From: a virus | IMG/VR virus record: IMGVR_UViG_3300005441_000003 | Span: 1-45,696 of that record | Reading direction: 5' to 3' (one strand) | DNA length: 45,696 nucleotides | Shown: one piece after another, positions 1 through 45,696 of the stretch | How the letters are laid out: each line of letters opens with the position of its first letter | How positions within the stretch are numbered: position 1 is the first letter of the stretch | Made by a program: the position numbers and the translations under genes | The notes under the pieces: model-generated | What the model was told of the DNA's origin: nothing | Seen by the model: only the letters and a program-made list of their open reading frames with translations | Database searches by the model: none

Positions 1-80
1 GAAGGTCGAGACACCGTCCGTCGAGACCATAATCTGGTTCTCGCCGACACCCACCGCGAGATACGCGTCGCTGTCGAAGG
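1..80. repeat. Left copy of 80-bp terminal direct repeat (circular assembly overlap)
   Basis: Bases 1-80 are identical to 45617-45696. The repeat lies inside the nozzle coding sequence, and the reading frame continues exactly when the copies are merged. It is therefore best read as an assembly overlap of a circular or circularly permuted molecule, not a physical terminal repeat. The unique genome is then about 45,616 bp. Confidence 0.95.
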
Positions 81-2535
81 CCACATCGCGCCAGTCCCCA
101 TCCGGACAATTCACGAGAACAAAGCCGGTGTCGCTATGCGGTGTATCGGAGAACCAGCGCGCGACCTTGTTCCCGTTCGACAAGGCCAGCACATTGCTGG
201 TGAGTTCGGTTTCCGTGATGATTTCAGCGCAGCGCACACGGTTCCAGGTATAACCTCCGGGCAAATCCTCCGAATCCTCGATGAATTCTTGCGTGACGCA
301 TGACGGACGCGTACTCGCAGGCGCGGGAGAATCGGTCACGGCGTACATCTTGCTGTCTTCGGTCGACATCAGCGTGGTGCAGAGGTAGGAACCGTCAATG
401 GCGCTGTACGCACCCGTCGGCCGCGAGCGTCCGTAACCCCCGTAGGGATTCACCTGCATGATCGTGTCGTAGGCGACGAAGGGGTTATCCGTTTGGGGAA
501 GAGGATCCGCGATTAAATTGCAGACTTCCTTGGTTGCGATCTTGCGGTTGTCGGCCAGGATCATCGGGATACCGGTGGGATCTCCCCAAATGCGCTTCCA
601 GTGATCGCCGTTTGCCGGCAATGCGATCTCTTCCCAGACCGTCCAATCTTCCGTATCGCCACCGGACGGCAGCGTCGACCGATAGAGCTTGTCCCGCCCC
701 AGCATGAACATGGAATTCGTGAGTTCGCCCGCCCCGATGCGCGGGTTGCACTGGACGTAAATCGCATCGACGCCGAATTCGTCCGCGATGCCACTGCTCG
801 ACTCTGCGCTTGAGCTGCCGCCGCTCGAACCGCCTGAGGAGTCTTCTAGTGGAGGCGTGCTAGGCAGTTCGGGTTTACCCTCGGGTATGACCCGCACGTC
901 CTCAAACACACCGCGCCCGCTCTCGGTGGGAGAGGAGGCCGCGCCCAAGGACTGAAACAGGCTGCCGGTCCCGTCCGCGGTGTCGTGACGATGCCAGCCA
1001 AACGCGTCCAAGTCTTTGATATAGGTGCAGCCCAGCAAAGTACCGTCCGATCGGACGGCCCAAATGACGCTATGGGGAACCTGAGCAAAATCGATGCGCT
1101 CAATGACGTGGGTTTCGGTCAGGTGCGAGGCGTACAACTGCAAGTCGCGCCCGCGATAGCCGTCGACGGTGTCGGAGAATTCGAGGTCGCGTAACGCCCG
1201 CCCACGCACTTGAACGAAGATGATCGTGTTGCCGACCACGACCGGCATGACGTAGTCCGTGCCGTAATAGCTCTGATGCTTGGCGTTGATCGCGAACGGA
1301 GTCAGCACGCCGTCGACGTTGCCGAACACCACGCATTCTCCGGAGGCCGTCAGCAGGACCAGCTTACCCGCTTCGATCGCATGCCGGATTTCCGAGATAC
1401 GCCGGCCGACCACCGTAAACGTGACCGCGTCATCCTCCTGCAAGGGTGAGCGGATCGAAAAGTTTTTTAGGAATCCGGTGCGCGAGGTCCACGCCGTGGA
1501 CTTGTCCGTATTCGTTGACGCGAAGACGCGCCGTTGCTGATACGTGGTCGCCGTCGCCGGGTAATTGTCCGCAGTATCAAACAGCGTCCGCTCAATCGGA
1601 GGTGTCAGCGAGAGGTCCGGAGGATAGCCGATGTTGTTAAAGGTAGTCTGTCCGGTGGCCACACCGATGAACCCGAAGGTCCCGTTATCGGCCAAATCAC
1701 AATAGACGTTGTACTCCACCGCGCCCGTGACCGCGTCCCAACTGATGACATGCGGCTCCTCGGGTGTCGGTTCGCCAATGCCCACCACGGAGACCGGATC
1801 GGAAGGCAACGACTCTTCGTAAGTTTCCGCTTTGACGGCCGTGACGACGTACTTGTACTCGAGGGTCGGGCCGGACTCGCCCGATTCATCGGAGGCCGAT
1901 CCGACAACATTCTCCGGAGGATCGATACTCGGCGCCGTCGAGATGATGCGCAAGACCCACCGCGTAGGAAAGCGGACCAATTCATACGGCGGATACAGCC
2001 GGTGCGTCAGGGTGAGCACGTCCCCGTCTTGCTTCCATTGCAACTTCTCAAGATGTTCGGTCGCGTAGGGTGTCGGGATTTCGAGGATGTTGCCCGGTTG
2101 CGGATACCAGAAGTCTTCCCAATTGGTTCCAGCGCCCGGCTCATCGTTCGCCGCATTCGAGGTGTGCGCCTGAATCGCGTAGTAGTTCAGGCCGTCGTTT
2201 TCGACGAGGTCGCCTTGCAGGTACGGAGTTGCGTCCGTCCACGAGTCCGGATTCCCGACCGTGACTTGTCCGCCATCGTGGTAGAGCCGGAAGTACTGAT
2301 GACCGGCTTCGATGATGAACCCGTCCTCATCCGAGAAGATGAACGAGAGGAGCCACGTTCGCTTGGTCGAGTCTTTAACTTCCGCGATGAACTGCGTACC
2401 GGGCCGGTTGCACACCCCACCGTGCCGCATGACCATGAAGTTGCGACAACGGGCCAGCGCGTTCTGATAGACGCGCGGATCCGCCCCGCCGTAGAGCGTG
2501 GTCGCGATCTCGCCAAAGCTAAACGAACGTTGCAT
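1..2535 (-). CDS. Tail nozzle (tail tubular protein B-like) protein, N-terminal 845 codons; gene continues at 45616-45230
   Basis: The frame is open from ATG at 2535 to position 1 and continues in frame through the terminal overlap to a stop at 45230, giving a protein of about 973 aa. The N-terminus (MQRSFSFGEIATTLYGGADP) and the following ARCRNFMVMRHGGVCNRPGT segment are typical of podovirus nozzle proteins. So is the later QRRVFAST...SIRSPLQEDDAVTF...RRISEIRH region. These proteins form the distal tube through which DNA leaves. After about residue 565 there is a Ser/Gly-rich linker (SSGGSSGGSSSAESSSG), then roughly 400 residues with beta-propeller-like repeats that the family does not usually have. 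The start overlaps the stop of the upstream tail gene as TAATG. Confidence 0.88.
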   Translation of the reverse strand, partial: MQRSFSFGEIATTLYGGADPRVYQNALARCRNFMVMRHGGVCNRPGTQFIAEVKDSTKRTWLLSFIFSDEDGFIIEAGHQYFRLYHDGGQVTVGNPDSWTDATPYLQGDLVENDGLNYYAIQAHTSNAANDEPGAGTNWEDFWYPQPGNILEIPTPYATEHLEKLQWKQDGDVLTLTHRLYPPYELVRFPTRWVLRIISTAPSIDPPENVVGSASDESGESGPTLEYKYVVTAVKAETYEESLPSDPVSVVGIGEPTPEEPHVISWDAVTGAVEYNVYCDLADNGTFGFIGVATGQTTFNNIGYPPDLSLTPPIERTLFDTADNYPATATTYQQRRVFASTNTDKSTAWTSRTGFLKNFSIRSPLQEDDAVTFTVVGRRISEIRHAIEAGKLVLLTASGECVVFGNVDGVLTPFAINAKHQSYYGTDYVMPVVVGNTIIFVQVRGRALRDLEFSDTVDGYRGRDLQLYASHLTETHVIERIDFAQVPHSVIWAVRSDGTLLGCTYIKDLDAFGWHRHDTADGTGSLFQSLGAASSPTESGRGVFEDVRVIPEGKPELPSTPPLEDSSGGSSGGSSSAESSSGIADEFGVDAIYVQCNPRIGAGELTNSMFMLGRDKLYRSTLPSGGDTEDWTVWEEIALPANGDHWKRIWGDPTGIPMILADNRKIATKEVCNLIADPLPQTDNPFVAYDTIMQVNPYGGYGRSRPTGAYSAIDGSYLCTTLMSTEDSKMYAVTDSPAPASTRPSCVTQEFIEDSEDLPGGYTWNRVRCAEIITETELTSNVLALSNGNKVARWFSDTPHSDTGFVLVNCPDGDWRDVAFDSDAYLAVGVGENQIMVSTDGVSTF

Positions 2536-4079
2536 TAGGGCCGGTTCCAGTCCTGAAAAGTCATACCGGGTGGTTGGTCGTTACAGATGCCGCTCCGCGC
2601 CTGAATCCATTCCGCTTCCCGCGGTTTGTCTTTCTGGCTTTCGTTGGCCGCAATGGCTTCCGCCCGCACCAGGTCGTTGAGGTACATCACTTCACACCGC
2701 TGCACGACGGCCTTGTCGTTTTTGGTTTGCGCGATCGAGGGCGCCAGGAGTGACGCGAGTCTCCACGCGAGCGCCGAGCGGAACATCGGATCAAACGCCG
2801 CGACGTCTTCAATGCGGGCAGTGTAGGCAATTCGGGCATCGGGCTGGTCGGTGTAGATCAACGCGCCGTCATAGACAAGGGACCATGTCGTGATGGCTGT
2901 TTCCTGAAGCGAGACCGGCACGTCGACGTCGGAGAATCCAATCACTTCCGTTGCCGAGACAAACTCGGTAATTGTGATCGTGGCGACGTCTTCGCCGTCG
3001 ACGAGTTGAATGGCGCTGCCGACATCGGAATCCGCGAACAGGTCCGCACTCGCCGTGATGGTGATTTCATCGTCCGGCGTCCAGCCGGTCACGCTGGTCA
3101 GCGTCAACGTTTCTTCGGTGTCGTTCTCCCATGCGTAGCCGCGCCCCACATCGAACGGGGGCGGATTGTGGCCACGCTGCCGCAGTCCCTGGATCGTGAG
3201 GCGTCGGACGTTCAAGCAGTCGGAGGGTTGCCGGTAGACATAGACCCAATCGTCATTCGCGCGGTCGGTTCGATCCGCCGTGACGTTCCGCCCATCGATT
3301 AAGCCGGCCGTGGCGTACTTCGTGGCAAAGGGCCAATGGAAACACCGCAACACGTAATCGCGCTCTTGTGGGAAGTTCACGCGTGGCCAGAGCTGCGCAA
3401 ACTGCAATTCGGGATCGGCCACGACGACATTTCGCGCGATGCCGATGCGGCTCAACGCGAGGTTGAAAAGTTCTCTTACCCGGAAGTCCGCTTGTCCCGA
3501 GGAGATCGAGTATTCCGCTTCCTGAAGCCCCCGCGATTGCGCTTCCGCACGATCGGCGGCATAGCCCTCCTGGCAAATCTTCTGCGCGTTCTCGAGGCGC
3601 GAGTGACCCAACGCCAGCCCCTCGCCCAACTTCCACGCGAGCATGGAGACGAACGACGGGTCAAACTCTGCGGGGTCGGTGACGTCGACGGTGTACTCGA
3701 GTTCTGCATCCGTCTGATTGGTGAAAATCAGCGGGTCGCCGTCGTCGCTGCGGCCCCGTTCAAACGGTGGCGGGGAATCGTCCTCGCGCCCTTCGTCTTT
3801 CAGGACGCGCCGGGCAAACACGCAATCGACCGGATAGGTGTACGCGTACACCCAATCGGTATTCGCCGGGTCGTCAATGTCGCCGTCGACCAATTCCAGA
3901 ACGAGGTACTTTTTCGCAAACGGCCAACGGAACCCGCGCAATAACTTTAGCCGCTCGATATCCCACAGCGTGAGTGCGGCCCGCGAGACCGCGTTGTCAT
4001 CGGTGTCGACGTCGACGAGTGGCGTGTTTTGACCGATGCGCAGGAGCGCGAGATTGACGATTTCCGTTTTGCTGGCCAT
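2535..4079 (-). CDS. Tail tubular protein A-like protein, tandemly duplicated (514 aa)
   Basis: This is a likely gatekeeper or adaptor between portal and nozzle, of the T7 gp11 type. The family motif appears twice: EIVNLALLRIGQ near residue 5 with FRWPFAKKYLVLEL near 50, and again ELFNLALSRIG near 203 with FHWPFATKYATAGL near 250. Each half also carries a tyrosine-rich DDWVYxYxxPxDCLxxRR segment. Family members are usually about 200 aa with one copy, so this is a fused duplication. The second half also contains an extra beta-rich segment around residues 325-400. A weak AGGAAC ribosome site precedes the ATG. The upstream glycosidase ends 6 bp before it, and the stop overlaps the nozzle start by one base. 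Confidence 0.85.
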   Translation of the reverse strand: MASKTEIVNLALLRIGQNTPLVDVDTDDNAVSRAALTLWDIERLKLLRGFRWPFAKKYLVLELVDGDIDDPANTDWVYAYTYPVDCVFARRVLKDEGREDDSPPPFERGRSDDGDPLIFTNQTDAELEYTVDVTDPAEFDPSFVSMLAWKLGEGLALGHSRLENAQKICQEGYAADRAEAQSRGLQEAEYSISSGQADFRVRELFNLALSRIGIARNVVVADPELQFAQLWPRVNFPQERDYVLRCFHWPFATKYATAGLIDGRNVTADRTDRANDDWVYVYRQPSDCLNVRRLTIQGLRQRGHNPPPFDVGRGYAWENDTEETLTLTSVTGWTPDDEITITASADLFADSDVGSAIQLVDGEDVATITITEFVSATEVIGFSDVDVPVSLQETAITTWSLVYDGALIYTDQPDARIAYTARIEDVAAFDPMFRSALAWRLASLLAPSIAQTKNDKAVVQRCEVMYLNDLVRAEAIAANESQKDKPREAEWIQARSGICNDQPPGMTFQDWNRP

Positions 4080-4085
4080 GTGTTC

Positions 4086-7000
4086 CTACTTCCGCGGCTC
4101 GGGTTGCTTCTTGAACGTCCCCGATTCGGTCGTCGTGTTAAATCCGGTATTCGGTTCCGCCGTTACCGTGGTCGTGCGACTGCCGGCACGCAGCGCGAAT
4201 TGATAGACCGCTTTGTTTCCGGCTTCATCCCGCACCACAACAGAAAAGTAATAAGTGCTCTTTGAATTGAGTCCCGTGGCCGTATACGTCGTGATGTTGT
4301 TCGCATAATTGGCAATCAGCGTGGAGGCTTCCGCGCCCGCCAGGGATGTCACGCGTTTGGTCGAGCGATAGACCGCGTACTGCAAATTCGCAACGGACGT
4401 CACGTTATCCGTAGCCGCGGTCCAGTTGAGCCGCACGCTCTTGGTGGTCAGCCGTGTAATGGTGAGCGTTCCACTGTTACCCGGTACCGGCGCTGTCGTG
4501 TCGCTGTCCTGCGGGGGAGGCGTGGCCGCACAATTCGGGCCGACGCAAAGGCTCACCGTCGCGGAGACGTTCCCCGCAACGTCTTTCGCCCGCACGCGAA
4601 AATATCCGGTCATGGAACTGATCGAGGAGTAATCGACGAACGTGTCCTGAAGCCAATTGCCGAACGTGCAACCGCTGCCGGTTTCGAGACAGTAGGAATA
4701 GAGAATCGCCGAAGGGTTGGCTTGTTCGACCGGGGCGCCTTGCTCGACGTTGACCTCGCCCAGATTCGGCACCGACTGATCGTCCATCCCAATCCAGCGG
4801 ATCCGGATGTTGTCGCCCGTGGTCGCTTCCCGCGGGCCGTCCACGATGACCACATTTGGCGCAGCGGTATCCATGCGTGAGGCAATCACGCCAGCCGATA
4901 GCCGCGTGCCCAACGTGGTTCCCGAGATCCCGTTGCCGACCAAATAGACCGGGTTGCGCCCGTAAGGAATGACCGTTCCTGTAAACGCGATTGGGTTGCG
5001 GAACCGGTCATAGAGCAGATATTCGCTGGCTGTCCCGCTCAACGTCACCTGCCGCGGCAGATAGTCGGAGGAGAACAGGACCGCCACCGGCACACCCGAG
5101 GCTTGCTGAAATTCCAAGAACTGGCTATTGCTGGCCGGACTCTTGTTCCCTAAGCGTGTGGCGTGATCCAGAAACGAGCCACCGATCGCGAGAGCCACGA
5201 GCTTCGCCGAGGGACTGTTATCGAATTCCAGGCCCGAGGTGGACGCTTGCGACTGAATGTTGCGTGAGTCCGGGCCGACCGTGCGGGTGTCATACAGGCA
5301 GTACTGCGACTGCTTCGACGAGAGGGTCCGCGCGAAAATCTCTGCAATCTGCGTGGGACTCGTGGCCAGTCCGGTATAGAACCGGGCCGCATCGTTGTAT
5401 GGGTAAATCGCTTTTCCGGGAGAGTACCACTGTGCGTTAGGACCGAAGTACGAGCCGTAATCGAACACTCCGGATTCGGTGTTGCGGATTTCGTAGCCGT
5501 AGGTGTCGACGATCGCGATTAGGTTTTCCGGAGGATACCCGCCGAAGTAGTTGTGCGTGGACGCGACCGTGAACTTCGTCAGATATGCGGGCTGGAGTGC
5601 CGCGAACACGTTCGTCATAAACGAGGCCGGCCGCCCGCCCATCGCAATGATGGTGGTGTCGTCCAAGTCGTTCGCTTGTATCGCGTCGATCGTGACCTCG
5701 AGGAGATCCGCGTAGAACGAGGCCGTATACGAGGGCTCATTCCAGACTTCCCAGAGCTTCACCGTGTTCTTGTAGTGGTTGACGATCGTCGAAACGAACG
5801 TCGCCCACTTCGTGAGATCCGGCTTGCCGGTTCCATCGTCGCCATAAGTGGGCAGTCCGGACGAACACCCGCCGCCCGAGCACTCGCTACCGAGCACGCC
5901 CATGATGGTAAAGCCCGCCGCCTGCGCTGCCGCGATCGAGGAATCGAAATAACGGAAACCCCCTTCCGTTGGCTCGGCCGCTTCCCATCGGAAGAACCCC
6001 GTGGGACTCAACGCGCGAAGAGTTTTGAATCCGAGGCGTTGCTGGACGACCAGCTGATGCGGGTAGGTGGTCGCGTGAACACACATCGCGGAAGACGGAT
6101 CGACGCCTGGCCCGACCGCGTAATTCGGAATGATGCTGTACGCCAGCTCCCGGTCGGTTTGATCGTGGCCTTCCCGCCAGTATCGGAGCGTGAAGAAGCC
6201 GGAACGGTTGCCGGTCGCAAACGAAAACGCCGTCGTGGTGCCGGAATTCGCGGAGGCCGAGAGCGGCAGTGTCCCCGCAGACACGACCCGCAACAGGTCG
6301 TCGCGGATTTCGTAATTCCATTCCTGATTGGTGATTGCGGAGCCGGTCGTGTTGTACGCCCGGATCGTGCCGAGCAAGGATTCGTTTGAATAGAAGACGT
6401 TGCCCGGCTTGCCCGTCGCAACGACAACCTCGAGAGAATTCGCCGCGGCAAAGGTCGAGCCCGTCCCTTCATTCAACGAGACGTCATCGAAGTAAACCGT
6501 GCCGTTCGTGATCCCATTGCAGGAGCCGACCGGTTGGTAATAGGACTCGGGGTATTTCTTGGCGTAACCCGAGAACGCGAATTGCACCCAGGCCGACGAC
6601 GTGACCGAGAGCGCCCCGCCCCACGAATGTTGCGCGTGGTAGCCCGCAGGCGGATCAAACGTGTTGACCATCTGCAGGGTGCAGAACTGCGACCCCGTCG
6701 CCATCTTCATCCAGCCCGAGATGGTGTAGCGGCGATTCGGCTTGAGCTTGAAGACAGGCCCGTACCAAGTGGTGGGCCGGTCTAAATCGTTCAGGTCGAT
6801 GGCGAGCGAATGCGTCCCCGAATGTGCTGCGGCTGTGGTCCACATCGGGTCGGGATCCATTGGACGCGTGGCCGCAATGCCCCACTGTCCCCGATCGTGG
6901 CCCGCTTCAAAACTCCCGTCGCCGATGAGATTGCGCGTGCTGGAGATCGTGTTGTCTTCGGTCGCTGGAAAGCTCAGGTTGACCGCCGCTCCGTTGCCAG

Positions 7001-7568
7001 GTCTGGACAGAACGACGAGGTCCGCATCGGTCGTGATGTAGAGACCGCGGAACAGCGTCTTATTCTGCGAGCCGACTTTGGTCAGCGTCAGCGTGGCCGT
7101 GGTCGTTGTCGTTAACGGGGTGATGGTCGCGCGTTCGGTCCAGTACCCGTTATCGTTATTCGATCCGCCGCAAATCGACGTCGCCCGATCCTCGAGCTTG
7201 ACCGTAGTCGAGTCCACCGCGCCAATGGTCAGCTTGACCGTCGAGCAGAAGTCATACCCAATGGCGAAGAAATAAACGTAGTTCGCAACGCCCGTGGTCA
7301 ACGCGCGCGGGAGCGTGAGGGTGCAGGTTGTCGTCGCATCAGTCGTGTTCGTGTAGTCGCCGACTTCGGGCGCATCGTTGGTGATGATCGTCCCGGTGGG
7401 TCCCGCCGTGACCCATGTCCCTTGACCGGCGCATTGGGTCGCGCCCGCGGCCATCATCGTCACTGAGGTCGCATCGTAGGTGCTCAGACCAAACAACTGC
7501 GCGTGTGCCGGTTGAGACAGGCAGACCACGAGCGTTAACGCGAATAGGAAACAAAGCAGGCGTTTCAT
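4086..7568 (-). CDS. Secreted clan GH-A glycosidase with carbohydrate-binding and FN3-like modules (1160 aa)
   Basis: The N-terminus is a Sec-type signal peptide: MKR, then a hydrophobic run ending in AHAQ near residue 24. Residues ~215-370 resemble a CBM4/9-type jelly roll (NLIGDGSFEAG, YTISGWMK, GTVYFDDVSLNEG). Residues ~500-760 look like a clan GH-A barrel, with EVWNEP near 608 (Glu as likely acid/base) and NTESGVFD near 697 (Glu as likely nucleophile). The C-terminal ~250 residues contain Ig-like and fibronectin III-like modules (SVRLNWTAATDN, TYYFSVVVRDEAGN). It sits between the capsid genes and tail tube in the late operon, where a tailspike or depolymerase would be expected, but a cleavable signal peptide is unusual for a virion protein. 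The substrate and exact GH family are not determined. It could be a spike or an exported enzyme. Confidence 0.8.
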   Translation of the reverse strand: MKRLLCFLFALTLVVCLSQPAHAQLFGLSTYDATSVTMMAAGATQCAGQGTWVTAGPTGTIITNDAPEVGDYTNTTDATTTCTLTLPRALTTGVANYVYFFAIGYDFCSTVKLTIGAVDSTTVKLEDRATSICGGSNNDNGYWTERATITPLTTTTTATLTLTKVGSQNKTLFRGLYITTDADLVVLSRPGNGAAVNLSFPATEDNTISSTRNLIGDGSFEAGHDRGQWGIAATRPMDPDPMWTTAAAHSGTHSLAIDLNDLDRPTTWYGPVFKLKPNRRYTISGWMKMATGSQFCTLQMVNTFDPPAGYHAQHSWGGALSVTSSAWVQFAFSGYAKKYPESYYQPVGSCNGITNGTVYFDDVSLNEGTGSTFAAANSLEVVVATGKPGNVFYSNESLLGTIRAYNTTGSAITNQEWNYEIRDDLLRVVSAGTLPLSASANSGTTTAFSFATGNRSGFFTLRYWREGHDQTDRELAYSIIPNYAVGPGVDPSSAMCVHATTYPHQLVVQQRLGFKTLRALSPTGFFRWEAAEPTEGGFRYFDSSIAAAQAAGFTIMGVLGSECSGGGCSSGLPTYGDDGTGKPDLTKWATFVSTIVNHYKNTVKLWEVWNEPSYTASFYADLLEVTIDAIQANDLDDTTIIAMGGRPASFMTNVFAALQPAYLTKFTVASTHNYFGGYPPENLIAIVDTYGYEIRNTESGVFDYGSYFGPNAQWYSPGKAIYPYNDAARFYTGLATSPTQIAEIFARTLSSKQSQYCLYDTRTVGPDSRNIQSQASTSGLEFDNSPSAKLVALAIGGSFLDHATRLGNKSPASNSQFLEFQQASGVPVAVLFSSDYLPRQVTLSGTASEYLLYDRFRNPIAFTGTVIPYGRNPVYLVGNGISGTTLGTRLSAGVIASRMDTAAPNVVIVDGPREATTGDNIRIRWIGMDDQSVPNLGEVNVEQGAPVEQANPSAILYSYCLETGSGCTFGNWLQDTFVDYSSISSMTGYFRVRAKDVAGNVSATVSLCVGPNCAATPPPQDSDTTAPVPGNSGTLTITRLTTKSVRLNWTAATDNVTSVANLQYAVYRSTKRVTSLAGAEASTLIANYANNITTYTATGLNSKSTYYFSVVVRDEAGNKAVYQFALRAGSRTTTVTAEPNTGFNTTTESGTFKKQPEPRK

Positions 7569-7910
7569 TTAGATCACACTCAAGGCGTCATCGTTGACCG
7601 GCTCCGCGACTTGCTTCGCTTTGCGCTTCCGCGGCTTCGGGTCAATCGGCAGCATGGTTTTGTTGTTCAGTTCCGGAACGTCGAGCGGATCCAGGACTTC
7701 GGGCGCTTCCGGTGCGTATCGGTAGCCGACTGGCACCATCCACTTTGATGTGAAGTGCAGCGTGACGGTCCCGTCTTTGGCCGCTGCGGCTTTGGTGATC
7801 TCGTCGTCGTCGTCCGCAATCGGCCGCCGCGGTTCGTCCGCAATCGTGAATTCGTCGCCCGGCCGGACGCGAATTCCACAAAACCCCTTCTCTGTCGCAA
7901 TCACGCGCAT
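7569..7910 (-). CDS. Small structural-module protein of unknown function (113 aa)
   Basis: The start MRVIATEKGFCGIRVRPGDEF resembles short proteins that commonly follow capsid genes in tailed phages. The body is acidic (ADDDDE) and the C-terminal third is basic (KPRKRKAKQ). The stop abuts the ATG of the glycosidase gene (TAAATG). CGGAG lies 7 bases before the ATG. A terminator lies upstream of it, between it and the cement gene, so its expression probably depends on read-through. A head-completion or adaptor role is possible but not shown. Confidence 0.6.
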   Translation of the reverse strand: MRVIATEKGFCGIRVRPGDEFTIADEPRRPIADDDDEITKAAAAKDGTVTLHFTSKWMVPVGYRYAPEAPEVLDPLDVPELNNKTMLPIDPKPRKRKAKQVAEPVNDDALSVI

Positions 7911-7923
7911 GCAGCAACTCCGT

Positions 7924-7958
7924 AAAAAAGTCCGGAGGCATCACGAAGACACCTCCGG
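7924..7958 (-). terminator. Rho-independent terminator after the cement gene
   Basis: On the minus strand a 7-bp perfect stem (CCGGAGG/CCTCCGG, arms 7952-7958 and 7932-7938) with a 13-nt loop is followed within two bases by six T. It lies just after the stop of the cement gene. It would raise the ratio of capsid/cement mRNA to the tail genes beyond it. Confidence 0.8.
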
Positions 7959-7976
7959 TTGGGGGTTGAGGAATGG

Positions 7977-8456
7977 TTATTGCAGGCCCGACTTGTACGC
8001 CAACCAGGGGGTCGGGTCCATGGTCAAGAATGCATTCACCTTGCCTGCGGTGGTCGTGGTTGTCCCAATCACAGCTTGTACGGCAAGATATCTTTCGTAC
8101 ACCGGACCTTCGGACGGCAACGCCACGCAGACCGGCACGCCGCCGATATTCATCTGGGCATCGTTCGCCGCAGAGTCATCGGTGACGAAAGCCTTGCTAG
8201 CGAAGTGGACCGTGGCCGAACCATCGGTTGCGATGGTGTCGGTCGCATCGGAAACCAGCAAGAACTGAATCGTCCCCGCCGATCCGCCTGTGATGATCTC
8301 CGTGTCGACGGTGATGACTAGGTACGTCGGCGGTTTGCCCTTGCCGATATCCCGGTGATTCGCACCCAGATCGATGATGTTGCCCACGTTGATCGTGCTG
8401 GCGGTGGCCGCAACTGATACCGCGTCGGCGAATTCTGTTCGTTTATCGAGAATCAT
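7977..8456 (-). CDS. Bbp16-like capsid cement (decoration) protein (159 aa)
   Basis: The N-terminus MILDKRTEFADAVSV, then STINVGNIIDLG and RDIGKGKPPTYLVITVD, match the pattern of the BPP-1 Bbp16 capsid cement family. That family binds the outside of the HK97-fold shell and stabilises it. The length is normal for the family. It lies directly downstream of the major capsid gene, as in BPP-1. A strong AAGGAGGG ribosome site lies in the loop of a small AAGCC/GGCTT hairpin just before the ATG, so initiation may be tuned. Terminator 7924-7958 follows. Confidence 0.82.
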   Translation of the reverse strand: MILDKRTEFADAVSVAATASTINVGNIIDLGANHRDIGKGKPPTYLVITVDTEIITGGSAGTIQFLLVSDATDTIATDGSATVHFASKAFVTDDSAANDAQMNIGGVPVCVALPSEGPVYERYLAVQAVIGTTTTTAGKVNAFLTMDPTPWLAYKSGLQ

Positions 8457-8487
8457 AAAAAGCCCTCCTTGGCTTGATTCGCCTGCG

Positions 8488-9498
8488 TTACGCGACGGCG
8501 GTTTCGGAATTGACGATCTTGTCGCAGCGTCGGACTGGCACTTCTTCGAACATCATCACGCGACGGCCGGCGACGGTGTCCATGGTCAGTGTCGAGCTTG
8601 CGACTTTGTTGGTGATCTGACGGCGCAGGAAGGAACGCACCGTGCGGTTCATGTAGAAGCCCCATCGGACGCTGCCGCTGTCGGTCTCGGGGACCAACTC
8701 GAGAGCCTGCGTCATTAGGTCGATGAGGTCGGCACCGGTTCCGGCGTTCTTCGTGAGTGCAGTGTAATCAAGATTGCAAATTCGCACGATAAAACGCCAA
8801 TCGGGCACGCTCAGGCCGCAGTCCATGCGGAAGTGATCGCGGTACATTTCCGCGCGACCACTGGCACCGTCGACGTTCTCGACGGTCACGACGCCCTTGT
8901 CGGTGTGCTTGAGTCCACCAACGGAGCCCTGAGGATAGATGCCGTGCGCGGACTGGTCGCCCCAGCCAATCAACCACACGCTGGTCAGGTTCGAAGCACC
9001 CGTACCGTTAATCACGTTCTCGGCAGTTTTCGCCGTCGACGTGGACAGTGCGTTGAAACGCGGAGCGAGACCCGTGAAGGCTTCCGGTTCGGAAGCATCA
9101 TTGCCATAGAACAAGGTGTCCGCGAATTCCTGGGCGATCCCTTCAATGTGGGCACGGGCTTCGGAGAGACGAAAGGCCGCGGCATTGTTGGCAATGTCCG
9201 CCAATGCCTGATCGATTTCGGCATACGCTTCGAGCATGCCGCAGTTGTCGGTGACTTTTGCGCGCGCGCTCTTTGTGGGCTGCACGCCACCGTACAATTT
9301 GCGCCATGTCGGGGTCGGTAAACCGGTACGCACCACAGTTTGGTTACCGGTCGGCAGATTCCCCTCTTTCATGGGGATGTCTTTCATGATGTCGTTGGTC
9401 TGATTCAGAATCTCCGCAACAGTTGCGATTGAACTGTCGGGATTCATTGCATTGACAACGTCAAGCAACGTGGGATTGATCGCACTGAGTACTGCCAC
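8488..9498 (-). CDS. Major capsid protein, HK97 fold (Bbp17-like, 336 aa)
   Basis: The sequence from VLSAINPTLLDVVNAMNPD onward, including ILNQTNDIMKDIPMKEGN, LPTPTWRKLYGGV and AYAEIDQALADIANN, is typical of the BPP-1-type major capsid family. The length and its position between scaffold and cement genes agree. Translation starts at GTG 9498 behind a strong AAGGAGGA site. It should form the icosahedral shell with the upstream scaffold protein as assembly template. Confidence 0.92.
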   Translation of the reverse strand: MAVLSAINPTLLDVVNAMNPDSSIATVAEILNQTNDIMKDIPMKEGNLPTGNQTVVRTGLPTPTWRKLYGGVQPTKSARAKVTDNCGMLEAYAEIDQALADIANNAAAFRLSEARAHIEGIAQEFADTLFYGNDASEPEAFTGLAPRFNALSTSTAKTAENVINGTGASNLTSVWLIGWGDQSAHGIYPQGSVGGLKHTDKGVVTVENVDGASGRAEMYRDHFRMDCGLSVPDWRFIVRICNLDYTALTKNAGTGADLIDLMTQALELVPETDSGSVRWGFYMNRTVRSFLRRQITNKVASSTLTMDTVAGRRVMMFEEVPVRRCDKIVNSETAVA

Positions 9499-9552
9499 AA
9501 GTCCTCCTTGACTCGTTCGCCCCGCCCATCCGTGGACGAGGTCGGAAAATGG

Positions 9553-10185
9553 TTAGCTCTTCGCCATCGATGGATACATCGCCGCGGCCTTTTCGGCTTC
9601 GGTTTTGGGTCGGTCGTGACCGGCGCCGGCGCGAGCATTCAAAGGCATGCTGTCCTCTTTCATGGCTCGCCCGATCGATCGCAGTAAGCGCACAACATGA
9701 ATGTTGTTACCCAGGCCGGTATCGTTGAGCATCTTTCGAAGATCTTCGGTACCGAACCGGGTCAACGCGCGCTGGACGTCTTGTTCGGTCGCCGAGCGGT
9801 TTGCGCCGCCCAGGTCCTTGTCCGCCCAGGTCTGCGTTTCCCATTCCTTGATGGCTTGTTCGACGGTCTGTTGTGAACGTGAGGCGAATCCGCTCACCCG
9901 TTCGTGCAGGAAGTCCACGAACTGTTGAGCCTGTTCTCCGGAGAATCCTCGCTCTCGCGCATAGGCGGCGATCTTCTCTGCGTCCTCTTTGGGATCGAAC
10001 AGCGATTCGTCTTTGAATTTGAGTTCATACTTTTCGGGCACCAGCTTCTTGCGCTCCGCTTCGGACGTGGTTTTGAATTCCTCCACGGCAGAAGTTTTCA
10101 CGGTCGGAAGGTAGTTCTCGAAAAATGCTTTTTGCTCCGGAGACAGTGAGGTCTCAAACGAAGCGGAATCTTTAATCTCAGCCAT
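9553..10185 (-). CDS. Capsid scaffold / assembly protein (210 aa)
   Basis: A charged, helix-rich protein immediately upstream of the capsid gene. It contains EDAEKIAAYARERGFSGEQA and FVDFLHERVSGFASRSQQTV, a pattern common in podovirus scaffold proteins, and has a disordered C-terminal tail (GAGHDRPKTEAEKAAAMYP). Scaffolds guide procapsid assembly and leave before DNA packaging. It follows the Bbp19-like gene by 3 bp. The Shine-Dalgarno candidate is distant (GGGGGAG, about 14 bases away), so coupling to the upstream gene is likely. Confidence 0.8.
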   Translation of the reverse strand: MAEIKDSASFETSLSPEQKAFFENYLPTVKTSAVEEFKTTSEAERKKLVPEKYELKFKDESLFDPKEDAEKIAAYARERGFSGEQAQQFVDFLHERVSGFASRSQQTVEQAIKEWETQTWADKDLGGANRSATEQDVQRALTRFGTEDLRKMLNDTGLGNNIHVVRLLRSIGRAMKEDSMPLNARAGAGHDRPKTEAEKAAAMYPSMAKS

Positions 10186-10188
10186 AAG

Positions 10189-10581
10189 CTAGGCGTTCTC
10201 CCCCGGATCGACGTCCGGTTCTGTTTCGGGTTGCTTGTCCCGCTGCCGCACGCGCAGCGATTCGGCTTCGCGCTCGTCTTGTTGGGCTTGTGCGATGCGC
10301 TCTTGTTCCAATTTGATCCAGATGAACGGGTCGACGGCTTCGAGCAAAGCCCGTTGCGCGTCCGCGATATCGCGTAAGGCCGCAGTGTAGTAGACGCCGC
10401 TATCGGCGCGAAACGTGGGCTTGGCTTGGGTCTCCGTCGCGTGGATGAAATGCCGCACGACATACCGGCCGCTTGCGGTTGAGAGCACTTCGCGAATTGC
10501 CGAGAACAAACGGTCCTCGTCGCGCTTCGTTTTCTTCTTGGCCTGCCGGATTTGTTCTTTGTCGGCCGCGTTGCGGTTCAT
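10189..10581 (-). CDS. Bbp19-like phage protein (130 aa)
   Basis: The pattern DEDRLFSAIREVLSTASGRYVVRHFI, then FRADSGVYYTAALRDIADA, matches the Bbp19-like family found next to scaffold and capsid genes in BPP-1 relatives. The molecular role of the family is not known to me. The C-terminus is charged and low in complexity. The start overlaps the upstream secreted LamG-like gene by 4 bases (ATGA). Confidence 0.72.
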   Translation of the reverse strand: MNRNAADKEQIRQAKKKTKRDEDRLFSAIREVLSTASGRYVVRHFIHATETQAKPTFRADSGVYYTAALRDIADAQRALLEAVDPFIWIKLEQERIAQAQQDEREAESLRVRQRDKQPETEPDVDPGENA

Positions 10582-11819
10582 CGGGCGACCTCCGTTCCGA
10601 GAACGGCAAAAGTCGTGGCGTCGAGGACGTTTTTATTTCTCGTCCACACCCACTGACGTGGATCGCTGACGGCACTGTTGCGGGTAGCACTGTTGCCCAA
10701 CCACAGTTCGTCGATCGTGTCGGCGGTGGATCCGTACCCAGACGAACTTGGATCAGGAGTGCCAGTGAAAACGTGATTGGACCCTACTCCGGTGTTCTGC
10801 GTGAACGTAACGGTGTTGGTCTGGCCGTCGTCGAGCGTGAGATTGAGGCTGACGTGTGAAGCGTCGACGTTGATGTTGTACTTCGTGAGCAGATGCCACG
10901 CGCCATCGTTGACCGAGGTGTCCAGTTTGATGTCTGTCGCCGCGAGGTCACTGGCTTTGATCAGGTTCTGGCAGCAATGGTATCCGGACGTGCTGATGTT
11001 GAAGCCAAACGTGTATTGCTGGCCCCCACCGTCGCTCGATTCGTTGTAGGGATACGTGATGGCCCGAGATGCACTGGTTTTGATCAATACATCAACCGTG
11101 TTGCTACTCAGGTTTGCGAGATACCAAGTTGAGGGAAAGACTACATAGCTTGTCCCTCCGGTCGGTGTTGCCGCGGCACCAAACTTCCCTCCTGTGGAGG
11201 AGGTGACACCAACAGTCCCAGTAATGCTGACGCCGTTCCGAGCGCCCAAGGCATCGTTGATGTTCAGGCTCCCGCCAGAGTTCTCAAAGTGGTAGACCGA
11301 TATGTAACCAGCGGCACTGTAGGTCCCCGACGCATCGCTGGCATCAGTGGTCTTCGTGGGATTGTCATGGCAGAGATAGAACGTCGTGTCGACCGTGTGC
11401 GAGAGATCGCGCTTCACATTCACGATCACGTGGCCAGTCGTGCCGTCGTACAACTGCTTCTCGTATCCCGTGATCGGCGTTGTGCAGGTGTCCGAGTACG
11501 GGCGGATGTCGTCGCCTTGCGCATCGGCAACGTGTCCGCCATTGGCAAGCGTCTTGAATCGATCGTCTGTGTAGTCGAGCTGGACGATGAAGTGGTTAAC
11601 GTCCTCTGCCGTGCAGCACGCACCGCTCCCAACCTTGGTGTGATCGACAACGACCGGACTGTAGTAAAGGAAGACGTCTGGCGCAGATCCCGCATCCGAT
11701 ACACCAAGCAGCGTTAACCCGGACTGTTCTGCAAGAAGCTTGACCGGAGGCATACTCACCGCGGACACAAATCCGCCGCAGATCAGCAACGCAAACAGAA
11801 GCGTGGAGAGCCGTTTCAC
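10578..11819 (-). CDS. Secreted DUF2341/LamG-like beta-sandwich protein (413 aa)
   Basis: The N-terminus MKRLSTLLFALLICGGFVSA is a clear signal peptide. Residues ~45-150 resemble DUF2341-type sequence (LYYSP, HFIVQLDY, FYLCHDNP). Residues ~165-410 look like a LamG/concanavalin-like sandwich (ISVYHFENSGG, TVDVLIKTS, DTIDELWLGNSATR), folds that bind glycans or proteins. It starts with GTG 11819, 1 bp after the stop of another secreted-protein gene. It lies between portal and capsid genes, where BPP-1-type phages usually carry no exported protein. A decoration protein, adhesin or released glycan-binding protein are all possible. Confidence 0.68.
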   Translation of the reverse strand: MKRLSTLLFALLICGGFVSAVSMPPVKLLAEQSGLTLLGVSDAGSAPDVFLYYSPVVVDHTKVGSGACCTAEDVNHFIVQLDYTDDRFKTLANGGHVADAQGDDIRPYSDTCTTPITGYEKQLYDGTTGHVIVNVKRDLSHTVDTTFYLCHDNPTKTTDASDASGTYSAAGYISVYHFENSGGSLNINDALGARNGVSITGTVGVTSSTGGKFGAAATPTGGTSYVVFPSTWYLANLSSNTVDVLIKTSASRAITYPYNESSDGGGQQYTFGFNISTSGYHCCQNLIKASDLAATDIKLDTSVNDGAWHLLTKYNINVDASHVSLNLTLDDGQTNTVTFTQNTGVGSNHVFTGTPDPSSSGYGSTADTIDELWLGNSATRNSAVSDPRQWVWTRNKNVLDATTFAVLGTEVAR

Positions 11820-11820
11820 G

Positions 11821-12924
11821 TTAGTAGCTCACCGTCGATTTGTAGCCAGAGCAGGAGATTTTTGTACTCGAGCCGGTCGTCACGTTCGCCGAATACAATG
11901 CGTTACCCGCTGTCGGCACTTTCAGCGGAGCTGGGAATACGTATGTGCCGCCGCCGCCCCCCGTTGTGGCCACTGTCGCGGCCGGTGCCGGAAGCACATA
12001 GAGCGTCGTGCCGCCGCTGCCGTCCTGCAACAGAATGTCGGTCGATACCGTCGTGCTCGCGTTCGACGTCGTGCATTGCGTGATGTAGAGATAATTCGAT
12101 GCGGTCCCGCCAACCGTCGACGTGGACGTGGTACCGGTCATCGCGGAAGTCACCGCGCCGCTAACCAGGGTCGCGCCCTCGGGTAACCCGCTCGGGTACT
12201 CCTGCACGACGCGGACACCGCCCTTCAAGGTGTCGCACGAAAGATACGTCGCGGTGGCAGTGGTTGGTGTCGGCGGCGACGTGGCCACGAGACACGGAAT
12301 CGTATTGATGGCCGTCGAGCCCGGCGTGTTCCCATTCCCCTTGTTGCCGGTCTGGATGACCACCACGGAACCGGTCGAGATGTTTTCAATCGCCGTCTTG
12401 ACCGATTGCTGGGTTGCTTCCAGATTCAACAACGATGTATTCAGGTTCGTACCCGCATTCGCGGTCACCGTTCCCGTTGTGCTTGTCGTGACGGTCGTGG
12501 ATCCCGGTGCGATATCGCGCCATCCAATCAGGTCCGCGTACACGGTGCCTGTGCCGGTTTTGGAATTCAGTACGATCTTGAGCCACGGCTGAAAGCCCGT
12601 GCCGATGACCGTACCGAATGTCGTTGCCGTGACCGGCAACGTGCCCGAGGAGAGCGTCGACCATGTCGAGAAGCTTCCTGGCGATCCGCTCGAATCCGGC
12701 GCCCCATCGAATTCCACCGACACTCCCGAAAATCCCGTCGAGTAATAAGTAAACTGCCACACCGTACAACCGGCCTTGCGGTTATCCAGGTTTGAACTGG
12801 AACCGGCCGCGGTAAATTCCGCGTGCAGGCGGCAACCTTCGTCAGGAACTTTCTGAGTGGCAATCTGTCCGAATCCCGGCAGACTCAAAAGCATCAATGC
12901 GCAAATCAATGAAATCCGTTTCAT
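11821..12924 (-). CDS. Secreted Ser/Thr-rich beta protein, function unknown (367 aa)
   Basis: I chose ATG 12924 because AAAGGTACCCC precedes it and it exposes a good signal peptide (MKRISLICALMLLSLPGFGQ). An upstream in-frame start would bury this. The mature part is rich in Thr, Ser, Gly and Val (TTVTTSTTGTVTANAGTNLN, ATVATTGGGGGTYVFP), as in fibrous or beta-sheet adhesin-like proteins. I recognise no catalytic motif. It sits with the LamG-like gene downstream and DUF1508 gene upstream (13 bp gap), forming an accessory block within the late operon. Confidence 0.6.
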   Translation of the reverse strand: MKRISLICALMLLSLPGFGQIATQKVPDEGCRLHAEFTAAGSSSNLDNRKAGCTVWQFTYYSTGFSGVSVEFDGAPDSSGSPGSFSTWSTLSSGTLPVTATTFGTVIGTGFQPWLKIVLNSKTGTGTVYADLIGWRDIAPGSTTVTTSTTGTVTANAGTNLNTSLLNLEATQQSVKTAIENISTGSVVVIQTGNKGNGNTPGSTAINTIPCLVATSPPTPTTATATYLSCDTLKGGVRVVQEYPSGLPEGATLVSGAVTSAMTGTTSTSTVGGTASNYLYITQCTTSNASTTVSTDILLQDGSGGTTLYVLPAPAATVATTGGGGGTYVFPAPLKVPTAGNALYSANVTTGSSTKISCSGYKSTVSY

Positions 12925-12937
12925 TGGGGTACCTTTC

Positions 12938-13126
12938 CTAGTCCTTGAGGGCGTAATCGCGTATGCCCAGACTTGCAATCAATCGCAAGAGTCCGCGCTT
13001 GCAGGTCGCCCGGCGTTTGTATGTTTCGCTGGAACGGGCGATCTGGCGCCCGTTGCGATGACTGAGCCGCCAAAAGAATTCCCCGTTTCGGCTGCGCTCG
13101 ACGGTCGCGGTGTATTTCGGCTGCAT
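12938..13126 (-). CDS. DUF1508 (YegP-like) small protein (62 aa)
   Basis: The segment RNGEFFWRLSHRNGRQIARS followed by SETYKRRATCKRGLLRLI is the signature of a single DUF1508 repeat, which folds into a small alpha/beta unit and is widespread in bacteria with no defined role. The ATG overlaps the stop of the upstream transferase gene (TGATG), so it is co-translated with it. Its presence in a phage late operon is unusual. Confidence 0.65.
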   Translation of the reverse strand: MQPKYTATVERSRNGEFFWRLSHRNGRQIARSSETYKRRATCKRGLLRLIASLGIRDYALKD

Positions 13127-13806
13127 CAGGCAGTCTCCTTTTCAAAGCGTGAGGGCGTACAGAATCGCTCCGTTAAAAACTCTTTCACTTCCGTGCTCAC
13201 CCGGCCGCGCGACGAATAGAACGGCCCAACCATTGGACGCTGTCGCTTGCAGTCGCTCATGCGTGCGAGGTTCAACGCTACACGGAAGATGTTGCCGTAC
13301 AGCGACCGGAATAGACCGCGCTTCCAGAACGGCACAATCTCCGCGAGCTGTTGCACCTTGTCGCGCTCCACGGGAAACGGCACATGCACCCCGAAGTCGA
13401 GCGGGTCGGTGAACTGCCGGCGCGTGAGGATGTCCAAGGTTTCGGCCCGGCGCTTGTTGTACGGGCTGGTGATTCGGCGCACGCGTGCGAGATGTGAACG
13501 AATCAAACCCATGTGGTACGTCGGCAGGGTGTCCATTTTCGCCAAAAGGTAAAAGTCATCGTTCATCAAGACGAACCGTTCCGGCAGCAGCGGCAGCGCC
13601 TTGAGGAGTTTTCCGCCCACCCGTTCCGCTTTGTCGATGCCGGTTTCCTCCATCGGGATCCGGATCACATTCCGTGCGAAGGCGGGAACATTCCCAACAA
13701 TCGCCACACTCGATATCGGCGCGTAGTTCTCCAACGACCGCAGCGAGTAGCGCAGTTCGTTGTTGCCCCAAATAGAGCCTTTGCCGATGAGGTAGACGAA
13801 GTGCAT
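13126..13806 (-). CDS. Stealth-like sugar-phosphate transferase (226 aa)
   Basis: ELRYSLRSLENYAP near residue 17 and the LPERFVLMNDDFYLL segment near 75 match conserved regions CR1/CR2 of Stealth proteins, which transfer hexose-1-phosphate units in capsule-type polysaccharide synthesis. The Asp pair in MNDD is the likely metal/nucleotide site. It is shorter than cellular Stealth proteins and its C-terminal half is diverged. It is coupled to neighbours on both sides (TAATG upstream, TGATG downstream). A role in modifying virion or host-surface glycans is inference from the family and context. Confidence 0.65.
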   Translation of the reverse strand: MHFVYLIGKGSIWGNNELRYSLRSLENYAPISSVAIVGNVPAFARNVIRIPMEETGIDKAERVGGKLLKALPLLPERFVLMNDDFYLLAKMDTLPTYHMGLIRSHLARVRRITSPYNKRRAETLDILTRRQFTDPLDFGVHVPFPVERDKVQQLAEIVPFWKRGLFRSLYGNIFRVALNLARMSDCKRQRPMVGPFYSSRGRVSTEVKEFLTERFCTPSRFEKETA

Positions 13807-14567
13807 TACGCGAGATCCACTTCGATATAGAGCACGGTCGCCGTCAGGGTGTTGGCCGCATGCCCGCCCGTGAAATCCTCATTGTCATTGGTCGCGTTCA
13901 GATACAGAGCATCCACGCCCGGCCCACCCGCTGCGGAGCCCAGGCCATTGTCCGAATAGATACCGAGAGCGCATTCCCTCACGGTTCCGCTCGATAGCAT
14001 GCTGGAACCCGAGACGGATGCTGTGAACGCGGCGCCGCCGTTAACCGAGAGTACAGAAGCGACGTCGATATTGGTGTAATCGCCGGCCGTATGATCCACG
14101 GCCAAATACGCCATGATTGGCACGAAGGACGTCCGCTCTTTCGCAGGGACCAGCGGGAAGCCCCGCGCGCTATTCATCGTCGGGAGGGACTTGATTTGGT
14201 CATTCGACAACCGCACGGAAACTTTCTTGATCTGCGCCGGTAATCCCGCGGGCACCGTCTCGCCAATCGTCGCGTCGATGTCCCCAGTGAATTCGTCGGA
14301 CTCGTCGATATCGTCGGCAACGAAGCGGTAGAACCGGGAATGCGTTGTCTCGTTTTTGACCGTGCCCGAAATCAGCGTCGATTCGGCTTCAACGACAATC
14401 TCAAACGCATAAATGGAGTCACCGCGCTCCAACCGGATTTTGCCGACAAAGCCACCGGACTCTTCCGTGGTCACGGCATAAGTCGCACTCTCGCCAGCCC
14501 CCAATGAAAACGTCGGGCCGACTCCCGCTTCGGTGAAGTTGTGGGTGTAGGTTGTGATCTGTGACAT
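13806..14567 (-). CDS. Uncharacterised beta-rich virion-module protein (253 aa)
   Basis: I do not recognise a family. The protein has no signal peptide and no clear membrane segment. It is rich in beta-forming, acidic and Gly/Ser residues (for example VKNETTHSRFYRFVADD and LYLNATNDNEDFTGGHAANT). It follows the portal gene directly (its ATG lies upstream of nothing but a 1-bp junction at 14567/14568) and is coupled to the transferase gene by a TAATG overlap. A head fibre, head decoration or connector-associated role is possible. Confidence 0.55.
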   Translation of the reverse strand: MSQITTYTHNFTEAGVGPTFSLGAGESATYAVTTEESGGFVGKIRLERGDSIYAFEIVVEAESTLISGTVKNETTHSRFYRFVADDIDESDEFTGDIDATIGETVPAGLPAQIKKVSVRLSNDQIKSLPTMNSARGFPLVPAKERTSFVPIMAYLAVDHTAGDYTNIDVASVLSVNGGAAFTASVSGSSMLSSGTVRECALGIYSDNGLGSAAGGPGVDALYLNATNDNEDFTGGHAANTLTATVLYIEVDLA

Positions 14568-16253
14568 TTACTCTCCTTGCATCACCGTATCGAGTGCGGT
14601 GTTTTGATCCATCGGGGTTGTGCCTAAATCTTTCGCGGCTTTCGCCTGCATTTGTGCCTGTTCGGCGGCCATCATCTGCGCTTGCTGTTGTTGTCGCTGC
14701 TGTGCGATTTGCGCGGCTTCGTCATCCGATCGCAGCATCTTGGGCGGAACGCCGGTCATGTCCGCGTACTCGTTCATCACTTCCGCCCAATTCACTTTAT
14801 CGAGCACTTCGGGCGCGATCGGTGCGACGGCCAGCGTGGTTTGGATGAATCGATCGACGGGGCCAATGCGGACGAGCTTCAATGCCCGGTTCAACATCGA
14901 GACGTAATTCAGCGTCAACCGTACGCCGAGTAATTCTTGCGGGGGTTCCGGCAGCATGCCCGCCCGTTCCATCATCGGGAAGATGCGGTCAAAAGTCGGT
15001 TCGTGCAGTTCGTCGTTGTTGCGCTCCACGACCTGAGAGAGCGCCCAGAATTTTTCCTCGTGCCGTTCTTCAATTTCGCGCGCGGTTTTCTGCGGACTCG
15101 GAGACGAGGCAATCATCAAGAACAAGTCTTCGTAGAACGCGCGCCGGATGAGGAAACGCACGTCCTCGATATCGACCCGCAGGTCCCCGATGGACAACGA
15201 GACTTCATGCACGGGCCGAATACCCTTGTCTTGATTCAAGGCATCGAGCGCGTTGTACTCGCCAGGCAGGAGTGAGATTTGTTTCAGTTGAGACGGTCCC
15301 TGCAATGGCGGGTTAACCATCTTTTCGAGGGCTTGCCCTTTGCGCTTGGTTTCCACCTGTAACTGCTGAATGTCCCCGAGGGCGTCCATTGCCGGGCAGC
15401 TGGACCCGTAGATATCGCCCACGACCGCGTCCCACCGGGGCGCCACAATCGGAAACTCGTTGAAGCCGGATTCCTTCAGAAACCCGCTGTGTCCTTTTTC
15501 GAAGTGGCAGGAGTAGAACGGGAGATGCTTCGCTTCAACGCGGTATTCGTCCGCGTCCCGGTTGGGTGAGACGATCCAGCAGACATCCACATTCGTTTCG
15601 TAGTCGTGCTGGTCCCACAGCTTCTTGACGTTCGGGGAGCAGACGGACCAATCGAACTTGCCCGTCTCCGCATCGAATACGAATTGTTCGACGATCTGCG
15701 CGACCGTCATTTGATACTCATGCACGAAGGTGTCGACGGTTCCACGATTCGACACCCCCAATGCATACGATCCCACCGGGAACGGGTAACACCGGAACAG
15801 ATCCCGGCTATCTTCCATGATGGCCATGCAACCGGTTCCGAATGTGCCCTCGTCCCCGTACAACGTGGGATACGCGTTATAGAGATTCGTGGAGGCGAAG
15901 ACGGCATACATGATGCGCGTCACATCATGGAGCCATTCCTTGACCGGTCCCCACTTCGCTAGATTCGGATCCGGTACGCCAAGCTCAAACCACGGGCTTG
16001 CGGGGTTGCTCATCCCGGTCGCCATGCCACTAATGAGAGTCCGCAGCGCAAACGTGGCCGTCGAATCGATGATTCGGCGGTTGCGTTTATCCCCGCGGTT
16101 CCGATCGCTGGCCAAGGTGCGCAACCGTTGCGGCCGGATGAAATCCGCCAGTTCGCGCCAATGACTTTCAAACGAACCGCGCTCCTTCATCAGCGTGGCC
16201 TGGATCGTGTCGTATTGCTGGCGCTTCGAGATATCGAGACCGAACTTAGCCAC
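14568..16253 (-). CDS. Portal / head-tail connector protein (561 aa)
   Basis: The opening (KRQQYDTIQATLMKERGSFE, HWRELADFIRPQR) and ATFALRTLISGMATGMSNPA are typical of the T7 gp8-type head-tail connector family, which forms the dodecameric portal for packaging and tail attachment. Length is normal (510-600 aa). The C-terminus is Gln/Ala-rich and helical (AQQRQQQQAQMMAAEQAQ). It starts with GTG 16253 and overlaps the endolysin stop by 8 bp. Confidence 0.93.
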   Translation of the reverse strand: MAKFGLDISKRQQYDTIQATLMKERGSFESHWRELADFIRPQRLRTLASDRNRGDKRNRRIIDSTATFALRTLISGMATGMSNPASPWFELGVPDPNLAKWGPVKEWLHDVTRIMYAVFASTNLYNAYPTLYGDEGTFGTGCMAIMEDSRDLFRCYPFPVGSYALGVSNRGTVDTFVHEYQMTVAQIVEQFVFDAETGKFDWSVCSPNVKKLWDQHDYETNVDVCWIVSPNRDADEYRVEAKHLPFYSCHFEKGHSGFLKESGFNEFPIVAPRWDAVVGDIYGSSCPAMDALGDIQQLQVETKRKGQALEKMVNPPLQGPSQLKQISLLPGEYNALDALNQDKGIRPVHEVSLSIGDLRVDIEDVRFLIRRAFYEDLFLMIASSPSPQKTAREIEERHEEKFWALSQVVERNNDELHEPTFDRIFPMMERAGMLPEPPQELLGVRLTLNYVSMLNRALKLVRIGPVDRFIQTTLAVAPIAPEVLDKVNWAEVMNEYADMTGVPPKMLRSDDEAAQIAQQRQQQQAQMMAAEQAQMQAKAAKDLGTTPMDQNTALDTVMQGE

Positions 16254-16737
16254 GGATCAACTCACTTTCAATGACGAAGGCTTGGACCGCGAAGCATCGC
16301 CGGATCCAGCCTTGAGCGTAGGTGTCGAAGCCATCCCGGGTACCGTAGTAAACAACGCGATTGGTCAGCAGCTTCTTGAGGGTTTCCAATGCCGGCGCGA
16401 CCACCGATAGCGCGATTGTCTGCGGACCGATTAAACCGTCGACATGAGCACCGACCGCACGTTGCAGGAATTCGATGGAGGGCTTCAGGCCAGGATTAAC
16501 AGCGGCATCAAAGAGAGGCAAACGAAGGTAGGACGGAAAGTGCTCACAGCGCGCAGGTTCCCAATAGTGCAATCGGTAGATGGCAGTCGCATCGTTTAGC
16601 GAGAAAGTTGGATTGGAGACTTCCGGGTGATACCGCGAGGAGATCCCCCACTTCGTGAGTCCGCCGCGGTCCCGTTCGTCATGGGACAGAACGCCCTCTT
16701 GCTTGAGGGTGAATTCCACTGCGGTTTCAAACGTCAA
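16246..16737 (-). CDS. GH108 endolysin (N-acetylmuramidase-type, 163 aa)
   Basis: The N-terminus reads FTLKQEGVLSHDERDRGGLTKWGIS, the GH108 motif with the catalytic Glu in KQEG (residue 14) and the D..D.GG.T.WGI pattern. The C-terminal half has a peptidoglycan-binding-3-like segment (GAHVDGLIGPQTIAL). It should cleave peptidoglycan at lysis. There is no signal peptide, so it is holin-dependent. The start is TTG 16737 with GGAGG 9 bases upstream. The holin gene is next upstream. Confidence 0.85.
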   Translation of the reverse strand: MTFETAVEFTLKQEGVLSHDERDRGGLTKWGISSRYHPEVSNPTFSLNDATAIYRLHYWEPARCEHFPSYLRLPLFDAAVNPGLKPSIEFLQRAVGAHVDGLIGPQTIALSVVAPALETLKKLLTNRVVYYGTRDGFDTYAQGWIRRCFAVQAFVIESELIRG

Positions 16738-16787
16738 TGCGATGCGCCTCCGTGCGTTCTATGGGGACGTCGACCGGCCCCCTGCGG

Positions 16788-17198
16788 TTATTTCGTGACG
16801 GTCTGCCGCTTTTCCCAACTCCGCGCGCCGGTATATCCGAGAACAGCCGCCCCGAATAACCAGAACAACGCCTCGGGGAAGTCGACGGGCTTACGGCCAA
16901 TCAGCGGAAATATGATGTAGTTGCAGGCCAGGATGATGTTGACGTTGTACATGAACGTCGGCCGCGCCCTGGATGTGAACTTGTCGCCCGACTTTGCTTC
17001 TGCCTGAATGTTCTGGGAAGCGGCGTCCGCCAGCTTCGCCTCGAGGTTCGCGTCGATTTCCGCAAGCTTGGCTTCGTGCTCGCGCAACTGTTGATCGACT
17101 TCCGCTTTGGCGGCCGGTGTGAGCTTGAACGCCCCCACAATCTCTTTGATGAGGTCGCCGATACTGCCTGTCCCGAGAACCTTGTCGAGTAGTGCCAT
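16788..17198 (-). CDS. Holin family protein (136 aa)
   Basis: Residues 1-75 form a charged amphipathic or coiled region (LREHEAKLAEIDANLEAKLA). Residues ~80-125 contain two hydrophobic segments (YNVNIILACNYIIFPLIG and ALFWLFGAAVLGYTGA) joined by a short turn, ending with a basic tail (SWEKRQTVTK). This matches the GTA/phage 3TM-type holin family. It would permeabilise the inner membrane for the endolysin encoded just downstream. Confidence 0.72.
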   Translation of the reverse strand: MALLDKVLGTGSIGDLIKEIVGAFKLTPAAKAEVDQQLREHEAKLAEIDANLEAKLADAASQNIQAEAKSGDKFTSRARPTFMYNVNIILACNYIIFPLIGRKPVDFPEALFWLFGAAVLGYTGARSWEKRQTVTK

Positions 17199-17200
17199 AG

Positions 17201-17470
17201 TTATTTGATCTTCTGCGTCACCTGATACAACGTGCCGTTTGCTTCCACTGTGCAGACGTAGCGTTCACCGCAACCAATTTCATTCATCGCCAACCGCAAG
17301 TCGGCCGGCGTTGCGGCCGCAATCGCGACCGCCCCATCGTCGAATCGCTGATACGAGTACCCGTGACGGTCGACGCGTTCAAATCGTGCGGGATCACTGG
17401 CCGTGACTTTGTGCCGGCAGGAGAACGTCAGACAGGAAACAATGATTAACCCGAGGGTCGCGGCTTTCAT
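17201..17470 (-). CDS. Small lipoprotein-like protein, candidate outer-membrane spanin (89 aa)
   Basis: The N-terminus MKAATLGLIIVSCLTFSC is a hydrophobic signal sequence ending in a Cys that could be lipidated, although the lipobox is imperfect. The rest is a small soluble domain (RHGYSYQRFDDGAVAIAAA). The position between a membrane/coiled-coil protein and the holin fits an outer-membrane spanin subunit. There is no Pro-rich stretch, so this is a candidate only. Confidence 0.5.
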   Translation of the reverse strand: MKAATLGLIIVSCLTFSCRHKVTASDPARFERVDRHGYSYQRFDDGAVAIAAATPADLRLAMNEIGCGERYVCTVEANGTLYQVTQKIK

Positions 17471-17478
17471 GGCGTCAC

Positions 17479-17643
17479 TTAACGTAAGGGCTCCGCAAAA
17501 TCGCGCAGCCGTTCAATTTCTTTCGCGTGAGTCTCAACCTTTTCCTCGAGGCGTCCGAACCGATTGGACAGCGACAGCACCTTGAGTAGCGTGGGGACCG
17601 CAACAGCCAGCACGGCGATAATCAAACCGGTGTCGAGGTTCAT
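17479..17643 (-). CDS. Membrane/coiled-coil protein, candidate inner-membrane spanin (54 aa)
   Basis: Reading from ATG 17643 gives one N-terminal transmembrane helix (MNLDTGLIIAVLAVAVPTLL) followed by a heptad-like charged helix (NRFGRLEEKVETHAKEIERL) and a stop at 17479. This topology is that of inner-membrane spanins (Rz-like), although it is short. The ATG overlaps the upstream stop as TGATG, and the lipoprotein-like gene follows 8 bp downstream, consistent with a spanin pair. Confidence 0.55.
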   Translation of the reverse strand: MNLDTGLIIAVLAVAVPTLLKVLSLSNRFGRLEEKVETHAKEIERLRDFAEPLR

Positions 17644-18287
17644 CAGTACCCCCGCGCCCTTACCGCAGTGGTCATCGCTTTGTAGTTCGATCCACCGAGG
17701 TTGTACTGGTTGATGCCACCTGCCGCTAATCGCTTCTGGAGTTGCGCCTTCGCCAAATTGGTTTGGCCCTGGACCGTCTGCCCGGTTTTGGCGAGCATCG
17801 ATTTCATGGTTGGGATTTCGTCGGCCTTGATCTTGGGCTTCAGTCGCGAGAGGTCATTCGAGAGCGAATTGCGCCAGGCCGTGATGATCGGCGTCAGGTT
17901 GCCATTTGGGCCGATGGCCTGTTCAACGACTTTGTTTTGTTTAGTGCCTTGCGCCGCGTAGCCCTGCGCATTGGAAAAGAAGTCCGCGATTTCGGTCTCT
18001 AGTTGATCGTTGGCCGCCTGCGCTTGCTTATAGGTGAGCGTGCCCTTTTCTCGGGCTTGCGTGATCGGGTCGATGATGGCAGCGACACGTTTATGGAAGT
18101 CGTCTTGATATTTGCCGGTGAATTCGGAGGCGTAGGGGTGAACTTGCGACTTCTTCCAGATGTACGCGCCCAGCGCCGCGCCCGCACCCAGGAAACCCGT
18201 GGCGAGCGTGCCGCCCAGAGCCACGCCGGCCATACCGCCGCCCTGCCAGAGTCCAGCCCCTTTCAGAATATCCGTCGCGCTTGGCAT
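17643..18287 (-). CDS. Uncharacterised Gly/Ala-rich membrane-associated virion-module protein (214 aa)
   Basis: Residues ~12-45 are a Gly/Ala-rich hydrophobic stretch (MAGVALGGTLATGFLGAGA) that could insert in a membrane. The remainder is helical and Gln/Lys-rich (YKQAQAANDQLETEIADFF, TNLAKAQLQKRLAAGG). I recognise no family. The ATG follows AAAGGCACGG, the same ribosome-site context found before the 2089-aa ejection protein. A minor virion or ejection role is possible. Confidence 0.55.
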   Translation of the reverse strand: MPSATDILKGAGLWQGGGMAGVALGGTLATGFLGAGAALGAYIWKKSQVHPYASEFTGKYQDDFHKRVAAIIDPITQAREKGTLTYKQAQAANDQLETEIADFFSNAQGYAAQGTKQNKVVEQAIGPNGNLTPIITAWRNSLSNDLSRLKPKIKADEIPTMKSMLAKTGQTVQGQTNLAKAQLQKRLAAGGINQYNLGGSNYKAMTTAVRARGY

Positions 18288-18311
18288 CCGTGCCTTTCCA
18301 AGAAAGTGAGC

Positions 18312-18343
18312 CGCGGCAACGTCCCATCGTGGTTGTTGCCGCG
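18312..18343 (-). other. Inverted repeat between small membrane gene and 214-aa gene
   Basis: A 9-bp perfect inverted repeat (CGCGGCAAC/GTTGCCGCG) with a 14-nt loop lies in the 157-bp gap 18288-18444. It lacks a convincing T-run on the minus strand, so it may be a weak terminator or an mRNA processing or stability hairpin. I see no other feature in this gap. Confidence 0.5.
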
Positions 18344-18444
18344 ATCACCGGAGTGTTCACATGAGAGAAACAACGTTCAATCTTTGTTCTATGACGGCGT
18401 CCACTCCCCGCGCAACTGGCGAAAAGGGGTAGGGGGTGGCGATT

Positions 18445-18549
18445 TCAACGTTTCTTTGGTGGTGCCATCAATAGGAGAAGCAGCACCATTCCCACCCAGA
18501 TCCCGGTCAATAAGCCGTGTACCCACCATGCAAACATGTATCCCGTCAT
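18445..18549 (-). CDS. Tiny single-pass membrane protein (34 aa)
   Basis: ATG 18549 overlaps the terminase large-subunit stop as ATGA. The product is one hydrophobic helix (HGLLTGIWVGMVLLLLLMA) followed by PPKKR. The tight coupling and clean membrane helix make it a plausible gene. The role is unknown; a lysis-accessory protein is possible given the lysis genes downstream. Confidence 0.5.
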   Translation of the reverse strand: MTGYMFAWWVHGLLTGIWVGMVLLLLLMAPPKKR

Positions 18550-20057
18550 ATTTCCCGCATGGGATCAAAGTCCCGTTCGGTCTCCATCCGGTTCGGATCG
18601 AAGTCCGTGCGCGCCTTCTGCGTGACCTTCCGTTGTTGCATGCTCCGTCGCGGCATATCCGGTAGCGCGTAGGTTTGGGCGTAACCGTCCGCCATGTCGG
18701 GGGAATGCCCCAGCTTCGCTTTTATCATCTCCTTCGGTTCGACCCAAAGCTTGCCCTCGCGCAGTGTGTACGTTGCCGCCGTAAGTTCTCGTCTCAGGTC
18801 CCGCGTCTTTGGCGTGTCCGGAATTTGTGCGCGTTCGCGAACGTGTTCCGCCAGTTTGAAATGCATGTACGAGCGCAGGTTGAAGAACCGTGGATCCGGC
18901 GACGGTGTCGAGTACACGAGCTCCATTGCCGGATACCCCGCAACAATGAGCTGATCCACCGTTCCCTGTCCCCATCCGCCCGTTTGGTCAATCAGGATAC
19001 GAATACTTGTCGGGTCGTGCGGTTCCCACTTCTGCACGGCCTGGACAATCCGCCCGGCAATGACGGACGTTCGTACGTTGCGCAACGCTTCCGGATTGAA
19101 CCAGACGACGCCCTGCCGCGGGCATAGCATCGACCGATCGTCACCGAAGCGCGCACAGTCCACGCCCAGCCGTTTCTCGGCCCATTCGTACGCATCAATC
19201 CGATAGTGTCGGCGCATCGCGTTTTCGACGTCTTCAATCCCGAGCAGCGCATTGATGGAGGCGGGCGGGAATTCGCCCAAGATCGTTGCTTTAACCCACG
19301 GGTTTTCCCGGCCGTAGAGTTTGATCGCTTCGCGTGCGTTCTCAATGTCGGTACGCTTGCCGCGATCAGGCCGCTCCGGGTCTGCCGTGATCGAGATGGA
19401 ATAGGTCAGGTGCGATTCGATCACGCACGCCTGGTACAGCACACCCTCGAGCGACGTGGGGTTGCCGCCAATTAGGAGCTTTGCCCATTGGTGCTCGCTG
19501 GAGAGGATCTGCTTCGCCACCCGCAACAGCGGTACCGGAATGTCGCCGGCCTCATCGAGAACCGCCATGATGTATTTGCCGTGAATCCCCGACATCGCCC
19601 GGCCTTGCGCTTCCGGATCCGCGCGCTTGGCCCAGGTTCGCGCTTCCACGTACCACGTATCGGGAGCATGTTTGGCAAACAGCCGCGTTGACGTCATGTC
19701 AAAGGCCCGCGTCATGTACTCGCTGCGACTGCGCCACACGGCGATTTCTTTCCAGATGCCCGATTTCAGATTGGCCTGGTCGATCGAGGTCACAATCCCA
19801 ATCGGGTGTTCGGTCGCATCCCGTCCACCGTGACAACCCACAAACCAATTGACCGCCCCGCCAAATGCCGCAGACTTGCCGGCGCCCGTGCAAGCTTTCA
19901 AGGCAATTTGTAATTCCTTTGGATCCTGCGAAGGGAGAACGCGGGCGAAGTCCTCGAGCCACGGTTCCGGGTCCATCTTGATTTCATCGAAGAAGAAGAC
20001 CGCGGGATTCTCGCGCCAGATGCGGACTTGTGCCGCGGCCTTATCGAGCGCGTTCAC
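18546..20057 (-). CDS. terL: Terminase large subunit (503 aa)
   Basis: This is the ATPase/nuclease motor of DNA packaging. Walker A is ACTGAGKSAA at ~55-64 and Walker B is YIMAVLDEAGD with D168/E169. The nuclease domain has GVDCARFGDD near 295, DQTGGWG further on, and HSPDMADGYAQTYA near 470 supplying the acidic cluster. The length is normal. The ATG overlaps the small-subunit stop as ATGA. The packaging mode cannot be told from sequence. Confidence 0.93.
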   Translation of the reverse strand: MNALDKAAAQVRIWRENPAVFFFDEIKMDPEPWLEDFARVLPSQDPKELQIALKACTGAGKSAAFGGAVNWFVGCHGGRDATEHPIGIVTSIDQANLKSGIWKEIAVWRSRSEYMTRAFDMTSTRLFAKHAPDTWYVEARTWAKRADPEAQGRAMSGIHGKYIMAVLDEAGDIPVPLLRVAKQILSSEHQWAKLLIGGNPTSLEGVLYQACVIESHLTYSISITADPERPDRGKRTDIENAREAIKLYGRENPWVKATILGEFPPASINALLGIEDVENAMRRHYRIDAYEWAEKRLGVDCARFGDDRSMLCPRQGVVWFNPEALRNVRTSVIAGRIVQAVQKWEPHDPTSIRILIDQTGGWGQGTVDQLIVAGYPAMELVYSTPSPDPRFFNLRSYMHFKLAEHVRERAQIPDTPKTRDLRRELTAATYTLREGKLWVEPKEMIKAKLGHSPDMADGYAQTYALPDMPRRSMQQRKVTQKARTDFDPNRMETERDFDPMREI

Positions 20058-20557
20058 GGCTTCGCTTTCGCCTGTTCGTAGCTGCGCGCCATGATTTCAC
20101 CGAGACTTTCGGTCGCTCCCAATTCGAGCTTGTCCTTAAACTCGGGCGCTTTCGCTTTGGCGAGCAGTTCCAGTAATCGTTCGGAGAACTTGCGCACCGT
20201 GGCCGGGAATTCAACGGGGTTTCCGTTCTTATCTTTGATGACGTCGCCGTTGTCGTCCAATAGCCGAAACGTCTGAATCCGCCCCTGATAAACGATTGGT
20301 TCTTCCCAGCCGTCAATGGCACGAAGTCGCACGGCATCCCGCACCCGATCAACAAACCGCTCCTGCGCTGCGCCGTATTCCTTCGCGTAACTGTCGGTTT
20401 CGAGCCACCGGTAATGCATGTCTCGCGCAACGCCGGCCGATTCGGCCGCATGCGTAATGGTGCCCAGGCGGGAGTACGCCTCGAGAAACGCCTTCTGCTT
20501 CGCGCGCGTGGGACTGTCGACTTTCGTGCGAGCGCGCGCCGCCTTTTTCTTCAACAC
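20054..20557 (-). CDS. terS: Terminase small subunit (167 aa)
   Basis: A helix-turn-helix at ~20-55 (AKQKAFLEAYSRLGTITHAA, GVARDMHYRWLETD) is followed by a central helical oligomerisation region (VRDAVRLRAIDGWEEPIVYQ) and a C-terminal helical tail. This matches the terS type that recognises phage DNA and regulates TerL. It starts at GTG 20557 with GAGGAAC upstream and overlaps the preceding 61-aa gene by 7 bp. Confidence 0.85.
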   Translation of the reverse strand: MLKKKAARARTKVDSPTRAKQKAFLEAYSRLGTITHAAESAGVARDMHYRWLETDSYAKEYGAAQERFVDRVRDAVRLRAIDGWEEPIVYQGRIQTFRLLDDNGDVIKDKNGNPVEFPATVRKFSERLLELLAKAKAPEFKDKLELGATESLGEIMARSYEQAKAKP

Positions 20558-20736
20558 AGTTCCTCGTGAATGATCAAAAAGTATGGCTCGCCACCAATAA
20601 GGCGCTCGCCGATTTCAATACGCGGGTTACACATGCAGAGCACATCGAAAGCGTGTGCTTCAACGTCAACAACCGGCGCGACGTGCACTTCGCCGACAGT
20701 CTCCATCTCGTACACACCCCATCGGGTTTCGCGCAT
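20551..20736 (-). CDS. Small conserved-type phage protein upstream of terS (61 aa)
   Basis: It has a strong GGGAGG site 5 bases before the ATG. The central part, VLCMCNPRIEIGE then YFLIIHEEL, resembles small phage proteins with a CxCxPRxE...H pattern whose function is not established. The Cys pair and His suggest metal binding. It overlaps terS, so it probably opens the late operon together with the terminase genes. Confidence 0.6.
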   Translation of the reverse strand: MRETRWGVYEMETVGEVHVAPVVDVEAHAFDVLCMCNPRIEIGERLIGGEPYFLIIHEELC

Positions 20737-20743
20737 GCGCCCT

Positions 20744-20784
20744 CCCTGGCGAAAAAGAAATCATTAACGCCACCCCTGGCGAAA
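20744..20784 (-). promoter_or_regulatory. Direct repeats upstream of the terminase operon
   Basis: On the minus strand TTTCGCCAGGG occurs at 20784-20774 and 20754-20744, spaced by exactly 30 bp, in the 76-bp gap between the recombinase and the late operon. They could be sites for a late activator; the second copy also overlaps the GGGAGG ribosome site region. I see no clear -10/-35 pair. Confidence 0.35.
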
Positions 20785-20812
20785 GTGGTGACGGGTATCA
20801 GAACTAAGTCAC

Positions 20813-21433
20813 TTACAGCGCGGCGGAAATAGGGGTTTCGCCACCCGTCGCTTTTGCCTTTCCGCCAATAATCGCGCGTACTGTGCTACGAGATATGCCC
20901 GCTCCGCGGGCGATCTCCGCAATTGGCCGGCCTGCTTCAGCCAGTTCGCATATTCGGCCACGGTTAACGAGTACGGTGGGACGTCCAAACTTCACCCCTT
21001 GTGCTTTCGCACGCGCCATCCCGGCCTTCACCCGTTCGCGAATGACGTCGCGCTCGAGTTCCGCTAGGTTGGCGAACAGCCTGAAGACGAACCGGCCCAT
21101 TGCCGTCGTCGTGTCCGTCGCCTCATGCAAACTGACAAAGTTAATGCCGAGGCTTTCGAACGTGTCGCATGCCCGAATCAAATGCAGCGTGCTACGTGCA
21201 AACCGGTCGTACCGCCACACCATCACGACATCGAACTTCCGCTTGGCCGCGTCCTTCATCAGCCGATCGAGTTGCGGGCGCCGATCCTTTGCCCCACTCC
21301 AACCAAGGTCGACATATTCATCGACGATCTGCCATTCCCGGCGTTGCACATCCGCGCGTAAATGGTGCAATTGGGTTTCGGGGTTTTGCCCTTTGTCGTC
21401 GGTGGAGACGCGGGCATAGAGCGCGACTCTCAT
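20813..21433 (-). CDS. Serine recombinase (resolvase/invertase family, 206 aa)
   Basis: The N-terminal catalytic domain begins MRVALYARVSTDD with the nucleophilic Ser in ARVST (residue 10). The conserved DVVMVWRYDRFARS near 70 and GRFVFRLFANLAELERDVIRERV near 112 follow. The C-terminus has a Hin-type helix-turn-helix (GRPIAEIARGAGISRSTVRA). Length is normal for small resolvases and invertases. It is a second site-specific recombinase beside the tyrosine integrase. No obvious invertible segment was found, so a resolvase role or an unlinked target is as likely. It overlaps the upstream gene as ATGA. Confidence 0.88.
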   Translation of the reverse strand: MRVALYARVSTDDKGQNPETQLHHLRADVQRREWQIVDEYVDLGWSGAKDRRPQLDRLMKDAAKRKFDVVMVWRYDRFARSTLHLIRACDTFESLGINFVSLHEATDTTTAMGRFVFRLFANLAELERDVIRERVKAGMARAKAQGVKFGRPTVLVNRGRICELAEAGRPIAEIARGAGISRSTVRAIIGGKAKATGGETPISAAL

Positions 21434-21663
21434 TTGCGCCCCTTCCGCACGCCGGTCTCATACCGCCGCGCCTGCGTCAGTTCTTGAATAATGCAGGCTG
21501 TTTTCTGGATTTGATCGGCCATCGCGCCGGCCAGGAACACGATTTGCTTGGTCCGCACTTCGATACACTCGAGGCGGTCCATTGCCTTTTCGTACTCTTC
21601 GGCCAGGACGTCGTAATCGATTGAGGCCGCGTATCCAACGCGATGCTGGAGGGTGTCGGCCAT
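21430..21663 (-). CDS. Small helical protein of unknown function (77 aa)
   Basis: I chose ATG 21663 (MADTLQHRVGYAAS) because it overlaps the upstream stop (ATGA); longer in-frame extensions run through another gene. The protein is predicted mostly helical (VLAEEYEKAMDRLECIEVRT, MADQIQKTACIIQELTQARR) with a basic tail. I recognise no family. It is coupled to the serine recombinase downstream. Confidence 0.55.
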   Translation of the reverse strand: MADTLQHRVGYAASIDYDVLAEEYEKAMDRLECIEVRTKQIVFLAGAMADQIQKTACIIQELTQARRYETGVRKGRK

Positions 21664-21857
21664 CAGTCGCCCGCCTTCACGTCGGAGATCTTTAGGAGCT
21701 TCATCAGGTATGCGACCTGCGTTTGCAGCGCGGGGTAGTGAAGACTCCACGACAGCACATTCAGGAGGGTGTCCCAATGGCTCGGATTGTTCGAGTCAAA
21801 CGAGCGAATGAATCGCTGCGCAACGACTTCAGCGCGGATCTCTGGAATTGTCCGCAT
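21663..21857 (-). CDS. Small protein of unknown function (64 aa)
   Basis: ATG 21857 overlaps the upstream stop as TGATG; a TTG codon just before it is a less likely start. The sequence (MRTIPEIRAEVVAQRFIRSF, LSWSLHYPALQTQVAYLMKL) is soluble and helical. I recognise no family. It is part of a chain of coupled small genes ending with the serine recombinase. Confidence 0.5.
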   Translation of the reverse strand: MRTIPEIRAEVVAQRFIRSFDSNNPSHWDTLLNVLSWSLHYPALQTQVAYLMKLLKISDVKAGD

Positions 21858-21997
21858 CAATCGTCCGCCGCCTGATCCATCCCGACTTTGGGCGCATGAC
21901 AGCCGTGGGAACCGTAACGGCCGATCGTGACGGGGGTATAGCGCGGGGGTGCCTCTTGGGTTTCGGACTCGTCCTTGTCCTCTGTTTCTGGATCCAT
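21857..21997 (-). CDS. Very small acidic protein (46 aa)
   Basis: An AAGGAGGGG site lies 4 bases before ATG 21997. The product starts MDPETEDKDESETQEAPPRY and ends with a short segment containing GSHGCHAPK. Its acidic N-terminus suggests disorder or DNA mimicry, but no function can be assigned. It is coupled to the next gene by TGATG. Confidence 0.5.
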   Translation of the reverse strand: MDPETEDKDESETQEAPPRYTPVTIGRYGSHGCHAPKVGMDQAADD

Positions 21998-22026
21998 CGC
22001 CCCTCCTTGGGCTTTGGGCTATATGC

Positions 22027-22185
22027 CTACTTACTCTTGATGGCGACTAGGACCGCCAGCAGTAGGACCCAGCAGGCCATCGCTAAAAGACAAATCGAAT
22101 TGGTGCGTTTCATGAGGTCAACGTTGGAATCGGTGGCACCCGCTACCAGGACAAGAAACACCGAGAACGCGATCAATGGAAGCAT
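22027..22185 (-). CDS. Small two-helix membrane protein (52 aa)
   Basis: ATG 22185 overlaps the upstream stop as TAATG. Two hydrophobic segments (LPLIAFSVFLVLVAGA and SICLLAMACWVLLLAVLVAI) are separated by a polar turn with basic residues (DLMKRTN). This is a clean helical-hairpin membrane protein. Holin-like, antiholin-like or exclusion roles are possible. Confidence 0.55.
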   Translation of the reverse strand: MLPLIAFSVFLVLVAGATDSNVDLMKRTNSICLLAMACWVLLLAVLVAIKSK

Positions 22186-22460
22186 TAGGCTACGCCTTCC
22201 GTCACCTTGCGGTGCGTCTTCACTTCATACCGGCCGATGCCGTGAGCACGGAACACTTTGTTCTGCCCTTCGAACACGTCGACGATTTCTTTCAGGTGTC
22301 CGTCCGCCATGTCGACCGGCTTGCTGATGCCCACCGCTTGAACAATGAGATTCATGGTCTCGTCCGACCGCTTCAGCCAGGCAATCCCGGTTTCACGCTG
22401 CTTTTCGTACTTCCGGATCAACCGCCGTTGCTTCCGAAGTAGTTTCTCCGTCTTGGTCAA
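22185..22460 (-). CDS. Small basic protein of unknown function (91 aa)
   Basis: I chose TTG 22460 because GGAGGGG lies 3-4 bases upstream; an earlier TTG at 22472 would overlap this site. The N-terminal half is a basic helix (TKTEKLLRKQRRLIRKYEKQ). The rest contains AVGISKPVDMADGHLKEIVD. I recognise no family. The 3' part of the preceding gene overlaps by 68 bp in another frame. Confidence 0.5.
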   Translation of the reverse strand: MTKTEKLLRKQRRLIRKYEKQRETGIAWLKRSDETMNLIVQAVGISKPVDMADGHLKEIVDVFEGQNKVFRAHGIGRYEVKTHRKVTEGVA

Positions 22461-22644
22461 ACTCCCCTCCAATCTGTGAGACGTGTATGAATCCTGTCCG
22501 GCGAATAGTAGGGTGCCGTTGATCTGACCGAGAGCGTTCTATCAGCTGCACCAGCCGCCGGACAAGCTCGTCATGGCTGAATTCTGCCGGTTTCAGCCCC
22601 GGCTCAAACGCGAGGGAAAGCTGGGTACCTTTCGATCGCGGCAT
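22393..22644 (-). CDS. Small protein of unknown function (83 aa)
   Basis: A strong AGGAGG site lies 7 bases before ATG 22644. The start MPRSKGTQLSLAFEPGLKP is followed by a short charged helix (HDELVRRLVQLIERSRSDQR) and a tail. I recognise no family. It is the first gene of a leftward run ending at the serine recombinase and lies opposite the rightward gene at 22795. Confidence 0.5.
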   Translation of the reverse strand: MPRSKGTQLSLAFEPGLKPAEFSHDELVRRLVQLIERSRSDQRHPTIRRTGFIHVSQIGGEFDQDGETTSEATAVDPEVRKAA

Positions 22645-22671
22645 CGTTGCGCCTCCTGGATTTCACGGTGT

Positions 22672-22692
22672 AAACCGGGCCGTTCCCGGTTT
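22672..22692. other. Hairpin in the 22645-22794 divergent region
   Basis: An 8-bp perfect inverted repeat (AAACCGGG/CCCGGTTT) with a 5-nt loop lies between two diverging genes. On the plus strand it runs into TTTG and overlaps a TTGACA. It could be an operator or weak terminator. No good -10 was seen at standard spacing for either direction. Confidence 0.4.
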
Positions 22693-22794
22693 TGACATCG
22701 CTTCCCCATTCCGCACTTCCACCAGACTGCTATTACGCCCGTCCTTGGCGTTGTATCCTTGCTCATTCGTCCCTATCGAGAAAGGAAGGCTTGA

Positions 22795-23064
22795 ATGCCC
22801 AGAAAAACAACCCGTTCCCATCGTCCAGCGGTGGGTGTTGCCAGCACCCGACAAACCATCAACAACAATCAGATCATCGGAACCGCCTTACGCAATCTGA
22901 CGGCGTCCGCCGATCTCTGCTTGCAGCTCGGCCTGATCAACGAGCAGTGGTACCGTCAAAACATCACCGGTCTGCATATCCGAATGATGACCGGGAGTCC
23001 GTCCACCGCGCAACGGGCCGTCCGTGGTCAAGTCGCACAGTTCCCGGCGTCTGTTGCTTCCTGA
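22795..23064 (+). CDS. Rightward small protein of unknown function (89 aa)
   Basis: AAAGGAAGG lies 5 bases before ATG 22795. The product begins MPRKTTRSHRPAVGVASTRQ and continues with a helical middle (NNQIIGTALRNLTASADLCL, INEQWYRQNITGL). I recognise no family. It is transcribed against the surrounding leftward cluster, which suggests an independently controlled accessory gene. Confidence 0.5.
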   Translation: MPRKTTRSHRPAVGVASTRQTINNNQIIGTALRNLTASADLCLQLGLINEQWYRQNITGLHIRMMTGSPSTAQRAVRGQVAQFPASVAS

Positions 23065-23136
23065 GTTCAATCCGCCCCCGGAATACACGTCGGCTGCCCG
23101 TTCGTCCATGATTGGGTACTGAGTTGTAAGGGGGAC

Positions 23137-23349
23137 ATGAGACCGGGCCTGACGCGGCCTCAAGAATCGGATCGAGTAATAGGAAAAGGGTGCCAATTAA
23201 CATCCGTGTCCTGTCCTCGGGGCGCTTGCCATCATGGGGCGCCTCAGACCTTCCTATCCTCAGGAAGTTGGCGACAGATTACGCCGAACGCGTTTGGTCG
23301 AAAAGCCTGTGTTTACACTATTTTTGTGTACGCGTCTTGCGCACCGTAA
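23137..23349 (+). CDS. Possible rightward ORF, low support (70 aa)
   Basis: AAGGGGGAC precedes ATG 23137 and the frame is open to 23349, overlapping the 3' end of the opposing zinc-finger gene by 32 bp. The composition (MRPGLTRPQESDRVIGKGCQ, CPRGACHHGAP) is not strongly protein-like. If it is not a gene, 23065-23317 is a non-coding stretch holding only a small CTTCCT/AGGAAG hairpin near 23250. Confidence 0.25.
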   Translation: MRPGLTRPQESDRVIGKGCQLTSVSCPRGACHHGAPQTFLSSGSWRQITPNAFGRKACVYTIFVYASCAP

Positions 23350-23686
23350 GGTTGTAGAGGGCCATGTAACACCGCCGTCCGCACACCGTCTTGTGTCGAT
23401 CCTCGGCTAGTACGACGAAGGACTTCCCACAGTTCACGCACTTTTTCAGTACGATCTGATGCCGGCCAGGCGCCGCCGCATCTTCAATTTCAATCTCCAC
23501 GACTTGATTTTCAATCTCGACGATGGCCTTGCTGTCTTCGGTGGTATACGGGGCGGAATATAACTCGTCGACGAGGTTGGCAACGGTCTCGCCGATCTCG
23601 ACCAATAGGGGATCATTCATCAATGTCAGGGGTGCTATCGCTGCATTAATGTCGTGCGCGATCCGTCGCTTGAATTTTCCCAACAC
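23318..23686 (-). CDS. Putative zinc-finger protein (122 aa)
   Basis: The C-terminal third has four spaced cysteines (KKCVNCGKSFVVLAEDRH then TVCGRRCYMALYN), which look like a zinc-binding treble-clef or ribbon. The N-terminal part is helical and acidic. The start is GTG 23686; the ribosome site GGAAGG is 12 bases away, so the start is uncertain. A DNA- or RNA-binding regulator is possible. Confidence 0.5.
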   Translation of the reverse strand: MLGKFKRRIAHDINAAIAPLTLMNDPLLVEIGETVANLVDELYSAPYTTEDSKAIVEIENQVVEIEIEDAAAPGRHQIVLKKCVNCGKSFVVLAEDRHKTVCGRRCYMALYNLTVRKTRTQK

Positions 23687-23829
23687 AAGCTGGTTTGGCC
23701 TTCCTGCCTCCCTTACTTATAAAGACGTAATCCAGAGCTCCCAACACGCAGAATTCTTCTGAGGGGAGTGTAACAAGGTGGGCAAAATCGGGGAGGCCGG
23801 CCGCGGTGCTCACGCAGCCGGCGCGAGGC

Positions 23830-23895
23830 TTACTTCTTCTTGCTGGACGATTTCTTACCGGTGGCCATCGGCCGCTTCTTCGTGCTGGTTGCCAT
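23830..23895 (-). CDS. Tiny Lys/Ser-rich peptide (21 aa)
   Basis: AAAGGAGGG lies 6 bases before ATG 23895. The peptide is MATSTKKRPMATGKK followed by a Ser/Lys tail, ending in TAA at 23830. It is very basic (8 Lys of 21) and likely binds nucleic acid if made. The strong ribosome site is the main support. The flanking 23687-23829 holds no gene I can support. Confidence 0.4.
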   Translation of the reverse strand: MATSTKKRPMATGKKSSSKKK

Positions 23896-23955
23896 TGGAG
23901 CCCTCCTTTCTCAAGAGAGAGAATCGCTCTCGTTGTAGCATTTTGAGAAGGACGC

Positions 23956-24126
23956 ATGCACTACGAAATCAACATCCAGCTGATCGAACGCGACGGGAGC
24001 TACAGCGCGGTGAAGGATTCGAAGCGTGTGACGAAGCTACCGACCATTGAACAGGCGCGTGTGATGATGGGATATCTTGCGGAGCAGGCGAAGGCCGAAC
24101 CCGTACCGGAACCGGTCACGGACTAA
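23956..24126 (+). CDS. Rightward small protein (56 aa)
   Basis: GAGAAGGA lies just before ATG 23956. The product MHYEINIQLIERDGSYSAVK continues as a short beta-alpha sequence (TIEQARVMMGYLAEQAKAEP) and ends at 24126, overlapping the end of the opposing gene by 11 bp. The function is unknown. It is another gene reading against the leftward cluster. Confidence 0.5.
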   Translation: MHYEINIQLIERDGSYSAVKDSKRVTKLPTIEQARVMMGYLAEQAKAEPVPEPVTD

Positions 24127-24313
24127 GCTTCCACAGCTCCTCGAGATCCGCGATCTCGCGGCGACGGTTTTCCTCCCGCTCGTGCCAGTCTTTGAACGCG
24201 GCTCGCCCGTTCTCTTTAATCACGGCAGCCGTCGCTCGCGGACAGAGCTTGCCCATGAACTCAAGGTGAAACCCATCTTCACCGAAACAGATCGGACAGA
24301 TGCTGCCGGACAC
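24116..24313 (-). CDS. Small CxxC protein (65 aa)
   Basis: GTG 24313 follows AAGGAGGGG by 5 bases. The start MSGSICPICFGEDGFHLEF has one CxxC pair and a later Cys and His, suggesting a small metal site, followed by a charged helix (KDWHEREENRRREIADLEEL). I recognise no family. It shares 35 bp with the preceding frame. Confidence 0.5.
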   Translation of the reverse strand: MSGSICPICFGEDGFHLEFMGKLCPRATAAVIKENGRAAFKDWHEREENRRREIADLEELWKLSP

Positions 24314-24419
24314 GATTCCCCTCCTTTAGGCCGCGCTTCACGTAACGAACCAGAGCTGCTTTGAACCAACGCTCCATCGGAAGCGCCCGAATTACCTGGA
24401 GCTGACGACGTTTGTTCAC
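24279..24419 (-). CDS. Small basic protein (46 aa)
   Basis: GTG 24419 overlaps the stop of the preceding gene (GTGA), suggesting coupled translation. The product MNKRRQLQVIRALPMERWFK continues with AALVRYVKRGLKEGNRVRQH and is strongly basic, so nucleic-acid binding is possible. It is short and its frame overlaps the downstream gene. Confidence 0.4.
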   Translation of the reverse strand: MNKRRQLQVIRALPMERWFKAALVRYVKRGLKEGNRVRQHLSDLFR

Positions 24420-24655
24420 CGTCTCAACCTCACGCGCGTGCGAGTTTTGGCGATCAATTCACGCGCCTGGTTCAAGGCCTCAAGATCCTCCGCCTGCAGT
24501 TCCTCTTTGTACTCCGGATGCAGGGTGAGCATGTCGAACTTCAGCATCATTTCGCCAAGCTCGGCGATGAGTCGGTTGTGTCGCTCCTCACGCCGCTTTT
24601 CCTGCTGGAGTGCGTGATCGGAGTCCTGGGAATCCGTGTAATCGTATCTACTCAT
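24416..24655 (-). CDS. Charged helical protein (79 aa)
   Basis: The product starts MSRYDYTDSQDSDHALQQEK and is almost entirely a charged helix (REERHNRLIAELGEMMLKFD, EELQAEDLEALNQARELIAK), probably a coiled coil, with a basic C-terminus. It overlaps the upstream gene by 8 bp. The function is unknown. Confidence 0.5.
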   Translation of the reverse strand: MSRYDYTDSQDSDHALQQEKRREERHNRLIAELGEMMLKFDMLTLHPEYKEELQAEDLEALNQARELIAKTRTRVRLRR

Positions 24656-24824
24656 CGTTGCCTCCCGGCTCGCGATCGGGCTCGAGCCAGCCCATGTCGA
24701 TCGCTTTTTGGTGTGCCCAGCTCCGCCGCAGCGGCGAGTCCGGGGTCTCCCGGCTCATCGTGAGCAACGTTTTTGACTGCGAGAGCAGCTCCTTGAAACG
24801 CTCGTTCCATTCTTCGCCGCTCAT
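24648..24824 (-). CDS. Small protein coupled to the replication gene (58 aa)
   Basis: I chose ATG 24824 (MSGEEWNERFKELLSQSKTL) because it overlaps the replication-gene stop as ATGA; a longer frame extends into that gene. The sequence is helical and polar and ends LEPDREPGGNDE. Its coupling to an initiator-like gene suggests a replication accessory, for example a helicase-loader-like role, but no motif shows this. Confidence 0.5.
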   Translation of the reverse strand: MSGEEWNERFKELLSQSKTLLTMSRETPDSPLRRSWAHQKAIDMGWLEPDREPGGNDE

Positions 24825-25663
24825 TCGACGATCTCCGCGCATTTCAGGCCGGCGCGCAACTCCGGACACGCCCGTTCCCGCATCGCAAAATCCGCGTAAG
24901 CTTCCGGAGTTTTCCATTGATGGGGATGGTCACAGTGCCGGCAGAGACAGTGTTCAAAGATCTCGAGGTCCTCCGCTTGATCGATCCGCATCTGCACCCG
25001 ACGTTCGTGTTTGTCTACTTTGGTAGACACCTGCTGCGGCGGAGACTCCTTCCACACGAGAGCCGCACGGTACGGTGAGAAGATCCGCCGGCCGCTCTCC
25101 TTGTACGCGACCATGCCGGCGATCGCCGCGCGAAGACGCTCCGGACCGAGGCGTCGTTCCAGGTCGCGCCACTCCGCGACCGTGAAGGTCAGGCCCCCTT
25201 GCGTAATGTGCTCCGAATTGGGCGGGCCGCTCTCTCTCTCCTGTTTCAATTCAGAGTTAAAGAATTCTGGTTTGTTAGGTGGCACCTGGTTCACCGGCTT
25301 TTCTGAACCTGGTTCCTCAAACAGGAGGGGTGGTTGCGCCACCCGTTTCAATTTCCGCTGCTGGCGCAGCCGGCCGAGCCACTTCACGCACTCTCCGACC
25401 GCGAGCTGGTAAATCGGCGTGCCGTAGATCTTGTGGATCCCGAGAAAGCGGATGAACTTCGAGGCGAGCAAATCTCGAAGCGCGTCCTGAACTGCTCGCT
25501 TCGAGAGCCCGCACATCCGGGTCAGTCTGTCCAGTGACGGCCAGCATGTATGATCGGCCTTAGACCAGGCGTGGTCTGCCAAGGCGCGAAGTACGAACTT
25601 TGGTGTCGAGGGGAGTTGCTGCTCCCAAGCCCAATCGAGTCCGGAAATGGTAGATGCAGACAC
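24821..25663 (-). CDS. Replication initiator-like protein with N-terminal winged helix (280 aa)
   Basis: Residues ~15-100 match an HTH_36-type winged helix (STPKFVLRALADHAWSKADH, WPSLDRLTRMCGLSKRAVQD, FIRFLGIHKIYGTPIYQLAV) found in lambda O-like and plasmid initiators. A Pro/Glu-rich linker follows (~115-150), then a C-terminal region ending in a Cys/His cluster (HCLCRHCDHPHQW). No polymerase or helicase gene is present, so this protein likely recruits host replication enzymes. As in lambda O, the origin could lie in the AT-richer linker DNA near 25240-25320. It starts at GTG 25663 after AAGGAG. Confidence 0.65.
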   Translation of the reverse strand: MSASTISGLDWAWEQQLPSTPKFVLRALADHAWSKADHTCWPSLDRLTRMCGLSKRAVQDALRDLLASKFIRFLGIHKIYGTPIYQLAVGECVKWLGRLRQQRKLKRVAQPPLLFEEPGSEKPVNQVPPNKPEFFNSELKQERESGPPNSEHITQGGLTFTVAEWRDLERRLGPERLRAAIAGMVAYKESGRRIFSPYRAALVWKESPPQQVSTKVDKHERRVQMRIDQAEDLEIFEHCLCRHCDHPHQWKTPEAYADFAMRERACPELRAGLKCAEIVE

Positions 25664-25737
25664 GGCGTTTCTCCTTCTTCGGAAACACGTTCGGCGTCGA
25701 TTTCCTGAAGTGACACGCTTCAGGGAACCATCGCGCC

Positions 25738-25757
25738 TTGGTCCTGTTTTGGTCCTG
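25738..25757. repeat. Left arm-type direct repeat flanking attP
   Basis: TTGGTCCTGTTTTGGTCCTG occurs here and again at 25985-26004, one copy on each side of the tRNA-derived core. Each copy contains TTGGTCCTG twice, a layout expected of integrase arm-binding sites. Integrase binding is inferred from position. Confidence 0.6.
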
Positions 25758-25861
25758 TTTAGTTTGCCCGAAGAGGGCGGGGTTTACTCACGCTGCAGCT
25801 GCCAAACACCGCATCAGCGTTATGGTTTACCTGAGTTTTCCTGGAAAAGTTCTGTGTCGCT

Positions 25862-25921
25862 CTTAGACTCAAAATCTGCCGGGGTTCACTCCCCGTGGGG
25901 GTTCAAGTCCCTTCTCCGGCA
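25862..25921 (+). other. attP: attP core: 3' half of a tRNA-Leu(CAA) gene
   Basis: From the anticodon stem onward the sequence folds as the 3' half of a tRNA-Leu: anticodon loop CTCAAAA with CAA at 25870-25872, long variable arm (GGGG/CCCC), T-arm with TTCAAGT loop, 3' acceptor strand CTCCGGC and discriminator A at 25921. The 5' half (acceptor strand and D-arm) is absent, so this is not a functional tRNA gene. It is the identity segment that would rebuild the host tRNA-Leu gene after integration. The integrase stop is 17 bp away and direct repeats flank the core. Confidence 0.88.
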
Positions 25922-25938
25922 TCCTCATAATTCAAGGC

Positions 25939-27075
25939 TTAGCCGTTTTCGAGCGTGTACAGCCGTTCCAGTTCCCCAACCTCATTGGTCCTGTTTTGGT
26001 CCTGCTTGAAATCGATCATGAGCTGCCGCAAGCCCTCGGCTTCCTGGCGCTGCGCCTCGACGATCGATCGAGCCGCATGCTGGGGAGCAAAGTGCGCGTA
26101 ACGCATAGTCGTGTGGATATCGGAATGCCCCAGGAGCTGCTGAACCGTTTTCAGGTCCACTCCCAGCCGTACCCACTGTGTTGCTCGGAAATGACGGAAG
26201 TCTTCCGGATTCACCCAATTCATCCCCGTGACCAATCGTGCCTTATCGAAGGGCGCCCGCACATCCGTGAGGGGTTTGAAGGTCTCGAGTCGAACGAAGC
26301 AATGCGGCTCGTCCGCCACACGCGGCAAGGTCCCGAATAGATCTTTTGCAAAATCCGAAATCGGGATGTACCGGGGCCGCTTCCCTTTGGATCGATCCAC
26401 GGTGAGGATGCGCTCGGCCAGGTCGACGTGCCGCCACTCCAACCGCTCCGCTTCGGAGCATCGGAGCGCGAGCTCGCCCATAACGCCGGCGAATGCTCCC
26501 ACGACTGGATCGATTTTGAGGAGCGCGGCTACGAAAGTCCGCTCCTCGTTGATGGTCATCACACGCAAAGCGCGGGCTTCCTCCGGATACGATGGGAAAC
26601 GCGTCATCGGATGCGCGGAGATATGGCCCAGGTGTAAGGCGTGCGAGAGCATGGAGGACAGAACGTCCATCATGCGATTAACGGTGGGCCCGGCGACCGA
26701 TCGCGCTCGCCATTGCTGCAGGCGGACGGCATCGGCGCGGCTGAACTGCTTGAGCCGCACTTTGCCGACGATCGGCAAAAAGCGGTCAATTTCTTCTTCG
26801 TGGAAATCGCACCGCCGGTTCTTCTTGCGGCAGTGCTCGAGAAACACTTTTGAAAACTGCTCGAGCGTGAGATCCTCACGATCCTCTTTGCTCGAGAGTT
26901 TTTCTTTCAACTGCCGCCAGGTCCCAGTGGCGATCGCGGCTTCGATTTGGGATCGCATCTGGCGGGCGAGAGCTTTGGTGGGAAAGACGCGGCGAAACCG
27001 CGTCTCGTCGGGCCAGTACTTCGATAGTTCAATCCGGCCGCGACGTTCGAGAATATTGCGGTCATCTTCGGACAT
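25939..27075 (-). CDS. int: Tyrosine integrase (378 aa)
   Basis: An N-terminal SAM-like core-binding domain (LTLEQFSKVFLEHCRKKNRR) leads to a catalytic domain with GELALRCSEAERLEWRHVDL (box I Arg), PEDFRHFRATQWVRLGVD (box II), LLGHSDIHTTMRYAHF and Tyr326 as nucleophile. The usual box II His-x-x-Arg is Glu-x-x-Arg here, an unusual change. It adjoins the tRNA-Leu attP core, and an AAAGGAACC site precedes ATG 27075. The right attP repeat lies inside its 3' coding end. It should integrate the phage into a host tRNA-Leu gene. Confidence 0.92.
   Translation of the reverse strand: MSEDDRNILERRGRIELSKYWPDETRFRRVFPTKALARQMRSQIEAAIATGTWRQLKEKLSSKEDREDLTLEQFSKVFLEHCRKKNRRCDFHEEEIDRFLPIVGKVRLKQFSRADAVRLQQWRARSVAGPTVNRMMDVLSSMLSHALHLGHISAHPMTRFPSYPEEARALRVMTINEERTFVAALLKIDPVVGAFAGVMGELALRCSEAERLEWRHVDLAERILTVDRSKGKRPRYIPISDFAKDLFGTLPRVADEPHCFVRLETFKPLTDVRAPFDKARLVTGMNWVNPEDFRHFRATQWVRLGVDLKTVQQLLGHSDIHTTMRYAHFAPQHAARSIVEAQRQEAEGLRQLMIDFKQDQNRTNEVGELERLYTLENG
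25985..26004. repeat. Right arm-type direct repeat flanking attP
   Basis: This is an exact 20-bp copy of 25738-25757 in the same orientation, about 64 bp beyond the core and within the integrase 3' coding region. Confidence 0.6.
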
Positions 27076-27087
27076 TGACGGTTCCTT

Positions 27088-27333
27088 TCAAGATGCCGCC
27101 GATGCTGGTGTTTGGCGCTCGCGATTCTCCCACCGCGCAAGCGAAGCGCGCAAGGATTCCAAATCCTCGAGCTTATATGTCCGCCGGCCATGAAACTCGT
27201 AGCAGTCGATCAATCCGCGGTCTGTGTCTTCGCGAAGGGCCTTGGGGCTGATTCCGAGGAATTGGGCGGCGGCTTTCAGGCTGAAGAGGGCCTGGTTGGG
27301 AATAACTTCTAACGCGATGCGTTTTCCAATCAT
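27088..27333 (-). CDS. Excisionase-like MerR/HTH_17-type protein (81 aa)
   Basis: From ATG 27333 the product has a winged-helix pattern (LFSLKAAAQFLGISPKALRE, DTDRGLIDCYEFHGRRTYKL, EDLESLRASLARWENRERQ) seen in MerR-like excisionases and DNA-binding directionality factors. It ends 12 bp before the integrase start, the usual xis-int arrangement. It probably shifts integrase toward excision. The ribosome site is weak. Confidence 0.7.
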   Translation of the reverse strand: MIGKRIALEVIPNQALFSLKAAAQFLGISPKALREDTDRGLIDCYEFHGRRTYKLEDLESLRASLARWENRERQTPASAAS

Positions 27334-27407
27334 GCGTCCGGGACCCAAGCTGGACGCGGCCTCTGGTGTACTATCATCACTAGGACCGCTTGAACATTGA
27401 CGATTCC

Positions 27408-27430
27408 GCCCGGCGCACCCAACGCCGGGC
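27408..27430. terminator. GC-rich hairpin between xis-like and 27474 genes
   Basis: An 8-bp perfect stem (GCCCGGCG/CGCCGGGC) with a 7-nt loop lies in the 140-bp gap 27334-27473. The T content after it is poor in both directions (ATTTGCTTG on plus, GGAATC on minus). It may attenuate read-through from the early leftward genes into xis-int. Confidence 0.45.
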
Positions 27431-27473
27431 ATTTGCTTGTAGGGGCGCTCTGTGGTGCGACGCCCGAAGACGG

Positions 27474-27689
27474 TTACCGCCGCACTCGGCGCGCTGCTGT
27501 GGTCGCTGGCGGATTCACGGCGTTATTCAGCGCTGCCGCCGAATCGGCGACCGTCTGAGTAACGGCACCCACGCGGCCGACCTGAGTCGACACGTCAGTT
27601 AACGCCTCTACCGCGGCATCGACGGCGGGCGCCAGGTCATCATTCGTTGCGGATTCCAAGGCGTCTACAGCATCAGACAATGCACTCAT
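27474..27689 (-). CDS. Small Ala/Val-rich protein (71 aa)
   Basis: ATG 27689 overlaps the preceding stop as ATGA. The product (MSALSDAVDALESATNDDLA, AVEALTDVSTQVGRVGAVTQ) is Ala/Val/Asp-rich with heptad-like spacing, probably a coiled coil, and ends with a basic ARRVRR tail. I recognise no family. Confidence 0.5.
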   Translation of the reverse strand: MSALSDAVDALESATNDDLAPAVDAAVEALTDVSTQVGRVGAVTQTVADSAAALNNAVNPPATTAARRVRR

Positions 27690-27877
27690 TTGCGTTTTCT
27701 CCTGGATGGACGATTCGATGAAGGATTGACGTCCGCGACAGCCGTAGTGAGCTGCGCGGACAATTGACGGACAACTTGCTCGATTCCCCGAATGCGCTGG
27801 ATCTGTACTTCGGTATCCGGATCCGCTTCGGGGGGAACCATGTGGACGTAGACATCGACCCGGATCTGAAAGGCCAC
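27686..27877 (-). CDS. Small protein with basic C-terminus (63 aa)
   Basis: GTG 27877 follows a GAAAGGGG-type site. The product starts MAFQIRVDVYVHMVPPEADP, continues with a helix (VQIQRIRGIEQVVRQLSAQL) and ends SRRKRK. I recognise no family. It is coupled to the next gene and separated from the Acb2-like gene by a structured 112-bp gap. Confidence 0.5.
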   Translation of the reverse strand: MAFQIRVDVYVHMVPPEADPDTEVQIQRIRGIEQVVRQLSAQLTTAVADVNPSSNRPSRRKRK

Positions 27878-27989
27878 GAATCACCCCTTTCAATGGGACG
27901 CGCTCGGTTGTTTCTTCTCCACCGCTACAACCGGCAAAAGCGGCTGCTCTCTTTAGAGCCAGTCCCAAGGGACGGCTTGGAGGAGACCG
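27878..27989 (-). other. Structured intercistronic region
   Basis: On the minus strand three short hairpins follow each other: GCCGTCCC/GGGAC(T)GGC, GCTCT/AGAGC with an AAAG loop, and a CCGC/GCGG stem. There is no coding frame. They could stabilise or process the mRNA downstream of the Acb2-like gene, or form a small RNA element. Confidence 0.4.
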
Positions 27990-28187
27990 TTATCCCGACG
28001 CGTTCGCCATCTGCACGCACTCTTGCAGCTTTGTGATCGAGATCGATTTCTCGCGAGACTCCGGACACGCCTTGTTCAGCAGCTTCGCGAAATGTCGCGC
28101 TGCCTCCCGGATCTCTTCGTAGCGCGCCGCCTGGTTTCCGTGCGGGGCGTGGTACGTGAAGATGTTGTCGATTTGCACGTCGGTCAT
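27990..28187 (-). CDS. acb2: Acb2-like cyclic-nucleotide sponge, anti-CBASS (65 aa)
   Basis: The sequence carries the Acb2/Tad1-type helical hairpin pattern: NIFTYHAPHGNQAARYEEIR, then a helix to CPESREKSISITKL, and QECVQMANAS at the end. Family members bind 3'3'-cGAMP and related cyclic oligonucleotides and so blind CBASS (and some Thoeris) defence. The length is normal (60-90 aa), but the usual few residues after ANA(S) are replaced by a stop. The ATG overlaps the XRE regulator stop (ATGA), placing it second in the leftward early transcript, where it can be made early in infection. The nucleotide specificity cannot be read from sequence. Confidence 0.85.
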   Translation of the reverse strand: MTDVQIDNIFTYHAPHGNQAARYEEIREAARHFAKLLNKACPESREKSISITKLQECVQMANASG

Positions 28188-28465
28188 GAGGCTCTCTTTC
28201 GTTTGGGCTTTGCCGGCGGAACGGCGGATTGGGAGAAGGCGAGCTCCGGCTCAGTCACGAGCTCGCGAACCGTAGTACTGAGCGCCGAGGCGATCCGCTC
28301 GAGCGTCGACACGCTCGGTTCTTTTGTGCCGTTTTCGACGTCATCCCAAAATGCGCGCGACATTCCGATCGACGCGCACAGCTCCGTCTTCGTCTTGCCA
28401 GACGCTTCACGAAAACGCCGAATGTTCTCGGCGACGATTTGTTGAGTGTCTGCTTGTTTGGTCAT
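28184..28465 (-). CDS. XRE-family transcriptional regulator, leftward (93 aa)
   Basis: From ATG 28465 the helix-turn-helix spans ~12-70 (IVAENIRRFREASGKTKTEL, CASIGMSRAFWDDVENGTKE, LERIASALSTTVRELV), followed by a basic tail (KPKRKRAS). There is no cleavage or multimerisation domain, so it may be Cro-like. The ATG lies 4-5 nt after the predicted start of transcription and lacks a good ribosome site, suggesting a near-leaderless mRNA. It heads the leftward early unit containing the Acb2-like gene. Confidence 0.82.
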   Translation of the reverse strand: MTKQADTQQIVAENIRRFREASGKTKTELCASIGMSRAFWDDVENGTKEPSVSTLERIASALSTTVRELVTEPELAFSQSAVPPAKPKRKRAS

Positions 28466-28504
28466 TGCACTCGATAAGGTACGCTCGTATTTCAATGAGT
28501 GCAA
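28465..28504. promoter_or_regulatory. Bidirectional promoter/operator of the genetic switch
   Basis: TTGCACTC (28465-28472) and its inverted copy GAGTGCAA (28497-28504) bound the region. Rightward: -35 TTGCAC 28465-28470, 17-bp spacer, -10 TATTTC 28488-28493. Leftward: -35 TTGCAC 28504-28499, 17-bp spacer, -10 TACCTT 28481-28476. Each -35 lies within an inverted-repeat half, so the same halves may serve as operators and the two promoters cannot be occupied together. The rest of 28505-28560 is AT-rich leader. Confidence 0.65.
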
Positions 28505-28560
28505 CAGAAAATTTTTACACCACTACGCCCGAAGAGTAGCTAACGTGCTCCATCGAGAAC

Positions 28561-28977
28561 ATGAGCGGCGCCCGGCAACTCTTAGGCAAGAAGTTAAAAT
28601 TCGCTCGCGAGAACGTGGCGCGACTCAATTCGACAACCCTCGCCGAAAAGGCAGGGACCTCCCGGTCCTGGATCGACAACGTCGAAAAGGGTGTTCAAAA
28701 CTTTCAGATCAACGAATACGAAAAGGCGATTCTGGCCTGCGGCCTCACATTTGAAGACTTATTTAAGGAGCCGAGCGGGCGTACACCGCACCCCGATCTG
28801 TTCTGGATGGTGAAGGCGATCGTGGACTCCGGCAACGAGCGGGCAATTGATGCGCTGCGATACACATTGCTGCGATTCACATCGGAGCCGCGGCCGGAAT
28901 CCCAGGACTCCGAGCATGACGCGACGCATACAGGTGACCTGTCAGTGGATAAGAAGAAGCCAAAACGTGCGGGATGA
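28561..28977 (+). CDS. XRE-family regulator, rightward; candidate repressor (138 aa)
   Basis: An N-terminal helix-turn-helix (LLGKKLKFARENVARLNSTT, LAEKAGTSRSWIDNVEKGVQ, EKAILACGLTFEDLF) is followed by a C-terminal part (PDLFWMVKAIVDSGNERAID, ALRYTLLRF) that may dimerise, and a basic tail (DKKKPKRAG). It diverges from the other XRE gene across a shared promoter, the usual repressor/Cro layout. Which protein maintains lysogeny is not decided by sequence; this one has the longer C-terminal domain. Only a weak GAGA ribosome site is visible. Confidence 0.75.
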   Translation: MSGARQLLGKKLKFARENVARLNSTTLAEKAGTSRSWIDNVEKGVQNFQINEYEKAILACGLTFEDLFKEPSGRTPHPDLFWMVKAIVDSGNERAIDALRYTLLRFTSEPRPESQDSEHDATHTGDLSVDKKKPKRAG

Positions 28978-29054
28978 CGGGGCGTGTGGTGGCGCTCAGC
29001 GCATGGAAGGCTACTCAGCGTCGGCACAGCAAGAGATGAACGTCACGCCCCGTC
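28976..29054. other. Long inverted repeat after the rightward regulator
   Basis: GACGGGGCGTG (28976-28986) and CACGCCCCGTC (29044-29054) form 11-bp perfect arms around a 57-nt loop that itself holds GGCGCT/AGCGC. The 5' arm overlaps the regulator stop codon. It could be a bidirectional terminator-like structure or a small RNA. The rest of 28978-29145 has no gene I can support. Confidence 0.45.
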
Positions 29055-29145
29055 GATTATCGCGGTTTGCTGCACGAGCGGTATGAGACCAGTTCGATGT
29101 CGTTCTGCCAACAACGCAGATTGTCGCGGCGAACGAAGTAATGCG

Positions 29146-29634
29146 TCACAGGTGGAAACGCTTCGCGATTCGCGCATAGAGAAAGACGATGACGGCAGTG
29201 GCGGCAACCGCAAAGAGGAAGCTTTGGTCTCGATCCACATCGAAAAACCCGGTCGCTAACAGTTGAGCGAGTACGAGCACGGCCGCGGTCAGCCCGACGC
29301 GCCCGCACCATTTCATGACGACAGGCCCAGAATATCGGCGCCAAACAATAACCACACCAAGCGTAGCCACAGCGCCTCCAATGATCAGCACTGCGAGCGC
29401 GCCAATCTGCTGATTTAGCCGTTCACGGTCAAGGCGCTCCTGCTCTCTGCGAAGGCTCTCGCGCGCCGCCTCCCTCTCTTCCGGGGTTAGCTTAGCGTCG
29501 CGCTCCTCAATTCTGCGGAGCGTCTCATCATACGGATTGTTCTCGCGCACAAATCCAGGCGGTGGGTCGGGAATCGACTTCGTCTGCGAGCTTAATAGCA
29601 GTAGTCCCGTAAGCACAAAACTCGTCGCCGTCAT
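29146..29634 (-). CDS. Membrane protein with coiled coil, four predicted helices (162 aa)
   Basis: From ATG 29634 there is an N-terminal hydrophobic helix or signal (SFVLTGLLLLSSQ), a charged coiled coil (~30-75; KLTPEEREAARESLRREQER) and three further helices (IGALAVLIIGGAVATLGVVI, VGLTAAVLVLAQLLATGFF, SFLFAVAATAVIVFLYARIA). A GTG at 29640 is an alternative start with an AGG 6 bases upstream. It lies leftward between the regulators and the early promoter, where phages often encode lysogeny-expressed exclusion proteins; that role is inference. Confidence 0.6.
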   Translation of the reverse strand: MTATSFVLTGLLLLSSQTKSIPDPPPGFVRENNPYDETLRRIEERDAKLTPEEREAARESLRREQERLDRERLNQQIGALAVLIIGGAVATLGVVIVWRRYSGPVVMKWCGRVGLTAAVLVLAQLLATGFFDVDRDQSFLFAVAATAVIVFLYARIAKRFHL

Positions 29635-29699
29635 AAGCACGCGCAACCTATCACATCGACAAACCTCCGGCACGTTCGCTTTTTCTTTAAAAATTCTTG

Positions 29700-29729
29700 T
29701 TGACTCTATAAAGTACGCAGCGTACTTTA
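29700..29729 (+). promoter_or_regulatory. Rightward early promoter with 21-bp palindromic operator
   Basis: -35 TTGACT (29700-29705), 17-bp spacer, -10 TACTTT (29723-29728). A perfect palindrome with arms TAAAGTACGC/GCGTACTTTA around a central A covers 29709-29729, including the spacer and -10. Binding of a dimeric repressor there would block RNA polymerase. The first gene starts at 29755. Confidence 0.75.
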
Positions 29730-29754
29730 CGGAATACACAAAGGAGAACGCAAT

Positions 29755-29907
29755 ATGCGCACCTATTTTTTGAGTTTTGAACGACGCGATCTGCCGCGAG
29801 TGCGCGTCGAGTTCGTCGTTGCCGCTGGGACGCGGCACGAAGCGAGGACCATCGCGGAAAGAGAAGCAGCCCAATTGAAGGGCTACCGATTTCTTGGGAG
29901 CAACTAA
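29755..29907 (+). CDS. First gene of rightward early operon (50 aa)
   Basis: AAAGGAG lies 7 bases before ATG 29755, directly downstream of the early promoter. The product MRTYFLSFERRDLPRVRVEF continues as VVAAGTRHEARTIAEREAAQ and ends LGSN; it is small and basic with a likely beta-beta-alpha layout. I recognise no family. The stop overlaps the next ATG (TAATG). Confidence 0.6.
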   Translation: MRTYFLSFERRDLPRVRVEFVVAAGTRHEARTIAEREAAQLKGYRFLGSN

Positions 29908-30143
29908 TGAACGCCAGAGCCTGGTTCTACAGCCAATCGTTTCACAGCAACGCTCAATTGGACGATCCGATCATGGACCGCTCCGAACTCACCCACAACC
30001 AAGACGAAAACCTGCGCGAGTGCGAAGCCTGCGGCGAGCCCGTCGAGGTATTGCACACCGTGAATGATGACGACCCGAGCGTGGGGTATCACGGCGAGCT
30101 GCACGTCTGCGACGAATGCCGTGAGCGCGGGAGGCGGCCATGA
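29907..30143 (+). CDS. Small zinc-ribbon-like protein (78 aa)
   Basis: Two CxxC pairs, CEACGEPVEVLHTV and HVCDECRERGRR, spaced by ~27 residues suggest a zinc ribbon. The N-terminal half is polar with no recognised motif. It is coupled to its neighbours (TAATG upstream, ATGA downstream). A DNA-binding or host-takeover role is possible. Confidence 0.6.
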   Translation: MNARAWFYSQSFHSNAQLDDPIMDRSELTHNQDENLRECEACGEPVEVLHTVNDDDPSVGYHGELHVCDECRERGRRP

Positions 30144-30292
30144 GCTACGCCGACGTGTACGTGCTGCTCTTCATGGCTTTTTTCGCCACCGCCTGGGCCG
30201 CGTTCTGGATTGGCATGGTGACGGGAGAACAACGGCAGATCGCCGAGCGCGTGAAGCAATGGCAAGAACGCGGGAATAAGGAGGGCTTGTGA
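30140..30292 (+). CDS. Small single-pass membrane protein (50 aa)
   Basis: ATG 30140 overlaps the upstream stop as ATGA. A hydrophobic helix (YVLLFMAFFATAWAAFWIGM) is followed by a polar amphipathic tail (EQRQIAERVKQWQERGNKEG). The stop overlaps the next GTG (GTGA). The function is unknown. Confidence 0.55.
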   Translation: MSYADVYVLLFMAFFATAWAAFWIGMVTGEQRQIAERVKQWQERGNKEGL

Positions 30293-30588
30293 ACCACATC
30301 GAACGTCGCACCAAACGCACCGCCTACGTCGAGATGATCGAATCCATCGCGTCGCTGATGGTCTTTCTCGAAGACGAAACCCCGCAAGGCCCCGAGCGCG
30401 ATCGCACGAAAGCGGCGACCTGGCACTTGCTCACGGCCGCGGATCGACTGCGCGAGCCTGCGCCGGTGACAGCGATTCCCGGTGCGAGTTTGGAGCGTCA
30501 GCTGGAGCAGTCGTTGCGGCTGGTCCAGGACGTGAAGCGGATGAAAGCCGACCAGCGCGGCGACGATTTGCCGGACCTTGTCTTGTAA
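30289..30588 (+). CDS. Helical early protein of unknown function (99 aa)
   Basis: It starts at GTG 30289 overlapping the upstream stop. The product (RRTKRTAYVEMIESIASLMV, DRTKAATWHLLTAADRLREP, LEQSLRLVQDVKRMKADQRG) is mostly helical. I recognise no family. It precedes a strong hairpin and the recombination genes. Confidence 0.55.
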   Translation: MNHIERRTKRTAYVEMIESIASLMVFLEDETPQGPERDRTKAATWHLLTAADRLREPAPVTAIPGASLERQLEQSLRLVQDVKRMKADQRGDDLPDLVL

Positions 30589-30605
30589 GACGGCCTGAAG
30601 AGTTT

Positions 30606-30629
30606 CGCCGGCCGTTTGCGCGGCCGGCG
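30606..30629 (+). terminator. GC-rich hairpin before the ATPase gene
   Basis: A 9-bp perfect stem (CGCCGGCCG/CGGCCGGCG) with a 6-nt loop TTTGCG is followed by TTTG only. The U-run is weak, so it likely attenuates rather than stops transcription between the small early genes and the recombination genes. Confidence 0.5.
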
Positions 30630-30662
30630 TTTGAACGCAGAAACCAACTGAAAAGGAGACCA

Positions 30663-30671
30663 ATGATATGA
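30663..30671 (+). other. Two-codon minigene ATG-ATA-TGA overlapping the ATPase start
   Basis: After AAAAGGAG with 5-base spacing there is ATG ATA then TGA, encoding Met-Ile. Its stop overlaps the ATPase ATG at 30668. The same Met-Ile arrangement is known from lambda bar minigenes, which trap peptidyl-tRNA. It may equally be only the spacing of the ATPase start. Confidence 0.4.
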
Positions 30672-31639
30672 ACCCCGCACCCGAATCGCAATCCCCGTTA
30701 CGCATCATTCTGCCCACCGAGTTGATCGTCGTTGAACATCCGATCTTTCTTCTGGTCGGCCAGCCGGGTATTTGCAAATCCTCGCTGGGATTTTCCGCCG
30801 ACGACCCGATCGTCCTGAACTACGACTCGGAGAGCGCACACGCCCGAGCCGTGAACCGCGGACCGTCGCTGCCCGTGCTGACCGTTGCCCAGCAGCGGGC
30901 GCTCGAAGCCGATCTCTCCATCCTCGATCCGTACCGGACGGTGGTTCTCGACACTGTGGGCGGCGCCGTGAACACGATGTCCTCTCTCATCATCGAGGAC
31001 ACGCCCAAGTTTGGAAATTCCGCCGGCCCGACGCAGCAAGGATGGGGAGCGCTGAAACGGCACTTCGCGAAGTTCCTTTCCGATTTGCGGAACCGCGGGA
31101 AGAACGTGCTGATGATCGCCCACTCAAAAGAGGACAAGAGCGACGACCGCGTGTACATGCGGCCCGATATCGCTGGCGGCAGCCGCGACGAAATCATGCG
31201 TCTGGCGGATTTCGTCGGCTACGTCTACATGAACGGCAAGCAGCGCACGCTCGACTTCAATCCAACGGACCAGTGGTTCGGCAAAAACCCGGCGCAGTGG
31301 CCGGCCTGGAATGTACCCGCTCCCGAAAAGGCGCGGACGTTCATGACGCAACTTTTTCAGATGGGCCGCGAGGCTTTGGGGAAAGCCAGCGAGGCAAGTG
31401 CCGGCGTGGCGCTGCAGGTCGACGACTGGCGCGCGGACATCCAGACCTATCGGACGGTCGACGAATTCAACCGCGCCGTTCCGAGGGTGAAAGGCCTGGC
31501 AGAGCCGGTGCAGGCGCAGGTCGCGAAGATCCTTCTCGATTGCGGGAAAGAGCGCGGTCTGATCTATAACCGCGAGCAGTCCAGCTTCGCCGAGCCGGCG
31601 CCCCAGCCCAAACAAGAGAGATTGGTAGGTGTGCTGTGA
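30668..31639 (+). CDS. RecA/Sak4-like phage ATPase (323 aa)
   Basis: Walker A is GQPGICKSS at residues 31-39 and Walker B is YRTVVLDTVGG with Asp95. A later NVLMIAHSKEDKSDDRVYMR segment fits a RecA-fold sensor/DNA region, as in the AAA_24/Sak4 group of phage single-strand annealing ATPases. The C-terminal third is less conserved. It is followed by coupled genes for a PD-(D/E)XK nuclease and HNH-like protein, together forming a recombination module. A replication ATPase is the alternative. Confidence 0.72.
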   Translation: MNPAPESQSPLRIILPTELIVVEHPIFLLVGQPGICKSSLGFSADDPIVLNYDSESAHARAVNRGPSLPVLTVAQQRALEADLSILDPYRTVVLDTVGGAVNTMSSLIIEDTPKFGNSAGPTQQGWGALKRHFAKFLSDLRNRGKNVLMIAHSKEDKSDDRVYMRPDIAGGSRDEIMRLADFVGYVYMNGKQRTLDFNPTDQWFGKNPAQWPAWNVPAPEKARTFMTQLFQMGREALGKASEASAGVALQVDDWRADIQTYRTVDEFNRAVPRVKGLAEPVQAQVAKILLDCGKERGLIYNREQSSFAEPAPQPKQERLVGVL

Positions 31640-31842
31640 AGTGCGAAATCTGCGGCGCGAATTGCCGATGTAAAAAAGCCGCTCCTGGGCTTTGCTGCGG
31701 TTGTCATCGCCACAAGGTCCGGCGCATTATCCGCTCCGAGTTCTCGACAGATCTCGGCGTAACGCGCGAGGCTTTCGAAAAGTCACTCGCGAAGCATCGA
31801 GTCGTTGAGCAGCCGGAACAGAAAGACTTGGTGGCGTCGTGA
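31636..31842 (+). CDS. Small Cys-rich zinc-binding protein (68 aa)
   Basis: The N-terminus MKCEICGANCRCKKAAPGLC then CGCHRHK has eight Cys and a His in about 27 residues, a small zinc cluster. The C-terminus is a charged helix. It starts at GTG overlapping the ATPase stop and its stop overlaps the nuclease GTG. Its role is unknown; a nuclease partner is possible. Confidence 0.6.
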   Translation: MKCEICGANCRCKKAAPGLCCGCHRHKVRRIIRSEFSTDLGVTREAFEKSLAKHRVVEQPEQKDLVAS

Positions 31843-32546
31843 GCCTCCGGATCTCCGCCACACTGCTCGAGTCGTTCCGTCTGTTCTACGCCGGCGACGC
31901 GTTCCCCCACGATGAGGCGAAGGCCAAGGTCGACGACTGCTACTGCGAGAACTGCTGGGAAGCGCGTCTGATCGCGGCCATCAAAGGGGCGTACGTGCCT
32001 CAGACCGTCAACATGCGTGTGGGGCACGCCTACCACTATTTGCTCGAGCATCCACAGCTCAGCCTCGAGGGCGTCTACGAGCGCAACGGATTCCGTTTCG
32101 CTCCCTCGGCCATCGAGGCGGTGCTCGAGCGCCTCACTCCTGGCGGTGTCTTCGAGACGAAGGTCGCGCGTTCGATCGGCGTCACCCGCGAGGGTGACCA
32201 GCTTGTGCTTGTCTCGAAGGCGGACCACATCGCCGGCCTGCACATTTCCGAATTCAAGGCGCCGCTGGGCGGAAGTTTCGATGCCGAGAAGTACATGGAC
32301 TCCTACCAGTGGCGCGTGATGATGATGCTGTACGAGGCCAACATGGTCACGTATCACATCGCGTGTCTGAAGGAAGTCGATGACGACGTGCTCACGTTGA
32401 AGTCGATCGACTCGATGAACCTGTTTCCCTATCCCACGCTCGAGAGCGACGTGAAGCTGCTCGTGCGCGAGCTCCTGCGGTACGTGCGGACGATGGGGCT
32501 CGATTCGTATCTTCGGCGTGAGGATTCCAAGGCGGTTCCGGCATGA
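31839..32546 (+). CDS. PD-(D/E)XK nuclease, RecB/Cas4-like (235 aa)
   Basis: Catalytic pattern: GHAYHYLLEH near 62, KADHIAGLHISEFKAP with D129 and E138-x-K140, and a Gln-containing motif SYQWRVMMML downstream. A Cys pair (CYCENC, 34-39) lies near the N-terminus. This is the YqaJ/RecB-type exonuclease arrangement used by phages for 5' resection before annealing. It starts at GTG 31839 (GTGA overlap) and is coupled to the HNH-like gene by ATGA. Confidence 0.78.
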   Translation: MSLRISATLLESFRLFYAGDAFPHDEAKAKVDDCYCENCWEARLIAAIKGAYVPQTVNMRVGHAYHYLLEHPQLSLEGVYERNGFRFAPSAIEAVLERLTPGGVFETKVARSIGVTREGDQLVLVSKADHIAGLHISEFKAPLGGSFDAEKYMDSYQWRVMMMLYEANMVTYHIACLKEVDDDVLTLKSIDSMNLFPYPTLESDVKLLVRELLRYVRTMGLDSYLRREDSKAVPA

Positions 32547-32869
32547 GCGCCACGGTGCCGGCCTTTCCGAAGCCTGTACGCATGGAAGACGCCGATTACT
32601 TGCGCTTTATTCGACGTCAGCCCTGCGTTGTCACTTATTGCGCGGCGGAACCGCATCACGTGGTACCGCCTGGAGGCGGCAAGACTGGATCGAAAGTCTC
32701 GGACTATCGCACTGTCCCCCTATCGCCAAAGTTGCACATGGAATATCACCGCATCGGTCGGCGAGCTTTCGAAGAGCGCTATAACGTCGACCTCGACCTG
32801 GAACAGATCCGTTTCTTGGAGATGTATCTATCCGCCCTGCGTCAGGGCGAGAACTTAGGAGCCCGATGA
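32543..32869 (+). CDS. HNH-like/Ref-type nuclease-associated protein (108 aa)
   Basis: The pattern LRFIRRQPCVVTYCAAEPHH (paired Cys, then HH) and later SPKLHMEYHRIGRRAFEERY resembles the HNH/DUF968 fold found in phage Ref-like and NinB-neighbour nucleases. A GGGKTGSK loop lies between. It likely works with the ATPase and PD-(D/E)XK nuclease in recombination; whether it cleaves DNA is not certain. It overlaps both neighbours as ATGA. Confidence 0.65.
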   Translation: MSATVPAFPKPVRMEDADYLRFIRRQPCVVTYCAAEPHHVVPPGGGKTGSKVSDYRTVPLSPKLHMEYHRIGRRAFEERYNVDLDLEQIRFLEMYLSALRQGENLGAR

Positions 32870-33723
32870 GTCAGGAGATCATTGTCAAAACCCAAGAAGA
32901 GTTGGACGCGCTGCCGGCATCGTTTGAGCAGTACACGCGCATTGTGATCAAAGAGACTCCCCCTGGCGCACGATTGATCGTGCGCCAGGCGCGGGGGAAT
33001 TCCAGCGTCGTGGCGCGGGAGAATTCCAGCGTCGTGGCGCGGGGGAATTCCAGCGTCGAGGCGTGGGGGAATTCCAGCGTCGTGGCGTGGGGGAATTCCA
33101 GCGTCGAGGCGTGGGGGAATTCCAGCGTCGTGGCGCGGGGGAATTCCAGCGTCGTGGCGCGGGAGAATTCCAGCGTCGTGGCGCGGGAGAATTCCAGCGT
33201 CGAGGCGTGGGGCTGCGTCGCCGTCCACCTTCAATCCGACTTCGCGTCTGTCGTGCTCTTCATGTTTGCCGTCTGCTTCATCCTCGCCAAGGGTAAGGTC
33301 ACCAAGAAGTCGACGACCGCAACGATCATCACTCCGGAATTTCGTGAAGGCACGGACGGCTGGCTCGACCAGCAGGGTATCGACGAAGCCGAAACGGTCA
33401 TCCTCTACAAACGAGTCTCGAAAGATTTCAAGACCCAAGAGCGCGAGAAGTGGGAAACGACGTGGGCTATCGGCTCGACCCTGGAACATCCGAAGTGGAA
33501 ACCAACCGACCAGGAATGTGGCGCTGGTAAGTTTCATGCCTGTTCCCGCCCGCACTTCTGCGACGAGTTCCGGGATGGTGATCGATCGGACCGCTACATC
33601 GCGATCGAGATTGCAAAAGCGGACCTCTACGCCTGGCCGAATCCGGAGTACCCGCACAAGATCGCGTTTCGCAAAGGAACGGTCCTGTATGAGTGCGATC
33701 GGCTCGGGAAGAAGACATCGTGA
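32866..33723 (+). CDS. Octapeptide-repeat protein with DUF7666-like C-terminus (285 aa)
   Basis: Residues ~43-115 are nine octapeptide repeats of type (R/W)(G/E)NSSV(V/E)A, encoded by a 24-bp tandem array, suggestive of a beta-solenoid. A hydrophobic segment follows (FASVVLFMFAVCFILAKG). The C-terminal ~110 residues (ILYKRVSKDFKTQEREKWET, GAGKFHACSRPHFCDEF) resemble the DUF7666 family with its GFHAC-type motif. The function is unknown. It is the last gene before the hairpin at 33851 and is coupled to the HNH-like gene. Confidence 0.68.
   Translation: MSQEIIVKTQEELDALPASFEQYTRIVIKETPPGARLIVRQARGNSSVVARENSSVVARGNSSVEAWGNSSVVAWGNSSVEAWGNSSVVARGNSSVVARENSSVVARENSSVEAWGCVAVHLQSDFASVVLFMFAVCFILAKGKVTKKSTTATIITPEFREGTDGWLDQQGIDEAETVILYKRVSKDFKTQEREKWETTWAIGSTLEHPKWKPTDQECGAGKFHACSRPHFCDEFRDGDRSDRYIAIEIAKADLYAWPNPEYPHKIAFRKGTVLYECDRLGKKTS
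32962..32989. repeat. 28-bp palindrome inside the repeat gene
   Basis: Perfect 13-bp arms (CCTGGCGCACGAT and ATCGTGCGCCAGG) around TG, ending 2 bp before the 24-bp repeat array. It would form a strong hairpin or cruciform. Confidence 0.85.
32992..33213 (+). repeat. 24-bp tandem repeat array, nine units
   Basis: Nine in-frame 24-bp units (32992-33207) plus a partial unit. Each contains GAATTCCAGCGTCG. Variation is confined to three sites: GGG/GAG, GTG/GAG and CGG/TGG, giving Gly/Glu, Val/Glu and Arg/Trp choices. Copy number can change by slippage or recombination without breaking the frame. Confidence 0.92.
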
Positions 33724-33850
33724 GTTTTGCGCATCGTCCGAAATGGTCTCCGGACGGTGAGCGAAACGGCAGCCCGTTGCCGACTTGATAAAGCGGGCAC
33801 TTCACGTTTGATGGATTAACCAGACCGTTTTCGGTTCTTTCCTTTAGAGA

Positions 33851-33896
33851 CTCCGGAGGCTTCGGCTACGTAGGGTGAAGTCTCCGGAGGTTTTTT
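33851..33896 (+). terminator. Terminator-like hairpin carrying the next gene's ribosome site
   Basis: Arms 33851-33864 and 33876-33889 form a ~14-bp stem (CTCCGGAGGCTTCG with TGAAGTCTCCGGAG, two G-T pairs) followed by six T. The 3' arm contains GGAGG (33886-33890), the ribosome site for the TTG at 33895 that sits at the end of the T-run. The upstream gap 33724-33850 holds a CGTCCG/CGGACG hairpin and no gene. Confidence 0.8.
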
Positions 33897-34566
33897 GAAC
33901 ATTATCGAATTACCTAACAATCTCCCCTCAATCAGTCATGCGAAGTTGCCCGCCGTTTACGAGCGCGCGAAGGAGGCCCTCGCGCAATGCTCGGCGATCG
34001 ACGAGTGCCAGAGTTGGGCGAATAAGGCCGAAGCCCTCGCCAGCTATGCCAAGCAAGCGAAGGATGACGGCTTACGAAAAATGGCGGATCGGATCCAGGC
34101 GCGAGCGATTCGAAGGTGCGGAGAACTGCTGAAGACGTTTGATGCGCGTGACGGACGCAATCTACCTAAAACTGACGGTGCCGACAGTTTTAGCACTTCA
34201 CAGAAGCAGGCTGCTCGTGACGCGGGCCTGTCTGAGCGGCAGCAAGTAACCGCCGTCCGCGTCGCCAACATTCCAGCCGAACAATTCGAAACGGCCGTTG
34301 AATCTGAGCAGCCCCCAACGGTCACCGCCCTTGCAGAGCAAGGAAAGAAATCGCGGCCAGTCGATCTCGGAGGAATCGATCCTGAAGACTTTCGCATTTC
34401 GACTGATGGGCAGGACCAGTTGCGTCGGCTCGCTGAGTTTACCTTAGTAGCCTCAGCTGCGGCCGTCGCGCGAGGAGCGCGCGCCCACGAGTGCAATACG
34501 ATTCGCCGCCACATCGACATGATCGAGCGCTGGATGGATCAACTTTTTTCAGAACTGGAGGACTGA
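33895..34566 (+). CDS. Uncharacterised early protein with ParB-like helical region (223 aa)
   Basis: The start is TTG 33895 with GGAGG 4 bases upstream, both in the terminator-like hairpin; no ATG is available near the N-terminus. The region SWANKAEALASYAKQAKDDG then MADRIQARAIRRCGELLKTF, and AARDAGLSERQQVTAVRVAN, is a helical pattern seen in phage proteins with ParB-like helix-turn-helix parts. A DNA-binding role is inference. The stop overlaps the next ATG (TGATG). Confidence 0.6.
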   Translation: MNIIELPNNLPSISHAKLPAVYERAKEALAQCSAIDECQSWANKAEALASYAKQAKDDGLRKMADRIQARAIRRCGELLKTFDARDGRNLPKTDGADSFSTSQKQAARDAGLSERQQVTAVRVANIPAEQFETAVESEQPPTVTALAEQGKKSRPVDLGGIDPEDFRISTDGQDQLRRLAEFTLVASAAAVARGARAHECNTIRRHIDMIERWMDQLFSELED

Positions 34567-35009
34567 TGTATTCGGAGAAGGATCTGGTTAACGAAATCAA
34601 GGAAGTGATCGATGGAATGCTGCAACAGAGGATTGAGGTGCGGGCCGAGTGGCTCAGTCAGTCGATCATAACTCGACATCCGGGCATCACTGGTCAAGAC
34701 AAAGATTTCTACGTGGTCTGCGCTTTTGGACACACTCGCAGTCTTGTTCGGAATGAAATCCGAAAGCACAAGCTGACTGAGACTGAGGACGGAGAAGACC
34801 AGCCGAAGCTTCCAGGATTTCAATACGTTCAGGAGCGCTACTCCATTGTCCGCGACGGCCAGCCGTGCATCGTACCGATCGAGCAAATGACGAAAGGCGA
34901 AATCATCTCGAAAGCCCGAGAGCTCGAAAAGATGCAGCAAACTGTACGCTTGCACGCGGCGGAACTCTGGCGGTACTTGGCGTGGCGCGAACAGCAGGGG
35001 ACTGCGTAG
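34566..35009 (+). CDS. Uncharacterised early protein (147 aa)
   Basis: I chose ATG 34566 (MYSEKDLVNEIKEVIDGMLQ) because it overlaps the preceding stop (TGATG). The sequence is soluble and mixed alpha/beta (FYVVCAFGHTRSLVRNEIRK, MTKGEIISKARELEKMQQ), with a helical C-terminus. I recognise no family. It ends 3 bp from the end of the opposing late operon. Confidence 0.55.
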   Translation: MYSEKDLVNEIKEVIDGMLQQRIEVRAEWLSQSIITRHPGITGQDKDFYVVCAFGHTRSLVRNEIRKHKLTETEDGEDQPKLPGFQYVQERYSIVRDGQPCIVPIEQMTKGEIISKARELEKMQQTVRLHAAELWRYLAWREQQGTA

Positions 35010-35012
35010 CTG

Positions 35013-38000
35013 CTACTGTCGCGGCGGTCCAAATAGCAGGACTGCCGGATTCTGAGACTTTCCCGACCACAGCGCCTCGATCCCTTCCGCCGTCCGCTGC
35101 ACCTGCGTCGCGGGATAGTGGAAGAACACGCCGCCCGTCTGATTCAGCGATCGCCAGAACGCCGGATCCGCCTCGCCTTGTCCAACCTGTTTGACCGTCT
35201 TTGCAATCGCTGTCACGTAACGCGTTCCTGCCGGCCCTTCGTAGTCTCTGCCCTGGATCGGCCCGGAGAGTTCTCGTAAGCCGATCATCATTCCAAAAAG
35301 GTCCGAGAGCTCCTGCCGGATGAGCTGCTCGGCCATGTCTTTGTCGTCATCGAATCCGCCGGCCAGGCCGTGGATGAAGAACGCGATCGCAGAAGGGATG
35401 AACATCAGAAGGCTGGCGTCGATCAGCTTTCGCGTGACGCCTTCGTTTTTCTTCGCCACTTCGTACGCCTGGTTCAGCAGCAGGTTGTTGTAGCTGTAGA
35501 ACGTGGTCAGGATTTTCAAGAGCGGCCGCCGCTCGACGGCCGCCAGGTCCTTGATGTGACCGGAGGCCTGCGAATCAATCACCGCCTGGTCGGCCATGTC
35601 GACGGCGCGGTCCTCGGTCTCGCCCCCGTCCATCGCTTTTTCGTACGCACCCAACCAGGTGGGAATGTCTGCGATCTGCTGCGCCTTCTGAATCAGGTAG
35701 AAGTACGAGTCGGCGATCGCCGGCATGTGCTGCGCGTCGACGCCGAGCTTGTGCAGCGAATCGTGAATCCAGCCCGAGACGCGGCCGCGGTCGAGTCCGA
35801 CCCGATTGCGGATTTCGTTGATCTCCCGGAATTGAGTTTGCCCGCGAGTCCGCATGAATTCGGAACGTTCCTCGATCCACTTGGCCGTCGACTCCATGCT
35901 CGCCGCGTTTCGCGCCCAGCGAGTAAAGCCCTTCATGACCCATTTCGGCCCAACGCGGACCATTGCATTTGAGACCTGGAACGGCTGAAGTGCAGACGTG
36001 ACGAGGTTCCAACCGAGCGAGGCGGTAACGACCCCCTGCCGCAGCGCGTTCAATGGCCGGTACCAGGAGGGCGCCGGCATGTTGCCCCAGGCCACATCCC
36101 GAATGACGCCCTTGATGTTTTCGTAGACGACATCGTTGCCGTAGAAGTTGTAGATGGCGTCCTGCACCTTCCGGTTCGAGAGCAGCCGTCCGACGTCGAT
36201 CAGCATTTCGTGGTGCGTCAGGTCGTGGATCACTTGCTGCAAGTGTTCGGTGATGACTCCGAAATCGAGACGGACCGGTTCTTTCACGTTCTCGACGCGC
36301 GCCTCCGTGTGTCCCCGTTGTGTTGTCGCTCGCGCATATGAGGCTTTCTTGATGCTGTCCGCGAAACTGCCCTCGAGATCCGAGGAGGCTCGAGCGGACA
36401 ACTGCCCTTCGTACTTGATGGGGAAATACCACCCCGGCAGGTTGATCGTCTTCCCCTCAACTTTCACAGAAAACGGAGAAGCTTCGACCTTTTCCGGTCG
36501 CACACCCTCGACGCGCTGTTGCTTGTCGGAGATCCGCGGCCAGTAGGAGTTGATGAAGTCCGCGGTTGTGGTGACGAACTTCCAATCCTTTTCCGAGAGC
36601 GTTTCGAGGATCGCTTGCACCTGTTGATCGGTCCAACCGTGGCCGTCGCGGAGCCGTTGCCGATTGGCCTCGTTACCCCAATTGAGCGCGACCATGATTC
36701 GACCCATCTTCGACAGGCTGCCGTTGATCGCAGAAATATACGTTTTACGGTATAGGTCCGACTCCTGCCCGGCGAATGCCTCATCAAAGATTTCCGCCAG
36801 GCGCCGGGTTGCGGCCGCGTTCTCGATCGCTTCATCGTTGGCCGCTTCGTTGATCGGCCGCATGATCGATTCCCACATTTGCCCGCCGTCTTTGAACCCG
36901 TCCATCTCGCGGAGGAACGACGATAGCTTGCGATGCGCAGCGAACCAGCTGGAGACGGTTCGCGCCAGGCGATCTTGCGGAAGGCGCACCTCGAACTTTC
37001 GCGCGCGTGGCCCCTTCGAATTGCCGTCGATCGACGTCACCATATCGCCGACTGCGGCCTCGAGTTCGCGTTTGGCCTGATCCTTCAGGAGCTTGTTTTT
37101 GAACCGTGCGAAGTGTTCGATCATGGCGACGCCGTCCCGTAATCCGCGCAGTTCTTCGACGGTCATGTCCTTGTAGTTCTTCCGCCGCGCTTCGTTTAGT
37201 AGTTCAGCCGGCAGGTTGACCGGCAACCCCTTGGATTGCTGATCCGCAACCCAATCGAGCAACGACGCCCGCCGATCGATTTGCTTTTGCGTGATCTTCC
37301 CGAAGTCGAACCGCTCCCGTAACGCGTCGATTTGATCGAGGTACGATTCGCCGGCCTTGCCGATGCGCCCGCGCTTGTCGGTGTTATCGAAGGTGCGCAT
37401 GTACTGGCGAATCTTTTCGACTTCCTTCTGTGTCTCCGTCGCGGCCCGGTACATCTCCACATTGATGAGTTCTTTTTGTTTGGCCGCGAGGGCTTTCACG
37501 AAGTCGCCCGCGTTGGTGGCTTCGATTGCCGCCATCGACTCCCGGCGCGCTGCGGTGTAGTAGAGGCCCGGCCGGATATCCCGGACGCGCATTTCCGTAA
37601 TACGTTTTTCGGCGACGTCGCGCGCGAGAGCCACGGAAGGAATGAAGGTCCGGAGATCCCGCAGGCCGGCCGCGCGCTCTTGACGATTGGCAAGTCTTTC
37701 TTGACGAACGGCAAGACTGACAAACGGCGCGACTTCCTTAGCCTTCTTCGCGAGAGCTTTCATTTCCGCTTCGATCACTTCCGAGCGGCCGACTGTCATC
37801 ACCGCCTCTTTGGCCTTCTCTGCCGCAGTTCCGTCCGTCAGCATGTCGCCGTAGCTTTGCCGCATCCGGTCATTCGTTTCCGCGTCGATCAATTCATCCA
37901 TCGGGCGGGCGTTCACGAGGGCCTGCACCAGTTCGTCACCCGAGGAATACCCGAGCAGGTCCGCGATCGTGTCCGCCGACTGTCCCCCTTCACGCCGGTA

Positions 38001-41000
38001 CACGTCGAGTTTGCGCAACTTCTGCATCACGGAGGAGTCTTTGTATTTCCCGTATGTCGCTTCGAGCGATCCGGCATTGAGCTTCAAACCTTCAATCCCG
38101 TTCGGGAGGGCCGACCCGTCTGGAAGTGTTCCGTCTTGCAGAAAAGACAGTGCGATGTACTCGCGTTGAGAATGGACCTCTTGAGCCACGGCTTCGCGGA
38201 CTTCCGCCCGTCGTGCTTGGTACCACTCCGTTTGGTACCGTGAATATTCATCGAGATATTCACTTCTGAGTTTTTCTTGTTGGGCATCGCGGGCCTTCTG
38301 CAACGTGTCCCTATAAGCGCGGTGTTCGTCGGGGGAGAGTCCGAGGCGTTCGGCTTGGCCCTGATCTTCGATGAGCGCGAGGATTCCCGCCTCTTGCCGG
38401 GCTTGTTCGATTTCGGTGTCCGAGGCCACAAGGCGGTCCATCACGCCCCGGACTTCGTCCGTCAGGTGGACGTTTAACTGAGTGAGTTCCTGATAGACGA
38501 ACCGCAGCCAGGAAGCGAATCGGTTGAAGATCCGCCGCAGTGTGGGCGACGGCGCTCTGCCTTCCCGCAAATAGGCTTCGTTGCCACGGGCCCACTGTTC
38601 ATGTTGCTCGCGTCCGATTTCGGAACGGTTCTTCACCCCGAGCCAATCGAGGATCTTCTGGTAGTCGTCAACAAGCCCTTGCTGTTCGGGAGTCAGTCCC
38701 TCTTTGCCTTTCAGTTCGTCGACAATGTCGCCGATGGCTTCCAAGTGGAAGTGCGCCATCTCGTGCAAAAATGAACTAAGGTCGGCCTTTTCCAACAGTT
38801 CAATCGTTGGGCCGTTGTCGCCGAACACGATACGCGCACGTTGGTCGAGGTTGAGGGTTTGGTAGAGTCCATTCCGCGCTTTCGCCACCACCTGCCGTAG
38901 TGGTTCGTGATCCACGTCCGGCGCCGCCTCGAGGAGCATTTGAAATGCGAGACCCTGCCGCGGTCCCCCTTTTCGGACTTCATCGATGAGTTTTACGGCC
39001 GGCTCGCCCCCGGATTGCCGGACCTGCCCCAGGTACTTCTGGAACGCATCATCTAAAGGTAGGGGGAACTGCCCAAACGCCGGACCCTCTGCGGGCGCGC
39101 TGGCCTCCTGGAGCAACTGCTTGATTGTCGCGTTGTCCGTATTGCGAACATCGATGTCCCGAGACTTCAGGTATTGGCCTAATTCGTCAAGGGCTTGCGC
39201 GTCCGTGATGGCCTGCGGGTTTTCTTGCCCTTGCGCAAAGACCGGTTCGCCGCGGAGTTCCTTTTCGATGACGTCGAGGAAATCCGAAATCGAAGTTTGC
39301 TTGTCCAGATAGCCCGCTTCGGCGGCCAGCTCGCGCGCCCGATCGAGCGGTAACCCGGTTTTGGGTTGAATCAATCGCTTTTCGAAAGGCTTTAGGGACT
39401 TATCGGGCTCGCGAGAGGCCAGGTCCCCGCCTTCATCTTTTACCCCGCCCTTTTCCTTCAGGAAGTCGAGTAGCGACTTGCCAAACATTTCCTGTTGGGA
39501 CGGTTCGGCGCCCGACCGTAACCGATCGATTAGGGTGTCGAGGTTGACGTCGGTTTGGGGCAGATTTCGGAGGATTTCCGGAAGCGGCCGTGCAATCTTG
39601 AGGTTATAGCGTTGATAGAGTTCGAACGGATCCACGCCGGCACGTTCCGCCAGGCGTTGGAATTTGGCGGCTTCATACGAGGCATAGGCTTGGACCGCTT
39701 CCGGTTGGAAGCCTAATCCGGTCAATTGGCCGGTCAGGTCCTCCCGGATCCGATCCACTGGGGCTTGGGTCGTTTCGGGTGTCGATTCGGGTGTTTCCTG
39801 CTTGGCGAGTTCGTCTAACTCCCGTGCATTCATCGCTTCCGGAGAGCCGACCCGCGCCATTTGATTGAAGGCCTCGGCATGTTCCCCCGTCAGAATCTTC
39901 GTCGCGAAATCGCTGAGGGGTAGTTCGACGTCGTGCCCGGCCGCTAAAGCCTCCTGATACTTGCTCGCGCCGCCCTCCGTCACCTGATCCATGAACTGCG
40001 ACGGCACGATCTTTTGATCCTGAAAGAACTGCCGCAGCTCCTCCGCCGGTAGGTACACCCGCGCGTCTTCGGAAGCTTGTCCTAGGAATTTCTGAAGGGC
40101 TTCGGGTACCCGCTGGCCGGTTTTCGACGCTTTGACCGCTTCCCCTAATTGTTCGAGCGCGACCTGCTGCGGAGCTTTCCCGTGGACGGCCCGGCTCACG
40201 GCATGCGTCAACCCGGTAAAACCGAGCGTGCCCACAAGCGTCGCGACAAGGGTCTCCGCGGCCGCGCCCGGCCGATCGGCGAGGTAATCGCGGAACGTCT
40301 TATCTTTGTTCTCGGGAAGGACGGCCCACTCGTTGAGGTCCTGCAACAGTGTGGCGGTCTCTTCACCCGCGACTTCCGAGCCCAATTCTTTCAGTAGAAA
40401 CGTGCTGAATTTGCCGCCGATCTTCAGTTGATCCAGCGCGAAGTGGACCGGCAGGAGCTCCGTCCCGGCTTCAATCAATCCCTGCCCGGCGCCGAATTCC
40501 AAGGCCCGCAGCGGTTCGACCCCCTGATCGCCAGCCTGGGACATCGCTTGGCCGCCAGTCGTCGCACCCATGCCGGCCAGTACCAACGCTTCACCGCCAA
40601 TCAGAGAGAGCGGCAGCAGAGAAATCATTTGGGTGATGGATTCGGCGCCGGAGTAGACCGCGCGCGCGAATCCGCCCTCGCCTTCCCGGTTGCCCCGGAT
40701 GCTTTGCAGTGTTGCTTCTTGCAGCTTGCGCCGGTCGCCGATGGCCTGAGTTAACGGGTCGGTGTATCGGGGATTCTGCTTCAGGTTCTCTTGTGCGGCT
40801 TCCCGCGCGGAGATCGCATCGAGCGATTCCGCCGGCGTCAGATAGGGCGCCGCGCGTCCGAGTCCTTCGAGGAGCCCAGAGAATCCAGGGATGGCCTGGT
40901 ACAGACCGGCGCCGAGAGAACGCACCAGCTTTTCGATAACGCCCAGCTGCGCGTGATCATCCTGAGCAATTGCCGCATTTTCAGGATTGGAGAGGAAGTC

Positions 41001-41282
41001 TGCGGTTTTTGGAGTTTCCCGCAGCATCTTCGAATAGTCGGTGTCGACGACCTGCGAGCGTTTCTTGATGTCTTCGAAGTTGCGTTCGATAAGATCGGCC
41101 GGAAGGCCTGTCCGCTGAGAGAGCTTTTGCGATTCCGCTGCACGCTCAGGAGATTGCTGCACGGCCTGACGCTGTGCGGCTTTCAGTGTGGTTTCAGCGG
41201 TCCGGTTTTGCTCCTCGAGCGTGTCCGCGTAGGGGTTGTGCTCTTGCGGTCCCTGGACCAGTTCTTCGTATGGTGTCGGCAT
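35013..41282 (-). CDS. Giant internal virion / DNA ejection protein (2089 aa)
   Basis: This is the last gene of the late operon, in the position of T7 gp16-type ejection proteins. The N-terminal ~350 residues include Gly/Ala-rich hydrophobic segments (ISLLPLSLIGGEALVLAGMG, LVATLVGTLGFTGLTHAVS) that could span the host envelope. Near residue 837, SSFLHEMAHFHLEAI contains an HExxH zincin motif. Long charged coiled regions follow (for example RQERLANRQERAAGLRDLRT). Near the C-terminus there are further hydrophobic segments (SLLMFIPSAIAFFIHGLAGG). Such proteins form the ejectosome. No lysozyme or transglycosylase motif was recognised. AAAGGCACGG precedes ATG 41282. Confidence 0.82.
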   Translation of the reverse strand: MPTPYEELVQGPQEHNPYADTLEEQNRTAETTLKAAQRQAVQQSPERAAESQKLSQRTGLPADLIERNFEDIKKRSQVVDTDYSKMLRETPKTADFLSNPENAAIAQDDHAQLGVIEKLVRSLGAGLYQAIPGFSGLLEGLGRAAPYLTPAESLDAISAREAAQENLKQNPRYTDPLTQAIGDRRKLQEATLQSIRGNREGEGGFARAVYSGAESITQMISLLPLSLIGGEALVLAGMGATTGGQAMSQAGDQGVEPLRALEFGAGQGLIEAGTELLPVHFALDQLKIGGKFSTFLLKELGSEVAGEETATLLQDLNEWAVLPENKDKTFRDYLADRPGAAAETLVATLVGTLGFTGLTHAVSRAVHGKAPQQVALEQLGEAVKASKTGQRVPEALQKFLGQASEDARVYLPAEELRQFFQDQKIVPSQFMDQVTEGGASKYQEALAAGHDVELPLSDFATKILTGEHAEAFNQMARVGSPEAMNARELDELAKQETPESTPETTQAPVDRIREDLTGQLTGLGFQPEAVQAYASYEAAKFQRLAERAGVDPFELYQRYNLKIARPLPEILRNLPQTDVNLDTLIDRLRSGAEPSQQEMFGKSLLDFLKEKGGVKDEGGDLASREPDKSLKPFEKRLIQPKTGLPLDRARELAAEAGYLDKQTSISDFLDVIEKELRGEPVFAQGQENPQAITDAQALDELGQYLKSRDIDVRNTDNATIKQLLQEASAPAEGPAFGQFPLPLDDAFQKYLGQVRQSGGEPAVKLIDEVRKGGPRQGLAFQMLLEAAPDVDHEPLRQVVAKARNGLYQTLNLDQRARIVFGDNGPTIELLEKADLSSFLHEMAHFHLEAIGDIVDELKGKEGLTPEQQGLVDDYQKILDWLGVKNRSEIGREQHEQWARGNEAYLREGRAPSPTLRRIFNRFASWLRFVYQELTQLNVHLTDEVRGVMDRLVASDTEIEQARQEAGILALIEDQGQAERLGLSPDEHRAYRDTLQKARDAQQEKLRSEYLDEYSRYQTEWYQARRAEVREAVAQEVHSQREYIALSFLQDGTLPDGSALPNGIEGLKLNAGSLEATYGKYKDSSVMQKLRKLDVYRREGGQSADTIADLLGYSSGDELVQALVNARPMDELIDAETNDRMRQSYGDMLTDGTAAEKAKEAVMTVGRSEVIEAEMKALAKKAKEVAPFVSLAVRQERLANRQERAAGLRDLRTFIPSVALARDVAEKRITEMRVRDIRPGLYYTAARRESMAAIEATNAGDFVKALAAKQKELINVEMYRAATETQKEVEKIRQYMRTFDNTDKRGRIGKAGESYLDQIDALRERFDFGKITQKQIDRRASLLDWVADQQSKGLPVNLPAELLNEARRKNYKDMTVEELRGLRDGVAMIEHFARFKNKLLKDQAKRELEAAVGDMVTSIDGNSKGPRARKFEVRLPQDRLARTVSSWFAAHRKLSSFLREMDGFKDGGQMWESIMRPINEAANDEAIENAAATRRLAEIFDEAFAGQESDLYRKTYISAINGSLSKMGRIMVALNWGNEANRQRLRDGHGWTDQQVQAILETLSEKDWKFVTTTADFINSYWPRISDKQQRVEGVRPEKVEASPFSVKVEGKTINLPGWYFPIKYEGQLSARASSDLEGSFADSIKKASYARATTQRGHTEARVENVKEPVRLDFGVITEHLQQVIHDLTHHEMLIDVGRLLSNRKVQDAIYNFYGNDVVYENIKGVIRDVAWGNMPAPSWYRPLNALRQGVVTASLGWNLVTSALQPFQVSNAMVRVGPKWVMKGFTRWARNAASMESTAKWIEERSEFMRTRGQTQFREINEIRNRVGLDRGRVSGWIHDSLHKLGVDAQHMPAIADSYFYLIQKAQQIADIPTWLGAYEKAMDGGETEDRAVDMADQAVIDSQASGHIKDLAAVERRPLLKILTTFYSYNNLLLNQAYEVAKKNEGVTRKLIDASLLMFIPSAIAFFIHGLAGGFDDDKDMAEQLIRQELSDLFGMMIGLRELSGPIQGRDYEGPAGTRYVTAIAKTVKQVGQGEADPAFWRSLNQTGGVFFHYPATQVQRTAEGIEALWSGKSQNPAVLLFGPPRQ

Positions 41283-41290
41283 CCGTGCCT

Positions 41291-43033
41291 TTACTTTTTC
41301 TTCAGCCGTTGCTGCGTCCGGATGAAGAGGTCGAGTATCGCGTTATCGCTCACGGCCTGGTTCGCCTTCCGGAGGGCGTCCTCGATTTGCGCCCGATCCT
41401 TCGACGGAATATCGGCGATGGTCACGCCCACGAGCGGCTTTTCGGAATCCCAGATCCAGCCCTTCACGGTGTAATTCGTCTTCACGACACTATCGACGAT
41501 GCGTTGCAGATCGTCGTTGTTCGGTTTCTTACCCGTCAGTCGCGAGAATGCGCCCGCTTGTTCGCCGACGATTTGATGCACCCGCGCAACGGTCGCGTCG
41601 TTTTCCTTCAGACTCGGATTGATCCCCATTGTCGAGAGCGTGTTGTCGATGACCTGCCGTTCCGTGCGGAAGTCGTCGAGTGCCTTGTTGGCTTCTTTCT
41701 CGTCACCCTTCCGGATGGAGTCTTGTAGCTTCACCATTTCCTGAACGTCGGACGGGCTCAACTTGGAGAGCCATTGCAACGGATCCTGTTTCAGGAATTC
41801 TTGCGGATTCGTCGAGGCTTGCTGTCGCAACCGGATCCAGAACGGCGTATCGGTTTTGATAGTCCCGCTGCCCTCCTGCAACTTGCCGGCGTAGCTTTCG
41901 AGGGCGTTGCGTTGCTTTTCATCCAACTGCGTCCACAGTCCCGGCGCGACCTTATCCACCAACCGATGCACCCCGACCATGTCGCGCGGGTGTCCGGAAT
42001 CGATTGCGTTCAACAGCCCTTGCATGGCCGCGTCGATTTGCGCTTTGGCTTCTGCCCCGCGGGCCTGCCGGGCATCGGTCTCGTCTTGTTGCTGTGCGCG
42101 TAAGCGGGATTGCAGTCGCGATTGAACGTTGTCCCGCACATCCGGGTCGGCAATGTCTTGCACGAGGCTGTCGATTTCGCTGAAGCTTTCCGGTTTACGT
42201 TCCCGCCAGATCGCATCTGAGACTTGCTGCGATTCGCCGCGGAGTGTGCTTTCCTTCAGGACTTGGCTGACGTGTTCCCGGTCGGCACCGATGATTTCCT
42301 TTTCGTTCGCCTGATAGTAGAGCGCCGCCTTTTGATAGCCCTGTTTCGCGAGTTGATCGATAACGCCACGGTGGGCTTCTGACGCTTTGGCGTCGATGAG
42401 TTGTTGCGTGGCTTCAGGTCCTAGTCGGTTCATTTGCGCGAGGCGTGCCGCGCTTTCCCGTACCCCTTGCAGTTCATCGGAGACACGTACCGGGTCGCCC
42501 GCGTTCAATGCCGCTAAGGATTGATGATTGGAGAGACCGGCGACCAATTCGCCAATTTGGAATTTCTCCGTTTCCGCGGCTTCATGCCGGAACGTGTTGA
42601 CGAGGATTTGACCCCGCCGCCGCAGCGTCATGCTGTCATACGCCGTTTTCAATCGCTCATTGCCGAGGGTCTGCCGGCGTTCGGACACAAACTGGTCGAA
42701 ATCGTGTTCGACCGTTTGCCCGAGGTTCAGCGCATCGCTACCGCGTTTCGAGAATGCGCCTTTCTGCGGGTCGTACAGATTCGAGAGTTCCCACTCCTGC
42801 AAGGCCCGTTCTTCAGAATCCAGCCGCGCTTCGTCCGCTTTGACGCGTTGCGCTTCGAGCATCTGAAACCCGATGCGGGAGACGGTCTCGCCGAACTGCG
42901 CCCCGAACTGATCGGGAGATGTGCGGACATTCAATTGTGGCGTCTGGACCTGGACGCCGGGAACGGTTGTCCGTTCGACGGCGGGCGCTGCTTGCGGAGT
43001 GACCTGACGGTTATAACCGCGCACGACCGGCAT
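41291..43033 (-). CDS. Internal virion protein, gp15-like (580 aa)
   Basis: A long, almost wholly helical Gln/Glu/Arg/Ala-rich protein (RLQSRLRAQQQDETDARQAR, GYQKAALYYQANEKEIIGAD) with an N-terminus MPVVRGYNRQVTPQAAPAVE. Its position between the gp14-like and giant proteins matches the T7-type core/ejection module. It probably forms the periplasmic part of the ejectosome. The ATG overlaps the gp14-like stop (TAATG). Confidence 0.78.
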   Translation of the reverse strand: MPVVRGYNRQVTPQAAPAVERTTVPGVQVQTPQLNVRTSPDQFGAQFGETVSRIGFQMLEAQRVKADEARLDSEERALQEWELSNLYDPQKGAFSKRGSDALNLGQTVEHDFDQFVSERRQTLGNERLKTAYDSMTLRRRGQILVNTFRHEAAETEKFQIGELVAGLSNHQSLAALNAGDPVRVSDELQGVRESAARLAQMNRLGPEATQQLIDAKASEAHRGVIDQLAKQGYQKAALYYQANEKEIIGADREHVSQVLKESTLRGESQQVSDAIWRERKPESFSEIDSLVQDIADPDVRDNVQSRLQSRLRAQQQDETDARQARGAEAKAQIDAAMQGLLNAIDSGHPRDMVGVHRLVDKVAPGLWTQLDEKQRNALESYAGKLQEGSGTIKTDTPFWIRLRQQASTNPQEFLKQDPLQWLSKLSPSDVQEMVKLQDSIRKGDEKEANKALDDFRTERQVIDNTLSTMGINPSLKENDATVARVHQIVGEQAGAFSRLTGKKPNNDDLQRIVDSVVKTNYTVKGWIWDSEKPLVGVTIADIPSKDRAQIEDALRKANQAVSDNAILDLFIRTQQRLKKK

Positions 43034-43683
43034 TAACTCACCCTCCCAAATCCGTATTGCTGATTGAGAATCGTGGCCGTGGTTCCCGCAATCGTCGAGA
43101 GCGCGCCGTACTTACCCGCCGAGGCCGCCGCCTGCCCATTCAACCGAGCCGATAACGCATCCGCTTTGCCGGTCTCGCGAATCGAGCGTGCTTGAAGTTT
43201 GGAGTTCTTCAAGAGCGCGGTCCGTAACATTTCTTCGTTTGTGGCTTTGGTGGTAAATCCCCATGCTTCCCTGTTTGCGTTCAATCGGATCGTGAGCGCA
43301 TCCAATTCGCTTTGATAGGCCGTGTCCATCTGGACATCGAGCGCAGAACCCGAGGTTACATCGACCCCCTGCCCGGCGAAACCGGTACGCTGAGAGCCGA
43401 GAAGCTTTTGCGTCCCTTGCCGGAAGACTTGTTCTTCTTCGTACCCGCGTCGAATGGCGTCACGACTTTGGGCTTCATACATGCGCGCGTTGAACGCGAG
43501 TACGTCCGCATTCTGATCCGCCGCTTGTTCCGTCAACCGTGCGTTGAGATCGGAAATGTAGTCGATCGAGCGCGCGTTGATTTCGCCAATTTGCTTGGCG
43601 CGTTGTCCGGCCTTGTACTGGCCGATCGCGTTGATGCCCGCACCGAAGGCCGTAATTGCGAGTGATATTGGGTCGAGTGCCAT
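43033..43683 (-). CDS. Internal virion protein, gp14-like (216 aa)
   Basis: The N-terminus (MALDPISLAITAFGAGINAI, GQYKAGQRAKQIGEINARSI) and RTGFAGQGVDVTSGSALDVQ with a helical Ala/Gln-rich body are typical of the first ejection protein in podoviruses, which makes the outer-membrane channel. The length is normal. The ATG follows the upstream stop directly. Confidence 0.82.
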   Translation of the reverse strand: MALDPISLAITAFGAGINAIGQYKAGQRAKQIGEINARSIDYISDLNARLTEQAADQNADVLAFNARMYEAQSRDAIRRGYEEEQVFRQGTQKLLGSQRTGFAGQGVDVTSGSALDVQMDTAYQSELDALTIRLNANREAWGFTTKATNEEMLRTALLKNSKLQARSIRETGKADALSARLNGQAAASAGKYGALSTIAGTTATILNQQYGFGRVS

Positions 43684-44322
43684 TTACGCCCCCTGCGCGT
43701 AAGTGCCGCGCGTCGTTCCCCAAAAGTGTTTGGCGTAGATCCGGTCCGGGCCCGTGTAACGCCAGCCGTTGAAATGTTCGGGGATAAAAAAGTGCATCGG
43801 CCAGATTTGAATGTCCGGTTTCAGCCGTTTCAGCATCCGTTGCATGAACCGATTCCCGGTACTCCACGGAGGAGAGGCCAGCCGCGCGACACCCGCCAAT
43901 GCGTCAATCAGCGACTTCGTAAAGGCGTGCCCCGGAGTGGCTGCGTACAGCGGTGTCGTGCTGCCGAGATTCTTGGCCACCCGCCGCCCGCCGTATTCTC
44001 CGGTGTTGATCGTATAGAGCTCGAAATCGTCCTCGAATAATTCATCAATCGGATGCAGGCAAATGCTATCCGCCGCAACCACGACCCCGCCGAACCGGTA
44101 GAGAATTTCGTAACGCATCAGGTCGGCGACGCCGTTGAACCGTCCACGCCGATAATAGTCGCGGATGTGACGCTCATTGACCCAGGGTTCCGTCACGAGT
44201 TCCCGGTTGCCCCACAAGCGGTATTGCCACTGCGGATGCAGTTCTCGCCAGGTCGCCAGCCACTTCACGGGCGCGGGCCGCGGACCCACCCAGATTTGAT
44301 GCAGTAGCCGCGGGATCTTCAT
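43684..44322 (-). CDS. Glycosyltransferase, DXD-sugar/capsular-type family (212 aa)
   Basis: The N-terminus MKIPRLLHQIWVGPRPAPVK (Pro-Lys-x-x-HQIW type) and GVADLMRYEILYRFGGVVVA followed by ADSICL match Gly_transf_sug-type enzymes, where the last segment carries the metal-binding DxD; here it reads ADS, so the motif is degenerate. Later PGHAFTKSLIDALAG is also typical. It sits between nozzle and ejection genes, coupled to both. A role in glycosylating virion or host surface molecules is inferred; the degenerate DxD leaves activity uncertain. Confidence 0.72.
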   Translation of the reverse strand: MKIPRLLHQIWVGPRPAPVKWLATWRELHPQWQYRLWGNRELVTEPWVNERHIRDYYRRGRFNGVADLMRYEILYRFGGVVVAADSICLHPIDELFEDDFELYTINTGEYGGRRVAKNLGSTTPLYAATPGHAFTKSLIDALAGVARLASPPWSTGNRFMQRMLKRLKPDIQIWPMHFFIPEHFNGWRYTGPDRIYAKHFWGTTRGTYAQGA

Positions 44323-45230
44323 TTGCCCATCATCCCTTCATGAATGATGCCCAATACCGATAGCGGCAACGGTTCGGTGTGCCGCACTGCGATTCGGCCC
44401 GGTTTCTTCCATGCGGTGTCTAGCTGGACTTCCACGATTTCGTTGAGCAGATCCCCGCCGCCTTCGGTGAAGACGTCGGTTTCCAGCGCAACCCCACCCT
44501 CGGGCGTGAATGTCTCCAAATTGTCAAAGTCGGGTCCAGCTTGGAAGTGGCCGCGCGATCGGTCGACGAGGAGCGATGCCGTCCGGACGATCTTCTTGCG
44601 GTCCCGGATTTCGTCTTGTGGCGAATCCAAGTCGAGCGTCCACAGGTCCGCCGTGATCGGCAGCCCCACATGCACGACGTCATACAGCTGCGGCAACGTG
44701 ACGGTCCCGAGCGAAACGGTACCGGTCAGCGGTACGCCGTTTGCCAGAATGCCCACGTCCGCGCCCTCGAGATGATCCAAGCCCGTGACGGTATCCACCG
44801 CACGCGACCAAAAGACCGTGGCCGTATTTCGCAATTCAGACGGCACACTGCCGGCCGGAATAACCGCGACGATGTGCCCGGTGATGACGGTCGGGCTAAC
44901 GAAGTTCTCGATTTCGATACGAACGACAATCGGGTCCGCGGACGGTACCCAGAGCGTGACGCCGTTCCCCACGTTGCCCGCTTCAAAGACTGGAGCACTT
45001 GCTGTGACGGTCAGCAGGTCCGCCGCCGTCCACGCGCCCCCGGTCGTGATGGTCATGGTCGTCGTTGTTTCGTTGATCCCAATGTAGCTAACAAAGGAAT
45101 CTAAAAATAAGCCATCAAGTCGATAGTCTTCGACCAGGCGGGAGGCGAACCGCTCCACATACCGCTTGATTTGCCCATTAATCACACGCTGGACAATCAC
45201 CCACACGTAGTCTTCGTGCTTGATGGCCAT
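44319..45230 (-). CDS. Nozzle C-terminal part encoded as a separate gene (303 aa)
   Basis: ATG 45230 overlaps the nozzle stop as TAATG. Its first residues (MAIKHEDYVWVIVQRVINGQ, IKRYVERFASR) are the conserved segment that in related nozzle proteins lies internally near the C-terminus. Residues ~50-145 form a beta-rich domain (TTMTITTGGAWTAADLLTVT) similar to one in the duplicated tail tubular protein. The remainder (VTLPQLYDVVHVGLPITADL, ETFTPEGGVALETDVFTEGG) is also nozzle-like. It should assemble with the 973-aa part. Confidence 0.78.
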   Translation of the reverse strand: MAIKHEDYVWVIVQRVINGQIKRYVERFASRLVEDYRLDGLFLDSFVSYIGINETTTTMTITTGGAWTAADLLTVTASAPVFEAGNVGNGVTLWVPSADPIVVRIEIENFVSPTVITGHIVAVIPAGSVPSELRNTATVFWSRAVDTVTGLDHLEGADVGILANGVPLTGTVSLGTVTLPQLYDVVHVGLPITADLWTLDLDSPQDEIRDRKKIVRTASLLVDRSRGHFQAGPDFDNLETFTPEGGVALETDVFTEGGGDLLNEIVEVQLDTAWKKPGRIAVRHTEPLPLSVLGIIHEGMMGK

Positions 45231-45696
45231 TAGAACGGTGCCTCCGCGATCGTCTTGAGGACCCAATTGTCGTAGGTGGCTTCGGTCCCAGCGGTGACGC
45301 CCTCGTCATTGGAGAGAATGATTTTCGTATCGTCGGCCGTGTCGATGCCGATCACGATGCAGCCCGGCGTTGCTACGGCATACAGCGGCAGGACTCCGCG
45401 CAAAATGACCGTGGGGGACAGTTCCGGAATCACGGCCACGCGTGGCGTGCCAAACGTCCCGCCACTATTCAGGGGAATTAGGATGATGCCCTCGACACCG
45501 TCAATCTCCCATCCGGTGCTGACGAAGGTCCCGATCGTCCCCGATACACTCATTCCCGGATCGAAACGCACGCGTGGATTGACCGCAACCGCTCCGTCGG
45601 GCGCCGTGATGGCCGCGAAGGTCGAGACACCGTCCGTCGAGACCATAATCTGGTTCTCGCCGACACCCACCGCGAGATACGCGTCGCTGTCGAAGG
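45230..45696 (-). CDS. C-terminal part of the 973-aa nozzle protein (continues from position 1 across the join)
   Basis: This frame is the continuation of the gene at 1-2535; bases 45617-45696 repeat 1-80. The segment AVGVGENQIMVSTDGVSTFA and later IDTADDTKIILSNDEGVTAG are BNR/sialidase-like repeat elements typical of beta-propellers. The protein stops at 45230 just where the conserved nozzle C-terminal segment begins as a new gene. Confidence 0.85.
   Translation of the reverse strand, partial: FDSDAYLAVGVGENQIMVSTDGVSTFAAITAPDGAVAVNPRVRFDPGMSVSGTIGTFVSTGWEIDGVEGIILIPLNSGGTFGTPRVAVIPELSPTVILRGVLPLYAVATPGCIVIGIDTADDTKIILSNDEGVTAGTEATYDNWVLKTIAEAPF
45617..45696. repeat. Right copy of the 80-bp terminal direct repeat
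   Basis: Identical to 1-80, with the reading frame preserved across the merge. This indicates a circular or circularly permuted genome. Confidence 0.95.

Follow-up and report, generated by a model that had tools for sequence, protein, structure and literature searches.

Three genes with signal-like N-termini in a podoviral virion operon

The window analysed here is an IMG/VR virus record of 45,696 bases whose first 80 bases are identical to its last 80, a terminal repeat by which the record closes into a 45,616-base circle. Its genes encode portal, capsid, cement, tail tube and internal virion proteins and an integrase, and the presence of a PF12236 portal, a PF20911 capsid protein, a Bbp16 cement protein and tail tube genes in conserved order identifies the window as a complete epsilon15/BPP-1-type podovirus, uncultured and from soil, which the tyrosine integrase gene (25939-27075) marks as temperate. 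The order portal, scaffold, capsid, cement, tail tube is the same as in podoviruses of the epsilon15/BPP-1 type. A serine recombinase or DNA-invertase-like gene (20813-21433), additional to the tyrosine integrase, adjoins the terminase small subunit gene.

On the minus strand the virion operon includes the gene of the portal or head-tail connector (14568-16253; PF12236, E 7e-143; phrog_332), directly followed by p253 (13806-14567), which encodes a signal-less protein of 253 aa with no family match in PHROG or Pfam, and by a glycosyltransferase-like gene (13126-13806; phrog_7999, weak Stealth_CR2). Further along lie the genes of the major capsid protein of the epsilon15 gp7 family (8488-9498; PF20911, E 4e-125) and of the Bbp16-type cement protein (7977-8456; PF21190), a small gene (7569-7910) and the gene of a tail tubular A-type protein with an internal duplication (2535-4079; phrog_394, E 8e-61, in three stretches). 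The latter protein has 514 aa; long versions of 524 to 1257 aa occur in the relatives L011, L029, L030 and L046. Tail tube B, of 973 aa, is joined across the circle from 1-2535 and 45230-45696, and a separate gene behind it (44319-45266) matches the C-terminal half of the tail tube B family, so that this protein is split in two. The operon also holds a second glycosyltransferase-like gene (43684-44322; PF04488), and a strong terminator-like hairpin is located on the minus strand between the cement gene and the next gene (7932-7958); in epsilon15, annotated terminators are found nearby, after gp9.

The initial annotation had reported three genes for proteins with Sec signals within this operon, which was confirmed for all three: SP1 (4086-7568; 1160 aa, ATG start), SP2 (10578-11819; 413 aa, GTG start) and SP3 (11821-12924; 367 aa, ATG start), all on the minus strand and all predicted to be exported. 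The mechanically called ORF of SP3 begins at TTG 12978, while the ATG at 12924 has a AGGAAAGG site. Each N-terminus consists of an n-region with K/R and a hydrophobic core, with a best 9-residue Kyte-Doolittle mean of 2.9. The predicted signal peptides are MKRLLCFLFALTLVVCLSQPAHA followed by Q in SP1 (7500-7568), MKRLSTLLFALLICGGFVSA followed by V in SP2 (11760-11819) and MKRISLICALMLLSLPGFG followed by Q in SP3 (12868-12924), and the residues around the predicted cleavage sites (-3/-1) are AHA before QL, VSA before VS and GFG before QI, respectively. These predictions were made with a home-made rule that considers charge, hydrophobicity and cleavage site and stands in for SignalP; all three proteins were classified as Sec-type. 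A sequence scan of SP1-3 detected no lipobox, twin arginine or further strong transmembrane stretch, the bacterial lipoprotein lipobox [LVI][AST][GA]C being absent from the signal ends. Applied to the whole window, the rule flagged SP1-3, one spurious antisense ORF and an Rz1-like lysis lipoprotein (17470->17201), an expected exported protein that in effect served as a positive control, and nothing else. A looser version, applied to about 160 related loci, flagged 10 of 1186 core and 11 of 399 accessory proteins; seven of the ten flagged core proteins carried real hydrophobic leaders on capsid or scaffold. Signal peptides are thus true outliers in this module.

SP1 starts at the base right after the stop codon of the preceding small gene and ends six bases before the tail gene. 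SP2 starts one base past the SP3 stop codon and overlaps the next gene by four bases. A scan of 2300-18400 for promoters of the sigma-70-like type found none. These start-stop junctions and the lack of a recognisable promoter favour late co-expression, and SP1-3 have the appearance of regular late-operon genes.

SP1 is composed of the signal peptide, a beta/CBM-like N-terminal half, a GH-A-like barrel region and a C-terminal FN3-like domain. The barrel region (residues about 490-900; 4869-6101, minus strand) contains the acid/base-type motif KLWEVWNEP, and NTESG is a candidate nucleophile motif, picked by eye only. Residues 526-621 match GH39/GH5-like bacterial enzymes (E 4e-9), and the FN3-like domain (residues 1034-1119; 4212-4469, minus strand) matches PF00041 just below the gathering score (E 7.8e-5). 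The earlier description of SP1 as a GH-A glycosidase is weakly supported, by the bacterial enzyme matches and the WNEP motif; its Pfam matches, the only ones obtained for the three proteins and all weak, lie under gathering. The LamG-like character ascribed to SP2 is a likeness by eye that no profile reached. SP3, which is adhesin-like, had rightly been called Ser/Thr-rich, with 30.5% S+T. PHROG returned no match for any of the three proteins, and a search of 50,697 phage records found no relative of SP1 or SP2 and one of SP3, covering its tip only.

Variable slots in related phages

The genomic setting was compared in about 160 relatives. Both in related viral contigs and in 80 contigs from bacterial genomes, the genes follow one order with little variation, from portal, small gene, scaffold and capsid to cement, small gene, tail tube A and tail tube B, and extra genes enter at two places: slot A, which follows the portal gene and in the window begins with p253, and slot B, which lies between the small gene behind cement and the tail tube A gene. 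SP3 and SP2 occupy slot A, where the glycosyltransferase-like gene at 13126-13806 adjoins SP3, and SP1 occupies slot B. In signal-less relatives the slots hold repeat-rich, collagen-like or other beta proteins, as classified by eye, and slot A of L086 also contains a glycosyltransferase-like gene. Signal-peptide proteins of other kinds recur in the two slots in a few relatives: slot B has them in L084, slot A in L078. Further signal-bearing proteins are encoded in or near the module in L152, L155, L156, L161 and L165, which stem from MAGs named Syntrophobacteraceae, Terriglobia, Deltaproteobacteria and Rhodospirillales. A fibre-like family is common to L078, L185, L194, L195/L196 and L197, and every one of these copies has a signal peptide. 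Its identification as a tail-collar family, considered for L078 and L185, was dropped as there was no Pfam hit. Other signal-bearing fibre families had no match in phage records, and the fibre family of alignment A4 was found in 0 of 596 genomes of two phyla, a search that had no control and shows little.

Two larger records extend this picture. G005 (L185-L188; 62 kb, head-closure gene type Hc3), to which L169 also belongs, and G006 (L189-L191) are alike in that almost every large adhesin-type protein has a signal, whereas no head or injection protein does. In G005 the SP3 relative (in L169) is followed, two bases on, by the gene of a clear Laminin_G_3 protein that also begins with a signal peptide, a pairing that mirrors SP3 and SP2. 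Protein 13 of the same record has, behind its signal peptide, the N-terminal domain known from standard tail spikes and fibres, as found in the PBR31 tail spike, UOF77631 and UOF80282 (pairwise E 5e-9 to 1e-8), and compared with these three its domain has two added cysteines. Homology of this domain to the L194 spike had been considered and was not detected, the match being with PBR31 instead.

Cysteine parity and the SP3 tip domain

The mature parts of SP1, SP2 and SP3 contain 14, 6 and 6 cysteines, all even numbers. A census took in, blind to cysteine, every accessory protein from 100 aa upwards for which a strict signal peptide was predicted in the phage modules compared here. It gave an even number in 27 of the 30 that have any mature cysteine (binomial p 4e-6), in a sample of related sequences that includes a few likely false ORFs and was gathered by following leads. 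Signal-less accessory proteins served as controls and were even in 118 and odd in 152 of 270 cases (Fisher's test on parity against the signal-bearing set, p 9e-7), and 480 of 825 core proteins were odd. The excess persisted when one protein per homology cluster was counted (17 of 20 even, 3 odd; p 0.0013), and among proteins with at least two cysteines odd numbers occurred in 1 of 28 signal-bearing versus 83 of 201 signal-less ones (p 3e-5). Judged from the sequences, this excess of even numbers is the pattern seen in disulfide-bonded, exported proteins, which fold in an oxidising compartment, and it does not depend on the signal prediction.

A closer view of this pattern was obtained from the C-terminal beta-sandwich tip of SP3 (residues 280-367; 11824-12087, minus strand), a domain common to signal-less phage proteins. 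These last 88 residues match the C-terminus of UOF79906 from the Manatee Spring podovirus (E 1e-8, 55% identity), a signal-less protein whose gene lies behind podovirus structural genes at the usual tail-fibre place. A scan detected further copies of the tip; that of L169 belongs to a protein with a signal peptide, the others to proteins that lack one, and L179 adds another of the latter kind. The tips of SP3 and L169 have two cysteines (in SP3 Cys284 and Cys358, within TQC and KISC) at positions taken by V, I or A in the signal-less copies, and they have lost a lone cysteine (LYCANV) that is kept in 7 of 8 signal-less copies. A third signal-bearing copy, in a bacterial genome (L211), likewise has two cysteines, at other places, and no lone cysteine; the neighbour of this tip protein also begins with a signal. 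Known tail spikes and fibres such as that of Xanthomonas phage PBR31 and UOF79906, which have domains in common with the SP3 tip and G005 protein 13, are without signal peptides and without the added cysteine pairs. Cysteine parity and the exchange of a lone cysteine for a pair in homologous signal-bearing domains agree with the earlier suggestion that SP1-3 leave the cytoplasm, and render their predicted export well supported.

A PDB fold search with the SP3 tip returned many generic jelly rolls and no clear relative, and a model of the whole SP3 structure was rejected as too poor (pLDDT 42). A host search through 784 genomes of three phyla detected the tip in one of them; it was run without a control, so that its empty answers show little.

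Proposed mode of action and alternatives

Tailed-phage assembly is, according to the textbooks, wholly cytoplasmic. Sec export, signal cleavage and periplasmic disulfide formation are established processes. We consider it probable that SP1-3 constitute a late-made, Sec-exported and disulfide-bonded surface-glycan kit that is released at lysis and acts outside the cell. The three proteins would be made late from the phage's own virion operon and moved across the inner membrane by the host Sec pathway, and we infer that their signal peptides are cut off and their cysteines oxidised to disulfides. The kit would consist of SP1, a likely glycosidase that also has carbohydrate-binding-like and FN3-like parts, of SP2, a beta protein, and of SP3, an adhesin whose tip is interchangeable. 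Most probably the three wait in the periplasm and are set free together with the virions. The remodelling of surface glycan proposed in the initial annotation fits SP1, read as a likely glycosidase. Release before lysis, also raised there, would require the proteins to pass the outer membrane. Outside the cell, SP1-3 may act as docked receptor-binding appendages or, in free form, on host glycans. The former, which accords with the earlier idea that they coat virions after lysis, is slightly favoured because no fibre or spike gene other than SP1-3 is recognisable in the genome and the N-terminal domain of tail spikes is retained in G005 protein 13; in epsilon15 a signal-less tail spike, gp20, is encoded behind the module, whereas none is recognisable there in this phage. 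SP1-3 would in this case stand in for the tail-fibre set. Docking to virions as such is plausible, though short of probable.

Alternatively, SP1-3 might be free proteins that never join virions, a soluble glycosidase and lectins acting on a host surface polymer before or at lysis, where they could help progeny get away, mask receptors on debris or loosen biofilm. SP1 resembles an ordinary bacterial exo-glycosidase, no virion-anchoring domain was recognised in SP1-3, and G006 encodes a signal-bearing protein of 730 aa outside its structural genes. However, SP1-3 occupy the slots in which relatives carry fibre-like proteins, the tip domain of SP3 also occurs in proteins at the fibre position, and with a purely soluble kit the phage would have no recognisable receptor-binding protein left. 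We regard this alternative as possible but doubtful.

Lambda Lom is a signal-peptide protein of the outer membrane that is likewise encoded among tail genes (PMC12309495), and the window belongs to a temperate phage. SP1-3 could accordingly be lysogenic-conversion morons that are made in the lysogen, change the host surface and are merely parked in the structural operon. A moron of the Lom type would form a transcription unit with its own promoter and terminator; for SP1-3 the scan of 2300-18400 showed no sigma-70-like promoter, and start-stop junctions connect them to virion genes. Moreover, Lom forms a barrel in the outer membrane and is made by the lysogen, whereas SP1-3 are several soluble, multi-domain, glycan-type proteins; their domains are of phage-fibre type, and in other phages several such genes occur together. 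This renders a moron origin unlikely.

The N-termini might also not direct export at all; they could merely anchor the proteins at the cytoplasmic side of the inner membrane, or be leaders that are removed in the course of assembly. Similar in-frame leaders, for example MKFLTNPRIQMIALAVIGLALALSGHAA, precede the normal N-terminus of 5 of 154 related capsid proteins, all in prophages (L101, 9884-11002; L106, 9881-10993; L113, 9860-10966; L117, 9875-10990; L100, 9836-10990). Most of these leaders are located behind a good ribosome-binding site, and the scaffolds of L077 and L100 carry similar ones. Capsids assemble in the cytoplasm and cannot be exported. A hydrophobic leader alone is therefore no proof of export. 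However, the five leader-bearing capsid proteins contain 6, 3, 2, 1 and 2 cysteines, with no clear pairing, whereas signal-bearing accessory proteins are strongly paired, and we consider retention of SP1-3 in the cytoplasm quite improbable. The absence of SP1 and SP2 relatives from phage records would fit bacterial secreted genes joined to a phage contig by misassembly or chance, but this explanation can be set aside as highly implausible, since independent contigs of other metagenomes carry the same genes beside the same virion genes at 99-100% identity and the record closes on itself through its terminal repeat.

Export followed by release at lysis remains the preferred reading of SP1-3. A study on the targets of phage retroelements counted missing signal peptides in favour of a phage origin of adhesins (PMC6199706), so that signal-bearing phage adhesins run against current expectation; the literature searched, which covered few subscription papers, nowhere described signal peptides as a property that phage fibres have in general. 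The sequence comparisons suggest that many tailed phages may send such proteins out of the cytoplasm for disulfide locking, which has not been reported for known phages. We put forward only tentatively the wider proposal that in a widespread group of uncultured tailed phages the receptor-binding fibres and spikes would be Sec-secreted, acquire disulfide bonds in the periplasm and attach to completed virions only once lysis brings the compartments together. Export of fibres and glycan enzymes, if real, would alter the recognition of receptor-binding proteins in metagenomes and would point to fibres stabilised by disulfides and to a joining step after lysis. Through the cysteine-parity signature, the export idea can be tested in any large virome.

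The nearest known architecture to SP3 is that of the mosaic adhesive trimeric (MAT) proteins of Bdellovibrio bacteriovorus, which resemble phage fibres and combine a signal peptide with a beta domain and exchangeable tips (PMC10769870). The signal of SP3 and its relatives is followed by a beta domain whose size is similar to that of the conserved beta-rich MAT domain of about 130 aa. Neither an S74 chaperone nor a beta-helix was detected in SP3. The SP3 tip matched the tip of the MAT protein Bd2133 weakly in sequence (phmmer E 0.05) and in fold with a VIA Z of 7.1 over 108 of 121 residues at 16% identity, a range in which chance matches are common; we take this likeness as a weak lead rather than as membership of the family. 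MATs are encoded by chromosomal genes of a predator, whereas SP1-3 lie inside a phage virion operon, and if our proposal is true, such operons would offer a route for the origin of secreted phage-like fibres such as the MATs.
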